A stretch of DNA of 64,000 nucleotides from Pseudomonas lurida (lineage in GTDB: Bacteria > Pseudomonadota > Gammaproteobacteria > Pseudomonadales > Pseudomonadaceae), in assembly GCF_002563895.1 (NCBI RefSeq), contig NZ_PDJB01000001.1, positions 5,749,501 to 5,813,500 on the forward strand. The letters run 5' to 3'. Shown here in pieces: positions 1 to 64,000 of this stretch. The first letter of the stretch is position 1. Every line of letters begins with the position of its first letter. Both the position numbers and the translations under genes were made by a program. The notes under the pieces were generated by a model. That model saw nothing but the letters and a program-made list of their open reading frames with translations, did no database searches and had not been told where the DNA came from.

Positions 1-2
1 CC

Positions 3-1355
3 AAGATCAAATCACCGCTGGGCGACGTGTCCCACCACAAGAATCTGGGCGACCCGGACTACGAGTTCTACGACCGTACTTACTACGCGCTGGGCTATGC
101 GTTCGAACATCGCTTCAACGATACCTGGCAGTTCAAGCAGAACCTGCGCTATACCAAGTCCGAGCTCGACTTCCAGCAATTGACCGTAGGCTCCTATGCA
201 TTCTCCCCGGCTAATGCGGCGGGCGATATCACCCGGTCGACCACTAATGTGAATGAAAGCATCGGCCAATTCGCGGTGGACAACAACTTCCAGGCTGACT
301 TCGCCACTGGCGACATCACCCACACGTTGCTGCTCGGCCTGGATCACCAACGCACCGATACCACCTATCGCGCGATCTACGGTACGGCGTCGAATATCAA
401 CATCTTCAACCCGATCAACACCCAACCGACGTTGCGCCCAACCGGCGTCCGCCCTTTTTACGACTACAACCAGAAAACCGTGCAAACCGGCCTCTACGCG
501 CAGGACCAGATGGCCCTGGACAACTGGCGCCTGACCTTGGGCGGGCGCGAAGACTGGGTGCATCAGGGCACTACCTACTTCAACGACAACGATGCGACCA
601 ACACTGACCGCGTCAAACATTTCAGTGGCAACGCAGCGCTGAGCTACGTATTCGATTCGGGCTTCGTACCGTACTTGTCCTATGCCGAATCATTCCAGCC
701 AGCGAGCAACGCCGATACTAATGCCACCAAGACGTTCAAGCCGACGGAGGGCAAGCAGTGGGAAATGGGCGTCAAGTATCAGCCGCCCGGCTCCAACACA
801 CTGTTGAGTGCGGCAGTCTATGACCTCACCCAGAAGAATGTGCAGGTGACCACCCTAGGTGCCGGGGGCCAGCAGATCAACAGCCAGACCGGTGAAGTGA
901 AGGTCAAGGGCCTGGAACTGGAAGCCGTGTCTGACGTGACCGAGAACCTCAAGGTCATCGCCGCCTACACCCTGGCGAAATCCGAGGTGCAAAAAGGCAT
1001 CTACAAAGGCAACCGCCTGACCTTGATGCCCAACCAGCAAGCCTCGCTGTGGACTGACTACACCTGGCACACCGGCATACTTGATGGCTTCGGCATCGGC
1101 TTTGGCGCCCGCTACACCGGTAACACCTATGGCGACCAGGCCAACACCTGGCTGGGCAAGGCCAATGCCTACACGATATTCGACGGTGCGGTTCACTACG
1201 ACCTGGGTCGCCTGGACAACAGCCTGAAGGGTGCTTCGGTGAAGTTGAACGCCACCAACCTGTTCAACAAGGACTACCTTTCTACCTGTGATGGCAACTA
1301 CTGCTACTTCGGCGACCAACGCAGCGTTGTCGCCAGCGCCACCTACCAGTGGTAA
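3..1355 (+). CDS. foxA: TonB-dependent siderophore receptor, FoxA-like (5' end outside window)
   Basis: C-terminal part of an outer-membrane receptor that imports a ferric siderophore using TonB energy. The reading frame is open from the first bases of the window, so the plug domain, TonB box and signal peptide lie upstream. What is visible is about 450 residues of alternating aromatic and polar beta-strands, a typical NATNLFNKDYLSTC segment followed by a CxxxxC-like loop (CDGNYC), and a final strand ending in aromatic Trp (YQW), as outer-membrane barrels require. The next gene is a PepSY reductase-like protein and then a small membrane protein, the same order as P. aeruginosa foxA, PA2465 (foxB) and PA2464, which suggests a ferrioxamine-type ligand. 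The ligand is inferred from that order only; the receptor class is secure. Confidence 0.85.
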   Translation, partial: KIKSPLGDVSHHKNLGDPDYEFYDRTYYALGYAFEHRFNDTWQFKQNLRYTKSELDFQQLTVGSYAFSPANAAGDITRSTTNVNESIGQFAVDNNFQADFATGDITHTLLLGLDHQRTDTTYRAIYGTASNINIFNPINTQPTLRPTGVRPFYDYNQKTVQTGLYAQDQMALDNWRLTLGGREDWVHQGTTYFNDNDATNTDRVKHFSGNAALSYVFDSGFVPYLSYAESFQPASNADTNATKTFKPTEGKQWEMGVKYQPPGSNTLLSAAVYDLTQKNVQVTTLGAGGQQINSQTGEVKVKGLELEAVSDVTENLKVIAAYTLAKSEVQKGIYKGNRLTLMPNQQASLWTDYTWHTGILDGFGIGFGARYTGNTYGDQANTWLGKANAYTIFDGAVHYDLGRLDNSLKGASVKLNATNLFNKDYLSTCDGNYCYFGDQRSVVASATYQW

Positions 1356-1367
1356 TCGGCTGAGTTA

Positions 1368-1399
1368 ACCACCAGGCCGCCCCAGTGGGCGGCCTTGGT
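1368..1399 (+). terminator. GC-rich hairpin between receptor and PepSY gene
   Basis: An AGGCCGCCC arm, a short loop and a GGGCGGCCT arm form a strong stem just after the receptor stop codon. No T run follows, so it may lower read-through or stabilise the upstream message rather than be a full terminator. Confidence 0.45.
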
Positions 1400-1418
1400 G
1401 TGTCTGAAGGTTGAGAAA

Positions 1419-2522
1419 ATGAAAAGCAAAACCATCCGCCGCTGGTCCTTTATCCACACGTGGACCAGCCTGATCTGCACGGTATTCCTGCTGCTGCTCG
1501 CCCTCACCGGCCTGCCGCTGGTGTTCCATCACGAGATCGATCATCTGCTGGGCAACGAGCCGCAATTGGCGCAGATGCCCGCCGACACCCCACAGCTCAA
1601 CCTGGAACAGCTGGTGGCGAAGGCTCAGGCCCATCGCCCCGGCGAGGCCATGCAGTACCTGGCCTGGGACGAAGACGACAAAAACGGCGTGATCGCGATC
1701 ATGGCCGCCACCGCCGGCACCGAACCCAACGCGTCCCACACCTTCATGCTGGATGCGCGCACCGGCGAAGCGGTCGAGATGCCGTCTGCCAATGGCGGAT
1801 TCACCCTGTTCCTGCTGCGGCTGCATGTGGATATGTTCGCCGGCCTGCCGGGCAAGTTGTTGCTGGCCTTCATGGGGGTTCTGTTTGTATTGGCGATTAT
1901 CTCGGGCACGGTGCTGTACCTGCCGTTCATGCGCCGATTGAAATTCGCCACCGTGCGCCAGGACAAATCCACCCGCCTGCGCTGGCTCGACCTGCATAAC
2001 CTGATCGGCGTGGTCACCCTGACCTGGGCATTGGTAGTGGGCGTGACCGGCGTGATCAGCGCCTGCGCCGACCTGATCATCGCGGCTTGGCGCCAGGACA
2101 GCCTCAGTGCAATGATCGAGCCGTATAAAAACGCTCCGCCCCTGACCCAGCGCGCGCCAGCCACCGAGCTGCTGGCAATTGCCGCCAAGGCCGCACCGGG
2201 CATGGCGCCAGACTTTATTGCCTTCCCCGGCACGCGCTTTTCCAGCGAACACCATTACGCCGTGTTCATGAAGGGCAGTACCCACTTGACCTCGCACCTG
2301 CTCACGCCGGTATTGATCGACGCCAGTAACCTGGCTGTCACCGCCATCGCCGAACGGCCGTGGTACATGGACGCCATGGGCATGTCCCAACCGCTGCACT
2401 TCGGTGACTACGGCGGCATGCCGATGAAGATCCTCTGGGCGGTGTTGGATGTGTTGACCATCATCGTGCTGGTGAGCGGGATCTACCTGTGGATCATGCG
2501 ACGCAAGGCAGGCAAGGCATGA
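1419..2522 (+). CDS. foxB: PepSY-associated TM protein, FoxB-like
   Basis: Inner-membrane PepSY_TM protein of about 367 residues. Such proteins beside siderophore receptors help release or reduce iron from the imported ferric siderophore. A first membrane span follows the basic start MKSKTIRRWSFIHTWTSL, with further spans near the middle (LLLAFMGVLFVLAIISG and the VGVVTLTWALVVGVTG region) and at the C-terminus. Histidines in and near the spans (for example HLHVD-like and LDLHNLIG segments) fit haem or metal binding. I start at the ATG at 1419, eight bases after GAAGG, rather than the upstream TTG. Its stop overlaps the start of the next gene. The FoxB name rests on synteny with P. aeruginosa PA2465. 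Confidence 0.8.
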   Translation: MKSKTIRRWSFIHTWTSLICTVFLLLLALTGLPLVFHHEIDHLLGNEPQLAQMPADTPQLNLEQLVAKAQAHRPGEAMQYLAWDEDDKNGVIAIMAATAGTEPNASHTFMLDARTGEAVEMPSANGGFTLFLLRLHVDMFAGLPGKLLLAFMGVLFVLAIISGTVLYLPFMRRLKFATVRQDKSTRLRWLDLHNLIGVVTLTWALVVGVTGVISACADLIIAAWRQDSLSAMIEPYKNAPPLTQRAPATELLAIAAKAAPGMAPDFIAFPGTRFSSEHHYAVFMKGSTHLTSHLLTPVLIDASNLAVTAIAERPWYMDAMGMSQPLHFGDYGGMPMKILWAVLDVLTIIVLVSGIYLWIMRRKAGKA

Positions 2523-2695
2523 AGCCAAGGCAATCGAATTTCTGGAAGGTGTTTGGCATTCCGCTGGGGATTGGCCTGCTCAGTGCCGCCGGGTTGTTTG
2601 CAGCCTTGCTCGGCGATGGGCTGTGGGATTCACTCAGTTGGGTCGGGTTAGGCATTCCCGCTGCAATTGGCACTTGGGCCTTGCTCAAACGGTGA
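2519..2695 (+). CDS. small hydrophobic membrane protein
   Basis: A 58-residue protein whose ATG overlaps the stop of the PepSY gene (ATGA), so the two are translationally coupled. It has two hydrophobic stretches (VFGIPLGIGLLSAAGLFAALL and LGIPAAIGTWALL), which suggests two membrane spans. In P. aeruginosa a small hypothetical gene occupies the same position after foxB. A partner role in siderophore iron uptake is inferred from position; no function is known to me. Confidence 0.7.
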   Translation: MKPRQSNFWKVFGIPLGIGLLSAAGLFAALLGDGLWDSLSWVGLGIPAAIGTWALLKR

Positions 2696-2730
2696 GATAG
2701 ATTAGCGCAGCCCTTTCTTGAGGAATGCCC

Positions 2731-3360
2731 ATGTCCGCTCCCAGCATGACCTTGTTCCACAACCCCGCTTCACCGTTCGTTCGCAAGGTGCGCGTGTTGC
2801 TGGCTGAAACCGGCCAGCAGGACCGCGTCGCCCTGCACGGCTGCATGCCGACCCCGGTCAATCCGGATGCACACGTGGTGCAAGGCAACCCCGTGGGCAA
2901 GATCCCGGCCTTGCGCCTGGCCGACGGCAGCGTGCTGCACGACAGCCGGGTGATCCTCGATTACTTCGACCACCAGCACGTCGGTAACCCGCTGATCCCT
3001 CGCGACGGCTCGGCCCGCTGGCGCCGCCTGACCCTGGCCTCGATGGCCGACGGCATCATGGACGCCGCCGTACTGGTGCGTTACGAGACAGCCCTGCGCC
3101 CAGCGCAAAAGCACTGGGACCAATGGCTGGACGAGCAGCGCAACAAGATCCGTCGAAGCCTCGCTGAATTGGAAGCCGACGCCATTGCCGAACTGGCCAG
3201 CCACTTCGACATCGCCGCCATCAGCGTGGCCTGCGCCCTGGGCTACCTCGACTTCCGCCATCCGGATATGCAATGGCGCTCGGATAACCCGCAGCTTGCC
3301 GCCTGGTACGCCGAGGTCAGCCAGCGACCTTCGATGCTGGAAACCCAGCCGCCCGTGTGA
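2731..3360 (+). CDS. glutathione S-transferase family protein
   Basis: About 209 residues. The N-terminal thioredoxin-like half begins MTLFHNPASPFVRKVRVLL, where SPFVRKV holds the usual Ser position of bacterial GSTs. It continues with a cis-Pro motif (VGKIPALRL) and the glutathione-gripping DSRVILDY segment. The C-terminal half is all-helical. This is the normal length for the family. The start at 2731 is preferred over the ATG at 2725 because GAGG lies seven bases upstream of 2731. The substrate cannot be read from the sequence. It stands alone after the fox genes and is followed by a REP pair. Confidence 0.85.
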   Translation: MSAPSMTLFHNPASPFVRKVRVLLAETGQQDRVALHGCMPTPVNPDAHVVQGNPVGKIPALRLADGSVLHDSRVILDYFDHQHVGNPLIPRDGSARWRRLTLASMADGIMDAAVLVRYETALRPAQKHWDQWLDEQRNKIRRSLAELEADAIAELASHFDIAAISVACALGYLDFRHPDMQWRSDNPQLAAWYAEVSQRPSMLETQPPV

Positions 3361-3377
3361 CGCTCACACCGACCCAA

Positions 3378-3469
3378 TGTGGGAGCGGGCTTGCCCGCGA
3401 TCGCGGTATGTCATTCAGCACATCTGTTTCTGAACCACCGCTATCGCGGGCAAGCCCACTCCCACATTG
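3378..3469. repeat. REP doublet (REPIN)
   Basis: Two inverted copies of the Pseudomonas REP core (GGGAGCGGGCTTGCCCGCGA) about 35 bp apart between the convergent GST and creD genes. Confidence 0.85.
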
Positions 3470-3546
3470 GTCGGTGGTGGTATTGAGGAACGTAACGATC
3501 CTTGAGGCTAAATGCGCCCCCACTTGCTGATCCTCACGCAACCCGA

Positions 3547-4920
3547 TCATTGCACCGCCTCCAGGTCAAACACCAACGGTTCGGTGGCCTTGCGCTTGCC
3601 CACGCCATACCAGTCCAGTTTGCGCGTCAGCACCATCACCGTGCCCAGCAGGCCGAACAACAGCAGCGAGCCCATCAACAACGCGTAATCCTCGGCACTC
3701 AGCAGCCCGTACAACAAGCCATACAACGCCGCCAACCCCGCCGAGAAACCCAGGCCGTGGGCCACACTGCGCAGCACGTGACACACATAGAAGCCAATCA
3801 ACGACACGCAGGCACTGGCAGAGAGGAGATAGGCCATGGCGAAGCCGATGTGCTCGGACAACGACAACAACAGCAGGTAGAAAAACGCCAGCGCAAAGCC
3901 CACCAAGGCGTACTGGACCGGGTGCACCGCCAGGCTCTTGAGCACTTCGAACAGAAAGAAGCCGGCAAAGGTCAGGGCGATGAACAGCAGCGCATATTTG
4001 ATCGCGCGGTCGCTCTTGAGGTACTGGTCCACCGGGTCGATGAAGTTCACGCCAAAGCTGCGGTTGTTGAAGTCGTCACAGCCCTGCTTGTCCAGGCAGG
4101 TTTGCAGGGCCTGCTCAAGGTTGGTGGAAAAGAAGGAGGTCTGCCAGCGGGCGGTAAAGCCCTTGTCGGTCACCTCCCGTTGGGCCGGCAGGTAGTTGCC
4201 GACAAAGCTTGGGTGCGGCCAGTTGGAGGCCAGTGACACCTGGCTGGTCTTGCCCACCGGCACCACCTGCAGTTGCTCGGTGCCTTGCAGGCGCAGGTCA
4301 AAGGCAAAGTCCACGACGTAGGGCTTTTTGCTGTCCTGTTCCGGCAGCGCCACATGCACGCCCTCCCCCAACCAGTCCACCTGGGAGCCCGGTTCGAACT
4401 CCAGGCGCTGGCTGCCAAGCTCCAGCGTCAACGCGTTTTCGATGCCGCGAATATCGCTGATACCCACCGCCAGAAACGCCGGCTCAAAGCGGTAGTCGGA
4501 AAAGTCTTCGGTGATGCCCAACTGCGCCGGCAATTCGAAACGCCCGCTGATGCGGTTGTCGGCATGGAACAGCCGCGCCTGGTAGATGCCCCGCGCGCGC
4601 AGTTCGGTCTGTACCTGGCCGTCGAGCTCAAATCGGTCCGGCAGGAAATACAGGCGACCGCGCTCTTCACGGGTGACTTCGTAGCGCTTGTTGAGCTTTT
4701 CATTGAGCTTCCACTCGCGGACGGTCTTGCGATACGGCACCACCATCACCGGGCCGGTGAGGCGCTGGCTATAACTGGAACTGCGGGCAATGTCTTCCAA
4801 TACAGTGTCGCGAGTGAGCTGGCGGTCGGCGATGATGCCGTTGATCATCAGCAACGGAATCAGCAACAGCAGGATCAGCAGCGCAATGGCGCCAAGTTTG
4901 AAAAGCAGGCTGCGGTTCAT
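3547..4920 (-). CDS. creD: cell envelope integrity protein CreD
   Basis: An inner-membrane protein of 457 residues, the usual CreD length. It has an N-terminal anchor (KLGAIALLILLLLIPLLMI), a large periplasmic domain with the family pattern SSYSQRLTGPVMVVPY, and a bundle of membrane spans in the last third starting after KSDRAIKYALLFIALTFAGFFLFE. CreD is the main CreBC-controlled effector in enterics and pseudomonads and affects envelope integrity and beta-lactam response. It is last in the creB-creC-creD order, 51 bp after creC. I did not find a convincing TTCAC-type cre-tag in that short gap. Confidence 0.93.
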   Translation of the reverse strand: MNRSLLFKLGAIALLILLLLIPLLMINGIIADRQLTRDTVLEDIARSSSYSQRLTGPVMVVPYRKTVREWKLNEKLNKRYEVTREERGRLYFLPDRFELDGQVQTELRARGIYQARLFHADNRISGRFELPAQLGITEDFSDYRFEPAFLAVGISDIRGIENALTLELGSQRLEFEPGSQVDWLGEGVHVALPEQDSKKPYVVDFAFDLRLQGTEQLQVVPVGKTSQVSLASNWPHPSFVGNYLPAQREVTDKGFTARWQTSFFSTNLEQALQTCLDKQGCDDFNNRSFGVNFIDPVDQYLKSDRAIKYALLFIALTFAGFFLFEVLKSLAVHPVQYALVGFALAFFYLLLLSLSEHIGFAMAYLLSASACVSLIGFYVCHVLRSVAHGLGFSAGLAALYGLLYGLLSAEDYALLMGSLLLFGLLGTVMVLTRKLDWYGVGKRKATEPLVFDLEAVQ

Positions 4921-4971
4921 GGGGCTCTCCCTGTTTTGATGGGAAGAGTCTGGGCAGCCCGTGTGGGGGAT

Positions 4972-6411
4972 TTATGTGGGTAATGTGGAGACTGTGTGGA
5001 GATGCAGCACCACTTGCACGCCGCCTTCGACATTGCCGATCTGCAACGCGCCGCCATGCAGCTTCATCACTTCCTCGACAAAATTGAGGCCCAGGCCAGT
5101 ACTTTTGCGCCCACTGGCCGGGCGTGGCAGCGAATAGAAACGCTCGCTCAGGCGTGGCAGGGCGTAGTCGGGGATCGGCGCGGCCTGGTTGAACAGGCTC
5201 ACCTGCACGTCGTTGTGCCGTGTCTGTGCGCTGAACCTCAGCAGGCCACCGGGCGCCGTGAAGTCCAACGCATTGTCCAGCAGGTTGCCCAGTGCCTGGC
5301 GTAGCAGGAAGGGTTCGCCATACACCTTCACCCCCGGCGCAATCGTCTGTTCGACGTGCAACCCGGCGCCTTCGATGCGCGCACATTGGGCCTTGAGCAC
5401 GTCATCGACCATGGCTGCCAAGCCAATACTGGCCTGCTCTTCAAGGCCCTGGCGTTGCTCGACTTGTGCCAGGTTCAGCAGGCGCTCGATCAACTGTTGC
5501 AAGCGCGCGCTTTCGCTGTCGATATTACCGACGAAGCGCTGCTGCTGTTCGCGGGTCATATCGCCCTGCAACAGTTCTGCCGCGCCGCGGATCGCGGCCA
5601 GCGGGCTCTTCAATTCGTGGGTCAGGGTGTGCACGTAGTGTTCGACGTAGGCCTTGCCTTCCAGCTGCGTGCGCATGTGCTCCACGGCGGTGGAGAGCTG
5701 CTTGAGTTCACCGCCGCGGTAATGGGGCAACTCGGCGCGCCGGCCCTCGCTGACCGCTTCGGCATAGGCCGTCAGCCGTCTCAAGGCAACACTCAACCAC
5801 CACGACAGCAGCGCGCCCAGCAGCAAGCCCAGAATCACCAGCCCGGCGCCGTACCAGAGCAGGCGGCGCTCCGTGCGGTCGACGTAGGGCTGCAACGAGC
5901 TGTTCGGCTTGGCCACGGTGACCACGCCGATGATCTGGCCGTTGTCACGGATCGGCGCACCGACGTGCATCACCGACGAAGTGGGGTCATCCAGCTCGCT
6001 GCGGGTGGAGCGCGCGCCGTACTCTCCGCGCAGGGTCAGGTACACATCGTTCCACTGGGAGTAATCCTGCCCCACCGCTTCGCCCATGGAGTCGAGCAGC
6101 ACCGTGCCCTTGGCGTCGGTCACGTAGATACGGTGGTTGACCTGGTTCTTCGGCAGCCCCCAGATGGTCGCACCCGGCTGGCGATTGCCGTAGGCCTTGA
6201 GCAGTTCCGGCCAGTGGCTTTGGCCGAGGGTGCCGTTCTTCACGTCATCGCGCAGGATCTCGGCCAGCAGGTTCGCCGTGTCCACCAGGGTTTCTTCGGT
6301 GGACTGGCGCACTCCGGGACGGATTTCCTTCATCACGGTGCTGAGCACAAAGTAGCCAGTCAGGCCGATAAACAGCGCATACACCAGGAAAATCCGCAGC
6401 CCGAGGCGCAT
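4972..6411 (-). CDS. creC: two-component sensor histidine kinase CreC
   Basis: 479 residues. A first membrane span (residues about 5-25), a periplasmic PAS/cache-like sensor, a second span near 186-208 (LLWYGAGLVILGLLLGALLSWW), a HAMP linker, the phospho-acceptor His at about 265 in THELKSPLAAIRG, and a C-terminal ATPase with N and G boxes (LGNLLDNALDFT, KSTGLGLNFVEEV). It phosphorylates CreB. The start codon overlaps the stop of creB, so the pair is coupled. In other bacteria the system responds to fermentation products or to inhibition of penicillin-binding protein 4; nothing here narrows the signal. Confidence 0.95.
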   Translation of the reverse strand: MRLGLRIFLVYALFIGLTGYFVLSTVMKEIRPGVRQSTEETLVDTANLLAEILRDDVKNGTLGQSHWPELLKAYGNRQPGATIWGLPKNQVNHRIYVTDAKGTVLLDSMGEAVGQDYSQWNDVYLTLRGEYGARSTRSELDDPTSSVMHVGAPIRDNGQIIGVVTVAKPNSSLQPYVDRTERRLLWYGAGLVILGLLLGALLSWWLSVALRRLTAYAEAVSEGRRAELPHYRGGELKQLSTAVEHMRTQLEGKAYVEHYVHTLTHELKSPLAAIRGAAELLQGDMTREQQQRFVGNIDSESARLQQLIERLLNLAQVEQRQGLEEQASIGLAAMVDDVLKAQCARIEGAGLHVEQTIAPGVKVYGEPFLLRQALGNLLDNALDFTAPGGLLRFSAQTRHNDVQVSLFNQAAPIPDYALPRLSERFYSLPRPASGRKSTGLGLNFVEEVMKLHGGALQIGNVEGGVQVVLHLHTVSTLPT

Positions 6412-7079
6412 CAGCTGTTGCTCGGGCTGTAGCTGTAGCCGAGGCCACGATGAGTCTGGATCGGCTCGGCATCAGCGGCCACGCTGCGCAATTTGCTGCG
6501 CAGGCTTTTGATATGGCTGTCGATATTGCGCTCGTAGCCGGCATCCGCCGCCACGCCTACCGCGTCCAGGAGTTGCTCGCGGCTGAACACGCGCTCGGGT
6601 TGTTCCAGCAGGCTTTGCAGCAAACGGAACTCATGGCGCGTGAGGCTCAAAGGCTGGCCGCGATACGTAATCTGCATGCGCTCCAGATCAACCTGGAACA
6701 CCGCGGGCGCAGCACCGGGGCCAATCCGCTTGAGGATCGCCCGGACCCGCGCCGTCACTTCCCGTGGGCTGAAGGGCTTGACCACATAATCGTCGGCGCC
6801 GATCTCCAGCCCCACCACGCGGTCGATCTCGCCATCCCGGGCACTGAGGAACATCACGGGCACTTCGCTGAACCGGCGCAGTTGCTTGCAGGTTTCAAAG
6901 CCTGTGATGTCCGGCAGGCCGATGTCGAGGATGATCAGGTCGGCCGGGGTTTGGCGCTGATGGGCCAGCGCCTCCTGGCCGAGGCTCAGCCAGGTGGTGG
7001 TAAAGCCCTCGCCTTGCAGGGCGAATATCAGCGTGTCGGCTATCGCCGCTTCATCTTCGACAATCAGGATATGCGGCAT
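6411..7079 (-). CDS. creB: two-component response regulator CreB
   Basis: 222 residues of the OmpR/PhoB class. The receiver domain has acidic residues E8 and D9, the phospho-acceptor Asp at about 52 (LIILDIGLPD), a Ser in FLSARD and the conserved Lys in DDYVVKPF. A winged-helix DNA-binding domain follows (LSLTRHEFRLLQSLLEQPERVFSREQLL is its core region). Partner of CreC and activator of creD. First gene of the creBCD operon on the minus strand, nine bases after the zinc-protease gene ends. Confidence 0.95.
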   Translation of the reverse strand: MPHILIVEDEAAIADTLIFALQGEGFTTTWLSLGQEALAHQRQTPADLIILDIGLPDITGFETCKQLRRFSEVPVMFLSARDGEIDRVVGLEIGADDYVVKPFSPREVTARVRAILKRIGPGAAPAVFQVDLERMQITYRGQPLSLTRHEFRLLQSLLEQPERVFSREQLLDAVGVAADAGYERNIDSHIKSLRSKLRSVAADAEPIQTHRGLGYSYSPSNS

Positions 7080-7088
7080 GAGGGTCCG

Positions 7089-7589
7089 TCAGCAGTCCGG
7101 TTTGTCAGCAGTGTAGCGACGGGCCGGGTTTACCGCAGCGCCGAATTCACGCAGGGCCTTGGCGCCAATCAGCAAGGGGTAGTTGAAGCTGCTGCGGTCG
7201 GTCAGGTTGACCTCGACGGTGCGCTTGACGTTGCCCAGACACATTTCCAGGTCGACTACCGGACGCTTGGCCACGGAAGGTTCGTCCTTGTCGTCGTCTT
7301 CGTCGGCGCGGCTTTTGATTTTGCTGATGCGCGACACTTTGTGCTCATAGACTTTGTTGGACGCCTCCTTGCCGCCTAGGCGAAAACGCACCCAATCGTC
7401 GCCGTCACGGGTGAAGGTCTCGATGTCACGGGCCGACAGCGAGGCGGTCAGCGCGCCAGTGTCCATCTTGGCCTTGAAGGTTTCGCCGATCTCCGGCAAC
7501 TGGATGTATTCGTAGCGACCGTAGAGGGTCGGTTCGGCGGCCATGACAGGCAGGGCGGCCAGGGCGAGCGAGGCAAATAGCAGTTTCAC
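7089..7589 (-). CDS. retropepsin-like 'ATP-dependent zinc protease' family protein
   Basis: 166 residues with a cleavable signal peptide (MKLLFASLALAALPVMAAEP), so periplasmic. The family signature is KMDTGALTASLSA at residues 41-53: a DTG aspartic-protease triad within a single retropepsin fold. The family is listed in Pfam as Zn_protease (PF05618), but its members look like dimer-forming aspartic proteases rather than zinc enzymes. It also has SSFNYPLLIGAKALREFG, the second half of the retropepsin core. It sits just upstream of creB on the same strand with only nine bases between them, so it may be transcribed with creBCD. That co-transcription is an inference. Confidence 0.8.
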   Translation of the reverse strand: MKLLFASLALAALPVMAAEPTLYGRYEYIQLPEIGETFKAKMDTGALTASLSARDIETFTRDGDDWVRFRLGGKEASNKVYEHKVSRISKIKSRADEDDDKDEPSVAKRPVVDLEMCLGNVKRTVEVNLTDRSSFNYPLLIGAKALREFGAAVNPARRYTADKPDC

Positions 7590-7762
7590 GAAGTGATGTC
7601 CTCGGAAAGAAGTAGGCGGATTCTAGACCGCAAAAGCGGTGGTTAGTTAGCTCACTCAACCATACCCGGCACATTGTGAAACATTCGTACCGTGATTTGC
7701 GATTTGGCCTCTGGACTCGCCTTGCTTATCATGACCCGCCCACACGATTCCAAGAGTTACTT

Positions 7763-8650
7763 ATGCGCCGACTGCTCACCGGCTGTTTTGTCACCCTGCT
7801 GCTATTGCTCAACACCTTGGTGCTGTTCGGCCCATTGATGGTGTTTGCCCTGCTCAAGCTGGTGGCCCCCGGTCGCTTGCGTGACTACATGTCATGGGCG
7901 GTGATGTGGATCGCCGAAACCTGGGCCGAGATCGACAAGCTGATTTTCTCGCTGTGCATCCCCACCCAATGGGATATTCGCGGCGGCGCCGATTTGCGCA
8001 GTGACACGTCTTACCTCGTCATCAGCAACCACCAATCCTGGGTAGACATCCCGGCGCTGATCCAGGCCCTCAACCGGCGCACGCCGTTCTTCAAGTTCTT
8101 CCTGAAGAAAGAGCTGATCTGGGTGCCCTTCCTGGGCCTTGCCTGGTGGGCGCTGGATTACCCGTTCATGAAGCGCTACACCAAGGCTTTCCTGGCCAAG
8201 CACCCGGAACTCGCGGGGCAGGACTTGAAGATCACCAAAGAGGCCTGCGAGCTGTTCAAGCGCCAGCCGGTGACGGTGGTCAACTACCTGGAAGGTACGC
8301 GCTTCAGCGAGGCCAAGCGGGCGCAGCAGGGTTCACCGTTCAGCCGCTTGCTCAAGCCCAAGGCGGGCGGCGTGGCGTTTGTGCTGGCGGCGCTGGGTGA
8401 ACAACTGGACGCCGTGCTCGACGTGACCGTGGTCTATCCACAGCAGAAAATACCGGGGTTCTGGGATTTGATCAGCGGCGCGGTGCCAGAGGTGATCATT
8501 GATATCCGTACCCGCGAGCTGGATCCGGCGTTGTGGCAAGGGGATTACGAGAATGACCCGGTGTTTCGCCAAACCGTCCAGAACTGGGTCAACCAGCTCT
8601 GGACGGAGAAGGACGCGCGCATCGAGCAACTGCGCGCGGAGCGTCTTTAA
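7763..8650 (+). CDS. 1-acyl-sn-glycerol-3-phosphate acyltransferase family protein (PlsC/YihG-like)
   Basis: 295 residues. One or two N-terminal membrane spans (residues about 5-33), then the acyltransferase block with motif NHQSWVD (H90-x4-D95) and the phosphate-binding EGTR motif (NYLEGTRFSEAKR). This is the architecture of YihG-type acyltransferases that acylate lysophosphatidate at the inner membrane. I use the ATG at 7763, seven bases after AAGAG, because the upstream in-frame ATG at 7676 falls in the divergent promoter region. Its TAA overlaps, on the other strand, the TAA of the convergent DUF2780 gene. Confidence 0.83.
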   Translation: MRRLLTGCFVTLLLLLNTLVLFGPLMVFALLKLVAPGRLRDYMSWAVMWIAETWAEIDKLIFSLCIPTQWDIRGGADLRSDTSYLVISNHQSWVDIPALIQALNRRTPFFKFFLKKELIWVPFLGLAWWALDYPFMKRYTKAFLAKHPELAGQDLKITKEACELFKRQPVTVVNYLEGTRFSEAKRAQQGSPFSRLLKPKAGGVAFVLAALGEQLDAVLDVTVVYPQQKIPGFWDLISGAVPEVIIDIRTRELDPALWQGDYENDPVFRQTVQNWVNQLWTEKDARIEQLRAERL

Positions 8651-9219
8651 CTGCCGGTGCCCCATGCCTGGGCCAGCTTGCCCAGCACCGAGCTGCTGGC
8701 ACCCTGGCCACCCAGGTATTGCAGGATCACCGGGGCAAACTGGCCGACCATGCCACTGTCCATGCCCAAGGCACTGAACGCGGTGTTCAGGTCGTTGGTG
8801 TTCTTCACGTTACCCAACAGGCCGTCGAGGCCGCTGGTCTTGCTGCCGCCGGCCTGGCCGAGCATCCCGCTCAAGGCCCCGAGGCTACCCAACGCATTGT
8901 TGCCCGACAGTTGGTCAAGGCCCGGCACGCTATTACCCAGCTGCGAATAGTCGTTGCCGCTCAGTTTGTTCTTGGCCAGGCCCAGCATGGCGCCCGTACC
9001 GCCCACCGCTTGTTCGGGGGTGATGTTCAGTTGCGAGGTCAGGGCGCTCAGCAACCCGGCCGTCTCGGACGACGGTGCGGCAGCCGCGGCCTTGTTGTTA
9101 CCACCCTGCATGCCGGCAATCGCATTGGCCGCGTCCCCAAGGCTGAACCCTGCGGCGAACACCGGGCCGGCTGCCAGGGTCATCAGGCAGGAAAGGGCGA
9201 AACCGCGTGAAATCTTCAT
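8647..9219 (-). CDS. DUF2780 domain-containing exported protein
   Basis: 190 residues beginning with a signal peptide (MKISRGFALSCLMTLAAGPVFAA). The mature part is rich in Gly, Ala, Leu, Ser and Asn with repeated helices such as ALTSQLNITPEQAVGGTG and FAPVILQYLGGQG, typical of the DUF2780/VcgC family. No catalytic motif is evident. An ORF start at 9366 is rejected because the signal peptide fixes the start at 9219. It is divergent from the sigma-factor operon, so the 222 bp between them may hold promoters for both. Function unknown. Confidence 0.8.
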   Translation of the reverse strand: MKISRGFALSCLMTLAAGPVFAAGFSLGDAANAIAGMQGGNNKAAAAAPSSETAGLLSALTSQLNITPEQAVGGTGAMLGLAKNKLSGNDYSQLGNSVPGLDQLSGNNALGSLGALSGMLGQAGGSKTSGLDGLLGNVKNTNDLNTAFSALGMDSGMVGQFAPVILQYLGGQGASSSVLGKLAQAWGTGS

Positions 9220-9441
9220 CAAAACAACCTCTGGGCGTAGGGGTGAAAGCAGGCGTTTGACTGGGCAGCCCGGGGGATTGTTCCCAGTGCATCCAAACCC
9301 GTCGCTGCTGCGTATATGCACCACAACCCCTCGAGGAAGACGGCCGTGAATGGAACGCGCGCGCAACCTGAACTAACCTCTGCCTGCCACCGCTTGCGCG
9401 CGCAGTCCCATCGCCCTGTATCCAGAGCCTGGAGAAGCCCT
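9220..9441. promoter_or_regulatory. divergent promoter region of DUF2780 gene and sigma-factor operon
   Basis: Non-coding if the sigma factor starts at 9442. It contains CTGAACTAACC at 9368-9378, whose GAACT at 9370-9374 resembles an ECF-type -35 element, and an inverted GGGAACAATCCC-like segment near 9271-9283 on the minus strand. Autoregulation by the sigma factor would fit but is not shown. Confidence 0.35.
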
Positions 9442-9990
9442 ATTTCCACGTCCGACGCTGATCCGCTGCAGCCCTTGCTGGCCCAATGTGCGCTGGGCAA
9501 TCGCCAGGCGTTCGAAACCCTCTACCGCAGCGTCTCACCGCGCTTGCACGGTGTAGCGCTGCGTTTCATGGGCCGCCAGGACCTGGCCGAAGAGGTCTTG
9601 CAGGAAGCCTTCGTGCGCATCTGGTACAACGCTTCGCGCTACCAGGCGCACCTGTCTGCGCCGATGACCTGGATGGTCAACATCACCCGCAACCTGGCCA
9701 TCGACCAACTGCGCAAGCACCGTGAACAGCCGCTGGCGGACGGTCAGCAGGACACGCTGGTCGATGACACACCCAGCGCCCACGACCAACTCGACAACGA
9801 ACGCGAGGCCCGCGCCTTGAACCGCTGCCTGGACACCCTGGAGGGCATGCAGCGCCAATCGATTACCGTGGCTTACTTCCAGGGCCTGTCGTGCGCGGAG
9901 TTGGCCCAACAGCTGGCAGCCCCCCTGGGCTCGGTCAAATCCTGGATTCGTCGCGGCATGGAACGCCTGCGCAGGTGCCTTGAATCATGA
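9442..9990 (+). CDS. ECF RNA polymerase sigma factor (SigK-like)
   Basis: About 182 residues. Region 2 contains DLAEEVLQEAFVRIW and the -10-binding segment APMTWMVNITRNLAIDQLR. Region 4 has SITVAYFQGLSCAELAQQL and SVKSWIRRGMERLR. The start is uncertain. The first in-frame ATG, at 9316, has no ribosome-binding site and adds a Pro/Arg-rich stretch unlike sigma factors. A GGAGAAG at 9431-9437 lies at ideal distance from an ATT at 9442 that would open the protein as (M)STSDADPLQ. Its stop overlaps the start of the RskA-type anti-sigma factor, its presumed partner. Confidence 0.75.
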   Translation: MSTSDADPLQPLLAQCALGNRQAFETLYRSVSPRLHGVALRFMGRQDLAEEVLQEAFVRIWYNASRYQAHLSAPMTWMVNITRNLAIDQLRKHREQPLADGQQDTLVDDTPSAHDQLDNEREARALNRCLDTLEGMQRQSITVAYFQGLSCAELAQQLAAPLGSVKSWIRRGMERLRRCLES

Positions 9991-10664
9991 ACTACCAGAC
10001 CACCGCCCTGCGCCGTGCCCTCGCCGCCGACTACGCCATCGGACTGATGCCTGCCACTGCGCGTCGGCGTTTCGAGGCCTTGTTGCTGGAGGATGCGGCG
10101 CTGCGCGTGGAACTCGGCCATTGGCAGGACGCCCTGGCCAGCCTGACCGGCGCCTTGCCCGAACGACCGGTGCCCGAGCATGTATGGGACAGCATCAAGG
10201 CGCGGATCGAGCCGCAGGTGCTGCATTTGCCGGCAAAAAAACCCTTGTGGATGAACCTGCGCTTGCTGGCAGCGGCGTGCGTGGTAGTCGTGGCCGTGCT
10301 GGCGGGCGTGCTGTATCAACGAGACATCGGTGCGCAGTACAACGCCACGCTCGTCGCGGCCAACCAGCAACCGGCGCTGCAGATCAAGGCGTATGGCGAC
10401 CACCTGCAAGTGGAACCCGTGGCACTGGCTGCGGTGGAACCGACGCACAGCCTCGAGTTGTGGGCGATTGCACCGGGCGGTAAACCAATCTCCCTGGGTC
10501 TGCTCCCCGCTGCGGGCAACGGCCGAATAACGCTGAGCAAGGCGCAACGAGCCTTGCTCTCCGCGCCGCTGACGTTGGCCGTGAGCCTGGAGCCACGCGG
10601 CGGTTCAGTGACCGGGCAACCCACCGGACCGGTGCTGTATCAGGGCCAATTGGCATCACTTTGA
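9987..10664 (+). CDS. anti-sigma factor, RskA type
   Basis: 225 residues, with its ATG inside the last codons of the sigma gene (ATGA overlap). An N-terminal cytoplasmic anti-sigma domain (RRALAADYAIGLMPATARRRFE) is followed by one membrane span (LRLLAAACVVVVAVLAGVLY, residues about 87-106) and a periplasmic RskA domain with the family motifs HSLELWAIAPGGKPISLGLL and PTGPVLYQGQL. It should hold the upstream sigma factor at the membrane until the periplasmic part is cleaved or rearranged. The signal is not evident. Confidence 0.87.
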   Translation: MNYQTTALRRALAADYAIGLMPATARRRFEALLLEDAALRVELGHWQDALASLTGALPERPVPEHVWDSIKARIEPQVLHLPAKKPLWMNLRLLAAACVVVVAVLAGVLYQRDIGAQYNATLVAANQQPALQIKAYGDHLQVEPVALAAVEPTHSLELWAIAPGGKPISLGLLPAAGNGRITLSKAQRALLSAPLTLAVSLEPRGGSVTGQPTGPVLYQGQLASL

Positions 10665-10740
10665 GCTGAACGGCAGTCAGGAACCCATCGCGCGAACCAG
10701 GGTCCATGACAGGACTTAAAGCCTTGCCAGGAAAAGCCCG

Positions 10741-11199
10741 ATGAGCGCGACCCGTCCCCAAGTGATTGAGCAAAAGCCGCCTTTCTGGAGCCGCCCGCGC
10801 GTGTTCATGGGCGTCTGCGTGGCCATTGTCGCCGGCCTCGGCAGCGCGCTCTACACCCAAGACAACGTCAAGTCTGCTGCCACACTGGTGACCACTGCCC
10901 AGCAACCCGCGGCGCAGATCATGGCGCACAAGGATTACCTCGAAGTCGAGCCGATCGCCACGACGGCACCCGAGCCGGATCGCAGCCTGGAACTGTGGGC
11001 GTTGCCCGAAGGCGGCGCACCGGTGTCGCTTGGACTGTTGCCGGAAGATGGCAAAGGCATTATCGGACTCAACCCACGCCAACAGAAAAGCATCCGCAAG
11101 CCGGTGGAGTTGATGGTGAGTTCGGAAACCAAAGGTGGGTCGTTGAGCAAGCAGCCCACGGGGCCGACCGTCTACCAAGGCGCCCTCGCCAACCGCTGA
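10741..11199 (+). CDS. truncated RskA-like membrane protein (no anti-sigma domain)
   Basis: 152 residues that repeat the second half of the preceding anti-sigma factor: a membrane span (VFMGVCVAIVAGLGSALY) and a periplasmic RskA domain with RSLELWALPEGGAPVSLGLL and PTGPTVYQGALANR. The N-terminal sigma-binding domain is missing. AGGA lies upstream of the ATG at 10741, so it looks like a real gene rather than debris. It most likely arose by partial tandem duplication. It could compete with the full anti-sigma factor for the periplasmic protease or signal, which is inference. Confidence 0.8.
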   Translation: MSATRPQVIEQKPPFWSRPRVFMGVCVAIVAGLGSALYTQDNVKSAATLVTTAQQPAAQIMAHKDYLEVEPIATTAPEPDRSLELWALPEGGAPVSLGLLPEDGKGIIGLNPRQQKSIRKPVELMVSSETKGGSLSKQPTGPTVYQGALANR

Positions 11200-11216
11200 C
11201 ACTCCAAAAAAACCAA

Positions 11217-11304
11217 GTGGGAGCGGGCGTGCTCGCGAATGCGGCAGGTCAGTCAAACGTGCTTCGACTTAACCAGCGCTTTCGCGAGCAAGCCCGCTCC
11301 CACC
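11217..11304. repeat. REP doublet
   Basis: Inverted copies of GTGGGAGCGGGCnTGCTCGCGA about 45 bp apart, between the convergent RskA-like gene and fdhA. Confidence 0.82.
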
Positions 11305-11325
11305 GTTGGATCGTGTGCCTGAGAG

Positions 11326-12525
11326 TTATGCCGCGCTGAAGAGTTTGTGCGGATCGATCACAAATTTCTTCGGCACACCCGCGTCAAACTCGCCATACCC
11401 ACGCGGCGCGTCATCCAGGCTGATCACCTGCACGCCAACAATCTCGGCAATGTTGATACGGTCCCACATGATCGCCTGCATCAGCTGGCGGTTGTACTTC
11501 ATCACCGGTGTCTGGCCGGTATGGAAGCTGTGGGATTTGGCCCAGCCCAGGCCGAAGCGGATGCTCAGGCTGCCCATTTTTGCAGCGGCATCCACCGCAC
11601 CCGGATCTTCGGTGACGTACAGGCCCGGAATACCGATCTTGCCCGCCACGCGCACCACGCCCATCAGCGAGTTGAGCACAGTGGCCGGGGCCTCCGCCTT
11701 GACGCCTTCATGGCCATGGCCACGGGCTTCGAAGCCCACGGCGTCGACGGCGCAGTCCACTTCCGGTTCGCCCAGCAGTGCGGCGATCTGCTCGTGCAGC
11801 GGCGTGTCCTGGGACAGGTCGGCAATCTCGAAACCCTGCGCCTTGGCGTGAGCCAGGCGGATCGGGTTGACGTCGCCGATGATCACCACCGCAGCGCCCA
11901 GCAGGCGCGCCGAAGCGGCAGCCGCCAGGCCCACAGGGCCGGCACCCGCAATGTAGACAGTGCTGCCAGGGCCAACACCGGCAGTGACGGCGCCGTGATA
12001 ACCGGTCGGGAGAATGTCGGACAGGCAGGTCAGGTCGCGGATTTTCTCCATGGCCTTGTCGCGGTCAGGCAGTTTCAGCAGGTTGAAGTCAGCGTACGGC
12101 ACCAGCACGTACTCGGCCTGGCCGCCGGTCCAGTCGCCCATGTCGACATAGCCGTAGGCGCCACCGGCACGCGCCGGGTTGACGGTCAGGCACACGCCGG
12201 TGTGTTGCTCCTTGCAGGAGCGGCAGCGGCCGCACGCGACGTTGAAGGGCACCGACACCAGGTCGCCGATCTTCAGGTTTTCGACGTCACTGCCCTTCTC
12301 GATCACTTCACCGGTAATTTCATGACCGAGCACCAGGCCGGTCTGGGCCGTGGTGCGGCCGCGCACCATGTGTTGGTCGGAGCCGCAGATGTTGGTGGAG
12401 ACCACACGCAGGATGACGCCGTGCTCAATCTTCCTGCCACGGGGGTCCTGCATTTTGGGATAGTCGATTTTCTGTACTTCGACCTTGCCGTTGCCGAGAT
12501 ACACGACACCACGATTACCAGACAT
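11326..12525 (-). CDS. fdhA: glutathione-independent formaldehyde dehydrogenase
   Basis: 399-residue zinc-containing medium-chain dehydrogenase. It oxidises formaldehyde to formate with NAD. Catalytic-zinc ligands are in NICGSDQHMVRG and GHEITGE; the structural-zinc lobe is CGRCRSCKEQHTGVC; the Rossmann motif is VYIAGAGPVGLAAAASA. It closely follows the P. putida FdhA pattern in length and sequence. It lies downstream of sox and purU on the same strand and so takes up the formaldehyde that sarcosine demethylation releases. A REP pair separates it from purU, so it may have its own promoter or partial co-transcription. Confidence 0.95.
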   Translation of the reverse strand: MSGNRGVVYLGNGKVEVQKIDYPKMQDPRGRKIEHGVILRVVSTNICGSDQHMVRGRTTAQTGLVLGHEITGEVIEKGSDVENLKIGDLVSVPFNVACGRCRSCKEQHTGVCLTVNPARAGGAYGYVDMGDWTGGQAEYVLVPYADFNLLKLPDRDKAMEKIRDLTCLSDILPTGYHGAVTAGVGPGSTVYIAGAGPVGLAAAASARLLGAAVVIIGDVNPIRLAHAKAQGFEIADLSQDTPLHEQIAALLGEPEVDCAVDAVGFEARGHGHEGVKAEAPATVLNSLMGVVRVAGKIGIPGLYVTEDPGAVDAAAKMGSLSIRFGLGWAKSHSFHTGQTPVMKYNRQLMQAIMWDRINIAEIVGVQVISLDDAPRGYGEFDAGVPKKFVIDPHKLFSAA

Positions 12526-12619
12526 GCTTTCACCTCGCTGTTGTTTTTATGAAACCGCGCTGCCCAGGCAGGCAGCGCGTTAAGTGCTCGGGTACAGATG
12601 CTGTTTTTGCGTTGTTGCT

Positions 12620-12708
12620 GACGCCCCCATCGCGGGCAAGACCGGCGCCCACATTTGATCGGGTTTACACCTTCAGATGTGGGAGCGGGCTTGCCCGCGA
12701 AGGCGTCA
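12620..12708. repeat. REP doublet between purU and fdhA
   Basis: GACGCC-flanked inverted REP cores: a degenerate CGCGGGCAAGACCGGCGCCC and an intact GTGGGAGCGGGCTTGCCCGC. Lies inside the transcribed region between purU and fdhA. Confidence 0.78.
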
Positions 12709-12709
12709 G

Positions 12710-13567
12710 TCAGAGCACCACCGTTCTATTGGCGTTCAGGAATACCCGCCGCTCGATGTGATACCCGACCGCCCGGGCCAGGGTCAGCCCCTCGATATCC
12801 CGCCCCTTGGCAATCAGGTCCTCGGGGTAGTGACTGTGGTCCACCACTTCTACCCCCTGGGCAATGATCGGGCCTTCATCCAGGTCGTTGTTGATGTAAT
12901 GCGCCGTGGCCCCTACCAACTTCACCCCCTTGTTGTACGCCTGGTGATACGGCTTGGCGCCCTTGAACCCCGGCAGCAACGAGTGGTGGATGTTGATGGC
13001 CTTGCCATCCAGCTTGCGGCACAGCTCCGGCGACAGCACTTGCATGTAGCGTGCAAGGATCACCAATTCGGCGCCGGTGTCTTCCACCACTTGCCACACT
13101 TGACGCTCCTGGGACGGTTTGTCGTTGGGGTCGAGGGGGAAATGGTAGTAGGGAATCTGGTGCCAGTCGGCCAACGGTTGCAAATCGGGGTGGTTGGACA
13201 CCACCGCGACCACGTCCATTGACAGCTGGCCGATACGCTGGCGGTACAGCAGGTCGTTCAAGCAGTGATCGGCCTTGGAGACCATGATCACCACTTTTGG
13301 CCGGTAGTTCGGCGCCGTCAGCTCGAAGATCATGCCGAAAGCCTGGCCGCGGGTGGCGAGGCCATCGCGAAATGCCTGCTCGTCGAAGCCGTCGGGCTGA
13401 CGGAACTCCACGCGGATAAAAAACCGACCCGAGAGGCGGTCATCGAACGAGTGGTGCTCGGTGACGTAGCAGCCCTGCTCGAACAGATAGCGGGTGACCG
13501 CGTCCACCGTGCCGAGCACGCTGGGGCAGTCGGCGGTCAAAATCCATGTATCGGGTGCGCGGCTCAT
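12710..13567 (-). CDS. purU: formyltetrahydrofolate deformylase
   Basis: 285 residues. An N-terminal ACT domain (TWILTADCPSVLGTVDAVTR) and a C-terminal formyl-hydrolase domain with the catalytic Asn-His-Asp set in INIHHSLLPGFKGAKPY and ATAHYINNDLDEGPII. It hydrolyses 10-formyl-THF to formate and THF. In this operon it recycles the THF that accepts one-carbon units during sarcosine oxidation, as in the PAO1 sox cluster, where a second purU sits next to fdhA. The start is the ATG at 13567, ten bases after soxG ends. Confidence 0.95.
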   Translation of the reverse strand: MSRAPDTWILTADCPSVLGTVDAVTRYLFEQGCYVTEHHSFDDRLSGRFFIRVEFRQPDGFDEQAFRDGLATRGQAFGMIFELTAPNYRPKVVIMVSKADHCLNDLLYRQRIGQLSMDVVAVVSNHPDLQPLADWHQIPYYHFPLDPNDKPSQERQVWQVVEDTGAELVILARYMQVLSPELCRKLDGKAINIHHSLLPGFKGAKPYHQAYNKGVKLVGATAHYINNDLDEGPIIAQGVEVVDHSHYPEDLIAKGRDIEGLTLARAVGYHIERRVFLNANRTVVL

Positions 13568-13576
13568 GGGTATTCC

Positions 13577-14209
13577 TCAGGCTTGAACGCTCAGGCCGAA
13601 TTCGGCAGATGCATCCTGCAGCCACAACCACCAGTAATCCGAGAAGCTGCGACGAATCACCAGCTCCCAGGTGTCTGGCGCCGTGTGGCGGATCACCAGT
13701 TGCGATTTGGCGAACACGGTGCCCACCGCCTTGCCCACCGGGAAGTTGTTGGGATGCACGTCATAGCTGGTGGACTTCATCAGCACGTCGCGCACATTCG
13801 GGCCGCTGAGTTCGAGGATCTGCTGGCCGCCGCTGACGTTGACGATCTGGATATGCAAGTCACCCAGGGCGGCACGCAGGTTTTGTTCGGCGGCGAATTC
13901 ATCACCGCTGGGCACGATCAGCAGCCACTCGTCCGGGCCGAGCCATTGCAGGCTGGTTTCGCCCTGCACGATCACGGTCAGGGCACCGGGCAGTTCGATG
14001 CCGAGGGCTTTGTGCACCCCAGCGGCGAAGGCGGCGTCGTGGCCGTCGCCACGAATGGTCAGGTGGCCCAGGAGTTTCTTTTCACGCACGGTCACGCCGG
14101 CGTTCTTGCGGCCCTTGCCAACCAGGCTGGCGAGGTCGGCATGGTGCAGCGAGGACTCGGCCTTGGCGCCGGTGGTGGGGCGTTGTTGGTAAACATTGGC
14201 TGCTGTCAT
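13577..14209 (-). CDS. soxG: sarcosine oxidase gamma subunit
   Basis: 210 residues, the usual SoxG length, beginning MTAANVYQQRP. Its fold is related to the GcvT/folate-binding family; visible pieces are GPDEWLLIVPSG and TSYDVHPNNFPVG. It forms the heterotetrameric sarcosine oxidase with SoxB, SoxD and SoxA and helps the alpha subunit bind folate. It is separated from soxA by a REP pair, which is unusual inside an operon and may tune soxG expression. An upstream in-frame ORF start at 14332 reads through that REP and is rejected. Confidence 0.93.
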   Translation of the reverse strand: MTAANVYQQRPTTGAKAESSLHHADLASLVGKGRKNAGVTVREKKLLGHLTIRGDGHDAAFAAGVHKALGIELPGALTVIVQGETSLQWLGPDEWLLIVPSGDEFAAEQNLRAALGDLHIQIVNVSGGQQILELSGPNVRDVLMKSTSYDVHPNNFPVGKAVGTVFAKSQLVIRHTAPDTWELVIRRSFSDYWWLWLQDASAEFGLSVQA

Positions 14210-14259
14210 AAAGCACCTGTTTGAATTCTGTAGGTCTTGCAGTGACTGTTCTGGCCTTC

Positions 14260-14331
14260 TCGCGGGCAAGCCCGGCTCCCACAGGGAAACGCATTCCAAC
14301 GGTGGGAGCTGGCTTGCCTGCGATGCAGGCA
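14260..14331. repeat. REP doublet between soxA and soxG
   Basis: Inverted CGCGGGCAAGCCCGGCTCCC and GGTGGGAGCTGGCTTGCCTG cores. The two arms are of different sequence variants. Lies within the sox operon. Confidence 0.8.
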
Positions 14332-14341
14332 CCTCGGTCTG

Positions 14342-17300
14342 TCAGATGTTCTGGCGATCACCCTTAGGATCGAAGAACACCGAAGACACAATCTCCGCCT
14401 CGATCACGCTGCCGTCCGCCTGGGGTGAGAACACCCGCTCGCCCATGCGCTTCAAGCCGCCTTTCACCACCGCCATCGCGAACGAATAGCCCAGGGAGTT
14501 GTGCGCATAGCTTGAGGTGACGTGGCCGACCATCTTCATCGGGATCGACTGCTTCGGATCAAGCACCAACTGCGCGCCTTCCGGCAGCCACACTGTCGGA
14601 TCGATCGGCTTGAGGCCCACCAGTTGCTTACGCTCTTCCCGTACGCAGTCTTCACGGTTCATGCCACGCCAGCCGATCCATGAGAACGGCTTGGTACGGC
14701 CGACGCACCAGCCCATGTTCAGGTCGTCCGGGGTCATCGAGCCGTCGGTGTCCTGGCCGACGATGATGAAGCCCTTCTCGGCCCGCAGTACGTGCATGGT
14801 TTCGGTGCCGTACGGGGTCAGGTTGTACTGCTTGCCGGCCTCGACGATCTTTTCCAGCACGCCCATGGCGTAGTCGGCCTGCACGTTGACTTCATACGAC
14901 AGCTCACCGGTGAACGAGATGCGGAACACCCGCGCCGGCACACCGCCGACCAGGCCTTCTTTCCAGGTCATGAACGGGAAGCCGTCCTTGTCCAGGTCGA
15001 TATCGGTCACTTCCGCCAGCAGCTTGCGGCTGTTGGGGCCGGACAAGGTCATGGTCGCCCAGTGGTCGGTGACCGAGGTGAAGTACACCTTGAGGTCTGG
15101 CCACTCGGTCTGTTGATAGATTTCCAGCCACTGCAGCACGCGGGCGGCGCCGCCGGTGGTGGTGGTCATCAGGAAATGGTTGTCGGCGAGGCAGGCAGTC
15201 ACGCCATCGTCGAAGACCATGCCATCTTCCTTGCACATCAGGCCGTAGCGCGCCTTGCCCACATCGAGCTTGGTCCAGGCGTTGCTGTAGATGCGGTTGA
15301 GGAATTCGCGGGCATCCGGGCCCTGGATGTCGATCTTGCCGAGGGTGGACGCGTCCAACAAACCGACACTGTCGCGCACGGCCAGGCATTCGCGTTTCAC
15401 TGCGGCGTGCAGGTCTTCACCATTGCGTGGGAAATACCAAGGGCGTTTCCACTGGCCGACGTCTTCAAACTCGGCGCCGTTCTTCACGTGCCAGGCCTGC
15501 AGTGCGGTGTAGCGCACCGGCTCGAAGATATGCCCACAGTGACGCCCCGCTACCGCGCCAAAGGTGACTGGCGTGTAGTTGGGGCGGAACATGGTGGTGC
15601 CCATCTGCGGGATGGTCACGTTCAGGGAGCGCGCGGCAATGGCCAGGCCGTTGACGTTGCCCAGTTTGCCCTGGTCGGTGCCGAAGCCCAGCGCGGTATA
15701 GCGTTTGACATGCTCGACCGACTCGAACCCTTCGCGGGTCGCCAGTTCGATGGCGGCGGCGGTCACGTCGTTTTGCAGGTCGACGAATTGCTTCGGTGCC
15801 CGTGCAGTCGGTTTGTCATGCGGTACTTGATAGATGCCAAGTGTCGGCTCTTCCAGGCGGCTCAAGGCTTTTGGCAACGTGCCTTCCACCGGGGTAAAAC
15901 CGGCTTCGCTGGCCGCGCGCACGCCGCCTTCAAAACCATCGGCCAGGGAATCAGCGAGGCCGTATACACCGTTGATACCACCGACGCACACGCGCTTCTG
16001 CGGGGCCTCACCCGGTACGAATCCGAGGATGTCTTCACGCCAGGTCGGCTTGCCGCCCAGGTGCGAGGCCAGGTGAACCACCGGGCTGTAGCCACCGGAA
16101 CTGGCCACCAGGTCGCACTCCAACCACTCGCCAGGGCTGGTGACTTTGTGCGCTTTCACATCGATCGCGGCCACCCGGGCGGCGGTGACATGCTTGCTGC
16201 CACGGGCCTCGATCACGGCGCTGCCGGTGAGGATGCGAATGCCTTTGGCGCGCGCTTCTTCAACCAGGGCCCCGCGTGGGTTGTGGCGCACATCGGCCAC
16301 CGCCACCACTGAAAGGCCGGCGTCGAGCCAGTCCAGCGCAACGCGGTAGGCGTGGTCGTTGTTGGTCGACAGCACCAGCTTCTTGCCCGGCGCCACGCCG
16401 TAGCGACGTACGTAAGTCGAGACAGCGCCGGCGAGCATGTTGCCCGGCACATCGTTGTTGCCGTACACCAGCGGCCGCTCGCACGCACCGGTCGCCAGCA
16501 CCACGCGCTTGGCGCGTACACGGTGGATACGCTGGCGCACTACACCCACCGGCGCACGGTCACCGAGGTGGTCGGTGAGGCGTTCGTGAATGGTCAGGAA
16601 GTTATGGTCATGGTAGCCGTTGACGGTGGCGCGAGGCAGCAGCACCACATCCGGCAGGGCTTTGAGTTCTGCGATGACGCTGGCGACCCAATCAGCAGCC
16701 GGCTTGCCGTCAAGGCTTTCGCGCGAGTCCAGCAGCGAACCACCGAACTCTTCCTGTTCATCGGCGAGGATCACGCGGGCACCGCTGCGCGCGGCAGCCA
16801 GTGCGGCGGCCAGGCCAGCAGGGCCGGCGCCCACCACCAACACGTCGCAGTGACGGTTGAAGTTGTCGTAGGTGTCCGGGTCGTTCTCGGTCGGCGAGCG
16901 GCCAAGGCCGGCAGCTTTACGGATGTACTTCTCGTAGGTCATCCAGAACGATTGCGGGTACATGAAGGTTTTGTAGTAGAAACCCGGCGGCATCAGCTTG
17001 CCGCCGACCTTGCCGAGGATGCCCATCATGTCGTTGTTGACGCTCGGCCAGCCGTTGGTGCTGGTGGCGACCAACCCTTGGTACAGCGCCTGTTGCGTGG
17101 CGCGCACGTTAGGGATTTGCGTGGCTTCGGTAGCGCCGATCTGCAGCACTGCGTTCGGCTCTTCGGCGCCGGCAGCGAAGATGCCGCGTGGGCGCGAATA
17201 CTTGAAGCTGCGGCCGATGATGTCGACGCCGTTGGCCAGCAGCGCGGCGGCCAGGGTGTCGCCTTCAAAGCCTTTGTAGGTCTGGCCGTTGAAGCTGAAG

Positions 17301-17359
17301 GTCAGCACCTTGTTGCGGTCGATGCGGCCACCGTTGGACAGGCGATTGATCTGGCTCAT
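14342..17359 (-). CDS. soxA: sarcosine oxidase alpha subunit
   Basis: 1005 residues. The N-terminal part starts with a 2Fe-2S-like ubiquitin fold region (LTFSFNGQTYKGFEGDTLAAALLANG), then an NAD-binding Rossmann motif (CDVLVVGAGPAGLAAALAAA) with FAD/NAD domain. The C-terminal third is an aminomethyltransferase (GcvT-like) folate-binding domain (SGPNSRKLLAEVTDIDLD, GTETMHVLRAEKGFI). It couples sarcosine demethylation to formation of 5,10-methylene-THF and holds the internal tunnel for the imine intermediate. Its start overlaps the soxD stop by four bases. Confidence 0.96.
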   Translation of the reverse strand: MSQINRLSNGGRIDRNKVLTFSFNGQTYKGFEGDTLAAALLANGVDIIGRSFKYSRPRGIFAAGAEEPNAVLQIGATEATQIPNVRATQQALYQGLVATSTNGWPSVNNDMMGILGKVGGKLMPPGFYYKTFMYPQSFWMTYEKYIRKAAGLGRSPTENDPDTYDNFNRHCDVLVVGAGPAGLAAALAAARSGARVILADEQEEFGGSLLDSRESLDGKPAADWVASVIAELKALPDVVLLPRATVNGYHDHNFLTIHERLTDHLGDRAPVGVVRQRIHRVRAKRVVLATGACERPLVYGNNDVPGNMLAGAVSTYVRRYGVAPGKKLVLSTNNDHAYRVALDWLDAGLSVVAVADVRHNPRGALVEEARAKGIRILTGSAVIEARGSKHVTAARVAAIDVKAHKVTSPGEWLECDLVASSGGYSPVVHLASHLGGKPTWREDILGFVPGEAPQKRVCVGGINGVYGLADSLADGFEGGVRAASEAGFTPVEGTLPKALSRLEEPTLGIYQVPHDKPTARAPKQFVDLQNDVTAAAIELATREGFESVEHVKRYTALGFGTDQGKLGNVNGLAIAARSLNVTIPQMGTTMFRPNYTPVTFGAVAGRHCGHIFEPVRYTALQAWHVKNGAEFEDVGQWKRPWYFPRNGEDLHAAVKRECLAVRDSVGLLDASTLGKIDIQGPDAREFLNRIYSNAWTKLDVGKARYGLMCKEDGMVFDDGVTACLADNHFLMTTTTGGAARVLQWLEIYQQTEWPDLKVYFTSVTDHWATMTLSGPNSRKLLAEVTDIDLDKDGFPFMTWKEGLVGGVPARVFRISFTGELSYEVNVQADYAMGVLEKIVEAGKQYNLTPYGTETMHVLRAEKGFIIVGQDTDGSMTPDDLNMGWCVGRTKPFSWIGWRGMNREDCVREERKQLVGLKPIDPTVWLPEGAQLVLDPKQSIPMKMVGHVTSSYAHNSLGYSFAMAVVKGGLKRMGERVFSPQADGSVIEAEIVSSVFFDPKGDRQNI

Positions 17360-17658
17360 ACCTTCTCTCCAGCGGCCTTGGCGGTGAATTGCGGCTTCTC
17401 GCCGATCTTGTAGGTTTCAAGAATTTCGTAGGTCAGGGTGTCGCGGGTCGCGTTGAAGTACTGGCGGCAACCGGCGGCGTGAATCCACAGCTCGTGGTGC
17501 AGGCCACGGGGGTTGTCGCGGAAGAACATGTAGTCGCCCCACTCTTCATCGGTGCAGGCGTTTGGGTCCAGCGGGCGCGGGATGTGCGCTTGGCCGGACG
17601 CGTGGAATTCCTCTTCGGAGCGCAGTTCGCCACAGTGAGGACAGAAGATATGCAACAT
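17356..17658 (-). CDS. soxD: sarcosine oxidase delta subunit
   Basis: 100 residues, the normal SoxD size. It has the zinc-binding set typical of the family: CPHCG near the N-terminus (C6, C9) and a later His/Cys pair in HHELWIHAAGCRQYF. It is a structural subunit of heterotetrameric sarcosine oxidase, placed between soxB and soxA and overlapping soxA. Confidence 0.95.
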   Translation of the reverse strand: MLHIFCPHCGELRSEEEFHASGQAHIPRPLDPNACTDEEWGDYMFFRDNPRGLHHELWIHAAGCRQYFNATRDTLTYEILETYKIGEKPQFTAKAAGEKV

Positions 17659-17673
17659 AGGGAATTTCTCCTG

Positions 17674-18924
17674 TTAGTGGGCGACGGCCGCAGCGCCGTG
17701 TTCGTCGATCAACGCACCGTTGTGGAAACGGTCGATGGAAAAAGGCGCGGCCAGCGGGTGCATTTCACCCTTGGCGAGGCTGGCGGCAAACACGTTGCCT
17801 GAGCCCGGCGTGGCCTTGAAGCCACCGGTGCCCCAACCGCAGTTGAAGAACATGTTTGGCACGGGCGTCTTGGAGATGATCGGGCAGGCGTCGGGTGTGG
17901 TGTCGACGATGCCGCCCCATTGGCGGTTCATGCGCACGCGCGACAGCACCGGGAACATCTCGACGATGGCCTGGATGGTGTGTTCGATCACCGGGTATGA
18001 GCCGCGCTGGCCGTAGCCGTTGTAGCCGTCGATACCAGCACCGATCACCAGGTCACCCTTGTCGGACTGGCTGATGTAACCGTGCACGGCGTTGGACATG
18101 ATCACGCTGTCGATGATCGGCTTGATCGGCTCCGACACCAGCGCTTGCAGCGGGTGGGATTCGATCGGCAGGCGGAACCCGGCGAGCGAAGCCATGTGCC
18201 CGGAGTTACCGGCGGTCACCACGCCGACGCGCTTGGCGCCGATAAAGCCCTTGTTGGTTTCCACGCCGATGCACACGCCGTTTTCCTTGCGAAAGCCGAT
18301 CACTTCGGTCTGCTGGATCAAGTCCACGCCGAGTGCGTCGGCGGCACGCGCGAAGCCCCAGGCCACGGCATCGTGACGGGCCACGCCGCCGCGGCGTTGC
18401 ACGGTGGCGCCGAGTACCGGGTAACGGGTGTTTTTCGAGCAGTCGAGGTACGGGATCTCGTCGGCCACTTGTTTGGCATTGAGCAGTTCGCCGTCCACAC
18501 CGTTGAGGCGGTTGGCACTCACGCGGCGCTCGGAATCACGGATGTCCTGCAGGGTGTGGCACAGGTTGTAGACGCCGCGCTGGGAGAACATCACGTTGTA
18601 GTTCAGGTCCTGGGACAGGCCTTCCCACAGTTTCATCGCGTGTTCGTACAGGTGCGCCGACTCGTCCCACAGGTAGTTGGAACGCACGATGGTGGTGTTG
18701 CGCGCGGTGTTACCGCCGCCCAGCCAGCCTTTCTCGACCACGGCCACGTTGGTGATGCCGTGTTCCTTGGCCAGGTAGTAAGCGGTCGCCAGACCATGCC
18801 CGCCGCCGCCGACGATGACCACGTCGTAGACCTTTTTAGGGGTCGGCGTGCGCCACATCTTCTGCCAGTTTTCGTGGTGGCTGAGTGAGTGCTTGAAGAG
18901 GCCGAAGCCCGAGTAGCGTTGCAT
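17674..18924 (-). CDS. soxB: sarcosine oxidase beta subunit
   Basis: 416 residues. FAD-binding DAO fold with the dinucleotide motif [18 protein letters not shown] near residue 33; this subunit carries covalent FMN and non-covalent FAD and oxidises sarcosine. [16 protein letters not shown] near the C-terminus is the usual flavin-closing segment. I start at MQRYSGF (18924), eight bases after GGAG; ATG 18930 is too close to that site, and the longer ORF to 19011 is rejected. Lies 22 bases after glyA in the glyA-soxBDAG operon. Confidence 0.96.
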
Positions 18925-18946
18925 AGTCATTACTCCAAAACCGCGC

Positions 18947-20200
18947 TCAGCGATAAACCGGGAAATCAGCGCACAGGGCAGACACGTGCTTGGCCACGTT
19001 GGCCTCGACATCGGCGTCGCCGAGGTTGTCGAGGATGTCGCAGATCCAGCCGGCCAGTTCGATGCACTGCGGCACTTTGAAACCCCGCGTGGTCACCGCC
19101 GGGGTGCCGATGCGCAGGCCCGAGGTCACGAACGGCGACTGCGGGTCATTCGGCACGGCGTTCTTGTTGACCGTGATGTGGGCGCGGCCGAGAGCTGCGT
19201 CCGCTTCCTTGCCGGTGAGGCCCTGACGGATCAGGCTGACCAGGAACAGGTGGTTATCAGTACCGCCGGACACGACATCGTAGCCCCGCTGGATAAACAC
19301 GCTGGCCATGGCCTGTGCGTTGTCGATCACTTGCTGCTGGTAGACCTTGAAGCCAGGCTCCTGGGCTTCCTTGAAGCACACGGCCTTGCCGGCGATCACG
19401 TGCATCAGCGGGCCGCCCTGGGCACCCGGGAACACGGCAGCGTTGAGTTTCTTCTCGATTTCTTCGTTGGCCTTGGCCAGGATCAGGCCGCCACGTGGGC
19501 CGCGCAGGGTCTTGTGGGTGGTGGTGGTGACCACATCGGCGTACGGCAGAGGGTTCGGGTACAGGCCGGCGGCAACCAGGCCTGCGACGTGGGCCATGTC
19601 GACGAACAGCAGCGCACCGACCTTGTCGGCGATGGCGCGAAAGCGTGGGAAATCCAGGGTCTTGGAGTAGGCGGAGAATCCAGCCACGACCATCTTAGGC
19701 TTGTGCTCGACGGCCAGGCGCTCGACTTCGTCGTAGTCGATCAGGCCGGTATCGGTGTTGATGCCGTACTGCACGGCGTTGTACAGCTTGCCCGAGGACG
19801 ACACCTTGGCGCCGTGGGTCAAGTGGCCGCCGTGGGCCAGGCTCATGCCGAGGATGGTGTCGCCGGCTTGCAGCAGGGCCAGGTACACGGCGCTGTTGGC
19901 GGAGGAACCGGAGTGCGGCTGAACGTTGGCGTAATCGGCGCCGAACAGTTGCTTGGCGCGTTCGATGGCCAGGGCTTCGACCTTGTCCACGTGCTCGCAG
20001 CCACCGTAGTAACGCTTGCCTGGGTAGCCTTCGGCGTATTTGTTGGTGAGGCCACTGCCCTGGGCTTCCATCACGCGCTTGCTGGTGTAGTTCTCTGACG
20101 CGATCAGCTCGATATGATCTTCCTGACGCTGCTCCTCGGCATTCATGGCCGCCAGCAAGGCGTCGTCATATCCCTGGATCTGGTCTTTTTTGCTGAACAT
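18947..20200 (-). CDS. glyA: serine hydroxymethyltransferase
   Basis: 417 residues, a full-length PLP enzyme. Motifs: [10 protein letters not shown], the glycine-binding and PLP region [11 protein letters not shown], and the PLP lysine in [11 protein letters not shown]. It converts glycine plus 5,10-methylene-THF, both products of sarcosine oxidase, to serine and THF. It is first in the sox operon, as with glyA1 (PA5415) in P. aeruginosa, so this copy serves betaine catabolism rather than general metabolism. The SdaB gene in this window takes the serine on to pyruvate. Confidence 0.97.
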
Positions 20201-20313
20201 CGCGTCTCTCCCAGCCTTTCGTATTGTTGAGGCCCGTGCAGGGCCCTTTGATGCGATGGTAGGGCTGGCGCAGACAGGTCAAATGCCTACGGACGCCACG
20301 CAAAGGTGCGTTT

Positions 20314-20334
20314 ACGACATTAGGTGAGCGACAC
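20314..20334 (-). promoter_or_regulatory. candidate activator site upstream of glyA-sox operon
   Basis: Read on the minus strand, TGTCGC and TGTCGT half-sites lie 14 bp apart, about 115-135 bp upstream of the glyA start. In P. aeruginosa the sarcosine-responsive AraC-family regulator SouR activates this operon; whether this is its site is a guess. Confidence 0.3.
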
Positions 20335-20342
20335 AAAACAAA

Positions 20343-20372
20343 TGTGGGAGCTGGCTCGTGTGGGAGCTGGCT
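20343..20372. repeat. decayed REP fragment, tandem half copies
   Basis: TGTGGGAGCTGGCTCG is followed directly by TGTGGGAGCTGGCTAG: two half REP cores in the same orientation. They abut the stop codon of the TraX-like gene. Confidence 0.55.
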
Positions 20373-21099
20373 AGCTGATGATCTTGCGAAGAAGCAGAAG
20401 CAGCAGAAAATGCAGCGGATAGAGGGCATACGCCCAGCGGCGCATGGCCGGCGGCGAGACATTTTGCCCATGTCGCAACAAGACCAACCCAGCCAATGGC
20501 GCAATCAGGCACGCCGCCAACCCCACTGTCGCCACGAGCGTGCCGCTGTTGAGCAGAATCTGCCATTGGTTGGCGGCAACACACACCACTCCAGGCAACA
20601 CGCTGAAATACCATGGACGACTGAACACCAACAGCATGGCCAACGGCAGCAACACGCCAAAGAAACCGAACATCAGGTGCGTGGCAAACACCGCCGCCGT
20701 CACAACGGCGATCAGCGCCAATCCTCGATCAAAAAGCGCCTTCTGCTGCCATCCTCGGGCAACGAGCAGGCCCAGCGCGAGGGTCGGCAATACGTTCAAC
20801 GTATCGGCATCGTCGATGAACATTCGGTAAGGCACTTCGCTGATCACGCTGAACAGCAACAGCCAACCCAAGTAGCGCCATTGGCCCGTCACCGGCGCAC
20901 TTCGAACCCGATGCAGATTCGCCGCAATCGCCAGGCAAAACCACGGAAACGCCAGGCGCCCCGGCACATACAGGCCGTCCAGGCTCAAACCGACATACCG
21001 CAGGTGGTCCAGCACCATGCTCACCAGCGCCAACCACTTGAGCAGATCCAGGGCGCCATCACGGACGCGTCCGACAGGCATCGTTTCAGTACCGTGCAT
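20371..21099 (-). CDS. TraX family membrane protein
   Basis: About 242 residues, almost all hydrophobic. It begins with the TraX pattern RDGALDLLKWLALVSMVLDHLRYVG and has about seven further spans (WRYLGWLLLFSVISEVPYR, LMFGFFGVLLPLAMLLVFS, LLVLLRHG region). TraX of plasmid F N-acetylates pilin, but chromosomal homologues with no conjugation genes nearby are common and of unknown function. Starts at 21120, 21099 and 21081 are possible; GGGGA just upstream favours 21099. It is divergent from ltaE. Confidence 0.75.
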   Translation of the reverse strand: MHGTETMPVGRVRDGALDLLKWLALVSMVLDHLRYVGLSLDGLYVPGRLAFPWFCLAIAANLHRVRSAPVTGQWRYLGWLLLFSVISEVPYRMFIDDADTLNVLPTLALGLLVARGWQQKALFDRGLALIAVVTAAVFATHLMFGFFGVLLPLAMLLVFSRPWYFSVLPGVVCVAANQWQILLNSGTLVATVGLAACLIAPLAGLVLLRHGQNVSPPAMRRWAYALYPLHFLLLLLLRKIIS

Positions 21100-21189
21100 A
21101 ATTCCCCAGTGACTTTGCATTTACAGTGCGTGCGCACCCGCGACAATCTTGGTTACAGTGCGCACCAACATCGACCACAGGAATGGGCC

Positions 21190-22230
21190 ATGACCGACAA
21201 GAGCCAACAATTCGCCAGTGACAACTATTCCGGCATCTGCCCGGAAGCCTGGGCCGCCATGGAACAAGCCAACCAGGGCCATCAGCGCGCCTATGGCGAT
21301 GATGAATGGACCCACCGCGCCGCCGACGGTTTCCGCAACCTGTTCGAAACCGACTGCGAAGTGTTCTTCGCCTTCAACGGCACTGCCGCCAACTCCCTGG
21401 CGCTGTCCTCGCTGTGCCAGAGCTACCATAGCGTGATTTGCTCGGAAACCGCCCACGTCGAAACCGACGAATGTGGTGCGCCGGAGTTTTTCTCCAACGG
21501 CTCCAAGCTGCTCACCGCCCGCACCGAAAACGGCAAGCTGACCCCGGAGTCGATCCGCGAGATCGCACTCAAGCGCCAGGACATCCACTACCCCAAGCCG
21601 CGCGTGGTCACCCTGACCCAAGCCACTGAAGTCGGCAGCGTGTACACCCCGGAAGAAATCCGCGCCATCAGCGTGACCTGCAAGGAGCTGGGGCTGAACC
21701 TGCACATGGACGGCGCGCGCTTCTCCAACGCGTGCGCGTTCCTGGGTTGCTCGCCCGCGGACCTGACCTGGAAAGCCGGCGTGGACGTGCTGTGCTTTGG
21801 CGGCACCAAGAACGGCATGGCCGTGGGCGAAGCGATCCTGTTCTTCAACCACAAGTTGGCCGAAGACTTCGACTACCGCTGCAAACAGGCGGGCCAGCTG
21901 GCGTCGAAAATGCGCTTCCTGTCTGCGCCATGGGTGGGCCTGCTGGAAAACGATGCCTGGCTCAAGCACGCACGCCACGCCAACCACTGCGCGCAGCTGC
22001 TGAGCAGCCTGGTGGCGGATATTCCCGGCGTGGAGTTGATGTTCCCGGTGCAAGCCAACGGCGTGTTCCTGCAACTCTCGGAACCGGCTATCGCAGCGCT
22101 GACCGACAAGGGGTGGCGTTTCTACACCTTCATCGGCAAAGGCGGCGCGCGCTTCATGTGTGCGTGGGATACCGAGGAAGAGCGTGTAAGAGAACTGGCA
22201 GCGGATATTCGGAAAGTGATGGAGGCCTGA
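21190..22230 (+). CDS. ltaE: low-specificity L-threonine aldolase
   Basis: 346 residues, fold-type I PLP enzyme. Motifs: AFNGTAANSLALSSLCQ (PLP phosphate region), HMDGARFSNACAFL (Asp binding the PLP ring) and LCFGGTKNGMAVGEA with the Schiff-base lysine. It cleaves threonine and allo-threonine to glycine and acetaldehyde. The ORF is open far upstream, but the family start MTDKSQQFASDNYSG fixes 21190. Position beside glyA matches PA5413. It may supply or remove glycine around the sarcosine pathway. Confidence 0.93.
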   Translation: MTDKSQQFASDNYSGICPEAWAAMEQANQGHQRAYGDDEWTHRAADGFRNLFETDCEVFFAFNGTAANSLALSSLCQSYHSVICSETAHVETDECGAPEFFSNGSKLLTARTENGKLTPESIREIALKRQDIHYPKPRVVTLTQATEVGSVYTPEEIRAISVTCKELGLNLHMDGARFSNACAFLGCSPADLTWKAGVDVLCFGGTKNGMAVGEAILFFNHKLAEDFDYRCKQAGQLASKMRFLSAPWVGLLENDAWLKHARHANHCAQLLSSLVADIPGVELMFPVQANGVFLQLSEPAIAALTDKGWRFYTFIGKGGARFMCAWDTEEERVRELAADIRKVMEA

Positions 22231-22321
22231 AACGACGGGCCTTTCAGCGACTCTGCAGAGACTGTTTGTACGTATTTCTGACAGTATCTATCTACCCCTT
22301 GCGTTGGATAGGATCTCGTCA

Positions 22322-22351
22322 CCCCGAACAAACGGACGCGTTCTTTCGGGG
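22322..22351. other. inverted repeat upstream of small ORF
   Basis: CCCCGAA and TTCGGGG arms enclose about 16 bases. It lies between ltaE and the 66-residue ORF and may be a weak ltaE terminator; there is no T run. Confidence 0.35.
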
Positions 22352-22406
22352 CTGAATGCCTGCCGAACATTCGGTCGGAAATGGAAATCCTGCAGAGGGC
22401 TACATC

Positions 22407-22607
22407 ATGGAATATCAAAGCAACGGCGACACCCTTCAGAGCGACGGGACCGTCAACACCACCGTCATTGATTGGGATGAATTCAGGAAATACGCAAAAG
22501 TCGGCGACACTATCAAAGAGCCATCGAGGACGTTGAGGATCTACGACAAACTCTACGAACTGACAGCATCAGGTCAACATTTCGTCGTCCATATCTACGC
22601 CCAGTAA
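22407..22607 (+). CDS. small hypothetical protein
   Basis: 66 residues starting MEYQSNGDTLQSDG, with GAGGG seven bases before the ATG. Acidic and soluble, no signal peptide or membrane span, no motif that I recognise. Ends in a hydrophobic strand (HFVVHIY). The good ribosome-binding site and ordinary codons make it likely to be expressed. It is convergent with gbcB. Confidence 0.6.
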   Translation: MEYQSNGDTLQSDGTVNTTVIDWDEFRKYAKVGDTIKEPSRTLRIYDKLYELTASGQHFVVHIYAQ

Positions 22608-22617
22608 CTGTTAAGGC

Positions 22618-22648
22618 CCGCGCCGGCGACTCATGGCCTCCGGCGCGG
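22618..22648. terminator. GC-rich hairpin between convergent genes
   Basis: Perfect nine-base arms CCGCGCCGG and CCGGCGCGG around a 13-base loop, between the small ORF and the gbcB stop. Placement suggests a two-way terminator, although no T run is present. Confidence 0.5.
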
Positions 22649-22658
22649 ATCATGACAG

Positions 22659-23759
22659 TCAGAACTCGATGCGCACGTCGCCCTTTGGCACACTGCAGCA
22701 CGACAGGATGTAGCCTTCGGCTTCGTCCTCTTCCGTAATCCCGCCGTTGTGGTCCATCTCGACCTCGCCCCCCAGCTTCATCACCTTGCACGTACCGCAG
22801 ATGCCCATGCCGCAGGCTTTCGGGATCAACAAGCCGAGCTTGGCAGCTGCAGCATGCACGGTTTCGCCTGGGGCCACGCGAATGCTCTTGCCCGAGGCAA
22901 TGAATTCCACCTGATGCAGGTCGGCAAGGTCGATTTCTGGCGCGTCGGCGGCTTGTTCAGCCTGTTCCACGGCATCCGCACGGGCTTCCGGCGGCGTGGC
23001 GCCGAAGGATTCCTCGTGATACCGGGTCATGTCGAAACCCGCCACTTCGAGCAGACGCTTCACTGCATTCATGTAAGGCGTAGGGCCGCAGCAGAACACT
23101 TCGCGCTCGAGGAAGTCCGGCACCATCAGTTCGAGCATCTTGTGGTTCAGGTAACCGCGATACCCCGCCCATGGCTCACCCAAGCCGTGTTTCTCGCAGA
23201 TCAGGTGCAGGCTGAAGTTGTCGATCCGCGACGCCATGTGCTCCAGCTCGCGGTGGTAGATGATGTCCTTGGGCGAGCGCGCGCTGTGGATAAACGTCAT
23301 GTCGACGTTGGCGTTGGTGTCGTAGAACCAGCGCGCCATGGACATGACGGGCGTGATGCCGACGCCGCCGCTGAGGTACAACACTTTCGGGCTGGGGAAA
23401 TCGATGGCATTGAACAAACCTACCGGACCGTGCACCGCCAGCTCCTGGCCTTCGTGCAAGGTGTCGTGCAGCCAGTTGGAGACCTTGCCGCCGGGTACGC
23501 GCTTGATGGTCACCGAAAAGCTGTAAGGCACCGACGGCGAACTGGAAATGGTGTAGGAGCGCATGATCGGCTGGCCGTCGATTTCCAGCTCCAGGGTAAC
23601 GAACTGCCCCGGCTTGAAAAAGAACAGGATCGGCTGGTCGGCCATGAAACAGAACGTGCGCACGTCCCAGGTTTCCTGGATGACTTTGACACAACGGACG
23701 ATGTGCCGACCATTGGCCCAGGTCTGGGTAGTTACCGGATTCAGGAAATTGCTGGACAT
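22659..23759 (-). CDS. gbcB: glycine betaine monooxygenase reductase subunit GbcB
   Basis: 366 residues. A ferredoxin-reductase module with FMN/FAD motif RSYTISSSP and NAD-binding GGVGITPVMSMA, then a C-terminal 2Fe-2S ferredoxin with ligands in CGMGICGTC and a fourth Cys in ILSCCSVP. It passes electrons from NAD(P)H to the Rieske oxygenase GbcA, which is divergent. The start is MSSNFLNPVT at 23759; the longer ORF to 23840 has no matching site. The pair removes one methyl of glycine betaine as formaldehyde, giving dimethylglycine. Confidence 0.95.
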   Translation of the reverse strand: MSSNFLNPVTTQTWANGRHIVRCVKVIQETWDVRTFCFMADQPILFFFKPGQFVTLELEIDGQPIMRSYTISSSPSVPYSFSVTIKRVPGGKVSNWLHDTLHEGQELAVHGPVGLFNAIDFPSPKVLYLSGGVGITPVMSMARWFYDTNANVDMTFIHSARSPKDIIYHRELEHMASRIDNFSLHLICEKHGLGEPWAGYRGYLNHKMLELMVPDFLEREVFCCGPTPYMNAVKRLLEVAGFDMTRYHEESFGATPPEARADAVEQAEQAADAPEIDLADLHQVEFIASGKSIRVAPGETVHAAAAKLGLLIPKACGMGICGTCKVMKLGGEVEMDHNGGITEEDEAEGYILSCCSVPKGDVRIEF

Positions 23760-23884
23760 GTTGTTCTCCACCGCCGACGTCGGCCTTATGGTGGCGATTC
23801 TGCGTAACGCAAGAACCACCCATTTACCTATCTGCGACATTCACATACTTATCGCGACCAGCCCCCAACGACCTAGGGTTGCGC

Positions 23885-23909
23885 GTCGGGATCAGATTGG
23901 GCCATGTCG
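23885..23909 (+). promoter_or_regulatory. candidate GbdR site between gbcB and gbcA
   Basis: GTCG at 23885 and GTCG at 23906 are exactly 21 bp apart and point toward gbcA, whose start is 132 bp downstream of the second copy. The same spacing appears upstream of dgc, caiX and choX. In P. aeruginosa GbdR activates gbcA and gbcB. The assignment of the motif is mine. Confidence 0.4.
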
Positions 23910-24040
23910 CCCATGGATAAGGTTCGCCGCATCGGCGGCCCCACACTCGCTCCCAACACAGACGCTTTCTTTACGCCTTGCTGCAAACCTGATCAGCCAC
24001 TATTCGCCGGCCACACCGAATGGCCCTGAGGACACACACG

Positions 24041-25336
24041 ATGGACGTCACCGCAACCTTAAGCTTGGGCGATCCGCTGGAACCCGCACGCAAGGCCACC
24101 GCGCAAATGCTGCAAGAGCGCGAGCGTACTTTCTCGCTGCCACAGCCGTTTTACTCTGATGAGCGGCTGTTCGATATCGACATGCAGGAGATCTTCCAAA
24201 AAGAGTGGCTGATCGCCGGCATGACCTGCGAGATCCCCACCAAGGGCAACTACCTGACCCTGCAAGTGGGCAAGAACCCCATCATCGTGATCCGTGGCGC
24301 CGAAGGCGTGGTACATGCCTTCCATAACGTGTGCCGTCACCGTGGCTCGCGCTTGTGCACCAGTGACAAGGGCAAGGTCGCCAAACTCGTTTGCCACTAC
24401 CACCAGTGGACTTACGAACTGGACGGCCGACTGCTGTTCGCCGGCACCGAGATGGGCGCCGACTTCGACATGAAGCAGTACGGTCTCAAGCCAGTGAACG
24501 TGAAGACTGCCGGCGGCTACATTTTCATCAGCCTGTCGGAGAACCCACCGGCCATCGATGACTTCCTGTCGACGCTTAACCACTACATGGAACCCTACGA
24601 CATGGAAAACACCAAGGTGGCGGTGCAAACCACCTTGATGGAAAAGGCCAACTGGAAGCTGGTGCTGGAAAACAACCGCGAGTGCTACCACTGCAACGCG
24701 TCACACCCGGAGCTGTTGAAAACCCTGCTGGAATGGGATGACGTCACCGACCCGCGCGCCGACCAGGCGTTCAAGGACCACGTTGCCGCCTCGGCCGCCG
24801 CCTGGGATGCCGAGAAAATCCCTTACGCCCATGCCAGCTTTGGCCTGCGTAATCGCATCGTGCGCATGCCGCTGCTCAAGGGCACCGTGTCGATGACCCT
24901 GGACGGCAAGCAGGGCTGCGCCAAGCTCATGGGCCGCATCAAGAACCCGGACCTGGGCTCGATGCGCATCCTGCACCTGCCTCACTCCTGGAACCACTGC
25001 ATGGGCGACCACATCATCGTGTTCACCGTATGGCCGATCAGCGCCCAGGAGACCATGGTCACCACCAAGTGGTTGGTGCACAAGGACGCCGTGGAAGGTG
25101 TGGACTACGACCCGGCGCGCATGCGCGAGGTGTGGGACGCCACCAACGACCAGGACCGTCGCCTGGCCGAAGAAAACCAGCGCGGCATCAACTCCACCGC
25201 CTACCAGCCCGGCCCGTACTCCAAGACCTATGAGTTTGGCGTGGTGAACTTCGTCGACTGGTACAGCGAGCGCATGTTGAGCAACCTGGGGGCCGCACCG
25301 GCGCCTTACCTCAAGGGCGTTGCGGTTCACGAGTAA
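24041..25336 (+). CDS. gbcA: glycine betaine monooxygenase oxygenase subunit GbcA
   Basis: 431 residues, Rieske non-haem iron oxygenase. Rieske cluster ligands C98-x-H100 (NVCRHRGS) and C118-x2-H121 (CHYHQWTY). The mononuclear iron site lies in ENNRECYHCNASHPE with H217 and H222. It oxidatively demethylates glycine betaine to dimethylglycine and formaldehyde with electrons from GbcB. The ATG at 24041 matches the family N-terminus (MDVTATLSLGDPLEPARKAT). A REP-like hairpin ends the transcription unit. Confidence 0.96.
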   Translation: MDVTATLSLGDPLEPARKATAQMLQERERTFSLPQPFYSDERLFDIDMQEIFQKEWLIAGMTCEIPTKGNYLTLQVGKNPIIVIRGAEGVVHAFHNVCRHRGSRLCTSDKGKVAKLVCHYHQWTYELDGRLLFAGTEMGADFDMKQYGLKPVNVKTAGGYIFISLSENPPAIDDFLSTLNHYMEPYDMENTKVAVQTTLMEKANWKLVLENNRECYHCNASHPELLKTLLEWDDVTDPRADQAFKDHVAASAAAWDAEKIPYAHASFGLRNRIVRMPLLKGTVSMTLDGKQGCAKLMGRIKNPDLGSMRILHLPHSWNHCMGDHIIVFTVWPISAQETMVTTKWLVHKDAVEGVDYDPARMREVWDATNDQDRRLAEENQRGINSTAYQPGPYSKTYEFGVVNFVDWYSERMLSNLGAAPAPYLKGVAVHE

Positions 25337-25348
25337 CCCTCCCCTCCA

Positions 25349-25374
25349 TGGGAGCCGGCAAGCCGGCTCCCACG
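25349..25374. repeat. single REP hairpin after gbcA
   Basis: Perfect GGAGCCGGC/GCCGGCTCC stem with a two-base loop, 15 bp after the gbcA stop. A lone REP arm that could act as a 3' stabiliser or terminator. Confidence 0.6.
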
Positions 25375-25378
25375 CACT

Positions 25379-25985
25379 GTTCAAATTTTAATCAAAACCG
25401 TTGAACCCCTCTCCTGTCGTGCCCTCCAGCCTTTACCCAACAACTTATCCACAAAGCCACCCACAGCAATTGTGGGCAAGTGCGCCTTACGCCCTAAATT
25501 AAATCAAGAAAATCCGTGACTTATTTGCGTACCGGGTTTTTAGCCATGGTTGATCACTTATTGATCAAACCATTGGAAGCCTTGTATTACGTGACGTGCA
25601 GAGGTACGCAAACACCTTATCCACAGAAGCACCAACAGACTTTGGGGGCAACTTGAACGACGCTGTGGAAAACCCCTTCAAAGCTTCATAAATCGCGGTT
25701 CCCAGAGATCCAGGTGAATAAATCACCCAAATTGATCATATTTTGATCAGCCAACTGAAAGCCTTGATTTATATGGGCTGCAGCCGATAGCGAACACCTT
25801 ATCCACAGAAGCGCCAACAGAGTATGGGGGCAACTCTGTGCGTAAAAATGCTCGGACAGCGCGAAAAAACCGAGTAAAAACCGTCAGTTACCCTGGTTGT
25901 TTTTCGTACAGAGGGCTGGAGGGCTTGATTCTAAGGGGCTGTGGACAGCCGCGAACAGGTTATCCACAGACGGGTCAACAGGGAT
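25379..25985. repeat. four-unit imperfect repeat array carrying DnaA boxes (datA-like candidate)
   Basis: No gene is seen in the 777 bases between gbcA and etfB. Four related units lie in one direction. Each contains a perfect DnaA box TTATCCACA, at 25445, 25617, 25799 and 25960, that is 172, 182 and 161 bp apart. Around the box, units 2 and 3 share (CG)AACACCTTATCCACAGAAGC, then CCAACAGA and TGGGGGCAACT. In both, a pair of TGATCA palindromes 11 bp apart (25551/25562 and 25733/25744) begins exactly 66 bp before the box. Units 1 and 4 are degenerate copies. A near-box in reverse (TGTGGAAAA) is at 25664. The stretch is AT-richer than its surroundings. Best reading: a DnaA-binding or titration locus. 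An extra origin or a decayed replicon is possible but less likely. Confidence 0.75.
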
Positions 25986-26017
25986 TGTGGGTAATCTTAC
26001 GGACAGTGCCAAAACCA

Positions 26018-26110
26018 ATGTGGGAGCGGGCTTGCTCGCGAAGGCGCAGAGTCAGCCAACATAGGCACTGACGGGTCCACTGCATTCGCGAGCAAGCCCG
26101 CTGTCACATT
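26018..26110. repeat. REP doublet after the DnaA-box array
   Basis: Inverted TGTGGGAGCGGGCTTGCTCG and CGAGCAAGCCCGCTGTCACA cores immediately before the etfB stop. Confidence 0.8.
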
Positions 26111-26113
26111 CGA

Positions 26114-26884
26114 TCAGCGTACGACGCCTTCCTCAACCAACAGTTTGAGAATGGCCTCGGCGCCCGCTTCCGGGCTGAGCCCCTTGAGCACCTGCCCGCC
26201 GCCGCCACTGGCCTTGGCCGTGGCGGCTTTCATGCGGTCAGCACCGCTCTTGGCCTTGATCACCTTGAGGCGCTTGGGGCGGGGCTTGGCCGGTTGCAGC
26301 ACGGCGCCTGTGAATAACGCGTCCTGCTCGACCTCGACGTCATGGGCGGCCAGCTCACCGCGCTGCGCCGGGCCATAGGCGCTCTGCCGGGGCTTGGGCG
26401 CCGCGTTATCCACCGTCGCCAGGAACGGCAGGCGCACCTTCAAGCGCCGCCGCTGGCCACGTGGCAAGGCTTGCAGCACATGGGCCACGCCGCCATCGAT
26501 GGACTCCACCTGCGCCAGCCCGACAATCAACGGCCAGCCCAATTGCTCGGCGAGCAAAAACGGCAACATGCCCGAGCCTTCACCGGTTTCGGCCTGGCTG
26601 CCAGCAAGCACCACCTGGGCACCGGCATCGCGCAGATACTCACTGAGGACCGGCAAGGCGTCGCTGCCGGCCGGTTGTTCCAGCACGTGCAACTGCGGCA
26701 AGCCCATGCCCAGGTAGCTGCGCAGCGTCGGTTCGGCGATGTCGCCGGCATGCAGCACCTGCAACTTATCCCCAGCCATTTGCAGGCCCAGTTCAACCGC
26801 TCGCGCGTCCTGCTCTGCACGGCGCGGGCGCCCGGAGGTCGGGTGGGCACCGATGGAAACCAGGCTGATTACATTCGTCGTCAT
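26114..26884 (-). CDS. etfB: electron transfer flavoprotein beta subunit (betaine-catabolism type)
   Basis: 256 residues with the ETF-beta adenine-nucleotide fold: SLVSIGAHPTSGRPRR at the N-terminus, VVLAGSQAETGEGSGMLPFLLAEQLGWP as the conserved core, and a basic Ala/Lys-rich C-terminal tail. It differs from the housekeeping EtfB and belongs to the copy next to dgcAB. It accepts electrons from dimethylglycine demethylase with EtfA. I prefer the ATG at 26884, eight bases after AGGA, over those at 26890 and 26905; it follows the etfA stop by ten bases. Confidence 0.88.
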   Translation of the reverse strand: MTTNVISLVSIGAHPTSGRPRRAEQDARAVELGLQMAGDKLQVLHAGDIAEPTLRSYLGMGLPQLHVLEQPAGSDALPVLSEYLRDAGAQVVLAGSQAETGEGSGMLPFLLAEQLGWPLIVGLAQVESIDGGVAHVLQALPRGQRRRLKVRLPFLATVDNAAPKPRQSAYGPAQRGELAAHDVEVEQDALFTGAVLQPAKPRPKRLKVIKAKSGADRMKAATAKASGGGGQVLKGLSPEAGAEAILKLLVEEGVVR

Positions 26885-26894
26885 GGCCATATCC

Positions 26895-28115
26895 TTAAGC
26901 TGCATCGCGCTTGGCGCCGTTGCGGTAGGCCTCGACCGCAGCGATCAAGGCTTGCAGTATTGCGGCGCTCTCGCCGATGACCGAGAGGTCGGCACGCTTG
27001 ATCATGTCGCAACCGGGGTCGAGGTTGATCGCCACCACCTTGTCACAGGCACCGATGCCCTGCAGGTGCTGGATCGCCCCGGAAATGCCCACGGCCACAT
27101 ACACCCGCGCCGTGACCCAGGTGCCGCTGGCGCCGACCTGACGATCACGCGCCATGAAGCCATCGTCCACCGCTACCCGCGAAGCGCCCTCGGTGGCGCC
27201 CAACGCAGCGGCGGCCTGGTGGAACAGCGCCCAGTCCTTCACGCCATTGCCACCGGAGAAAATAAACTCCGCCTCGGCCATGGGAATCGCACCCGGGTCC
27301 ACCGCTACCGCACCCAGGTCCTCGATGCGCGGCAGGCTGCGCGCCAGGGCTGTGGATAACTCCACCGGCAATACTTCGTGCCGGGTCTCGCTGACCGGTT
27401 CGGCGCATTCCGCGGCAGCCAGGATCAGGCGCGGCAGGGGCCGGGCCAAGTCTTCCTGGCCTGCGCCGGCGCGGCCGATGCATTCGTCGCCCTTGATCTG
27501 CCAGACCCGTGTGGCCGGGCGCTCCTTGAGGCTGGCGGCAAAGCGCCGCCCCAGTTCGCCGCCACCGCTGCGGCTGTCCGGCAGCAACCAGTGACGCGGG
27601 TTGAACTGGTTATCCACAGCACGCAAACCTTGCACGCGCTGCTCCGGTGAATAACCGTCGAATTCGTGGCCTTCCAGCACCAGCAGGCGGTCGACGCCAG
27701 CAGTAGCAAATGCGTTCTCCTTGTGTTCGCCAAACACCACCGCCAACACCGCACCGTCGCTGCCCGCGAGCTGCCGCGCCAGGCCCAGCACATCGCGGTC
27801 ATGGCTGCTCAGGCGGCCACCGACCATGTCCGGCACCACGTTGATGTAGAACGCAGGCGCAGGCACCTGATGCAGCGGCAACTGCACGTCCACCGCCGCC
27901 GTGCGCTTGGCCGCACCGCCCTGCTGGGCGCCACTGCGGTCGATGCGCTTGATGCCATTGGGGCCGATAAAACCGACGCCGTGCACGTTCTTGCGGATGA
28001 CGCCATTAGGCCCCATCCAACTGTGTTGGACCGGCTGCATCGCCGCGTGCAGCGGGTGCAGGCGGTTGCGGGCGATCCATTCGGCCCGTGGGTCGCGGCG
28101 GATAATGTCGCTCAT
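26895..28115 (-). CDS. etfA: electron transfer flavoprotein alpha subunit (betaine-catabolism type)
   Basis: 406 residues, longer than the ~310 of housekeeping EtfA because of an N-terminal extension of about 85 residues (GPNGVIRKNVHGVGFIGPNG). The C-terminal FAD domain is typical: DRQVGASGTWVTARVYVAVGISGAIQHLQG and VAINLDPGCDMIKRADLSVIG. It works with EtfB as electron acceptor in DMG demethylation. The start overlaps the dgcB stop by one base. Two perfect DnaA-box 9-mers, at 27351 (reverse) and 27610, lie within this coding region. Confidence 0.92.
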   Translation of the reverse strand: MSDIIRRDPRAEWIARNRLHPLHAAMQPVQHSWMGPNGVIRKNVHGVGFIGPNGIKRIDRSGAQQGGAAKRTAAVDVQLPLHQVPAPAFYINVVPDMVGGRLSSHDRDVLGLARQLAGSDGAVLAVVFGEHKENAFATAGVDRLLVLEGHEFDGYSPEQRVQGLRAVDNQFNPRHWLLPDSRSGGGELGRRFAASLKERPATRVWQIKGDECIGRAGAGQEDLARPLPRLILAAAECAEPVSETRHEVLPVELSTALARSLPRIEDLGAVAVDPGAIPMAEAEFIFSGGNGVKDWALFHQAAAALGATEGASRVAVDDGFMARDRQVGASGTWVTARVYVAVGISGAIQHLQGIGACDKVVAINLDPGCDMIKRADLSVIGESAAILQALIAAVEAYRNGAKRDAA

Positions 28116-30070
28116 CAGTGCACCTGCGCAGACGTTTGTTGGATAGGACGCTTGATAGGGGCTTTGGCCGGTGCAGCGTCTTCAAGCAACGCGTCGGCCA
28201 CCAATTCGGCAATGTCCTTGATCAGCGGGCGCGGCTCGACCACACCTTCCAGCATCGCGGTGCATTGCGGGCAACCCACGGCCACCAGCTCGGCGCCGGT
28301 TTCGCGGATGTCGTCCATGCGCATGTCCGGGATCCGTTGCTTGCCGGGAATGTCGGTAATCGGCGCCCCGCCACCACCGCCGCAGCAGCGTGAACGGAAG
28401 CCTGAGCGTTGCATTTCCCTGACCTCGATGCCCAGCGCCCGCAGCACTTGGCGCGGCGCCTCGTATTCACCGTTGTAGCGACCCAGGTAGCACGGGTCGT
28501 GATAGGTCACGCTATTACCCTTGTGCTGGCCCAGGTTCAGCGCGCCCTCGCCGATCAGCTCGGCCATGAACGTACTGTGGTGCTGCACGAGGTAATTTCC
28601 GTTGAAGGCACCGTACTCATTCTTGAGCACATGGAAACTGTGCGGATCGCAGGTCACGATGCGCTTGAAGCTGTATCTGGCCAGGGTCTGGATATTGCGC
28701 GAAGCCAATAACTGGAAGGTCGCTTCATCGCCCAGACGACGGGCGACGTCGCCGCTGTCGCGTTCCTCCAGGCCGAGCACGGCGAAGTCGACCTTGGCCG
28801 CCTTGAGTACTTTGACGAACGCACGCAAGGTACGTTGGTTGCGCATGTCGAAGGCGCCGTCGCCGACCCAGAACAGCACCTCGCAGCTGCCCTTGTCGCT
28901 GAGCAGCGGCAGGTTCAGATCCGCAGCCCAGTTAAGGCGACCGCCGGGTGCGAAACCACCGGGGTTGTCAGTGGCGATCAGGTTCTCGAGGACTTCGGCG
29001 CCCTTGTTCGGGGTGGCACCTTTTTCCAGGGTGAGGTGGCGGCGCATGTCGACGATGGCGTCCACGTGCTCGATCATCATCGGGCACTCTTCCACGCAGG
29101 CACGGCAGGTGGTGCACGACCACAGGGTCTCGGCGTCCACCAGGCCATTGACGATCGGTTGGTGCGGGTTGCCACCGTGTTCGCCCACCGGTTTGCCCGG
29201 GTACGGGCTGCCGGCGAATTTCGCATCGGTGCCGCCGGCGAGGCCGACGACCATGTCCTGGATCAGCTTTTTCGGGTTCAGCGGCTGGCCAGCGGCGAAC
29301 GCCGGGCACGCGGCTTCGCACTTGCCGCACTGCACGCAGGCGTCGAAGCCGAGCAGTTGGTTCCAGGTGAAATCCTTGGGCTTTTCCACGCCCAGTGGTG
29401 CGCTTTTATCGCTGAGGTCCAAGGGCTTCAAACCGGTGGAACGGCCACCGCCAAAGCGTTCGGCGCGGCGGTGCCAGGCCAGGTGCAGGGCACCGGCGAA
29501 GGCGTGCTTCATGGGGCCGCCCCAGGTCATGCCGAAGAACATCTCGGACACGCCCCACAGCACACCGACACCCAGCAACGCGGCCAGCAGCCAGCCGCCA
29601 AAATCAGCCGGCAGGATGCCCGCCACCGGCAGCGTCACCAGGAAGAAACTCACCGAGAATGCCATCAGGCTTTTCGGCAGGCGCATCCACGGGCCTTTGG
29701 ACAAGCGCGACGGCGGGTTGCGCCGACGCAGGTAGACGAAAGTGGCGCCGACAAACATCAGCACCGACGCCAGCAGCAAGGCGTAGCCGAGGATGCGGTT
29801 CTGCAGGCCGAAGCCGTGCACGAGGATCGCCAGCAGTGCCGACAATACAAAGCCGAGCGCCGTGGCGACGTGGGTGTTGGCGATGTATTTGTCGCGGGCA
29901 ACCACGTGGTGCAGGTCAACCATGTAGCGCTTGGGCATGGCCAGCAGGCCGCCCAGCAGATCGACCTTGGAAGCACGGCCACGGCGCCACATGTTCACCC
30001 GGCGCAAGGCGCCGAGGACGGCAAGGCCCAGGGCCGCGAACAAGAGGATAGGAAGCAAGGTGTTCAACAT
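28115..30070 (-). CDS. dgcB: dimethylglycine demethylation protein DgcB, membrane Fe-S protein
   Basis: 651 residues. The N-terminal third has about five membrane spans. Two 4Fe-4S ferredoxin motifs follow (ACVQCGKCEAACPAF and CTTCRACVEECPMM), then a glycolate-oxidase-like cysteine-rich domain (CGGGGGAPITD, preceded by CC; HDPCYLGRYNGEY). It resembles a quinone-linked oxidoreductase, so it probably delivers electrons from DgcA/ETF to the membrane quinone pool. PA5399 in P. aeruginosa is required for DMG use. The start MLNTLLPILL at 30070 is chosen over an ORF to 30118 that runs into REP sequence. Confidence 0.93.
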   Translation of the reverse strand: MLNTLLPILLFAALGLAVLGALRRVNMWRRGRASKVDLLGGLLAMPKRYMVDLHHVVARDKYIANTHVATALGFVLSALLAILVHGFGLQNRILGYALLLASVLMFVGATFVYLRRRNPPSRLSKGPWMRLPKSLMAFSVSFFLVTLPVAGILPADFGGWLLAALLGVGVLWGVSEMFFGMTWGGPMKHAFAGALHLAWHRRAERFGGGRSTGLKPLDLSDKSAPLGVEKPKDFTWNQLLGFDACVQCGKCEAACPAFAAGQPLNPKKLIQDMVVGLAGGTDAKFAGSPYPGKPVGEHGGNPHQPIVNGLVDAETLWSCTTCRACVEECPMMIEHVDAIVDMRRHLTLEKGATPNKGAEVLENLIATDNPGGFAPGGRLNWAADLNLPLLSDKGSCEVLFWVGDGAFDMRNQRTLRAFVKVLKAAKVDFAVLGLEERDSGDVARRLGDEATFQLLASRNIQTLARYSFKRIVTCDPHSFHVLKNEYGAFNGNYLVQHHSTFMAELIGEGALNLGQHKGNSVTYHDPCYLGRYNGEYEAPRQVLRALGIEVREMQRSGFRSRCCGGGGGAPITDIPGKQRIPDMRMDDIRETGAELVAVGCPQCTAMLEGVVEPRPLIKDIAELVADALLEDAAPAKAPIKRPIQQTSAQVH

Positions 30071-30118
30071 GGTGAAGCTCCCAAAGACCACGCGGGTCTT
30101 GCATGGGAGCCGGATCAC

Positions 30119-30207
30119 TGTGGGAGTTGGCGTGCCTGCGATGGCATCGCCTCGGTTTCACTCAAGACCGAGTCGCCTGCATCGCGGGCAAGCCCGGCTC
30201 CCACATT
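30119..30207. repeat. REP doublet between dgcA and dgcB
   Basis: Inverted GTGGGAGTTGGCGTGCCTGC and GCGGGCAAGCCCGGCTCCCA cores within the dgc operon, 184 bp gap between the genes. Confidence 0.8.
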
Positions 30208-30254
30208 GTTCAGCTCCCACATGTAGATCGAGTACACAGTGGCTCGGTGGTTTG

Positions 30255-32315
30255 CTAGAAGTCCTTGCACAAGCGCAGGGCGTCATAGATCGCAGCGTGG
30301 GTATTACGCTGCGCCACACAGTCGCCAATGCGGAACAGCAAGTACCCGTCACCCGCCTCGCTCAAGCACGGCTGCGGCTTGATCGCGAACAGGGCTTCGA
30401 CGTCGATCTGGCCCTTGTTGCGCGAGCCTTCCTTGAGCGCGTAGTAGATGGCTTCATCCGGACGCACGCCGTTCTCCACCACCACCTGGTCGACCACTCG
30501 TTCCTCCTTGGCACCGGTGTATTCGTTCTCCAGCACCGCCACCAGCTTGTCGCCCTCGCGGTAGACCTTTTCCAGCATCATGTCGCCGGTCATGATCACT
30601 TCCTTGGGGTACATGCTGCGGTAGTAGGTCGGGAACGACGTACCGCCGATGGCCACGCCGGGCTTGATGTCATCGGTGACGATCTCGACCTGGCTGCCTT
30701 TGTCGGCCAGGAAGTCGGCGACCGACATGCCGGTGAATTCACAGATGGTGTCGTACACCAGCACGTTCTTGCCCGGCGCCACCTTGCCGTCGAGCACATC
30801 CCAACTGCTGACGACCAAGCCTTCGGCCGCGCCCCAGTGCTCGTTCTGCTCGACGTTCGGGTGCCCGCCCACCGCCAGCACCACCACATCCGGACGCAGG
30901 TCCAGGATGGTGTCGGCATCGGCGGCCACGCCCAGGCGCAGGTCGACTTTCAAGCGCGCCAGCTCCAACTGGAACCAGCGGGTGATGCCGGCAATCTGGT
31001 CACGCTGCGGCGCTTTGGAGGCCGTGGTGATCTGCCCGCCGATAAACTCTTTCTTCTCGAGCAGGGTCACGTCGTGGCCACGCTCGGCGGCCACGCGTGC
31101 TGCTTCCATCCCGGCCGGGCCGGCACCGACCACCACGACTTTGCGCTTGGGCCCGGTGGATTTCTCGATGATGTGCGGCACGCCCATGTATTCACGCGAC
31201 GTCGCGGCGTTCTGGATGCACAGCACATCCAGCCCTTGGTACTGGCGGTCGATGCAGTAGTTGGCGCCCACGCACTGCTTGATCTGGTCGATCTGGCCCA
31301 TCTTGATCTTCGCGATCAGGTGCGGGTCGGCGATGTGCGCACGGGTCATGCCGACCATGTCCACGTAGCCGCCTTCCAGAATTCGGGTGGCCTGGTTCGG
31401 GTCCTTGATGTTCTGCGCGTGCAGCACCGGGACCTTGACCACTTCCTTGATACCGGCGGCCAGGTGCAGGAACGGCTCCGGTGGATAACTCATGTTGGGG
31501 ATCACGTTGGCCAGGGTGTTGTGCGTATCGCAACCCGAGCCCACCACGCCGATGAAATCGAGCATGCCGGTGTCGTCGTAATACTTGGCGATCTGCTTCA
31601 TGTCCTCGTGGGACAGGCCGTCCGGGTGGAATTCGTCACCGCACAGGCGCATGCCCACGCAGAAGTCGTCACCGACCTCGGCACGCACGGCTTTAAGCAC
31701 TTCCAGGCCAAACTTCATGCGGCCTTCAAAGGTGCCGCCCCATTCGTCGGTACGCTTGTTGACCCGTGGGCTCCAGAACTGGTCGATCATGTGCTGGTGC
31801 ACTGCCGACAGTTCCACACCGTCCAGGCCACCGGCCTTGGCGCGCCGCGCGGCCTGGGCGTAGTTGCCGATCACGCGCCAGATTTCTTCCGGCTCGATGG
31901 TCTTGCAGGTGGCACGGTGCACTGGCTCACGCACGCCGGACGGCGACATCAGGGTGGGCCAGTTGAAGCCGTCCCAGCGCGAGCGACGGCCCATGTGGGT
32001 AATCTGGATCATGATCTTGGCGCCATGCTTGTGCATGGCGTCGGCCAGGTTCTGGAAGTGCGGGATGATGCGGTCGGTGGACAAGTTCACCGAACTCCAC
32101 CACTCCTGCGGGCTGTCGATAGCCACTACCGAGGAACCGCCGCAGATCGCCAGGCCGATGCCGCCCTTGGCTTTCTCTTCGTAGTACTTCACATAGCGGT
32201 CAGTGGTCATCCCGCCGTCGGTGGCATACACCTCGGCGTGAGCGGTACTGAGCACGCGGTTGCGGATGGTCAGTTTGCCGATCTGGATCGGCGCAAACAT
32301 TGCTTCGAAAGCCAT
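30255..32315 (-). CDS. dgcA: dimethylglycine demethylase subunit DgcA
   Basis: 686 residues related to trimethylamine dehydrogenase. An N-terminal FMN TIM barrel (residues 1 to about 340, with QITHMGRRSRWDG and MTRAHIADPHLIAKI), an Fe-S linker, then FAD and NAD Rossmann folds (KVVVVGAGPAGMEAARVAAERGHDV). It demethylates dimethylglycine to sarcosine. The cluster motif reads C348-VG-A351-NY-C354-x11-C366: relative to CxxCxxCx11C of trimethylamine dehydrogenase the second Cys is Ala. PA5398 is needed for DMG growth in P. aeruginosa. Fifteen bases after the DUF5943 gene, so in one operon. Confidence 0.94.
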   Translation of the reverse strand: MAFEAMFAPIQIGKLTIRNRVLSTAHAEVYATDGGMTTDRYVKYYEEKAKGGIGLAICGGSSVVAIDSPQEWWSSVNLSTDRIIPHFQNLADAMHKHGAKIMIQITHMGRRSRWDGFNWPTLMSPSGVREPVHRATCKTIEPEEIWRVIGNYAQAARRAKAGGLDGVELSAVHQHMIDQFWSPRVNKRTDEWGGTFEGRMKFGLEVLKAVRAEVGDDFCVGMRLCGDEFHPDGLSHEDMKQIAKYYDDTGMLDFIGVVGSGCDTHNTLANVIPNMSYPPEPFLHLAAGIKEVVKVPVLHAQNIKDPNQATRILEGGYVDMVGMTRAHIADPHLIAKIKMGQIDQIKQCVGANYCIDRQYQGLDVLCIQNAATSREYMGVPHIIEKSTGPKRKVVVVGAGPAGMEAARVAAERGHDVTLLEKKEFIGGQITTASKAPQRDQIAGITRWFQLELARLKVDLRLGVAADADTILDLRPDVVVLAVGGHPNVEQNEHWGAAEGLVVSSWDVLDGKVAPGKNVLVYDTICEFTGMSVADFLADKGSQVEIVTDDIKPGVAIGGTSFPTYYRSMYPKEVIMTGDMMLEKVYREGDKLVAVLENEYTGAKEERVVDQVVVENGVRPDEAIYYALKEGSRNKGQIDVEALFAIKPQPCLSEAGDGYLLFRIGDCVAQRNTHAAIYDALRLCKDF

Positions 32316-32330
32316 GGCACGGTCCTCGGC

Positions 32331-32861
32331 TTACAACGGCTTGACGGTGAACAGGCCGTCATCGTGGCCCTCTTCGGAGCCTCCGTAGACTTGTTCGGCG
32401 ACGGTGCGGATCTTGCTGCCACGCGCTTGAAGAATCTGGTCCATGGCACCGGCAAACCAGCCGGTGAACATGTAGTCCACTTTGCGCCCGACCTTGCCGT
32501 ACACGTAGACGAAGGCCGAGTGTTCAAGCTTGACGCTGGCAGTGCCTTTGTCGAGGTCGATGTCCTGGATCTTGAACAGGCCCCAGCCGCGTTGCGACAG
32601 GCGCTTCATGTAATGCTCGAACACCGCGACGCCTTCCAGACCGTGGCACTCGGCTTCTTTTTCACACCAGTGCCAGGCGGATTTGTAGCCGGCCTTGTAG
32701 AGGATCTCGGCATAGGCATCGGCGCCCAGCACTTCCTCGATACCCATGTGGTTGTTGACGAAGAAATGGCGTGGCACGTACAGCATCGGCAGGGCATCGG
32801 AGGTCCAGACACCGGTTTCGCTGTCGACTTCGATAGGCAATTGCGGGGCGATCTTGGCCAT
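32331..32861 (-). CDS. DUF5943 protein of the dgc operon
   Basis: 176 residues, soluble, between the dipeptidase homologue and dgcA. It contains GIEEVLGADAYAEILYKAGYKSAWHWCEKEA, which recalls the V4R/haem-NO-binding-like fold of small-molecule sensors and assembly factors, and a later VGRKVDYMFTGWFAGAMDQIL segment. It corresponds to PA5397. Conserved linkage with dgcAB suggests a helper or chaperone role in assembling the flavin/Fe-S enzyme or in sensing the substrate. That is inference; no function is established to my knowledge. Confidence 0.8.
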   Translation of the reverse strand: MAKIAPQLPIEVDSETGVWTSDALPMLYVPRHFFVNNHMGIEEVLGADAYAEILYKAGYKSAWHWCEKEAECHGLEGVAVFEHYMKRLSQRGWGLFKIQDIDLDKGTASVKLEHSAFVYVYGKVGRKVDYMFTGWFAGAMDQILQARGSKIRTVAEQVYGGSEEGHDDGLFTVKPL

Positions 32862-32937
32862 GGAAACTTAACTCCAGAAAATTCGTTTTGATGCCCCCGG
32901 CGCGGATGGCCGGGGGAAAAGAAGTGTCAGCGGTGGC

Positions 32938-33915
32938 TTATTCGCCCCAGACGTCCTTGAGCACGTTGACCCAGTTTTCGCCCATGATCTTGCGCACCAC
33001 GCGCTCAGGATGGCCGCGCTTGAGCAGGGTCTCGGTGAGGTTGGGGAACTCGCCCACGGTGCGGATGCCCAGCGGGTTGATGATCTTGCCGAAGCTGGTC
33101 AGGCGGCGGGCATAGCCCTTGTCATGGGTCAGCATCTCGAAGAAATCCTGGCCATGGCCCTGGGTGAAGTCGGTACCGATACCGATCGCGTCTTCGCCGA
33201 CGATGTTCATGGTGTATTCGATGGCTTCGGCGTAATCGTCGATGGTCGAATCGATGCCCTTGGCCAGGAACGGCGCGAACATGGTCACGCCGACGAAGCC
33301 GCCGTGATCGGCAATGAACTTCAGCTCTTCATCGGACTTGTTGCGCGGATGCTCTTTAAGCCCGGAAGGCAGGCAGTGGGAATAGCACACCGGTTTCTTC
33401 GATTCGAGGATGACCTCTTCGGACGTCTTGGAGCCCACGTGGGACAGGTCACACATGATGCCGACGCGGTTCATTTCGCCGACGACCTCGCGACCGAAGC
33501 CCGACAAGCCGCCATCGCGCTCGTAGCAACCGGTGCCGACCAGGTTCTGGGTGTTGTAGCACATCTGCACCACACCCACGCCGAGCTGCTTGAAGATCTC
33601 GACATAGCCGAGCTGGTCTTCGAAGGCATGCGCGTTCTGGAAGCCGAAGATGATGCCGGTCTTGCCCTGCTCCTTGGCTTTGCGGATATCCGCGGTGGTT
33701 TTCACCGGGATCACCAGGTCGCTGTTTTCACGGATCAGGGTCTGGCTGGCCACAATATTGTTGATGGTGGCCTGGAACCCTTCCCACACCGACACCGTGC
33801 AGTTGGCAGCGGTGAGGCCACCTTTGCGCATGTCCTCGAACAGGTCGCGGTTCCACTTGGCAATAATCAGCCCGTCGATAACGATGCTGTCGGCGTGCAA
33901 TTCGGCTGGGCTCAT
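32938..33915 (-). CDS. membrane-dipeptidase (peptidase M19) homologue with altered metal site
   Basis: 325 residues with the M19 TIM-barrel pattern. Renal dipeptidase uses His20, Asp22, Glu125, His198 and His219. Here H159 (CDLSHVG) and H180 (CYSHCLP) remain, as do the substrate residues R191 (HPRNKSDEE) and D249 (GIGTDF). The DGHND stretch, however, reads DGLII (residues 14-18), and the bridging Glu is Q93 (GFQNAHAFE). So it can hardly bind two zinc ions and may not be a dipeptidase. It is first in the dgc operon (PA5396 position). The start MSPAELHADS follows AAGGGGA by six bases. Confidence 0.88.
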   Translation of the reverse strand: MSPAELHADSIVIDGLIIAKWNRDLFEDMRKGGLTAANCTVSVWEGFQATINNIVASQTLIRENSDLVIPVKTTADIRKAKEQGKTGIIFGFQNAHAFEDQLGYVEIFKQLGVGVVQMCYNTQNLVGTGCYERDGGLSGFGREVVGEMNRVGIMCDLSHVGSKTSEEVILESKKPVCYSHCLPSGLKEHPRNKSDEELKFIADHGGFVGVTMFAPFLAKGIDSTIDDYAEAIEYTMNIVGEDAIGIGTDFTQGHGQDFFEMLTHDKGYARRLTSFGKIINPLGIRTVGEFPNLTETLLKRGHPERVVRKIMGENWVNVLKDVWGE

Positions 33916-33988
33916 CAGGCGTCCCCTTATTGGCGATTCATGCGCCGAATCGTCTGCCGGCGCTTTGGGGCCAGCATATGCCCAGGGG

Positions 33989-34015
33989 ACGACAGAGCCG
34001 GGTGCAAAAACGACA
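33989..34015 (-). promoter_or_regulatory. candidate GbdR site upstream of the dgc operon
   Basis: On the minus strand TGTCGT occurs twice exactly 21 bp apart (plus-strand ACGACA at 33989 and 34010), 75-100 bp upstream of the first gene of the operon. dgcA is a known GbdR target in P. aeruginosa; identity of this motif is inferred. Confidence 0.45.
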
Positions 34016-34134
34016 GGGGAATTGCCGAAAGCGTCAATCCGCGACAAAGGCTGTTAAGAGAGGTCTGACTGGCGGCTGTTCTTTGTCTTACGCTTGAGCC
34101 AGAATTCCCGCATCACCTGATATGAGACGGCGCA

Positions 34135-34536
34135 ATGAAATCGATTTTCCTGGCTTTGGCACTCATCGCAACCGGCGTCCACGCGGCCGAAGACACCGAC
34201 AGCACGCCGTGCGATGGCATCGAAAACGACAAGCAAACCCTGGAATGCGCCACCTACAACAAAACCACCGCCGAGCAATTGCTCAAGGATAACTATCAGG
34301 GCCTGCTGGAACGCATGGGTTCGACCTATGGCAGTGACAAGACCAAGCTGGCAGACATTACCGCTCGTCTGAAGGATGCCCAGCAGAAGTGGGAAAAACT
34401 GCGCGACGCCGATTGCGCCGTGGACACCTTCCCGGCGGTGAACGGCACCAAGGCCTATGCGATTGCGCAGAACGACTGCCTGGCGCGGATGAGTGATGAG
34501 CGGTCGGAGTTTCTGGAGTCGATCGGGCAGGAATAA
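34135..34536 (+). CDS. LprI-like lysozyme-inhibitor family protein
   Basis: 133 residues with signal peptide MKSIFLALALIATGVHA. The mature part has the DUF1311/LprI pattern of paired cysteines and helices: CDGIENDKQTLECATYNKT, then DADCAVDT and AIAQNDCLARMSDERSEFL. Members are periplasmic or surface proteins, one of which inhibits lysozyme in mycobacteria. Inhibition has not been shown for this type. Promoter shared in part with the divergent dgc operon (219 bp gap). Confidence 0.75.
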   Translation: MKSIFLALALIATGVHAAEDTDSTPCDGIENDKQTLECATYNKTTAEQLLKDNYQGLLERMGSTYGSDKTKLADITARLKDAQQKWEKLRDADCAVDTFPAVNGTKAYAIAQNDCLARMSDERSEFLESIGQE

Positions 34537-34577
34537 GCGACAATCCCCGCCACTTTCTCTCTGGACCAAGGCTATTC

Positions 34578-34994
34578 ATGAAGACTTGCGGCATCGAAAT
34601 CAAAGGCAGCGAAGCCATCATCGCCGTCGCCTCCCTGGACAACCAGGCGCTGAGCCATGTCGCCCTGGCGACCAAGAAAATCGCTTTGGAAGACGACGAT
34701 GAGGCCGCTAACGTCAAAGCCTTCGCGGCCCACGTGAAGGCTTTCGTGCAGGAAAACGCCATCGAGCGTATCGCGATCAAGAAGCGCAGCAAGAAAGGCG
34801 AATTCGCCGGTGGCCCGACCACGTTCAAGATTGAAGGGGTGTTTCAGTTGCTGGACGGGGTTGAGGTGACACTGCTGTCGCCACAGACCCTTAATGCACA
34901 GAACAAGAAGCACACCTTTGAGCTGCCGGCGACGCTGAACAAGTACCAGCATGAGGCCTACAAGGCGGCGTGTTCGGCCTTGGTAAAAAAATAA
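34578..34994 (+). CDS. DUF3010 family protein
   Basis: 138 residues beginning MKTCGIEIKGSEAIIAVASLD, a strand-rich RNase H-like opening in which the early acidic residue (GIEIKG) takes the place of the nuclease Asp. It continues with IERIAIKKRSKKGEFAGG and a C-terminal basic helix. It matches DUF3010, a small gammaproteobacterial family of unknown function that resembles Holliday-junction resolvase folds. Forty-one bases after the LprI-like gene on the same strand. Confidence 0.75.
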   Translation: MKTCGIEIKGSEAIIAVASLDNQALSHVALATKKIALEDDDEAANVKAFAAHVKAFVQENAIERIAIKKRSKKGEFAGGPTTFKIEGVFQLLDGVEVTLLSPQTLNAQNKKHTFELPATLNKYQHEAYKAACSALVKK

Positions 34995-35010
34995 GCAACG
35001 CCACTTGTCC

Positions 35011-35103
35011 CCTGCGGGAGCTGGCTTGCCTGCGATGGCGGTACATCAGTCGACACCCATCGTGCTGACCCACCGCTATCGCAGGCAAGCCAGCTCCCAC
35101 ATT
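35011..35103. repeat. REP doublet
   Basis: Inverted CGGGAGCTGGCTTGCCTGCG and CGCAGGCAAGCCAGCTCCCA cores between convergent DUF3010 and ATPase genes. Confidence 0.85.
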
Positions 35104-35118
35104 TGATTGAGCTGTTCC

Positions 35119-36297
35119 CTAGTCAGGTGCACGGCTCTTGTGTTGCAGCCAGTCCCCGAAGGTTTTGTCCTCCAGCGCATAACCGCCCCGGCTCGACTTC
35201 CACACCAGTTCCTTGTCGCGCAAGGCATCTATACAGGCCTGAATTGTCTGGGTGCCCGGCACCACGTCGCTGCCCATGTCCTTCAGTGCTTTGCTGACTG
35301 CAGTAAGGGTGCTGTCGGTGAACGGCGCGAAGGGTTCGTTGTTTTTCGAGCGCTCCACCATCACTTCCAGTACGGCACGCTGGGGAATGGTGAGGTTGTT
35401 CCAGGCGCTTTCGAATTCGGTCCACACGCCTGCGCGCAGCAGTTCGGCGCGACTGTGCAGCAGTTGGCCCAGGTTGCTGGCCTCACCCAACTCCAGTGCC
35501 ACTTCACCAATGATCGTGCGCAGCATCTCGGGACGCCGACCTACCAACTCGAACGCCTCATCAATGTCTGCAGCGTTGAATTGATTGGTCTGGGCCAGGT
35601 GCGCGTTGAGGTGCGCGGTGTACGCCTGGGTGAACTCTTTGCCCAGCAAGGGGAACGGGGTGATGCTGGAGCCGAAGAACGGCTGGCTTTTGCCCAATAC
35701 CAAATGCGCCAGTTTGTCGCGGTTGGAGCCGGTAAACACCAGGCGCAAACCACTGCCCTCCTCGTCACGCCCTTGGTTGAGCTGATCGCGGGCGGCCTTC
35801 AACGCGAACATCGCGTTGATACCCGACTCGGTGGTCAAGGCGTGCTGCGCTTCGTCAATCACCAGCACGACGGGCTTTTCCGCCACGCTGTGGAGCAGTT
35901 CCAAGGCTTGGGTCAGCGTTGCGCCGACAGGCAATTGTGGTTTGGTAAAGTCCCAGGAGAGCGTGCGCAGAAAGCTTAGTTTCTCGATACCGATGTTCTT
36001 GGCCAGCTTGCGAATGCCCTTTTCATAGGGCACCAGCGCAGAGGCAATCGCGCTGGAGATCAGCTCCGCCGGATCTTTCTCTTTATCGGCCCAGAGATCC
36101 ACATACACCGCCAGCCAACCCCGCAGCTGACACTCCGGGATCAGGTCTTCACGCAAAAAAGTACTTTTGCCCGTGCGACGCGGCGCCGCGAGAAACAGCC
36201 CAGAGGTGAAATCCTGGATACCAGCCCCCACCAGGCCGTCGGCAATGCTGCTCGCCAGGGCGGGACGCCGGAATACAAAGCCGCTGTGCTTGGACAT
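35119..36297 (-). CDS. AAA-type ATP-binding protein, archaeal-ATPase-like
   Basis: 392 residues. Walker A APRRTGKSTFL near residue 38, Walker B PVVLVIDEAQH near 142, sensor-like LVFTGSNRDKL, then a winged-helix-like C-terminus (TIPQRAVLEVMVERS ... LVWKSSRGGYALEDKTFGDWL). This matches the STAND/ORC-like 'archaeal ATPase' group, whose members are often accessory genes with unknown targets. There is no partner gene. Its upstream region is strikingly AT-rich with operator-like repeats and has no clear Shine-Dalgarno. It lies between core genes DUF3010 and cdhR and so looks like an insertion. Confidence 0.78.
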   Translation of the reverse strand: MSKHSGFVFRRPALASSIADGLVGAGIQDFTSGLFLAAPRRTGKSTFLREDLIPECQLRGWLAVYVDLWADKEKDPAELISSAIASALVPYEKGIRKLAKNIGIEKLSFLRTLSWDFTKPQLPVGATLTQALELLHSVAEKPVVLVIDEAQHALTTESGINAMFALKAARDQLNQGRDEEGSGLRLVFTGSNRDKLAHLVLGKSQPFFGSSITPFPLLGKEFTQAYTAHLNAHLAQTNQFNAADIDEAFELVGRRPEMLRTIIGEVALELGEASNLGQLLHSRAELLRAGVWTEFESAWNNLTIPQRAVLEVMVERSKNNEPFAPFTDSTLTAVSKALKDMGSDVVPGTQTIQACIDALRDKELVWKSSRGGYALEDKTFGDWLQHKSRAPD

Positions 36298-36308
36298 GGT
36301 TTTATACT

Positions 36309-36361
36309 CAATTATTTGGAGAACTATAAATTATAGTCGTGAGTATAATTGACTATAATTG
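36309..36361 (-). promoter_or_regulatory. AT-rich operator/promoter of the ATPase gene
   Basis: ACTATAA-A-TTATAGT at 36323-36337 is a perfect seven-base inverted repeat. TATAATTGA occurs twice 10 bp apart (36344, 36354), and an inverted CAATTAT sits at 36309. AT content is near 80 percent in an otherwise GC-rich region. The layout suggests repeated operators over a strong -10 element. Confidence 0.55.
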
Positions 36362-36365
36362 ATCG

Positions 36366-37310
36366 TCACACCACCTCCCGTCGCCGGTCCTCCCTCGGGC
36401 ACTTGGCAAACCTCGCCCGATAACTTCGGGTGAAATAAGACGGCGATTCAAACCCGCACGCAATACTCACCTCCAGCACGCTCATGTCGCTCTGGCGCAG
36501 CAGTTGCCGGGCTTTCTCCAGGCGCAGGCCGAGGTAGAAGTTGCTCGGGGTATCGTTCAGGTGCAGGCGAAACAGGCGCTCCAACTGGCGCCGGGTGACT
36601 TTGATCGCTTCGGCCAGGGCCAATGTGCTCAGCGGCGGCTCGGTGTGCTGCTCCATTTCGCCGATCACCTGCACCAGTTTCTTGTTGTTGATGCCATAGC
36701 GCGTGGCGATCTGCATGCGCTGGTGGTCTTTGCGTGGGCGGATGCGGCCGAGTACGAATTGTTCGGAGACCTGGATCGCCAGGTCGGGGCCATGAGCCTG
36801 GGCGATCAGGTCGAGCATCAGGTCGATGGACGCAGTGCCGCCGGCGCAGGTGATGCGACGGCGATCGATCTCGAACAGTTCCTGGGTCACGGCCAAGTGT
36901 GGATACGACTCCTTGAACGCGTCGATGGCCTCCCAGTGCAGGGTCAGGCGGTGGCCGTCGAGCAGGCCGGCTTCAGCCAGCACACAGGCACCGGTGTCGA
37001 TGGCGCCGAGGGTCACCCCATCGTGATCAAGGCGGCGTAGCCAGTGCTCCAGCGCAGGGGTGGCGAACTGCAGGGGTTCGAAGCCCGCCACCACCAACAA
37101 CGTCGCGCCCTTTTTCAAGGGTTCCAGCGCGGCGTCGGCGTTCACCGACATGCCATTGCTCGCCAATACCGCGCCGCCATCGGCGCTCAACACGTGCCAG
37201 CGGTACAGCTCGCCACGGAAGCGGTTGGCCACCCGCAGCGGCTCCAGCGCAGAGATAAAGCCGATCGCCGAGAAGCCCGGCATCAGCAGAAAGTAGAAAT
37301 CCTGGGACAT
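36366..37310 (-). CDS. cdhR: carnitine catabolism transcriptional activator CdhR
   Basis: 314 residues of the GlxA/AraC family: an N-terminal DJ-1/PfpI-like amidotransferase-fold domain (FYFLLMPGFSAIGFISALEPLRVAN, with GACVLAEAGLLDG) and a C-terminal AraC helix-turn-helix pair (LSTLALAEAIKVTRRQLERLF and MSVLEVSIACGFESPSYFTRSYRARF). It is divergent from the caiX-cdhCAB operon, the arrangement of CdhR (PA5389), which activates carnitine catabolism in response to carnitine. The start MSQDFYFLL at 37310 matches the family; the ORF to 37373 is longer. Confidence 0.92.
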   Translation of the reverse strand: MSQDFYFLLMPGFSAIGFISALEPLRVANRFRGELYRWHVLSADGGAVLASNGMSVNADAALEPLKKGATLLVVAGFEPLQFATPALEHWLRRLDHDGVTLGAIDTGACVLAEAGLLDGHRLTLHWEAIDAFKESYPHLAVTQELFEIDRRRITCAGGTASIDLMLDLIAQAHGPDLAIQVSEQFVLGRIRPRKDHQRMQIATRYGINNKKLVQVIGEMEQHTEPPLSTLALAEAIKVTRRQLERLFRLHLNDTPSNFYLGLRLEKARQLLRQSDMSVLEVSIACGFESPSYFTRSYRARFAKCPREDRRREVV

Positions 37311-37380
37311 GGTGGCGCTCTCGTCGGACGGGCAGCGTGGCACTGTGATACTCCCGTTCTCGGGTGGATTCAAGGGGGCA

Positions 37381-37407
37381 GGTCGCTGCAGTGCAAGAGC
37401 TGGTCGC
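37381..37407. promoter_or_regulatory. candidate CdhR site between cdhR and caiX
   Basis: GGTCGC occurs at 37381 and 37402, exactly 21 bp apart, with a third GTCGCC at 37421. Located about 95-135 bp upstream of caiX. The spacing equals two DNA turns, as AraC-family tandem sites often have. Confidence 0.42.
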
Positions 37408-37517
37408 CGCCGTGCGTTTTGTCGCCTCCAAAGCTACGTAACTTAAACCCGCAACATCAGCCTCACGGCGCATAAAGACGCCGGCCCCCACAATAATGAC
37501 CTGCCGAGGGATCCACC

Positions 37518-38462
37518 ATGAACCGACTGATCAGCCGCTGTGTACTCGCACTCAGCGCCAGCGCCATCTTGAGCACGAACGTACTGGCTGCCGACGCGGC
37601 ATCTTGCCAGAACGTGCGCATGGGCGTGGTGAACTGGACCGACGTAATCGCCACCAGCGCCATGACCCAAGTGTTGCTCGACGGCCTCGGCTACAAGACC
37701 AAGCAAACCAGTGCCTCCCAGCAAATCATCTTTGCCGGTATCCGCGACCAGCGCCTGGACTTGTTCCTCGGCTACTGGAACCCGCTGATGACCCAGACCA
37801 TCACGCCGTTCGTCGACGCCAAGCAAGTCAAGGTCCTCGACAAACCCAGCCTGGAAGACGCGCGCGCCACCCTCGCCGTGCCCACCTATCTGGCGGACAA
37901 AGGCCTGAAAACCTTCGCCGACATCGCCAAGTTCGAGAAAGAACTGGGCGGCAAGATCTACGGCATCGAGCCAGGCTCGGGTGCCAATACCCAGATCAAG
38001 GCGATGATCGCCAAGAACCAGTTCGGCCTGGGCAAGTTCCAACTGGTGGAATCCAGTGAAGCCGGCATGCTCGCCGCCGTCGACCGTGCGGTTCGTCGCA
38101 AGGAAGCCGTGGTGTTCTTCGGCTGGGCGCCGCACCCGATGAACGTCAACGTCGCCATGACGTACCTCACCGGCAGCGACGATGCCCTGGGCCCGAATGA
38201 AGGCATGGCCACCGTGTGGAGCGTCACCGCGCCGAACTACGCCGAGCAGTGCCCCAACGTGCACAAGCTGCTGACCAACCTGACCTTCACCGCCGCCGAC
38301 GAGAGCCGGATGATGCAGCCGTTGCTGGATCACAAGGACGCCCTCGAGTCCGCCAAGCAGTGGCTCAAGGACCACCCTCAGGACCAGGCCCGCTGGTTGG
38401 AAGGTGTGACCACCTTCGACGGCAAGCCGGCAGCGGCCAACCTGCAATTAACCAGCAAATAA
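37518..38462 (+). CDS. caiX: carnitine-binding periplasmic protein CaiX
   Basis: 314 residues with a signal peptide ending near VLAADAAS. It is an ABC substrate-binding protein of the choline/betaine (ProX/ChoX) type, with cage-forming Trp/aromatic residues (MGVVNWTDVIATS, FLGYWNPLMTQT) that hold trimethylammonium groups. It resembles ChoX at 46354. No permease or ATPase follows it; in P. aeruginosa CaiX uses the CbcWV core transporter, which here is choWV. RBS GAGGG lies before the ATG. It heads the cdhCAB operon. Confidence 0.92.
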   Translation: MNRLISRCVLALSASAILSTNVLAADAASCQNVRMGVVNWTDVIATSAMTQVLLDGLGYKTKQTSASQQIIFAGIRDQRLDLFLGYWNPLMTQTITPFVDAKQVKVLDKPSLEDARATLAVPTYLADKGLKTFADIAKFEKELGGKIYGIEPGSGANTQIKAMIAKNQFGLGKFQLVESSEAGMLAAVDRAVRRKEAVVFFGWAPHPMNVNVAMTYLTGSDDALGPNEGMATVWSVTAPNYAEQCPNVHKLLTNLTFTAADESRMMQPLLDHKDALESAKQWLKDHPQDQARWLEGVTTFDGKPAAANLQLTSK

Positions 38463-38550
38463 CCTTTTTGCGAATCACCGCTTCGCGGTCACTACCGACC
38501 GCGAACGGCGCCCTACGCCTTGAAATCACACGCCTGTAAGGAACCGCCTC

Positions 38551-39438
38551 ATGAACCACGACGTCATCATCACCTGCGCACTCACCGGTGCTGGCGACAC
38601 GACCAGCAGAAGCCCACACGTGCCGGTCACCCCCAAGCAAATCGCCGCGGCGGCCGTGGAGGCCGCCAAGGCCGGCGCGACTGTCGTGCATTGCCACGTG
38701 CGTGACCCCGAAACCGGCAAGTTCAGCCGCGACGTCGCCCTGTACCGCGAAGTAATGGAGCGCATCCGTGAGGCCGACATCGACATCATCGTCAACCTCA
38801 CCGCCGGCATGGGCGGCGACCTGGAGATCGGCGGTGGCGAGAACCCGATGGCGTTCGGCCCCAACACCGACCTGGTGGGCCCACTGACCCGCCTGGCCCA
38901 CGTCGAAGAGCTGCTACCGGAGATCTGCACCCTCGACTGCGGCACCCTGAACTTCGGCGATGGCGACACCATTTACGTGTCTACCCCGGCGCAACTGCGG
39001 GCGGGCGCCAAACGCATCCAGGAACTGGGTGTAAAAGCCGAGCTGGAGATCTTCGACACCGGCCACCTGTGGTTCGCCAAACAGATGATCAAGGAAGGCC
39101 TGCTGGACGACCCGCTGTTCCAACTGTGCCTGGGCATCCCATGGGGCGCGCCGGCCGACACTGCCACCATGAAAGCCATGGTCGACAACCTGCCCGCCGA
39201 CGCCGTGTGGGCAGGCTTCGGCATCGGCCGCATGCAAATGCCGATGGCCGCGCAGGCCGTACTGCTGGGTGGCAACGTGCGGGTCGGCCTGGAAGACAAC
39301 CTGTGGCTGGACAAAGGCGTACTCGCCACCAACGGCCAACTGGTGGAACGCGCCAGTGAAATCCTCAGCCGCCTCGGTGCACGGGTCATGACCCCGGCCG
39401 AAGGCCGCGTGAAGATGGGCCTGACCAAGCGCGGGTAA
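38551..39438 (+). CDS. cdhC: 3-dehydrocarnitine:acetyl-CoA trimethylamine transferase CdhC (BKACE)
   Basis: 295 residues of the beta-keto acid cleavage enzyme family (DUF849). The metal-binding HCHVRD motif is near residue 48, and the acid region is NLTAGMGGD and [14 protein letters not shown]. It reacts 3-dehydrocarnitine with acetyl-CoA to give betainyl-CoA and acetoacetate. It follows caiX, and its AAGGA site precedes the ATG. Together with CdhA and CdhB it forms the known carnitine-to-glycine-betaine route. Confidence 0.94.
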
Positions 39439-39457
39439 TACAGACACCACAACACGT

Positions 39458-39550
39458 TGTGGGAGCCGGGCTTGCCCGCGAGCGCGGTAAGCCAGCCACC
39501 GACTGCGTCAGTTGGCACACCGCTATCGCAGCCAAGCCAGCTCCCACATT
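39458..39550. repeat. REP doublet between cdhC and cdhA
   Basis: Inverted TGTGGGAGCCGGGCTTGCCC and ATCGCAGCCAAGCCAGCTCC cores within the cdh operon. Confidence 0.8.
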
Positions 39551-39581
39551 GAATCAGCGAACCGCCTTAGGAATGTCGCCC

Positions 39582-40547
39582 ATGAGCTTTATCACAGAAA
39601 TCAAAACCTTCGCCGCCCTCGGCAGCGGCGTCATCGGTAGCGGCTGGGTCTCCCGTGCCCTGGCCCATGGCCTGGATGTGGTGGCCTGGGACCCGGCGCC
39701 CGGTGCCGAGGCTGCGCTGCGCAAACGTGTCGCCAACGCCTGGGGCGCCCTGGAAAAACAAGGCCTGGCGCCGGGTGCATCCCAGGACCGCCTACGCTTC
39801 GTGGCAACCATCGAAGCGTGCGTGAAAGACGCCGATTTCATCCAGGAAAGCGCCCCCGAACGGTTGGAACTCAAACTGGACCTGCACAGCAAGATCAGCG
39901 CGGCGGCCAAGCCGAATGCGCTGATTGGCTCGAGCACCTCGGGCCTGTTGCCGAGTGAGTTCTATGAGGGTTCGACCCACCCCGAACGTTGTGTGGTCGG
40001 CCACCCGTTCAACCCGGTTTACCTGCTGCCGCTGGTGGAAGTGGTCGGCGGCAAGAACACTGCGCCAGAGGCGATCCAGGCCGCGATCAAGGTGTATGAA
40101 TCACTCGGCATGCGCCCACTGCATGTACGCAAGGAAGTGCCCGGCTTTATCGCCGACCGCCTGCTTGAAGCGCTATGGCGTGAAGCGCTGCACCTGGTCA
40201 ACGATGGCGTGGCCACCACCGGCGAAATCGATGACGCCATCCGGTTTGGCGCCGGCCTGCGCTGGTCGTTCATGGGCACCTTTCTGACCTACACCTTGGC
40301 GGGCGGCGACGCTGGCATGCGGCATTTCATGGCGCAGTTCGGCCCGGCACTGCAGTTGCCGTGGACCTACCTGCCGGCACCGGAACTGACCGACAAACTG
40401 ATTGACGATGTCGTCGACGGCACCAGCGATCAACTGGGCAAACACAGCATTTCGGCGCTGGAACGCTATCGTGATGATTGCCTGCTGGCGGTGCTGGAGG
40501 CAGTGAAAACCACCAAGGCCAAGCACGGCATGACCTTCGCTGAATAA
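39582..40547 (+). CDS. cdhA: L-carnitine dehydrogenase CdhA
   Basis: 321 residues, 3-hydroxyacyl-CoA dehydrogenase fold. NAD motif [17 protein letters not shown] with Asp in VVAWDP specifying NAD. Catalytic region includes [19 protein letters not shown] (His) and SSTSGLLPS. It oxidises L-carnitine to 3-dehydrocarnitine. I use ATG 39582, nine bases after AGGA, rather than the in-frame start at 39459 that runs through the REP. Length equals the known single-domain CdhA; the thioesterase CdhB is a separate gene, whereas in some bacteria the two are fused. Confidence 0.95.
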
Positions 40548-40560
40548 CCGCCTTTGATTG

Positions 40561-40633
40561 CTGTGGGAGCGGGATTGCCTGCGAGGGCGATGCAAGATTC
40601 ACCAGCGCTACCGAAGGCAAGCCCGCTCCCACG
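40561..40633. repeat. REP doublet between cdhA and cdhB
   Basis: Inverted GTGGGAGCGGGATTGCCTGC and GAAGGCAAGCCCGCTCCCAC cores within the operon. Confidence 0.78.
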
Positions 40634-40664
40634 GTTCACGGAGTCATCATCCGGAGTTTGTTCT

Positions 40665-41141
40665 ATGCCCGCACTCACCACCTACTCCACCCAGGTCCTC
40701 CCCGATTGGGTGGACTACAACGGCCACCTGCGCGACGCGTTCTACCTGCTGATCTTCAGCTACGCCACCGACGCACTGATGGACAAGCTGGGCCTGGACA
40801 GCGAAAACCGCGAAGCCAGCGGCCATTCACTGTTCACCCTGGAACTGCACCTGAACTACCTGCACGAAGTGAAACTCGGCGCCGAAGTGCAGGTGCGCAC
40901 GCAACTGATCGCCTTTGATGCCAAACGCCTGCACCTCTATCACAGCCTGCACTTAGCGGGCGACGAAAAGGAACTGGCGGGCAACGAACAGATGCTCTTG
41001 CACGTCGACCTCGCCGGCCCGCACTCGGCGCCGTTCACCGAGGCGACGTCGGCAACACTCGCGGCCATCAGCGCAGAGCAGGCTGACTTGGCGCGCCCCG
41101 CCCTCCTTGGCCGAGTGATTGGACTGCCGCCAAAAAAATAG
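40665..41141 (+). CDS. cdhB: betainyl-CoA thioesterase CdhB
   Basis: 158 residues, 4-hydroxybenzoyl-CoA-thioesterase hot-dog fold: VLPDWVDYNGHLRDAFYLLIF holds the usual D/N-GH catalytic loop, then the long helix and LELHLNYLHEVKLGAEV strands. It hydrolyses betainyl-CoA to glycine betaine and CoA, completing carnitine conversion. CCGGAG lies eight bases before ATG 40665; the upstream ORF start lies in the REP. Twenty-seven bases before the dioxygenase gene. Confidence 0.93.
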   Translation: MPALTTYSTQVLPDWVDYNGHLRDAFYLLIFSYATDALMDKLGLDSENREASGHSLFTLELHLNYLHEVKLGAEVQVRTQLIAFDAKRLHLYHSLHLAGDEKELAGNEQMLLHVDLAGPHSAPFTEATSATLAAISAEQADLARPALLGRVIGLPPKK

Positions 41142-41168
41142 CCTTCTAAAAAACACTGAGGAGCCACC

Positions 41169-42329
41169 ATGCAAACCGCCGCTGCTGTTGCCGATTTCCG
41201 TACCTACCCGAAGATCTGCGACCTCGCCGGGGCGCAGGTGCTGGATGACCAGATCCGTGTGCAGTGGGCCGATGGGCGGGTCAGCCCGTTTCATCATCAG
41301 TGGCTGCGGGACAACTGCCCGTGCGCGGAATGCGTGTACAGCGTGACCCGCGAGCAAGTGCTGGAGATTGCCGATGTGGCTGACGATCTCACGGCCATTG
41401 GTGCGTATATCGACCAGGGTTGCCTCAGCGTGGAATGGCACGGCGGCCATCGCAGCCAGTACGATCCCGGATGGCTGCGGGCACACGCCTACGACGATCA
41501 ATCACGCGCCGAACGCCGGGCGGCGAAACCAGAACCCCGGCTGTGGGACGCCACCTTCGAGCTGCCCGTATTCGACTATGGAGCGGTCATGGAAGACCCC
41601 AAGGCGCTGCTGCAATGGCTGCTGGCCCTGCGTGACTGCGGACTGACGCAAGTACGCGACGTACCCACCGAACCGGGCTCCCTGGCGCTGATTGCCACGC
41701 GCATTTCGTTTATCCGCGAGAGCAACTTCGGCGTGCTATTCAACGTGCAATCCAAGGCCGATGCCGACAGCAATGCCTACACCGCATTCAACCTGCCGCT
41801 GCACAGTGACCTGCCGACCCGTGAGCTGCAACCGGGCCTGCAATTCCTGCATTGCCTGGTGAACGATGCCGACGGCGGCGAGAGCATTTTTGTCGATGGG
41901 TTTGCCATCGCCAACGCGTTGCGCAGGGAAGACCCCGACGCGTTTCGCGCGCTGTGTGAAATCCCCGTGGAGTTTCGCAACAAGGACCGGCACAGCGACT
42001 ATCGCCGCCTGGCGCCGATCATTGCGCTGGATGCCGTGGGAGAGGTGGTGGAGATTCGCATGGCCAATTTTCTGCGCGGGCCATTCGAGGCCAGTGTGGA
42101 GCAGATGCCGTTGCTGTATCGGGCGTATCGACGGTTTATCGCGATGACACGCGAGGATCGCTTTCGGCTGGTCAAGCGCCTGAACCCGGGCGAGTTGTGG
42201 TGCTTCGATAACCGTCGCACCTTGCATGCGCGCAATGCGTTCGACCCCACCTCCGGCGCCCGGCACTTCCAGGGATGCTATATCGACAGGGATGAATTGC
42301 TGTCGCGCATCCGGGTGTTGCAGCGCTAG
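41169..42329 (+). CDS. gamma-butyrobetaine dioxygenase (TauD/BBOX family)
   Basis: 386 residues. An N-terminal zinc domain with C50, C52, C55 (RDNCPCAECV) and a His in EWHGGH, as in gamma-butyrobetaine hydroxylase, then a 2-oxoglutarate/Fe(II) jelly roll with H212-x-D214 (LHSDLPTRE) and a distal His in LHARNAF. It would hydroxylate gamma-butyrobetaine to L-carnitine, feeding CdhA. It is last in the caiX-cdhCAB unit. Trimethyllysine dioxygenase is a close relative, but the carnitine context favours this activity. Confidence 0.85.
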   Translation: MQTAAAVADFRTYPKICDLAGAQVLDDQIRVQWADGRVSPFHHQWLRDNCPCAECVYSVTREQVLEIADVADDLTAIGAYIDQGCLSVEWHGGHRSQYDPGWLRAHAYDDQSRAERRAAKPEPRLWDATFELPVFDYGAVMEDPKALLQWLLALRDCGLTQVRDVPTEPGSLALIATRISFIRESNFGVLFNVQSKADADSNAYTAFNLPLHSDLPTRELQPGLQFLHCLVNDADGGESIFVDGFAIANALRREDPDAFRALCEIPVEFRNKDRHSDYRRLAPIIALDAVGEVVEIRMANFLRGPFEASVEQMPLLYRAYRRFIAMTREDRFRLVKRLNPGELWCFDNRRTLHARNAFDPTSGARHFQGCYIDRDELLSRIRVLQR

Positions 42330-42345
42330 ATCCCAGGCAAAAAAA

Positions 42346-42375
42346 GCCCCGATCAAGCCGTGACAGGATCGGGGC
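42346..42375 (-). terminator. intrinsic terminator-like hairpin
   Basis: GCCCCGATC and GATCGGGGC arms. An A run at 42339-42345 precedes it on the plus strand, so the T run follows the stem only on the minus strand. It lies 17 bases after the dioxygenase stop and may end both that operon and minus-strand read-through from gbdR. Confidence 0.6.
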
Positions 42376-42587
42376 AGAGTGCTTTGTGTGACGTGACATC
42401 CCGAGGGTGACCAAACCTTCAAGTTGCTTGCCTGGCGTTCAGTGTGCCTATTACTTCTGTCGGTAAATGGCCCGAAAACGACCTGTTCATAGCCATCTGA
42501 GGCATCCGCGCAATCTGCCCTTGCCGACCGGTTGAGCGGCTACCAGAATCCAAGTCAAACCCCGCTCCCTTCACCAGGATAAACGTC

Positions 42588-42851
42588 ATGATGCATGCGG
42601 ATTTGATTGACCAGGATGACCTGCTGGGCCAACTGCGCTCGCTGGGCTTCGAGGTGTCCAGCGGTGCCACCGCCGAACAGGCCTGCGAGTGCGCGGTACG
42701 CGGTTTGAGCGAAGCCAGGGCCAAGGCGCTCAAGGGCATGGTCGAGCAGATGTACACCGGCAAGGCGACGATCTTGCCGGCGGTGCGGCAGGCGATCGAC
42801 AAGCAGTTGTTGCCGGCGTTGGTGCAGTTCAAACAGAACTCGGGCGCCTGA
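42588..42851 (+). CDS. small hypothetical protein
   Basis: 87 residues, soluble and acidic at the N-terminus (MMHADLIDQDDLLGQLRSLG), helical with SEARAKALKGMVEQMYTGKATILPAVRQAIDKQLLP. No signal peptide or span; no family that I recognise. AGGA precedes two adjacent ATGs (42588, 42591). It stands between the carnitine operon and gbdR, convergent with gbdR. Function unknown. Confidence 0.62.
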   Translation: MMHADLIDQDDLLGQLRSLGFEVSSGATAEQACECAVRGLSEARAKALKGMVEQMYTGKATILPAVRQAIDKQLLPALVQFKQNSGA

Positions 42852-42856
42852 TTAAT

Positions 42857-42933
42857 CGCTATCGCAGGCAAGCCAGATTCCCCATTTGACTGTATTCACA
42901 GATCAAACTGTGGGGGCTGGCTTGCCTGCGATG
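42857..42933. repeat. REP doublet
   Basis: Inverted ATCGCAGGCAAGCCAGATTC and TGGGGGCTGGCTTGCCTGCG cores between the small ORF and gbdR. Confidence 0.78.
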
Positions 42934-42946
42934 AAGCCCCTTCGGT

Positions 42947-44050
42947 TTAGAGCCTTACACTGGCGAAAGTCGACTCATTGCGCGCCTGGCTCAACGCCGA
43001 CATCGGCCCCGACAACGGTGACAACACCAGCGCCTGCGGAATCGGCATCATCGCCACTTGCTGGGTGGTGTTCGACCCTACACGTTCATCGCGCGGTGGA
43101 ATGCCGAAGTACTCGCGATAGCACTTGGAGAAGTGCGGTGTGGACACAAAGCCGCACACCGAGGCGACTTCGATAATCGACATCGGCGTTTGCTTGAGCA
43201 ATTGCCGTGCACGAATCAGGCGCAGCTTGAGGTAGTAGCGCGACGGCGAGCAGTGCAGGTATTTCTGGAACAACCGCTCCAGTTGGCGACGTGAAACGGC
43301 GACGTACACCGCCAGTTCATCCAGGTCGATCGGCTCTTCCAGGTTGGCTTCCATCAGCGCGACGATTTCCTGCAGCTTGGGCTGGTTGGTGCCGAGCATG
43401 TGCTTGAGCGGCACACGCTGGTGATCCTGCTCGTTGCGAATACGCTCGTACACGAACATCTCGGAGATCGCCGCGGACAATTCACGGCCGTGGTCGCGGC
43501 TGATCAGGTGCAGCATCATGTCCAGTGGCGCAGTGCCGCCGGAGCTGGTGAAACGGTTGCGGTCGAGGGTGAACAGGCGTGTGCTCATGGCCACGCGCGG
43601 GAAAGCTTCCTGCATCGACGCCAGGCATTCCCAGTGCACGCTGCAGTCAAAACCATCGAGCAAACCGGCACAAGCCAGGGCCCAACTGCCGGTGCATACC
43701 GCACCCAGGCGGCGCGACTGGCGCGCCTGGCTTTGCAGCCACGACACATGCTCACGGGTCACAGTGCGCTGGATACCCACGCCACCGCACACGATCACGG
43801 TGTCCAGGGCTGGAGCTTTGTGCATGGACGCATCCGGGGTGATCTGCAGACCGTCGCTGGCCCACACCTGGTTTCCATCGACGCTCAAGGTCGTCCAGCG
43901 ATACAGCTCGCGGCCGGAGAGCTGGTTGGCCATGCGCAGGGGTTCGACTGCGGAGGCCAGGGAAATCAGCGTGAAATTGTCCAGCAGCAAAAAGCCGATG
44001 GATTGAGGCGCACGGTTCTGGGGTTGAGCCCCGGAGTTGAACGACGTCAT
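42947..44050 (-). CDS. gbdR: glycine betaine/dimethylglycine-responsive regulator GbdR
   Basis: 367 residues, the known GbdR length. GlxA/AraC family: DJ-1-like N-terminal domain (SIGFLLLDNFTLISLASAVEPLRMAN, GAVCTGSWALACAGLLDG) and tandem AraC helix-turn-helix (IDLDELAVYVAVSRRQLERLF, MSIIEVASVCGFVSTPHFSKCYREYFG). In P. aeruginosa it activates gbcA, gbcB, dgcA, cbcX and plcH when betaine or DMG is present. A GAGGAGAT site precedes the ATG. It is not next to all its targets, but all lie in this window. Confidence 0.95.
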   Translation of the reverse strand: MTSFNSGAQPQNRAPQSIGFLLLDNFTLISLASAVEPLRMANQLSGRELYRWTTLSVDGNQVWASDGLQITPDASMHKAPALDTVIVCGGVGIQRTVTREHVSWLQSQARQSRRLGAVCTGSWALACAGLLDGFDCSVHWECLASMQEAFPRVAMSTRLFTLDRNRFTSSGGTAPLDMMLHLISRDHGRELSAAISEMFVYERIRNEQDHQRVPLKHMLGTNQPKLQEIVALMEANLEEPIDLDELAVYVAVSRRQLERLFQKYLHCSPSRYYLKLRLIRARQLLKQTPMSIIEVASVCGFVSTPHFSKCYREYFGIPPRDERVGSNTTQQVAMMPIPQALVLSPLSGPMSALSQARNESTFASVRL

Positions 44051-44471
44051 CGCGGTATCTCCTCACACAAAGCGGGTGATGGCCTCAGGCGAGGCTCTTG
44101 TTATTGCGCACGTCTGCGATACAGAACGAGGCTTTGAATTGATAGAGCAAATGCCATGCCTAAATTTGAATGGCCATTCAATAACTCCTGAAAACGACCT
44201 GATGACGCGTCTATATAAGCCCGCGCAGGAAGTACGGGATATGCCCCGAAAAGGACGTCAGAGTGAGGCTACTCAAGGTGTGTGAGCAGATCGGTAGCAC
44301 TTGTGGGAAGGCGCTTTGAGGCCGTGGGAAAAGTCTGTCACCCCACGCACGGGTGACGGGTGGTCAGGAGGTAAATCGTTCGGGAGCTACTTATCTGTTT
44401 GCGACGCGCTAAAAGGTGGCGCGCTTGGGTCCGGGTGTTCACTTTATGAGCAATGTCGCCAGGGCTACCCC
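44051..44471. promoter_or_regulatory. gbdR upstream region
   Basis: No convincing gene; a short plus-strand frame here has no ribosome-binding site. It holds a perfect 16-bp palindrome TTGAATGGCCATTCAA (44166-44181), about 115 bp upstream of gbdR, which may be an operator, and a GAAAACGACCTG 12-mer at 44190 that also occurs at 42474. Confidence 0.45.
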
Positions 44472-44554
44472 TGACGCGGGCAAGCCCGCTCCCACCTTTT
44501 GATTTGTGCATACATTCAAAAGTGGGCACGGGCTTGCCTGCGATGGCGGTGTCA
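44472..44554. repeat. REP doublet
   Basis: Inverted GCGGGCAAGCCCGCTCCCAC and GTGGGCACGGGCTTGCCTGC cores next to the sdaB stop. Confidence 0.8.
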
Positions 44555-44559
44555 CTGAC

Positions 44560-45936
44560 TCAACATTCCACCGCACTCACCGCCAACCCACCCCGCGATG
44601 TCTCTTTGTACTTGTCATGCATGTCCGCGCCGGTATCGCGCATGGTGCGGATCACCCGATCCAGGGAGATAAAGTGCTGGCCATCGCCACGCAGCGCCAT
44701 TTGCGCCGCGTTGATCGCCTTCACCGCAGCAATCGCATTGCGCTCGATACACGGCACTTGCACCAGCCCGCCCACCGGGTCGCAGGTCAGGCCGAGGTTG
44801 TGTTCCAGGCCGATTTCGGCGGCGTTGCACAGTTGCTCCGGCGTGGCACCAAGAATCTCGGCCAACCCTGCGGCGGCCATGGCACAGGCCGAGCCCACCT
44901 CCCCTTGGCAGCCGACTTCGGCACCGGAGATCGAGGCGTTCTTCTTGCACAGAATGCCCACCGCCGCTGCGCCGAGCAGGTAGTCGACCACGTTCGCTTC
45001 CGTGACTTCTTCACTGAATTTCATGAAGTAGTGCAGCACCGCTGGAATGATGCCTGCCGCGCCATTGGTAGGTGCCGTGACCATGCGCCCACCGGCGGCG
45101 TTTTCCTCGTTCACCGCCAGGGCGAACAGGTTGACCCACTCCATCGCGCTCAAGGTCGAGCCGATCACGTTGGGTTTGTTCAACTCCTGCAGGCTGCGGT
45201 GCAACTTGGCGGCGCGGCGACGCACGTTCAGGCCGCCGGGCAGGATGCCTTCATGCTTGAGGCCTTGTTCCACGCAGTCCTGCATGGCACGCCAGAGATT
45301 CATCAAGCCACTGCGAATCTCGTCTTCGGAGCGCCAGGTCTTTTCGTTGGCCATCATCAGTTCGGCGACGCGCAGGTTGTGGGTCTTGCACAGCTGCAAC
45401 AGCTCCACCGCGCTGGAAAAGTCATAAGGCAGCTCGGTGCGGTCCATATCGGCCACGCCGCTCTGTGCCTGGGCCTCATCCACGACAAAACCGCCGCCCA
45501 CCGAATAGTAGGTGTCGCGGTGCAACTCGCCGTCATCGCCTGTCACCACCAGGGTCATGGCGTTGGGGTGGAAGGGCAGGTTTTCGTCGAGCAGACGCAT
45601 GTCCCGCGCCCATACGAACGGTACCGGCAAACGTCCATCCAGCAGCAGCGTGTCGGTCTCGCGCAGGGTGTGAATACGCAGGCCGATTTGCGACGGATCG
45701 ATTGCGTCAGGCCACTCGCCCATCAAGCCCATGATGGTCGCGGTGTCGCTGCCGTGACCGATGCCGGTGGCCGACAAGGAGCCATAGAGCTGAACTTCGA
45801 CGCGCCTGACCTGTTCCAACAGTTCACGTTCACGCAAAGCCTGGACGAACAACGCCGCGGCGCGCATGGGGCCGACGGTGTGAGAACTAGAAGGCCCGAT
45901 GCCGATCTTGAACAGGTCGAAAACGCTGATAGCCAT
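44560..45936 (-). CDS. sdaB: L-serine ammonia-lyase (serine dehydratase)
   Basis: 458 residues, single-chain iron-sulfur type. The N-terminal beta domain starts [26 protein letters not shown]. The alpha domain carries cluster cysteines in [19 protein letters not shown] and [18 protein letters not shown]. It deaminates serine to pyruvate and ammonia. Placed between gbdR and choXWV as PA5379 is, it finishes the route betaine, sarcosine, glycine, serine, pyruvate. About 417 bp separate it from choX, with promoters for both. Confidence 0.95.
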
Positions 45937-46169
45937 TGCCGTGAAACTCCTCGTGGGTACAGGCCAGGCACCAAGGAGCTGCTACGCTCAGATCGCCCAG
46001 ATGGCGGCATCATCAAGCTTTTATCCGTCCTCCCGGCGTCTCACACCGACGTAACCATGCTCACCAGCGTCGCCCGTGCGCAATCGCCTGTTTTGGCCGT
46101 TTTTAGCGGTGCAGATGGGTAAAACGTGCAGTTTTGCCTTTGAAAAAACCTGTAAGCGACGTCACCGAC

Positions 46170-46211
46170 ACTGGATACGACCATCCCTGTACTGGATACG
46201 ACGCCCCCTGT
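46170..46211. promoter_or_regulatory. tandem 21-bp repeat, candidate GbdR site upstream of choX
   Basis: Two copies of ACTGGATACGAC, each followed by a C-rich spacer ending CCCTGT, with a period of exactly 21 bp. Read on the minus strand they give GTCGT pairs like those at dgc. About 145-185 bp upstream of choX and 235 bp upstream of sdaB. Confidence 0.55.
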
Positions 46212-46353
46212 AGGCGTCAGATTTTCACTGGTACATGATCAGTCTCGACTCGTTTGCAAGGCACCGTGCCAGAGCTGTCGTCGCACGCCCCAACCGCAAC
46301 ACTTATAAAGCGCGGCGAATGCCGCCAGAAAAAAGACACAGGAGTCTACCCAG

Positions 46354-47301
46354 ATGAAAGGTTCACCCTCGTTGTTGTTGGCCGCCATGTTGAGTCTGCC
46401 AGTCCTGGCACACGCTGCAGAACCGGAACAGTGCAAGACCGTCAACTTCTCCGATGTCGGCTGGACCGACATCACCGTCACTACCGCGACCACCAGCGAA
46501 ATCCTCAAGGGCCTGGGCTACAAGCCGCGCACCACGATGATTTCGGTACCGGTGACCTACAAGTCACTGGCCGACGGCAAGAACATGGACATCTTCCTCG
46601 GCAACTGGATGCCGACCATGGAAAACGACATCAAGCAGTACCGTGATGCCGGCACCGTGGAGACCGTGCGCGCCAACCTGGAGAACGCCAAGTACACCCT
46701 GGCAGTCCCGGAAGCGCTGTACAACAAAGGCCTGAAAGACTTCTCCGATATCGCCAAATTCAAGGATGAGCTAGGCGGCAAGATCTACGGCATCGAGCCG
46801 GGTAACGACGGCAACCGCACCATCCAGACGCTGATCGACAAAGACGCCTTCGGCCTGAAAACCGCCGGTTTCAAAGTCGTCGAATCCAGCGAAGCCGGCA
46901 TGCTCTCCCAGGTCGAACGCGCCACCAAACGTGACCAGGCCATCGTGTTCCTCGGCTGGGAACCGCACCCGATGAACACTCGCTTCAAGATGAAGTACCT
47001 GACCGGGGGTGACGACTCGTTCGGCCCCAACTATGGCCAGGCCACCATCTACACCAACACCCGCAAGGGCTACACACAGGAATGCAGCAACGTGGGCCAG
47101 TTGCTGAAGAACCTGGTGTTCACCCTGGACATGGAAAGCACCCTGATGGGTAAAGTCCTGGACGAAAAACAGAAACCCGATGCAGCAGCCAAGGCCTGGC
47201 TGAAAGCCAACCCGCAAGTACTCGACACCTGGCTCGCCGGCGTGACCACGGTCGATGGCAAACCCGGTCTGGAGGCCGTCAAAGCTTATCTCGCCAAATA
47301 A
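46354..47301 (+). CDS. choX: choline-binding periplasmic protein ChoX/CbcX
   Basis: 315 residues, signal peptide MKGSPSLLLAAMLSLPVLAHA. ABC substrate-binding protein of the ProX/ChoX type with trimethylammonium-binding aromatics (SDVGWTDITVTTATTS, FLGNWMPTMEND, FLGWEPHPMN). It heads choXWV and delivers choline, and perhaps betaine, to the permease. It is a paralogue of CaiX at 37518, sharing GGKIYGIEPG and SSEAGMLS. Confidence 0.94.
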   Translation: MKGSPSLLLAAMLSLPVLAHAAEPEQCKTVNFSDVGWTDITVTTATTSEILKGLGYKPRTTMISVPVTYKSLADGKNMDIFLGNWMPTMENDIKQYRDAGTVETVRANLENAKYTLAVPEALYNKGLKDFSDIAKFKDELGGKIYGIEPGNDGNRTIQTLIDKDAFGLKTAGFKVVESSEAGMLSQVERATKRDQAIVFLGWEPHPMNTRFKMKYLTGGDDSFGPNYGQATIYTNTRKGYTQECSNVGQLLKNLVFTLDMESTLMGKVLDEKQKPDAAAKAWLKANPQVLDTWLAGVTTVDGKPGLEAVKAYLAK

Positions 47302-47371
47302 CACCCGCTGACCCCAGGCCGGTGCGCTGGCCTGGGATGTTTTCCCCCCTCGCATGTGGACATTCACTACC

Positions 47372-48217
47372 ATGCTGACTGAACAGAAAATCCCACTAGG
47401 CCAGTACATCGCTGCCTTCGTCGAATGGTTGACCCAACACGGCGCCAACTACTTCGACGCAATCGCATCGACACTGGAAACGATGATCCACGGCGTGACG
47501 TTCGCGCTGACCTGGTTCAATCCGCTGGCATTGATCGGTCTGATTGCGCTGCTGGCCCACTTTATCCAACGTAAATGGGGACTGACTGTTTTTGTCATCG
47601 CCTCTTTCCTGCTGATTCTCAACCTGGGGTATTGGCAGGAAACCATGGAAACCCTCGCGCAGGTGTTGTTCGCCACCCTGGTCTGCGTGGTCATTGGTGT
47701 GCCGCTGGGCATTGTTGCCGCGCACAAGCCGATGTTCTACACCCTGATGCGGCCGGTACTCGATCTGATGCAGACCGTACCGACCTTCGTCTACCTCATC
47801 CCTACCCTGACCCTCTTCGGGCTGGGTGTGGTGCCTGGACTGATTTCCACGGTGGTGTTCGCGATTGCCGCGCCGATCCGCCTGACCTACCTGGGTATCC
47901 GCGATGTACCGCAAGAGTTGATGGACGCCGGCAAGGCCTTTGGCTGCTCGCGCCGTCAGTTGCTCTCGCGCATTGAACTGCCCCACGCCATGCCGAGCAT
48001 TGCCGCCGGCATTACCCAATGCATCATGCTGTCGTTGTCGATGGTGGTGATCGCGGCCCTGGTGGGCGCCGATGGCCTCGGTAAACCCGTGGTCAACGCG
48101 CTCAACACCGCCGACATCGCCCTGGGCTTTGAAGCCGGCCTGGCGATCGTGCTGCTGGCCATCATGCTCGACCGCATCTGCAAACAACCCGACGCTAAAG
48201 TAGGGGGTGATGCATGA
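47372..48217 (+). CDS. choW: choline ABC transporter permease ChoW/CbcW
   Basis: 281 residues with about seven membrane spans and the binding-protein-dependent permease loop (GKAFGCSRRQLLSRIELPHAMPSIAAGI, EAA motif). The start MLTEQKIPLGQYIAAF matches the family; the ORF begins six codons earlier. It probably serves both ChoX and CaiX. Its stop overlaps the choV start. Confidence 0.94.
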   Translation: MLTEQKIPLGQYIAAFVEWLTQHGANYFDAIASTLETMIHGVTFALTWFNPLALIGLIALLAHFIQRKWGLTVFVIASFLLILNLGYWQETMETLAQVLFATLVCVVIGVPLGIVAAHKPMFYTLMRPVLDLMQTVPTFVYLIPTLTLFGLGVVPGLISTVVFAIAAPIRLTYLGIRDVPQELMDAGKAFGCSRRQLLSRIELPHAMPSIAAGITQCIMLSLSMVVIAALVGADGLGKPVVNALNTADIALGFEAGLAIVLLAIMLDRICKQPDAKVGGDA

Positions 48218-49392
48218 GCATTATCCGATTCGACAATGTCGATGTGATCTTCTCCAAAGACCCACGCGAAGCGCTCAAGCTGCTGGACCAGGGCATGAGC
48301 CGTAACGAGATCCTGAAAAAGACCGGGCAGATCGTTGGCGTTGAAAAAGCCAGCCTGGATGTCGAGAAAGGCGAAATCTGCGTGCTGATGGGCCTGTCGG
48401 GCTCCGGTAAATCCAGCTTGCTGCGCTGCATCAACGGCCTCAATACCGTGAGTCGCGGGCAGTTGTTCGTGGAGCATGAAGGTCGCCAGATCGACATCGC
48501 CTCGTGCACGCCGGCCGAGCTGAAAATGATGCGTACCAAGCGTATCGCCATGGTGTTCCAGAAGTTTGCCCTGATGCCTTGGCTGACCGTGCGCGAGAAC
48601 ATCAGCTTTGGCCTGGAGATGCAGGGTCGTGCGGAGAAAGACCGGCGCAAACTGGTAGATGAGAAACTCGAGCTGGTGGGCCTGACCCAATGGCGCAACA
48701 AGAAGCCTGATGAACTCTCCGGCGGCATGCAACAGCGCGTCGGCCTCGCCCGTGCGTTGGCGATGGACGCCGATATCCTGCTGATGGACGAACCCTTCTC
48801 CGCCCTCGACCCGCTGATCCGCCAGGGCCTGCAGGATGAATTGCTGGAGCTGCAACGCAAGCTGAGCAAGACCATCGTCTTCGTGAGCCACGACCTCGAT
48901 GAGGCGCTCAAACTGGGCAGCCGTATCGCGATCATGAAAGACGGCAAGATCATCCAGTACAGCGTGCCGGAAGAGATCGTGCTGAACCCGGCGGACGACT
49001 ATGTGCGCACCTTCGTCGCCCACACCAACCCGTTGAACGTGCTGTGCGGTCGCAGCCTGATGCGCACCCTGGACAACTGCAAGCGCGTGAACGGTTCGGT
49101 GTGCCTGGACCCGGGTGGCGACTCATGGCTGGACCTGGCCGAAGGCAACACGATCCAGGGCGCCCGCCAGAATGGCGCAGTGATGAACCTGCAAAACTGG
49201 GCACCGGGGCAACCGGTAGAAGGTTTGGGTCGGGTTCCGACGCTGGTGGACTCGAATATCGGCATGCGCGATGCATTGCAGATTCGCTATCACACCGGGA
49301 ACAAGCTGGTGTTGCACGACAACAACCAGGTGGTGGGGATTCTGGGGGACAGTGAGCTCTACCATGCCCTGCTGGGTAAAAACCTGGGGTAA
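48214..49392 (+). CDS. choV: choline ABC transporter ATP-binding protein ChoV/CbcV
   Basis: 392 residues. Walker A GLSGSGKSSLL, signature LSGGMQQRVGLARAL, Walker B DILLMDEPFSALDPL and switch His in VFVSHDLDEA. A C-terminal extension of about 120 residues follows, as in ProV/OpuA-type proteins, where it senses or regulates. It energises uptake with ChoW. ATGA overlap with choW. Confidence 0.95.
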   Translation: MSIIRFDNVDVIFSKDPREALKLLDQGMSRNEILKKTGQIVGVEKASLDVEKGEICVLMGLSGSGKSSLLRCINGLNTVSRGQLFVEHEGRQIDIASCTPAELKMMRTKRIAMVFQKFALMPWLTVRENISFGLEMQGRAEKDRRKLVDEKLELVGLTQWRNKKPDELSGGMQQRVGLARALAMDADILLMDEPFSALDPLIRQGLQDELLELQRKLSKTIVFVSHDLDEALKLGSRIAIMKDGKIIQYSVPEEIVLNPADDYVRTFVAHTNPLNVLCGRSLMRTLDNCKRVNGSVCLDPGGDSWLDLAEGNTIQGARQNGAVMNLQNWAPGQPVEGLGRVPTLVDSNIGMRDALQIRYHTGNKLVLHDNNQVVGILGDSELYHALLGKNLG

Positions 49393-49442
49393 GCCACACC
49401 GCAACAAAGCGGCGCCAGGGAAGGCGCCGCTCGTTTCACCTA

Positions 49443-51434
49443 TCAGCTATAGACACGGCCTAGGAGCTGCCGATGGCTTTCAAACTGATCGAGCACATCC
49501 CGGGTGATCTGTTCCTGGGTGAAGCCCATCAGGTCGTATTCCTGAGGCCCGTTGTGCAGGTACACCTCGGCCCGGTAGTAGCGGGTGCGCTCTTCCTCGG
49601 GCAGGTCGCTCGGCGCCGACGAGTAAGCGTCCAGGCTGACTTCATAGACAAACGGGTTGCCCTCTTCCATCTCGATGCGCACACCGATGCAGCGCTTGGA
49701 TTTACCCAGCAGGGTCTGCACTTGCAGCCCCTGTTCACGCAGCGCAGTCGCCGCTTCTTCCAGTGCCGGTGTAACGTGTTTGTCCATAAAGCGCTGCACG
49801 GTGCCTTGGCTGGGTTGCAGGTCCAGCGCGGTCAGGCGCTCGCTGAAACCACGACGGCCACGCTCGGCCAACTGCGCCTGTTCCAGCTCGATTGCCACGT
49901 CCTGGCGCATGGCCTTGTGCAAACCGAACATGAAGAAGATCAGCACCACCGAGAACGGCAGCCCCGCCAGCACCACCATGGTTTGCATGGCTTCGAAGTT
50001 ACCGGCGAACAGCAAGCCGATGGTCACCAGGGTGATCACCGCCGACCAGAAGATCCGCAGCCAGTGCGGCGCATCTTCATCCACATTGCCGCCTTTGCAG
50101 GAAAGGTTGGCCATCATCACCGCGCCGGAATCCGCCGGGGTCAGGAACAGCACAAAGCCCACGAAGATCGACACGCCGATGACGATTTTCGACGCCGGGT
50201 AATGCTCAAGCAACTGGTAGATGGCCATCGACGGCTGTTCCAGCGCGGTCTTGCCCAGCTCCACCGCGCCGTGGTTCAGCACCAGGTCCAGGGCCGAGTT
50301 ACCGAAGATCGACAGCCACGCCAGGGTGAAGCCCAGCGGGATCAGCAGCACACCGGCCACCAGTTCACGTACGGTACGACCACGGGAAATACGCGCGATG
50401 AACATGCCCACGAATGGCGCCCAGGAAATCCACCAGGCCCAGTAGAACAGAGTCCACAGGCCCATCCAGCGCTCGGTCTTGTCAGCATCGCCTTCGTAGA
50501 CGTAGAGGTCGAAGGTTTTAAGGATGATGCCGTTGAGGTAGTCACCGGTGTTTTGCACCAGGCCGTTGAGCAGGTGCAGGGTGGGGCCGAACAGCAGCAC
50601 GAAGATCAGCAAGCCGCTGAACAGCACGATGTTGAGGTTGGACAGGCGGCGAATGCCGTTCTCCACGCCCGACACGGCAGCGATGGTCGCCACGGTGCTC
50701 ATCACGATGATCACGATCAGCAAATTGGTATTGCTGTGCTGCATGCCGAACAGGTTTTCCAACCCGGACGACACCTGCATCGAGCCAATCCCCAGGTTGG
50801 TCACCAGCCCGAGCAGGGTCACGAACATGCCGAAACCGTCCACCGCATGGCCCGCCGCGCCTTTCACCCAGCGCTCGCCCACCAGCGGGTACAGCGCCGA
50901 ACGCAAGGCCAGCGGCTGGTTATGGCGATACGCGAAGTACGCCACCGCCAGGCCGACCAGCGCATAGATTGCCCAGCCGTGCAGGCCCCAGTGCAGGAAG
51001 GTCAGTTGCAACGCCTGGCGTGCGGCGCTATTGCTGGCGGCCGCGCCTTCGGGCGGGTTGAAGTAGTGGTCCAGCGGCTCCGAGGCGCCGAAGTACAACA
51101 GCGAGATGCCGATACCCGACGAGAACAACATGCCGGCCCAGGCGCCGTAGCTGAAGTCCGGGGTATCGTCCTTGCTGCCCAGTTTCAACTTGCCGTAGGA
51201 CGAAAACGCCAGGCCCACCACGAACACGAGGTAGGCGGCGATGACCACCATGTAGTACCAGCCGAAGCTTTTGGAAAGCCACGCCTGCGCTACGCCGAGC
51301 ATGCGCCCGGCCTCCTGCGGGGCGATGATCAGGATGGCAGTCAACAACAGAATCAGCGCGGTGGAGGTGTAGAACACCCAACCGTTGACCCGTACCTTTT
51401 CTGGCGGGGTCTTTATAAGAGAGGCAGAACTCAT
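49443..51434 (-). CDS. betT: high-affinity choline transporter BetT (BCCT family)
   Basis: 663 residues. Twelve spans of the BCCT family with the substrate-site segment FYWAWWISWAPFVGMFIARIS and LFLTPADSGAVMM, plus a cytoplasmic C-terminal tail of about 150 residues (from RQDVAIELEQAQ) that sets osmotic response in BetT-type carriers. It imports choline. Divergent from betI across a 334-bp region with the BetI palindrome. The start MSSASLIKTPPEK at 51434 is chosen; the ORF runs back to 51593. Confidence 0.92.
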   Translation of the reverse strand: MSSASLIKTPPEKVRVNGWVFYTSTALILLLTAILIIAPQEAGRMLGVAQAWLSKSFGWYYMVVIAAYLVFVVGLAFSSYGKLKLGSKDDTPDFSYGAWAGMLFSSGIGISLLYFGASEPLDHYFNPPEGAAASNSAARQALQLTFLHWGLHGWAIYALVGLAVAYFAYRHNQPLALRSALYPLVGERWVKGAAGHAVDGFGMFVTLLGLVTNLGIGSMQVSSGLENLFGMQHSNTNLLIVIIVMSTVATIAAVSGVENGIRRLSNLNIVLFSGLLIFVLLFGPTLHLLNGLVQNTGDYLNGIILKTFDLYVYEGDADKTERWMGLWTLFYWAWWISWAPFVGMFIARISRGRTVRELVAGVLLIPLGFTLAWLSIFGNSALDLVLNHGAVELGKTALEQPSMAIYQLLEHYPASKIVIGVSIFVGFVLFLTPADSGAVMMANLSCKGGNVDEDAPHWLRIFWSAVITLVTIGLLFAGNFEAMQTMVVLAGLPFSVVLIFFMFGLHKAMRQDVAIELEQAQLAERGRRGFSERLTALDLQPSQGTVQRFMDKHVTPALEEAATALREQGLQVQTLLGKSKRCIGVRIEMEEGNPFVYEVSLDAYSSAPSDLPEEERTRYYRAEVYLHNGPQEYDLMGFTQEQITRDVLDQFESHRQLLGRVYS

Positions 51435-51768
51435 GGCGCAGATGCTCCAGGCAGTGCGAGAGAGAAACACAAGGCAACGGTTATCCCGGGACATCGATTT
51501 TTCGGCAGTCGACGGACGGGTGTTATAAAGACACCCCGAAAATTCTTGAGCCTCGCCTAAGCGACGCCCAGGCCCTGATACGGCCTGTTTCAAGGGTTTT
51601 TGCAGGTGTCAGATGCCGCGGCTTGCACGTAGGAAATACCTGTAGGCAGCGACCATTTGTCGCAGATCTTATTCTTTGTTGATTGAACGTTCAATCAAAA
51701 CAAAATAGACTGGCCATCAAGCCGACAGACGTTCATCACCTGTCGGCAGGCCTAAGGAGAGGTGCTAC
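51435..51768. promoter_or_regulatory. betT-betI divergent promoter region
   Basis: Apart from the BetI operator at 51679 and an AT-rich TTGTTGATTGAACG stretch, I see no gene. Long upstream in-frame extension of betT into it lacks start support. Confidence 0.55.
51679..51698. promoter_or_regulatory. BetI operator
   Basis: A perfect 20-bp palindrome, TTGATTGAACGTTCAATCAA, 71 bp upstream of betI. It matches the TetR-type BetI operator form. BetI bound here would repress betIBA, and perhaps betT, until choline is present. Confidence 0.85.
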
Positions 51769-52362
51769 ATGCCCAAGGTCGGTATGCAACCCATACGCCG
51801 CCAGCAGTTGATCGAGGCCACGCTAACGGCCATCGATCAGGTCGGAATGGGAGATGCCAGCATTGCGCTGATCGCCCGTTTGGCCGGTGTCTCGAACGGC
51901 ATCATCAGTCACTACTTTCAGGACAAGAACGGCCTGATCGCCGCGACGATGCGGTACCTGATGAATGTGCTGATCGAGAACGTCCACGAACGCAGGCTTG
52001 CGCTGAAGGACGACAGCCCACGGGCGCACCTTCGGGTGATCATCGAAGGCAACTTCGACGCCAGCCAGGTCAACGGACCGGCAATGAAAACCTGGCTGGC
52101 CTTCTGGGCCACCAGCATGCACCACCCGTCATTGCACAGGTTGCAGCGGATCAACGATCAACGTCTGTATTCCAACCTGTGCTGCCAGTTTCGCCGAGTG
52201 CTGCCGCTGCCGCACGCACGCAAAGCAGCCAGAGGCCTGGCGGCCCTGATCGACGGTTTGTGGTTGCGCGGCGCCCTGTCGGGAGACGCTTTCGACACGG
52301 AGCAGGCGCAACGGATCGCTTACGAATACATGGATTTCCAATTGGCCAAGCAGGTGAGTTAG
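51769..52362 (+). CDS. betI: choline-responsive repressor BetI
   Basis: 197-residue TetR repressor. Helix-turn-helix in [27 protein letters not shown] (residues about 30-56); ligand domain has [15 protein letters not shown]. It releases betIBA on binding choline. AAGGAGAGG precedes the ATG. First gene of betIBA. Confidence 0.96.
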
Positions 52363-52472
52363 AGCACACATAACCGCTCAACCCCTGAACTGCTGCCGCT
52401 CAGTGTTGCCACACCCTTATGGCTCACTTTTCGGCGGTTAACGCCAACCACTTATGCACTTGCGAGGACTTT

Positions 52473-53945
52473 ATGGCCCGTTTCGAACTGCAAAAACTCT
52501 ACATTGACGGCGGCTACAGCGACGCTGGCAGCGATGCCACCTTCGAAGCCATCAACCCGGCTAACGGTGAAGTTCTCGCCCAAGTGCAACGTGCTACGAA
52601 AGAAGACGTTGAACGTGCCGTGGTCAGCGCCGAAAAAGGCCAGAAGGTCTGGGCCGCAATGACTGCCATGGAGCGTTCGCGCATCCTGCGCCGCGCCGTT
52701 GACATCCTGCGCGAGCGCAACGACGAGCTGGCCGCCCTGGAAACCCTGGACACCGGTAAAGCCTTCTCCGAAACCAAATACGTCGACATCGTCACCGGCG
52801 CCGACGTGCTGGAATACTACGCAGGCCTGGTGCCGGCCATCGAAGGCGAGCAGATCCCGCTGCGCGACACGTCGTTCGTCTACACCCGCCGCGAGCCGCT
52901 GGGCGTGGTTGCCGGTATCGGCGCGTGGAACTACCCGATCCAGATCGCCCTGTGGAAATCCGCACCGGCCCTGGCCGCCGGTAACGCGATGATCTTCAAG
53001 CCAAGCGAAGTCACCTCGCTGACCACCCTGAAACTGGCCGAGATCTACACCGAGGCCGGCGTCCCGGCAGGCGTGTTCAACGTCCTGACCGGCAGCGGCC
53101 GTGAAGTCGGCACCTGGCTGACCGAGCACCCGCGCATCGAGAAAGTCTCGTTCACCGGCGGCACCGACACCGGCAAGAAAGTCATGGCCAGCGCTTCGAG
53201 CTCCTCGCTCAAGGAAGTGACCATGGAACTGGGCGGCAAGTCGCCGCTGATCGTGTTCGAAGATGCCGACCTCGATCGCGCCGCCGACATCGCGATGATG
53301 GCCAACTTCTACAGCTCCGGCCAGGTCTGCACCAACGGCACGCGTGTGTTCGTACCCAAGCACCTGCAAGCGGCCTTCGAAGCCAAGATCGTTGAGCGTG
53401 TTGCGCGCATCCGCGTGGGCAGCCCGCAAGACGACAACACCAACTTCGGCCCGCTGGTCAGCTTCGCCCACATGGAAAGCGTGTTGGGCTACATCGCCAA
53501 GGGCAAGGAAGAAGGCGCACGCGTGCTGTGCGGCGGCGACCGCCTGACCGACGGCGAATTCGCCAAAGGCGCATTCGTGGCCCCGACCGTGTTCACTGAC
53601 TGCACTGACGAAATGACCATCGTCCGTGAAGAAATTTTCGGCCCGGTGATGAGCATCCTCACCTACGAAACCGAAGAAGAAGTGATCCGCCGCGCCAACG
53701 ACACCGACTTCGGCCTGGCTGCCGGCCTGGTAACCAAGGACCTGAACCGCGCGCACCGCGTGATTCATCAGTTGGAAGCGGGCATTTGCTGGATCAACGC
53801 CTGGGGCGAGTCCGACGCGAAGATGCCGGTCGGTGGCTACAAGCAGTCGGGTGTTGGCCGTGAGAACGGCATCAGCTCGCTGAACAACTTCACCCGCATC
53901 AAATCGGTACAGGTTGAGCTGGGCGACTACGCCTCGGTGTTCTAA
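52473..53945 (+). CDS. betB: betaine aldehyde dehydrogenase
   Basis: 490 residues. Aldehyde dehydrogenase with catalytic Glu in [10 protein letters not shown] and catalytic Cys in [15 protein letters not shown] site [11 protein letters not shown]. Oxidises betaine aldehyde to glycine betaine. Start [15 protein letters not shown] at 52473 after GAGG; the ORF begins 18 codons upstream. Middle gene of betIBA. Confidence 0.97.
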
Positions 53946-53967
53946 ACCCGAGTGTTGTATTGCCTGC

Positions 53968-54057
53968 GAGGCCGCCATCGCGGGCAAACCCGCTCCCACA
54001 TTTTGATCGTTGTAAACCCAATCAACTGTGGGCGCTGGCTTGCCTGCGATGAGTGCG
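53968..54057. repeat. REP doublet between betB and betA
   Basis: Inverted CGCGGGCAAACCCGCTCCCA and TGTGGGCGCTGGCTTGCCTG cores within betIBA. Confidence 0.78.
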
Positions 54058-54099
54058 AAGCACTCGCCTGACCTGACCATCTCCAAAGAGGGTGCATTT

Positions 54100-55803
54100 A
54101 TGTCCCAAGAATACGATTACATCATTGTGGGTGCCGGCTCCGCCGGTAACACCCTGGCGACCCGTCTGACCGAAGACGAAGGCGTCACCGTCCTGCTGCT
54201 GGAAGCCGGCGGCCCGGACTACCGTCTGGATTTCCGTACCCAGATGCCCGCCGCCCTGGCCTTCCCACTGCAGGGTCGCCGCTACAACTGGGCCTACGAG
54301 ACCGACCCGGAGCCGCACATGGACGGCCGCCGGATGGAATGCGGTCGCGGCAAGGGCCTGGGTGGCTCCTCGCTGATCAACGGCATGTGCTACATCCGTG
54401 GCAACGCCATGGACTACGACAACTGGGCAAAGCTGCCAGGCCTGGAGAACTGGACCTACCTGGACTGCCTGCCGTATTTCCGCAAGGCCGAAACCCGCGA
54501 CATCGGCCCGAACGATTGGCACGGCGGCGATGGCCCGGTCAGCGTCACCACGCCTAAAGCCGGCAACAACCCACTGTTCCACGCCATGGTCGAAGCCGGC
54601 GTGCAAGCCGGCTACCCACGCACCGAAGACTTGAACGGCTACCAGCAGGAAGGCTTCGGCCCGATGGACCGTACCGTCACGCCGAATGGCCGTCGCGCCA
54701 GTACCGCGCGCGGTTACCTGGACATCGCCAAGAAGCGCTCCACGCTGACCATCGTCACCCACGCCCTCACCGACAAAGTCTTGTTTGAAGGCAAGCGTGC
54801 CGTTGGTGTGCGTTACCTGATCGGCGCTGCCGAAGAACGCGTTGAAGCCCGCGCCCGTAAAGAAGTGCTGGTGTGCAGCGGCGCAATCGCTTCGCCGCAA
54901 CTGCTGCAACGCTCCGGTGTTGGCCCGGCCAAGCTGCTGGAAAGCCTCGACATCCCGGTGGTCCACGACCTGCCAGGCGTCGGCGAAAACCTGCAGGACC
55001 ACCTTGAGCTCTACCTGCAATATGCGTGCACGCAGCCCGTGTCGCTGTACCCGTCGCTGCTCTGGTACAACCAGCCGGCGATCGGTGCCGAATGGCTGTT
55101 CAACGGCACCGGCATCGGCGCCAGCAACCAGTTCGAAGCGGGCGGTTTTATCCGTACCCGTGAAGAATTCGAATGGCCGAACATCCAGTACCACTTCCTG
55201 CCGGTAGCGATTAACTACAACGGCAGCAACGGTGTGAAAGAGCATGGCTTCCAGGCGCACATGGGCTCCATGCGTTCGCCAAGCCGTGGCCGCGTGCAAC
55301 TGAAGTCGAAGAACCCACGGGACTACCCGAGCATCCTCTTCAACTACATGGCCACCGAGCAGGACTGGCAGGAATTTCGCGATGGCATCCGCCTGACCCG
55401 TGAAATCATGCAGCAGCCAGCACTGGACCCATACCGTGGCCGCGAAATCAGCCCAGGTATCGACGTACAAACCGATGAACAGTTGGACAAGTTCATCCGC
55501 GAGCACGCCGAAACGGCATTCCACCCGTCCTGCTCGTGCAAGATGGGCACCGACGAGATGGCCGTCGTCGATGGTGAAGGCCGCGTGCATGGCATGCAGG
55601 GTCTGCGCGTGGTCGATGCGTCGATCATGCCGATCATCACCACCGGCAACCTGAACGCGCCGACGATCATGATCGCCGAGAAAATCGCCGACAAGATCCG
55701 TGGCCGCCAGCCACTGCCGCGCAGCACCGCCGACTACTACGTGGCAGGCGATGCGCCAGTGCGTGGCAAGCCGTTGCGTGAAGTGGGCCCCACCGCGCAG
55801 TAA
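54100..55803 (+). CDS. betA: choline dehydrogenase
   Basis: 567-residue GMC oxidoreductase. FAD motif [18 protein letters not shown] at the N-terminus, GMC signatures [17 protein letters not shown] and [17 protein letters not shown], and the catalytic His in [10 protein letters not shown] with a second His/Asn near the end. Membrane-linked enzyme converting choline to betaine aldehyde. Start MSQEYDYI at 54100, preceded by AGAGGG; the upstream frame is REP. Confidence 0.97.
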
Positions 55804-55813
55804 CTGAAAGACC

Positions 55814-55905
55814 GAGGTGCCTGCATCGCAGGCAAGCCAGCTCCCACAGTTGATCGGGTTCACAACGATCAACCTGTGGGCGCCAGGCTTGCCTGCGATG
55901 AGGCC
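55814..55905. repeat. REP doublet after betA
   Basis: Inverted ATCGCAGGCAAGCCAGCTCC and GGCGCCAGGCTTGCCTGCGA cores between betA and the TldD-like gene. Confidence 0.82.
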
Positions 55906-56007
55906 CGACCTGACACCGAAGACCCTCTACACTTTCCTTGATCAGCTCACCAGCCCAGGCCTACCCTGTTTGCCTGACCGCGCCGAGCCGCCCACAAGGA
56001 AGGCCCC

Positions 56008-57450
56008 ATGTTCGACCACCACGCCACACTTAAACAGCATTTCAGTGCCCTGCGCACCACCGCCGACTTCTTCTCGCTGCGTTACGTACGCGAGTCCGGC
56101 CAATACCTGGCCGTACGCAAAAACGTTGCCGAGCCCCCGCACCTGAACCACGACGAAGGCGTCATGCTCACCGTGCGTTTCAATGGGGTGGAAGCCTACG
56201 CCGCGACCAACGACATTTCCCTGCCAGGCTTGCAGGCCGCCCTTGAGCGTGCCGAGCAGCAAGCCCGCCTGATCAAGCCCCATGCCCTGCTCGACCTGCG
56301 TGACCAGCACGTGTCCAGTGACATCGCCGACTACCTCTCGCCCAACCTCGCGCAAGCGTTCCCCTCCTTGAGCGATTGCTACCAGTTGCTCGGCGACGAA
56401 TCCGCTGCGGTGCCCCAGGACGAGCGCTTGGTAAACTGGGAAGTCAGCCTCGGCCTGACCCACGTCGAGCAGATCTACCTCAACTCTGCCGGTGCCCAAT
56501 TGCGCCAGGCCCAGCGTTTTGTATTCCCCGGCGTCAACGTCACCGCCTACGACGGCAATGACAGCCAGTCGCGCACCTTCGGCGGCACCAACTTCGGGCA
56601 GCAAGGTGGCTTCGATGTGATCGACCGCTTCGGCCTGGTCGGCGCCGCGCCGCGCATTGCCGACGAAGCCCTGCAACTGCTGCTGGCACCAAACACGCCC
56701 CAGGGCCCACGCGACCTGTTGCTGATGCCCGACCAGATGATCCTGCAGATCCACGAGTCCATCGGCCATCCGCTGGAGCTCGACCGCATCCTCGGCGACG
56801 AGCGCAATTATGCCGGCACCAGCTTCGTCAAGGCCGAGGACTTCGGCCACCTGCAATACGGCTCGCCCTTGCTCAACGTGACCTTCAACCCCGACATTCC
56901 CGAACAACTGGCCAGCTACAGCCATGACGACGACGGTACTGCCGCCAGCAAGCAATTCCTGATCCGCGAAGGGTTGCTGCTCAAGCCACTGGGCGGCGCG
57001 CTGTCGCAATTCCGTACCGGCATGGGCGGCGTGGCCAACAGCCGTGCCTGCAGCTGGAACCGTCCGCCCATCGACCGCATGGCCAACTTGAATATCGAAG
57101 CCGGCGACAAGAGCCTGGCGCAGCTGATTGGCGGCATCGAAAACGGCATCCTGATGTCGACCAACCGCTCCTGGTCTATCGACGACGCGCGTAACAAATT
57201 CCAGTTCGGCTGCGAGTGGGGCCAGTTGATTGAAAACGGCGAACTCAAGGGCGTGGTGAAAAACCCCAACTACCGGGCCATTTCCGCGCACTTCTGGCGC
57301 GACCTCAGCGCCGTGGGCGACGCCAGCACCTTCAAGGTCCTGGGCACGCCGAACTGCGGCAAGGGCGAGCCTAACCAGGTCATCCGCGTCGGCCATGCAT
57401 CGCCGGCCTGTGTGTTCAGTAATGTTGACGTATTCGGGGGAGATGCCTGA
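56008..57450 (+). CDS. TldD/PmbA family metalloprotease (TldD-like)
   Basis: 480 residues. The metal motif HESIGH (H249, E250, H254) and a C-terminal Cys in GTPNCGKGEP match the zinc ligands of TldD. In E. coli TldD works with TldE/PmbA to trim leader peptides and degrade CcdA; here the companion follows with a one-base overlap. It is distinct from the housekeeping tldD/pmbA genes that pseudomonads normally have elsewhere. I see no RiPP precursor nearby. AAGGAAGG precedes ATG 56008. Confidence 0.85.
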   Translation: MFDHHATLKQHFSALRTTADFFSLRYVRESGQYLAVRKNVAEPPHLNHDEGVMLTVRFNGVEAYAATNDISLPGLQAALERAEQQARLIKPHALLDLRDQHVSSDIADYLSPNLAQAFPSLSDCYQLLGDESAAVPQDERLVNWEVSLGLTHVEQIYLNSAGAQLRQAQRFVFPGVNVTAYDGNDSQSRTFGGTNFGQQGGFDVIDRFGLVGAAPRIADEALQLLLAPNTPQGPRDLLLMPDQMILQIHESIGHPLELDRILGDERNYAGTSFVKAEDFGHLQYGSPLLNVTFNPDIPEQLASYSHDDDGTAASKQFLIREGLLLKPLGGALSQFRTGMGGVANSRACSWNRPPIDRMANLNIEAGDKSLAQLIGGIENGILMSTNRSWSIDDARNKFQFGCEWGQLIENGELKGVVKNPNYRAISAHFWRDLSAVGDASTFKVLGTPNCGKGEPNQVIRVGHASPACVFSNVDVFGGDA

Positions 57451-58766
57451 TGAATAACTTCAAGGCATTGGTGGAGTGGCTCAAGCAGGCCATCACCGAC
57501 AAGGAACAGTTTCACCTGGGCTATGCCGCCGAAGCGTCCGAATTCGTGCGTTTCAACCACGCCAAGGTGCGCCAGGCCGGGCAAGTGCAACAAGCCAGCC
57601 TCAACCTCAAGCTGATCAACGACGGCCGCCATGCCGACCTTGGCATCACCCTGGCCGGTGAGCCGGAACTGGATCGCCAGCGCCTCGCCGATGGGCTGCA
57701 ACAACTGCGTGAAACCCTGCCGTTGCTGCCCCAGGATCCGTACCTGCTGCTCAACCACAACGCCTGGCAAAGCCGCAACGAACAGGCCCGCCCGCTGCCG
57801 GCCCTGGCCCAGGTGCTGGAAGACATCAACCAGGCGGCCGAAGGTGTCGACCTGGTCGGCTTCTACGCCGCCGGCCCCATCAGCCGTGGCTTTGCCAGTT
57901 CGGATGGGGCATTCGGCTGGCACCAGGCAAACAGTTTCAACTTCGACTTCAGCCTGTTCCACGCCAATGGCGAAGCGGTGAAAGCCAGCTACGCCGGCGA
58001 TGCGTGGGACAGCGCCGAGTTTGCCCGCCGCTTCAAGCAGGCCCGTGAACAGCTTGAATTCCTGGGTCGCCCGCTGCACCCGCTCGCGCCCGGCGAGTAC
58101 CGGGCCTACCTGGCCCCGGCGGCGCTGGAAGAGATCATCAGCATCATCACCTGGGGAGGTTTTTCCGCCCAGGCCATCGCCAGCAAAGGCAGCTCGCTAC
58201 AGCGCTTGTATGCCGGCGAGCAGTCGTTGAGCCCGCTGGTGACGGTGACCGAACAGATCAGCGGCTCCCTGAGCCAGGCTTTCTCCACTGAAGGCTATCC
58301 ACGCAACGATGTGACACTGATCGATGCAGGCCAAGCTCACGGCCAACTGGTGAATTCGCGCAGCGCCGCCGAATACGGCTTGAGCACCAACGGCGCCAGC
58401 AGCGACGAGTCCCCGAGCGCCCTGCAGGTCGCGTCGGGCAGCCTGGCCCAGGCCGATATCCTCAAGCAGTTGGGCACTGGGCTGTACATCAGCAACCTGT
58501 GGTACCTGAACTATTCCGACCTGCCGGCGGCGCGCCTGACCGGCATGACGCGCTTCGCCACGTTCTGGGTGGAAGACGGTGAGATCAAGGCGCCGGTCAG
58601 CACCATGCGTTTTGATGACAGTGTCTACAACCTGCTCGGTTCGCAGCTGGAAGCACTGACCGCTGAACGGGAACTGCTGCTCTCGGCCAGTACCTACAGC
58701 CAGCGCAACACCGCCTCCAACCTGCTGCCGGGAGCGCTGGTCAAACGCCTGACCTTAACCCTCTGA
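57450..58766 (+). CDS. TldD/PmbA family protein (PmbA/TldE-like, no metal motif)
   Basis: 438 residues, same fold as the preceding gene but without HExxxH, as is usual for the TldE/PmbA partner. Pieces: TDKEQFHLGYAAEASEFVRFNHAKVRQAG at the N-terminus and GAFGWHQANSFNFDFSLF in the core. The start overlaps the upstream stop (TGATG), so the two make a heterodimer at fixed ratio, I infer. Substrate unknown. Confidence 0.83.
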   Translation: MNNFKALVEWLKQAITDKEQFHLGYAAEASEFVRFNHAKVRQAGQVQQASLNLKLINDGRHADLGITLAGEPELDRQRLADGLQQLRETLPLLPQDPYLLLNHNAWQSRNEQARPLPALAQVLEDINQAAEGVDLVGFYAAGPISRGFASSDGAFGWHQANSFNFDFSLFHANGEAVKASYAGDAWDSAEFARRFKQAREQLEFLGRPLHPLAPGEYRAYLAPAALEEIISIITWGGFSAQAIASKGSSLQRLYAGEQSLSPLVTVTEQISGSLSQAFSTEGYPRNDVTLIDAGQAHGQLVNSRSAAEYGLSTNGASSDESPSALQVASGSLAQADILKQLGTGLYISNLWYLNYSDLPAARLTGMTRFATFWVEDGEIKAPVSTMRFDDSVYNLLGSQLEALTAERELLLSASTYSQRNTASNLLPGALVKRLTLTL

Positions 58767-58779
58767 TCCCGCCCATTGC

Positions 58780-58806
58780 CTGTGGGAGCAAGCCTGCTCC
58801 CACATT
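58780..58806. repeat. single REP hairpin
   Basis: TGTGGGAGCA and TGCTCCCACA arms after the PmbA-like gene; may serve as its 3' end. Confidence 0.6.
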
Positions 58807-58919
58807 GTCCTGCGCTTATTCCGACACCTAGCGTCAACCCTTCCTACCGTCAAATCCCATCTCACGCCTGTTCCACCCTGCTCTGTTGTCGCCTGTAAAA
58901 AACCTCGTTATAAGGGTTA

Positions 58920-58978
58920 GTGGCATCCCGCCACCCTACCAACGAGAGCACGACCTTGCCCGGGAAGGGCAAGCTGGA
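58920..58978 (+). promoter_or_regulatory. 5' leader of rhlA with two hairpins
   Basis: GTGGC-atccc-GCCAC (about 58920-58934) and CTTGCCC-gggaa-GGGCAAG (58955-58973) directly precede the GGAG Shine-Dalgarno at 58975-58978. The second stem abuts the ribosome site and could affect translation. P. aeruginosa rhlA has an RNA thermometer in its leader; similarity of role is speculative. Confidence 0.4.
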
Positions 58979-58986
58979 GCGTTGAC

Positions 58987-59877
58987 ATGAACCATGGAAG
59001 TTTTGTCATTGAAAAGCTGTTCAAGCACTACAACGTTCATGTTGAGCAACTGGGAAACAATCCGCAAAGAAAGACGGTGCTGATGGTCAACGGCGCGCTG
59101 TCCACCACCCGCTCCTTTGCCCGTACCAGCAAATGCCTGGCGGAGCATTTCAATGTGTTGCTGTTCGACTTGCCGTTCTCCGGCTATTCCCGCGAACACA
59201 ACACCGACCTGGACCTGGTCACCAAGGACGACGAGGTGCAGATACTGCGCGCCCTGGTCGAGCGCTTCCAGGTCAACCATCTGGTGTCGGCCTCCTGGGG
59301 CGGTATCTCGACGCTGCTGACCCTGGCGCACAACCCGCCGTCGATCGAAAGCTCGGTGGTGATGGCCCTGGCGCCCAACCTCAACCAAGCCATGCTCGAC
59401 TATGTGGAGCGCGTGCGCGTGTTGATCGAGGCGGATGACAAGTCCGCCGTTGGCCACTTGCTCAATGAGACCGTGGGCAAGTACCTGTCACCCCGGCTCA
59501 AGCGCAACAACCACCGGCACTTGTCGACCATGGCCACCACCGAATACCGCCAAGCGCGCTTTCATATCCACCAGGTGCTGGCCTTGGGCGATGGCAACTA
59601 CCTGCCGGCACTCAGGCAGATTGAAACGCCGGTGCACTTTCTCAACGGCGCGCTGGACGAATACACCCCCGCCGCCGAGGCAAAGGCGTTCGGGCAGTAC
59701 GTGGGACGCAGCAGCTTTGCCGTGGCCGAACATACTGGCCACTTGCTCGACCTGGAGTCCCGAGAAGCCGCGCTGGCAGTACACCGCGCGCTGTTGGATT
59801 TCCTGGTGGGCGAGCACGCTGCGTTGTCGGACTTAGACGAACCGCCAGTGGGAAAAGGCGCAATGGATAGCGCATAA
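58987..59877 (+). CDS. rhlA: RhlA-like 3-(3-hydroxyalkanoyloxy)alkanoate synthase
   Basis: 296-residue alpha/beta hydrolase. It matches P. aeruginosa RhlA over most of its length as I remember it: [24 protein letters not shown] with nucleophile S103, [10 protein letters not shown] and [12 protein letters not shown]. The Asp in LDEYT and His in TGHLLDLES complete the triad. PhaG is a more distant relative. It should couple two 3-hydroxyacyl chains into HAA, a surfactant and rhamnolipid precursor. No rhlB glycosyltransferase is adjacent; an MFS exporter gene follows 36 bases later. Confidence 0.85.
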
Positions 59878-59913
59878 TCATCAACACATAGCCTGCTAAC
59901 AAAAAGGTTTTCC

Positions 59914-61341
59914 ATGCCGAACCGCGTCCCGCTCGATGCCAAGACCGCCCGCTGGCTCCCCTGGGTGGTCGCGATTGCCTTCTTCATGCAGTCGCTGGAC
60001 GGGACGATTCTGAACACGGCATTGCCGGCCATGGCGCGGGACCTCGCGGAAAACCCGCTGCGCATGCAAGGGGTGGTGATCGCCTACATGCTCACCGTCG
60101 CCTTGCTGATCCCGGCCTCGGGCTGGATCGCCGACCGCTTCGGCACCAAGAAAATCTTCTTTGGCGCAATCATGCTGTTCAGCATTGGTTCGCTGCTGTG
60201 CGCCTTGTCCAGCAGCCTGACCATGCTGGTGGGCGCGCGGGTCATCCAGGGCCTGGGCGGCGCACTGATGCTGCCGGTAGGACGGCTGGTGGTGTTACGC
60301 GCCTATCCGCGGTCAGACTTGGTGCGCATCATGGGCTTCATCACCATCCCCGGCCTGCTCGGCCCGTTACTGGGCCCGACCATGGGCGGCTGGATGGTGC
60401 AATACCTGACCTGGCACTGGATCTTCCTGATCAACCTGCCGGTGGGCATGGTCGGCTGTTATGCCGTGTGGAAACTGATCCCCGACCTGCGCGGCAGCGA
60501 ACGCACGCGCTTTGATGGCATCGGCTTTCTATTGTTTGGTGCGGCGATGGTGCTGATCACCATCGCCATGGAAGGCCTGGGCGAATTGCACCTGCCGCAC
60601 CTGCGGGTGATGTTGCTGTTGTTCGGCGGGCTGGCGTGCCTGGCGGCATATTGGCTGCGCGCCGGGCATATCGACAACCCGCTGTTTTCGCCGGTGCTGT
60701 TCAAGACGCGCACCTTTGCCGTGGGCATCCTCGGCAACCTGTTCGCTCGGCTGGGCAGCGGCGCCCTACCCTTCCTGGTGCCGCTGCTGTTGCAGGTGGC
60801 GCTGGGTTACTCGCCGTCCGAAGCCGGCATGAGCATGTTGCCGCTGGCGGCGGCGGCGATGTTTGCCAAATCCATCGCCCGCACGCTGATCGAACGCCTT
60901 GGCTACCGCATCGTGCTGACCGGCAATACGCTGGCGCTGGGCATCATGCTGGCCAGCATGGGCCTGGTCAGCGAGCACACGCCCTATCCACTGCTGTTGT
61001 GCATGCTGGCGGTGCTGGGGGCGATCAACTCCCTGCAATTCACGGCGATGAACACCGTGACCCTGATCGACCTGGACGACGCCCAGGCCAGCAGCGGCAA
61101 CAGTTTGCTGTCGGTGGTGGCGCAGTTGTCCCTCAGCCTGGGCGTGGCCTGCGCCGGTGCACTGCTCGGCGGCTTTACGGCCGAAACCGGCAATGACGGC
61201 GTGGAAAGTGTGCTCGGCGCGTTCCAGCTGACCTTTCTCACCGTGGGCATCATGGCGATGCTGGCGGCGGCGATCTTCCTGCAACTGTCGCCCACTGACG
61301 GCAAACGGGTGGTCAGCCGCGAGCACGACATCGAGCATTGA
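59914..61341 (+). CDS. MFS transporter, DHA2/EmrB type
   Basis: 475 residues with about fourteen spans. N-terminal DHA2 pattern WVVAIAFFMQSLDGTILNTALPAMA and motif A region IADRFGTKKIFFGA; motif C-like GLLGPLLGPTMGGW. These are drug/proton antiporters. In rhamnolipid clusters a similar MFS gene accompanies rhlC (PA1131 beside PA1130) and Burkholderia rhl genes. Here, just after rhlA, export of HAA is the simplest inference. Confidence 0.88.
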   Translation: MPNRVPLDAKTARWLPWVVAIAFFMQSLDGTILNTALPAMARDLAENPLRMQGVVIAYMLTVALLIPASGWIADRFGTKKIFFGAIMLFSIGSLLCALSSSLTMLVGARVIQGLGGALMLPVGRLVVLRAYPRSDLVRIMGFITIPGLLGPLLGPTMGGWMVQYLTWHWIFLINLPVGMVGCYAVWKLIPDLRGSERTRFDGIGFLLFGAAMVLITIAMEGLGELHLPHLRVMLLLFGGLACLAAYWLRAGHIDNPLFSPVLFKTRTFAVGILGNLFARLGSGALPFLVPLLLQVALGYSPSEAGMSMLPLAAAAMFAKSIARTLIERLGYRIVLTGNTLALGIMLASMGLVSEHTPYPLLLCMLAVLGAINSLQFTAMNTVTLIDLDDAQASSGNSLLSVVAQLSLSLGVACAGALLGGFTAETGNDGVESVLGAFQLTFLTVGIMAMLAAAIFLQLSPTDGKRVVSREHDIEH

Positions 61342-61405
61342 AGCCGCTGCAAGCTTCGAGCTGCAGGCTTCAAGCCTGGCGCTTACAGCTCGTGACTTGC
61401 CGCTG
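61341..61405. repeat. second repeat type after MFS gene
   Basis: AAGC/GCTTG-rich segment (AGCTTCGAGCTGCAGGCTTC and neighbours) with imperfect inverted repeats. It differs from the main REP and resembles another Pseudomonas short palindromic repeat. Confidence 0.45.
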
Positions 61406-61491
61406 CTCCCCATCCCCTTGTCTGGAACATGCGAAAAAACCTACGGGGGGCTGCTACACTGCGCGACATTTTGTTTTGCAGAGCCAGTCCC

Positions 61492-62877
61492 GTGACTACC
61501 ATCGCCACCGCTTTTAATACTTTGCCCCTGTCCGCCGCCATGCTGGCTAACCTCGACTCGCTGGGTTATGTCGAGATGACGCAGATCCAGGCGCAGAGCT
61601 TGCCGGTGATCCTCAAAGGGCTGGACCTGATTGCCCAGGCCAAGACCGGCAGCGGCAAGACCGCTGCATTCGGTATCGGCCTGTTGAACCCGATCAACCC
61701 GCGCTACTTCGGCTGCCAGGCCCTGGTAATGTGTCCGACCCGTGAGCTGGCCGACCAGGTCGCCAAGGAAATCCGCCGCCTGGCCCGTGCCGAAGACAAC
61801 ATCAAGGTGCTGACCCTGTGCGGTGGCGTGTCCCTCGGCCCGCAGATCGCCTCCCTGGAACACGGCGCCCACGTCATCGTCGGTACGCCAGGCCGCATCC
61901 AGCAGCACCTGCGCAAAGGTTCGCTGGTGCTGGACGGCCTGAACACGCTGATCCTCGACGAAGCCGACCGCATGCTCGACATGGGCTTCTACGATGCCAT
62001 TGAAGACATCATCAGCAAGACCCCGCCACGCCGCCAGACCCTGCTGTTCTCGGCCACCTACCCGGTGAGCATCAAGCAGCTGGCCTCGAAATTCATGCGC
62101 GCGCCGCAACAAGTGAAGGCCGAGGCGTTCCACTCCGATGACCAGATCGAGCAGCGTTTCTACGAGATCTCCCCAGAAGAGCGCATGGAGGCCGTGACCA
62201 AAGTCCTGGCGCATTTCCGCCCGGCCTCGTGCGTAGCGTTCTGCTTCACCAAGCAGCAAGTGCAGGAAACCGTGGATCACCTGACGTCCAAGGGTATCTC
62301 CGCCGTCGGCCTGCATGGCGACCTGGAGCAGCGCGACCGTGACCAGGTGCTGGCAATGTTCGCCAACCGCAGTACGTCGGTGCTGGTAGCGACCGACGTG
62401 GCCGCCCGTGGCTTGGACATTGACTCGCTGGACATGGTCATCAACGTCGAACTGGCCCGCGATTCGGAAATCCACATCCACCGCGTCGGCCGCACCGGTC
62501 GCGCGGGTGAGACCGGGATTGCGATCAGCCTGGTCGCCCCGTCCGAAGCGCACCGCGCCCAGGCCATCGAGCAATTGCAGAAGTCGCCGCTGAACTGGGA
62601 CCAACTGGACAACCTCAAGCCGCAAAGCGGCGGTCCGCTGCTGCCGCAGATGAGCACCCTGTGCATCGCTGCCGGTCGTAAAGACAAGGTTCGCCCGGGC
62701 GATATCCTCGGCGCACTGACCGGTGAAGCCGGCATCCCCGGTGCCCAGGTCGGCAAGATCGCGATCTTTGACTTCCAGGCCTTCGTGGCGGTGGAACGCG
62801 GGATCGCCAAACAGGCGCTGCAGCGCTTGAATGACGGCAAGATCAAGGGCCGTTCGTTGCGCGTTCGAATCCTTTAA
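61492..62877 (+). CDS. dbpA: ATP-dependent RNA helicase DbpA
   Basis: 461 residues. DEAD-box helicase: Q motif near TQIQAQSLPVILKG, Walker A AKTGSGKTAAFG, PTRELADQV, DEAD in LILDEADRML, SAT in FSATYPV, and HRVGRTGRAGETG. The C-terminal DbpA RNA-binding domain (GRKDKVRPGDILGALTGEAG ... GKIAIFDFQAFVAVE) recognises hairpin 92 of 23S rRNA in ribosome assembly. I use the GTG at 61492 (VTTIATAFNTLPLS), which fits DbpA N-termini; the ORF opens at 61429. Confidence 0.93.
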   Translation: MTTIATAFNTLPLSAAMLANLDSLGYVEMTQIQAQSLPVILKGLDLIAQAKTGSGKTAAFGIGLLNPINPRYFGCQALVMCPTRELADQVAKEIRRLARAEDNIKVLTLCGGVSLGPQIASLEHGAHVIVGTPGRIQQHLRKGSLVLDGLNTLILDEADRMLDMGFYDAIEDIISKTPPRRQTLLFSATYPVSIKQLASKFMRAPQQVKAEAFHSDDQIEQRFYEISPEERMEAVTKVLAHFRPASCVAFCFTKQQVQETVDHLTSKGISAVGLHGDLEQRDRDQVLAMFANRSTSVLVATDVAARGLDIDSLDMVINVELARDSEIHIHRVGRTGRAGETGIAISLVAPSEAHRAQAIEQLQKSPLNWDQLDNLKPQSGGPLLPQMSTLCIAAGRKDKVRPGDILGALTGEAGIPGAQVGKIAIFDFQAFVAVERGIAKQALQRLNDGKIKGRSLRVRIL

Positions 62878-62910
62878 GAACGCCGCCTATCGACTGTAGG
62901 AACAGAATCA

Positions 62911-62940
62911 ATGTGAGAGCTGGCTTGCCTGCTCCCACAT
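62911..62940. repeat. single REP-like hairpin
   Basis: GTGAGAGC and GCTCCCAC arms after dbpA; decayed REP. Confidence 0.5.
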
Positions 62941-62979
62941 CTGATTGCATTCCATGGCTTTTTTTGTGAGGACACCGTT

Positions 62980-64000
62980 TTGCGCTCGACCGAAGTTGTG
63001 ATCATTGGCGCCGGCGCCGCAGGCTTGATGTGCGCGCTGACCGCCGCCGGGCGCGGGCGCAAGGTGATGTTGATCGACCATGCCAACAAGGCCGGCAAGA
63101 AGATCCTGATGTCCGGCGGTGGCCGTTGCAACTTCACCAATATGTACACCGAGCCGGCCAACTTCCTCTCGCACAATGCACACTTCTGCAAATCCGCCCT
63201 GGCGCGCTACACCCAGTGGGACTTTATCGGGTTGGTGGCCAAGCACGGCGTGCCGTACCACGAGAAGAAACTCGGCCAGTTGTTCTGCGATAACAAATCC
63301 AGTGACATCCTCGGCATGTTGCTCGACGAGTGCATCCAGACGGGCGTCAGCCTGCACCTGGACACCTCGATTGAGACGATTGCCAAACTCGACAGTGGCT
63401 ACCAGTTGCAGACCACGTTGGGTGAGCTGCGCTGTGAGTCGCTGGTGATCGCCACCGGCGGTTTGTCGATCCCGACCCTGGGCGCCACCGGTTTTGGTTA
63501 CCAGGTGGCCAAGCAATTCGGCCACGAACTGCTGCCGACCCGCGCCGGGCTGGTGCCATTCACCATCACTGACCAACTCAAGGAGTTGTGCGGCGAGCTG
63601 TCCGGCACGTCGGTGGATTGTCTGGTCAGCTGCAATGGCCAGAGCTTTCGCGAGAATATCCTGTTTACCCATCGTGGCCTGAGCGGGCCGGCAATCTTGC
63701 AGATCTCTTCGTACTGGGAAACCGGTGACACCGTGGAGATCAACCTGCTGCCCGACCACGACGCCCCTACCTGGCTGCAACAGCAACAGGCCGAACGCCC
63801 CAACAGCGAGCTGAAAACCCTGCTGGGCGAGATCTTCACCAAGAAGATGGCCAACCTGTTGGCAGAGACCTGGTTCGTGTCCAAACCGATGAAGCAGTAC
63901 ACCCACGCCGAAATTGCCGACATCGCGCAAAAACTCGGCAGCTGGCAACTGGTGCCGGCGGGCACCGAGGGCTATCGCACGGCCGAGGTGACCCTGGGTG
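62980..64000 (+). CDS. NAD(P)/FAD-dependent oxidoreductase, HI0933/YhiN family (3' end outside window)
   Basis: At least 340 residues, still open at the window edge. N-terminal FAD motif EVVIIGAGAAGLMCALTAA, the HI0933-specific GKKILMSGGGRCNFTN, then ATGGLSIPTLGATGFGYQVA and FTHRGLSGPAILQISSYW. Flavoprotein of unknown substrate, sometimes annotated as aminoacetone oxidase. The start is a TTG at 62980, eight bases after GAGG; no ATG fits upstream of the FAD motif. Confidence 0.88.
   Translation, partial: MRSTEVVIIGAGAAGLMCALTAAGRGRKVMLIDHANKAGKKILMSGGGRCNFTNMYTEPANFLSHNAHFCKSALARYTQWDFIGLVAKHGVPYHEKKLGQLFCDNKSSDILGMLLDECIQTGVSLHLDTSIETIAKLDSGYQLQTTLGELRCESLVIATGGLSIPTLGATGFGYQVAKQFGHELLPTRAGLVPFTITDQLKELCGELSGTSVDCLVSCNGQSFRENILFTHRGLSGPAILQISSYWETGDTVEINLLPDHDAPTWLQQQQAERPNSELKTLLGEIFTKKMANLLAETWFVSKPMKQYTHAEIADIAQKLGSWQLVPAGTEGYRTAEVTLG

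Follow-up and report, generated by a model that had tools for sequence, protein, structure and literature searches.

A tandem array of four putative DARS1-type elements between gbcA and etfB of Pseudomonas lurida

The intergenic region between gbcA and etfB of Pseudomonas lurida contains four tandem units built around DnaA boxes, which are probably elements of the DARS1 type (DnaA-reactivating sequences), their ability to recharge DnaA being extrapolated from Escherichia coli. The anatomy of the units, their conservation, their spacing in helical-turn steps, and the similarity of a unit profile (R2) to DARS1 are direct results; by analogy, Fis-gated recharging of ADP-DnaA to ATP-DnaA appears to be the most likely function of the array. 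The initial annotation of this DNA had described a conserved non-coding DnaA-box array that probably regulates DnaA, which our results bear out, and had called it datA-like, which they do not: by profile the units resemble DARS1 and not datA, and conservation is lacking at the proposed IHF site. Reactivation was nevertheless among the roles then offered (DnaA titration, hydrolysis, or reactivation); it is the datA label that finds no support.

Results

Four perfect DnaA boxes in a non-coding gap

The genome (G000) is one contig of 6,311,648 bp, and the window, i.e., the whole 64-kb stretch analyzed here, corresponds to positions 5749501-5813500. The ends of the contig, 1-10837 and 6300802-6311648, repeat each other over 10.87 kb at 99.5% identity, as if the chromosome had been left untrimmed at circularisation. 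The whole array is non-coding and occupies part of a 777-bp gap bordered by two convergent genes (Table 1). Scanning the window confirmed the four perfect DnaA boxes (TTATCCACA) first reported there, all on the + strand, with start-to-start spacings of 172, 182, and 161 bp. The window holds eight copies of TTATCCACA in total, against a mean of 0.12 and a maximum of 1 in 100 dinucleotide-preserving shuffles, so that the earlier estimate of about 0.5 copies by chance in 64 kb was too high. The four other perfect boxes are located at 1450, 23285, 27351, and 27610, the last three within the gbcB and etfA reading frames.

The gap also contains a REP-like inverted repeat (window 26017-26110, 29-bp arms) with matches at many places in the genus genomes. 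We rejected a REP-like element as the nature of the array, this repeat (26010-26113) being separate from it; a plasmid search likewise matched only the 26010-26113 repeat and nothing in the array.

The genome-wide count and ranking of clusters proposed with the initial annotation gave 140 copies of TTATCCACA (three of them counted twice at the overlapping contig ends) vs. 17 for the reversed control. With its four boxes, the array tied for the richest 600-bp window with a cluster at 6284851-6285123, just upstream of a dnaA-like ORF that was located by a motif; in 300-bp windows, only this dnaA-upstream cluster reached four boxes. We took this cluster as oriC, which places the array about 510 kb away, not far from the origin, as had been supposed. 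The array is not itself a dnaA-linked cluster, since the one with four boxes just ahead of the dnaA-like ORF is that far off, and we rejected the idea of an oriC copy, the profiles giving just partial matches of 8-9 bits there. Perfect boxes are concentrated near oriC: successive 0.5-Mb distance bins hold 61, 49, and 23 of them, and the rest of the genome 7. This concentration agrees with the trend published for E. coli and Salmonella (PMC12371093); it forms the background of the array and not part of the finding.

Some other concentrations of boxes were observed. Perfect boxes were 6.8 to 10.2 times as numerous as the reversed control in genomes G099, G113, G126, and G145. At 6200522-6200624 of G000, three perfect boxes within about 100 bp, accompanied by near-boxes, gave a partial profile match only. 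Contig 1 of the relative G099 carries fifteen perfect boxes on one strand at 166718-177069, most of them at 630-bp intervals, as would be expected within a long coding repeat.

Table 1. Features of the array and its flanking genes (positions in the window; identities are means over columns of the 66 genus loci unless stated otherwise; relaxed, GNNYRNNWNNYRNNC; strict, GNNYANNNNNTRNNC).
Feature	Position	Strand	Remarks
gbcA, glycine betaine monooxygenase oxygenase subunit	24020..25336	+	left neighbor, convergent; NF058607, 808 bits, above cut-off
DARS-type unit 1 (putative)	25377..25479	+	R2 profile 63.8 bits, E 5.3e-19
Fis-consensus 15-mer, unit 1	25379..25393		66 bp before box; relaxed 62/66 loci, strict 18/66
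Palindrome region, unit 1	25401..25429		weak, near spacer-level conservation; identity 0.50
Perfect DnaA box, unit 1 (DARS1 box III position)	25445..25453	+	9/9
Weak second box, unit 1 (box II position)	25457..25465	+	6/9 bases
Inverted box, unit 1 (box I position)	25471..25479	-	7/9
DARS-type unit 2 (putative)	25550..25651	+	R2 profile 64.3 bits, E 3.7e-19
Fis-consensus 15-mer, unit 2 (TGATCA pair)	25552..25566		65 bp before box; relaxed 66/66, strict 37
Palindrome, unit 2	25573..25601		approximate genus consensus CTGnAGGCCAYG-N5-CATGGCCTnCAG; identity 0.60
Perfect DnaA box, unit 2 (DARS1 box III position)	25617..25625	+	9/9
Weak second box, unit 2 (box II position)	25629..25637	+	5/9; CAACAG nearly invariant in genus
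Inverted box, unit 2 (box I position)	25643..25651	-	6/9
TTTTCCACA between units 2 and 3	25664..25672	-	fits TTWTNCACA; column identity 0.98-1.0
DARS-type unit 3 (putative)	25732..25833	+	R2 profile 67.7 bits, E 3.2e-20
Fis-consensus 15-mer, unit 3 (TGATCA pair)	25734..25748		65 bp before box; relaxed 65/66, strict 33
Palindrome, unit 3	25755..25783		identity 0.69
Perfect DnaA box, unit 3 (DARS1 box III position)	25799..25807	+	9/9
Weak second box, unit 3 (box II position)	25811..25819	+	4/9
Inverted box, unit 3 (box I position)	25825..25833	-	6/9
DARS-type unit 4 (putative)	25893..25994	+	R2 profile 53.7 bits, E 7.3e-16
Fis-consensus 15-mer, unit 4	25895..25909		65 bp before box; relaxed 62/66, strict 11
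Palindrome, unit 4 (imperfect)	25916..25944		identity 0.64
Perfect DnaA box, unit 4 (DARS1 box III position)	25960..25968	+	9/9
Weak second box, unit 4 (box II position)	25972..25980	+	5/9
Inverted box, unit 4 (box I position)	25986..25994	-	8/9
Electron transfer flavoprotein beta subunit (etfB)	26114..26905	-	right neighbor, convergent; NF051844, 409 bits, above cut-off

Anatomy of the unit

Each unit spans about 102 bp and comprises a Fis-consensus dyad, a palindrome, the conserved motif GCGAACA, the perfect box, and two weak boxes. In all four units, the three boxes stand at 0, +12 (same direction), and +26 (inverted), which is the core layout of DARS1, and it is always the box in position III that is perfect, while those in positions II and I retain 4-6 and 6-8 of the nine bases, respectively. 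The palindrome columns are modestly conserved among the genus loci (0.50-0.69 vs. 0.47-0.56 in the spacers). The two halves of the palindrome do not covary (pairing 0.467 observed vs. 0.488 expected), which makes a protein site on double-stranded DNA more likely than a hairpin. Conservation as high as that of the perfect boxes is also seen for TTTTCCACA, which lies on the reverse strand between units 2 and 3.

Conservation and helical spacing in the genus

A blastn search with the gap sequence gave some match in 102 of 119 genus genomes and none in 17. Many of these matches corresponded to the REP-like repeat (query 674-777) and were excluded from the array counts; we kept 66 loci, including that of G000, whose match fell within the array part. 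At least 66 of the 119 sampled genomes therefore carry the array with three to five perfect boxes (four in 49 loci, five in 14, three in 3). The initial annotation had named unconserved boxes amid conserved surroundings as evidence against its proposal, and we observed the reverse: mean column identity was 0.955-1.0 in the perfect boxes and 0.72-0.89 over the 27 bp of the weak ones, compared to 0.47-0.56 in three spacer stretches. In 20 of the 66 loci (e.g., L032, L037, L045, and L071), the array is preceded by a further perfect box, which is carried by the other strand and lies 144-155 bp before box 1.

The same annotation had also named absence in close relatives as such evidence, and here the outcome mostly favors a function, since the array is present in at least 66 genomes, but 11 of the 17 genomes without a blastn match possess gbcA (at least 82% identity) with no unit beside it, in flanks of 1.5 kb a side in nine genomes and less in two. 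This counts against a strict conservation of place. In one of these 11 genomes (G113), four units are found about 3.2 kb from gbcA, next to a threonine-aldolase-like gene. Conversely, in the four loci read among those lacking gbcA in the sequence at hand, the array is intact and has a different gene on its left (in L037, the single case checked, a cholesterol-oxidase-like gene scoring below the family cut-off); the array thus does not depend on gbcA.

The box-to-box distances in 60 loci fall into six classes (139, 149-150, 159-162, 170-172, 181-183, and 192-193 bp) about 11 bp apart, i.e., one helical turn per step, as if all units had to face one side of the DNA. For the 22 distinct spacings, the mean resultant was 0.904 (period near 10.7-10.8 bp), a value reached by none of 20000 random sets, a figure that overstates the phasing because values one base apart are not independent. 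For this test, the spacings 55+106 and 66+106 of five-box loci were summed, and six of the 66 loci without a four-unit pattern were dropped (L089, L093, L094, L103, L105, and L106; their spacings include 129, 159, 249, or 259 bp, or a unit is missing).

A Fis-consensus dyad at a fixed distance

We confirmed the TGATCA pairs noticed earlier before boxes 2 and 3; the feature extends further than had been noticed, a 15-mer fitting the Fis consensus being present in all four units. An FNR/ANR box, as we take that motif to read, was rejected for these pairs, as the spacing does not fit. What we take to be the relaxed Fis consensus, GNNYRNNWNNYRNNC, is found exactly 65 bp, or for unit 1 mostly 66 bp, upstream of 250 of the 261 boxes in the 66 genus loci, against a mean of 0.27 boxes per offset elsewhere. 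The claim of a fixed distance relies on this relaxed form because the stricter GNNYANNNNNTRNNC, as given in PMC4585315, fits just 98 of the 261 boxes there. The count of 250/261 is the unbiased one; the 91 units of A1 were mostly picked for carrying the Fis consensus, and its invariant G and C in A1 are thus so by construction. Within the first 25 nt, the consensus was found in 96/113 rows of the outer groups (mainly other genera of the family), 15/18 at the level of the order, and 13/20 at that of the class, compared to 1.6% of shuffles, these rows having been found with models that include the Fis consensus. The genome encodes a Fis homologue (59% identity over 76 aa).

The IHF site proposed at 25563 (GATCAAACCATTG) exists and is indeed one base from the consensus, but it recurs there (at most one mismatch) in only 6 of the 66 loci, and we rejected it as not conserved. 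Nowhere in the array did the IHF consensus, with at most one mismatch, occur at any one place in more than 7 of the 66 genus loci. The array thus departs from the DARS2-type pair of Fis and IHF sites, the Fis consensus being conserved and the IHF consensus not.

Similar units in the genome and in other taxa

We used two profiles, R1, built on sequence only from 91 units of the genus alone, and R2, built from 150 same-order unit matches without any E. coli sequence (104 model positions). In G000, R1 found ten units at E < 1e-6 (the E-values of both profiles being rough by the tool's own account). Besides the four of the array, these are a pair flanked by rarD and a gcvR-like gene with an ACT domain, another pair near 663 kb, and single units near 5486 kb and at 3512 kb; R2 added two sites at 2145 kb and 4556 kb. 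For each of the twelve, the relative G099 has a site at a similar coordinate, with gene context compared at the rarD-gcvR gap only. The layout recurs at 2145339, where the II/I core is strong (6/9/9 matches, close to the 7/9/8 of E. coli DARS1), and in the unit at 5740119 an AAGC-N13-GCTT palindrome stands at the distance seen in DARS1.

At E <= 0.001 and with G000 included each time, R1 matched 75/79 genomes of the family (1 to 28 matches each) and 69/115 of the order, and R2 matched 111/143 genomes of the class. R2 also matched 57/100 genomes of the phylum, G000 included, but many matches outside the class span the box part only, so that our claim for the complete architecture is limited to the class. 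The consensus of 20 class-level matches at the core is TTATCCACAGAGTTATCCACAGnTTTTGTGGATAA, in which all boxes are strong. In the eight family genomes counted, R2 gave 8 to 29 matches per genome.

Units are often clustered in the family, by 2 to 8. The rarD-gcvR gap contains six units in G028, vs. two in G000; in two genomes of other genera (G126 and G145), a threonine-aldolase-like gene adjoins the clusters, and at other places in G145 and in G129 eight units are packed into about 1.3 kb. Among named species, P. nitroreducens, P. panipatensis, and P. resinovorans have two to four tandem units.

As a check of specificity, R2 was run on the 444-kb origin region, which contains 45 perfect boxes, and gave no full-length match and seven partial ones (best E 0.0015). 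None of 34 dnaA-region ORFs matched in 37 order- and class-level loci, so that these units do not seem to sit at oriC. Neighbor genes of E. coli DARS1, DARS2, and datA, sought in 89 loci, yielded one uvrB and one partial bioA-like match (45% over 91 aa, L186); these are too few, and we therefore claim no synteny. The uvrB case, a class-level unit (L218, 1501-1602) about 0.6 kb from this DARS1 neighbor, may be due to chance, being one among 89 loci.

Similarity to DARS1

We searched R2 against five 50-kb pieces of E. coli K-12 containing DARS1, DARS2, datA, oriC, and a control. The single match at E <= 10 in these 250 kb was DARS1, and it is for this reason, together with the layout of the boxes, that we regard the array as a tandem of the DARS1 type. 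This match (85 bp, 23.6 bits, E 7.2e-6) extends over positions 20-103 of the 104 of the model and covers the palindrome. With filters off, over 9.5 kb, R2 scored DARS1 at 23.5 bits, DARS2 at 12.0 and 8.3, and datA at 5.9; the 12.0 bits correspond to a second box set of DARS2 and the 8.3 bits to its core. R1 gave no E. coli match under default filters and found DARS1 at 12.5 bits (E 0.004) with filters off over 49.5 kb. As R1 misses DARS1 by default, the link to DARS1 relies on the broader profile.

Discussion

Alternative explanations

Our main doubt about the DARS1 reading comes from the strengths of the boxes. Judging from the sequence, box III is perfect whereas boxes II and I match the consensus poorly, the reverse of DARS1, which may indicate a changed role, such as a sink or inactivation. 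The array could accordingly be a DARS-derived sink that has lost catalysis and in which four strong boxes hold DnaA under the control of Fis, so that titration would double soon after initiation. The same inversion in all four units would fit this explanation, and so would the location of 133 of the 140 perfect boxes within 1.5 Mb of oriC, such a concentration being described as favorable to titration in E. coli and Salmonella (PMC12371093). Pure titration, though, does not need the weak boxes, which are well conserved, and four boxes are few among the 140 of the genome; we thus consider a sink rather unlikely. A datA-like site, hydrolyzing DnaA-bound ATP with the help of IHF, seems improbable. 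The distance of E. coli datA to oriC (about 470 kb) is close to that of the array, and its strong boxes in one direction are separated by a spacing within the range of the array, but the surroundings of datA gave no R2 match, the 5.9 bits obtained with filters off correspond to the 14-bp box itself only, and the low recurrence of the IHF consensus also speaks against it.

We give little credence to a transcriptional or RNA element acting on neighboring genes (tandem promoters, terminators, or small RNAs). The array is intergenic and repeated and includes a palindrome, as such an element might, but its flanking genes are convergent, it persists beside another gene in all four gbcA-less loci, no Rfam family reaches its gathering score in 24000-28200, and the palindrome lacks covariation. 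Repetitive or mobile DNA devoid of cellular role, which multi-copy tandem units differing in number between lineages could evoke, was already disfavored and is the least credible explanation: the 12 sites occupy similar coordinates in G000 and G099, the class-level matches that we read keep fixed internal distances, and the boxes are near-invariant.

Possible mechanism and significance

If the array acts as DARS1-type elements do, the strong box would be the first docking point of DnaA, and the two weaker boxes, one of them inverted, would then hold more DnaA, bringing two molecules head to head. This contact would loosen the bound ADP, as in E. coli, and the released DnaA would take up ATP, so that oriC could fire again. 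Fis, bound at its fixed distance upstream of each box, could couple this activity to rapid growth, and the four units, kept in a constant helical phase, could assemble into one stacked complex. Because of its distance from oriC, the array should be copied soon after initiation. More tentatively, we can imagine, without holding it to be probable, that Pseudomonas species use Fis-gated DARS units with inverted strengths, stacked in phase by 2 to 8, and that the number of units sets the recharging or the withdrawal of DnaA near the origin, i.e., an evolvable dial for the timing of initiation.

DARS sites and their wider occurrence are already known. To our knowledge, DnaA recharging has been little tested in bacteria other than E. 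coli, and the array offers a precise, deletable locus for studying it. The three-part description of the unit (Fis-like dyad, palindrome, and three boxes) may explain why the flank of DARS1 matters, and the natural series of unit numbers allows one to ask whether the dose of DARS sets initiation. In the accessible text of the open-licence literature, we found no DARS for Pseudomonas, papers naming both making no link between the two, and no phased tandem array, fixed Fis-consensus distance, or class-wide three-part layout.

Comparison with known systems

In Bacillus subtilis, as here, several DnaA-box clusters lie outside oriC, and removing them advances initiation; this bacterium has no DARS loci according to the available part of the same review (PMC13220808). 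The E. coli-type perfect box is reported to be the high-affinity box in Pseudomonas putida too (PMC4285127, review). The E. coli datA locus resembles the array in having TTATCCACA and TTATTCACA 162 bp apart in one direction and in lying near oriC (the distance being taken from positions in PMC5742627), but its 50 kb (L209) gave no R2 match, and the array has no conserved IHF consensus.

DARS-like sequences are described as conserved in many proteobacteria (PMC10380432), Vibrio cholerae among them (PMC6090056). Our three-box class consensus fits their layout, whereas the available parts of these papers mention no tandem array or fixed Fis distance. DARS2 (rppH-mutH gap) resembles the array in combining a DARS core with Fis sites, and its region (L139, 1636-1671) contains the second box set noted above in the same 0/+12/+26 layout (7, 8, and 7 of 9). 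It differs in being switched on by Fis and IHF and in requiring IHF (PMC4245941), as well as in the low score of its core.

DARS1 (bioD-uvrB gap) is a single element and not a tandem, combines strong boxes II and I with a weak box III, has no Fis consensus at the -65 offset of the array, and reportedly works without any protein factor (PMC4585315). It nevertheless shares with the units of this family the three boxes at the same positions and orientations and, with the unit at 5740119, the upstream distance of the AAGC-N13-GCTT palindrome. The DARS core consists of head-to-head boxes I and II and of a stimulating box III, all three being called essential (PMC10380432). Full ADP release in vitro requires a 42-bp flank past the last box of DARS1 (PMC4585315), and the shared palindrome, by our own approximate placing, appears to lie in this flank. 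Finally, in ChIP-seq of E. coli DnaA, 15 of the 16 bound regions, DARS1 among them, contained a pair of boxes separated by 2-3 bp (PMC11317965), and every unit of the array is, by position, such a pair.
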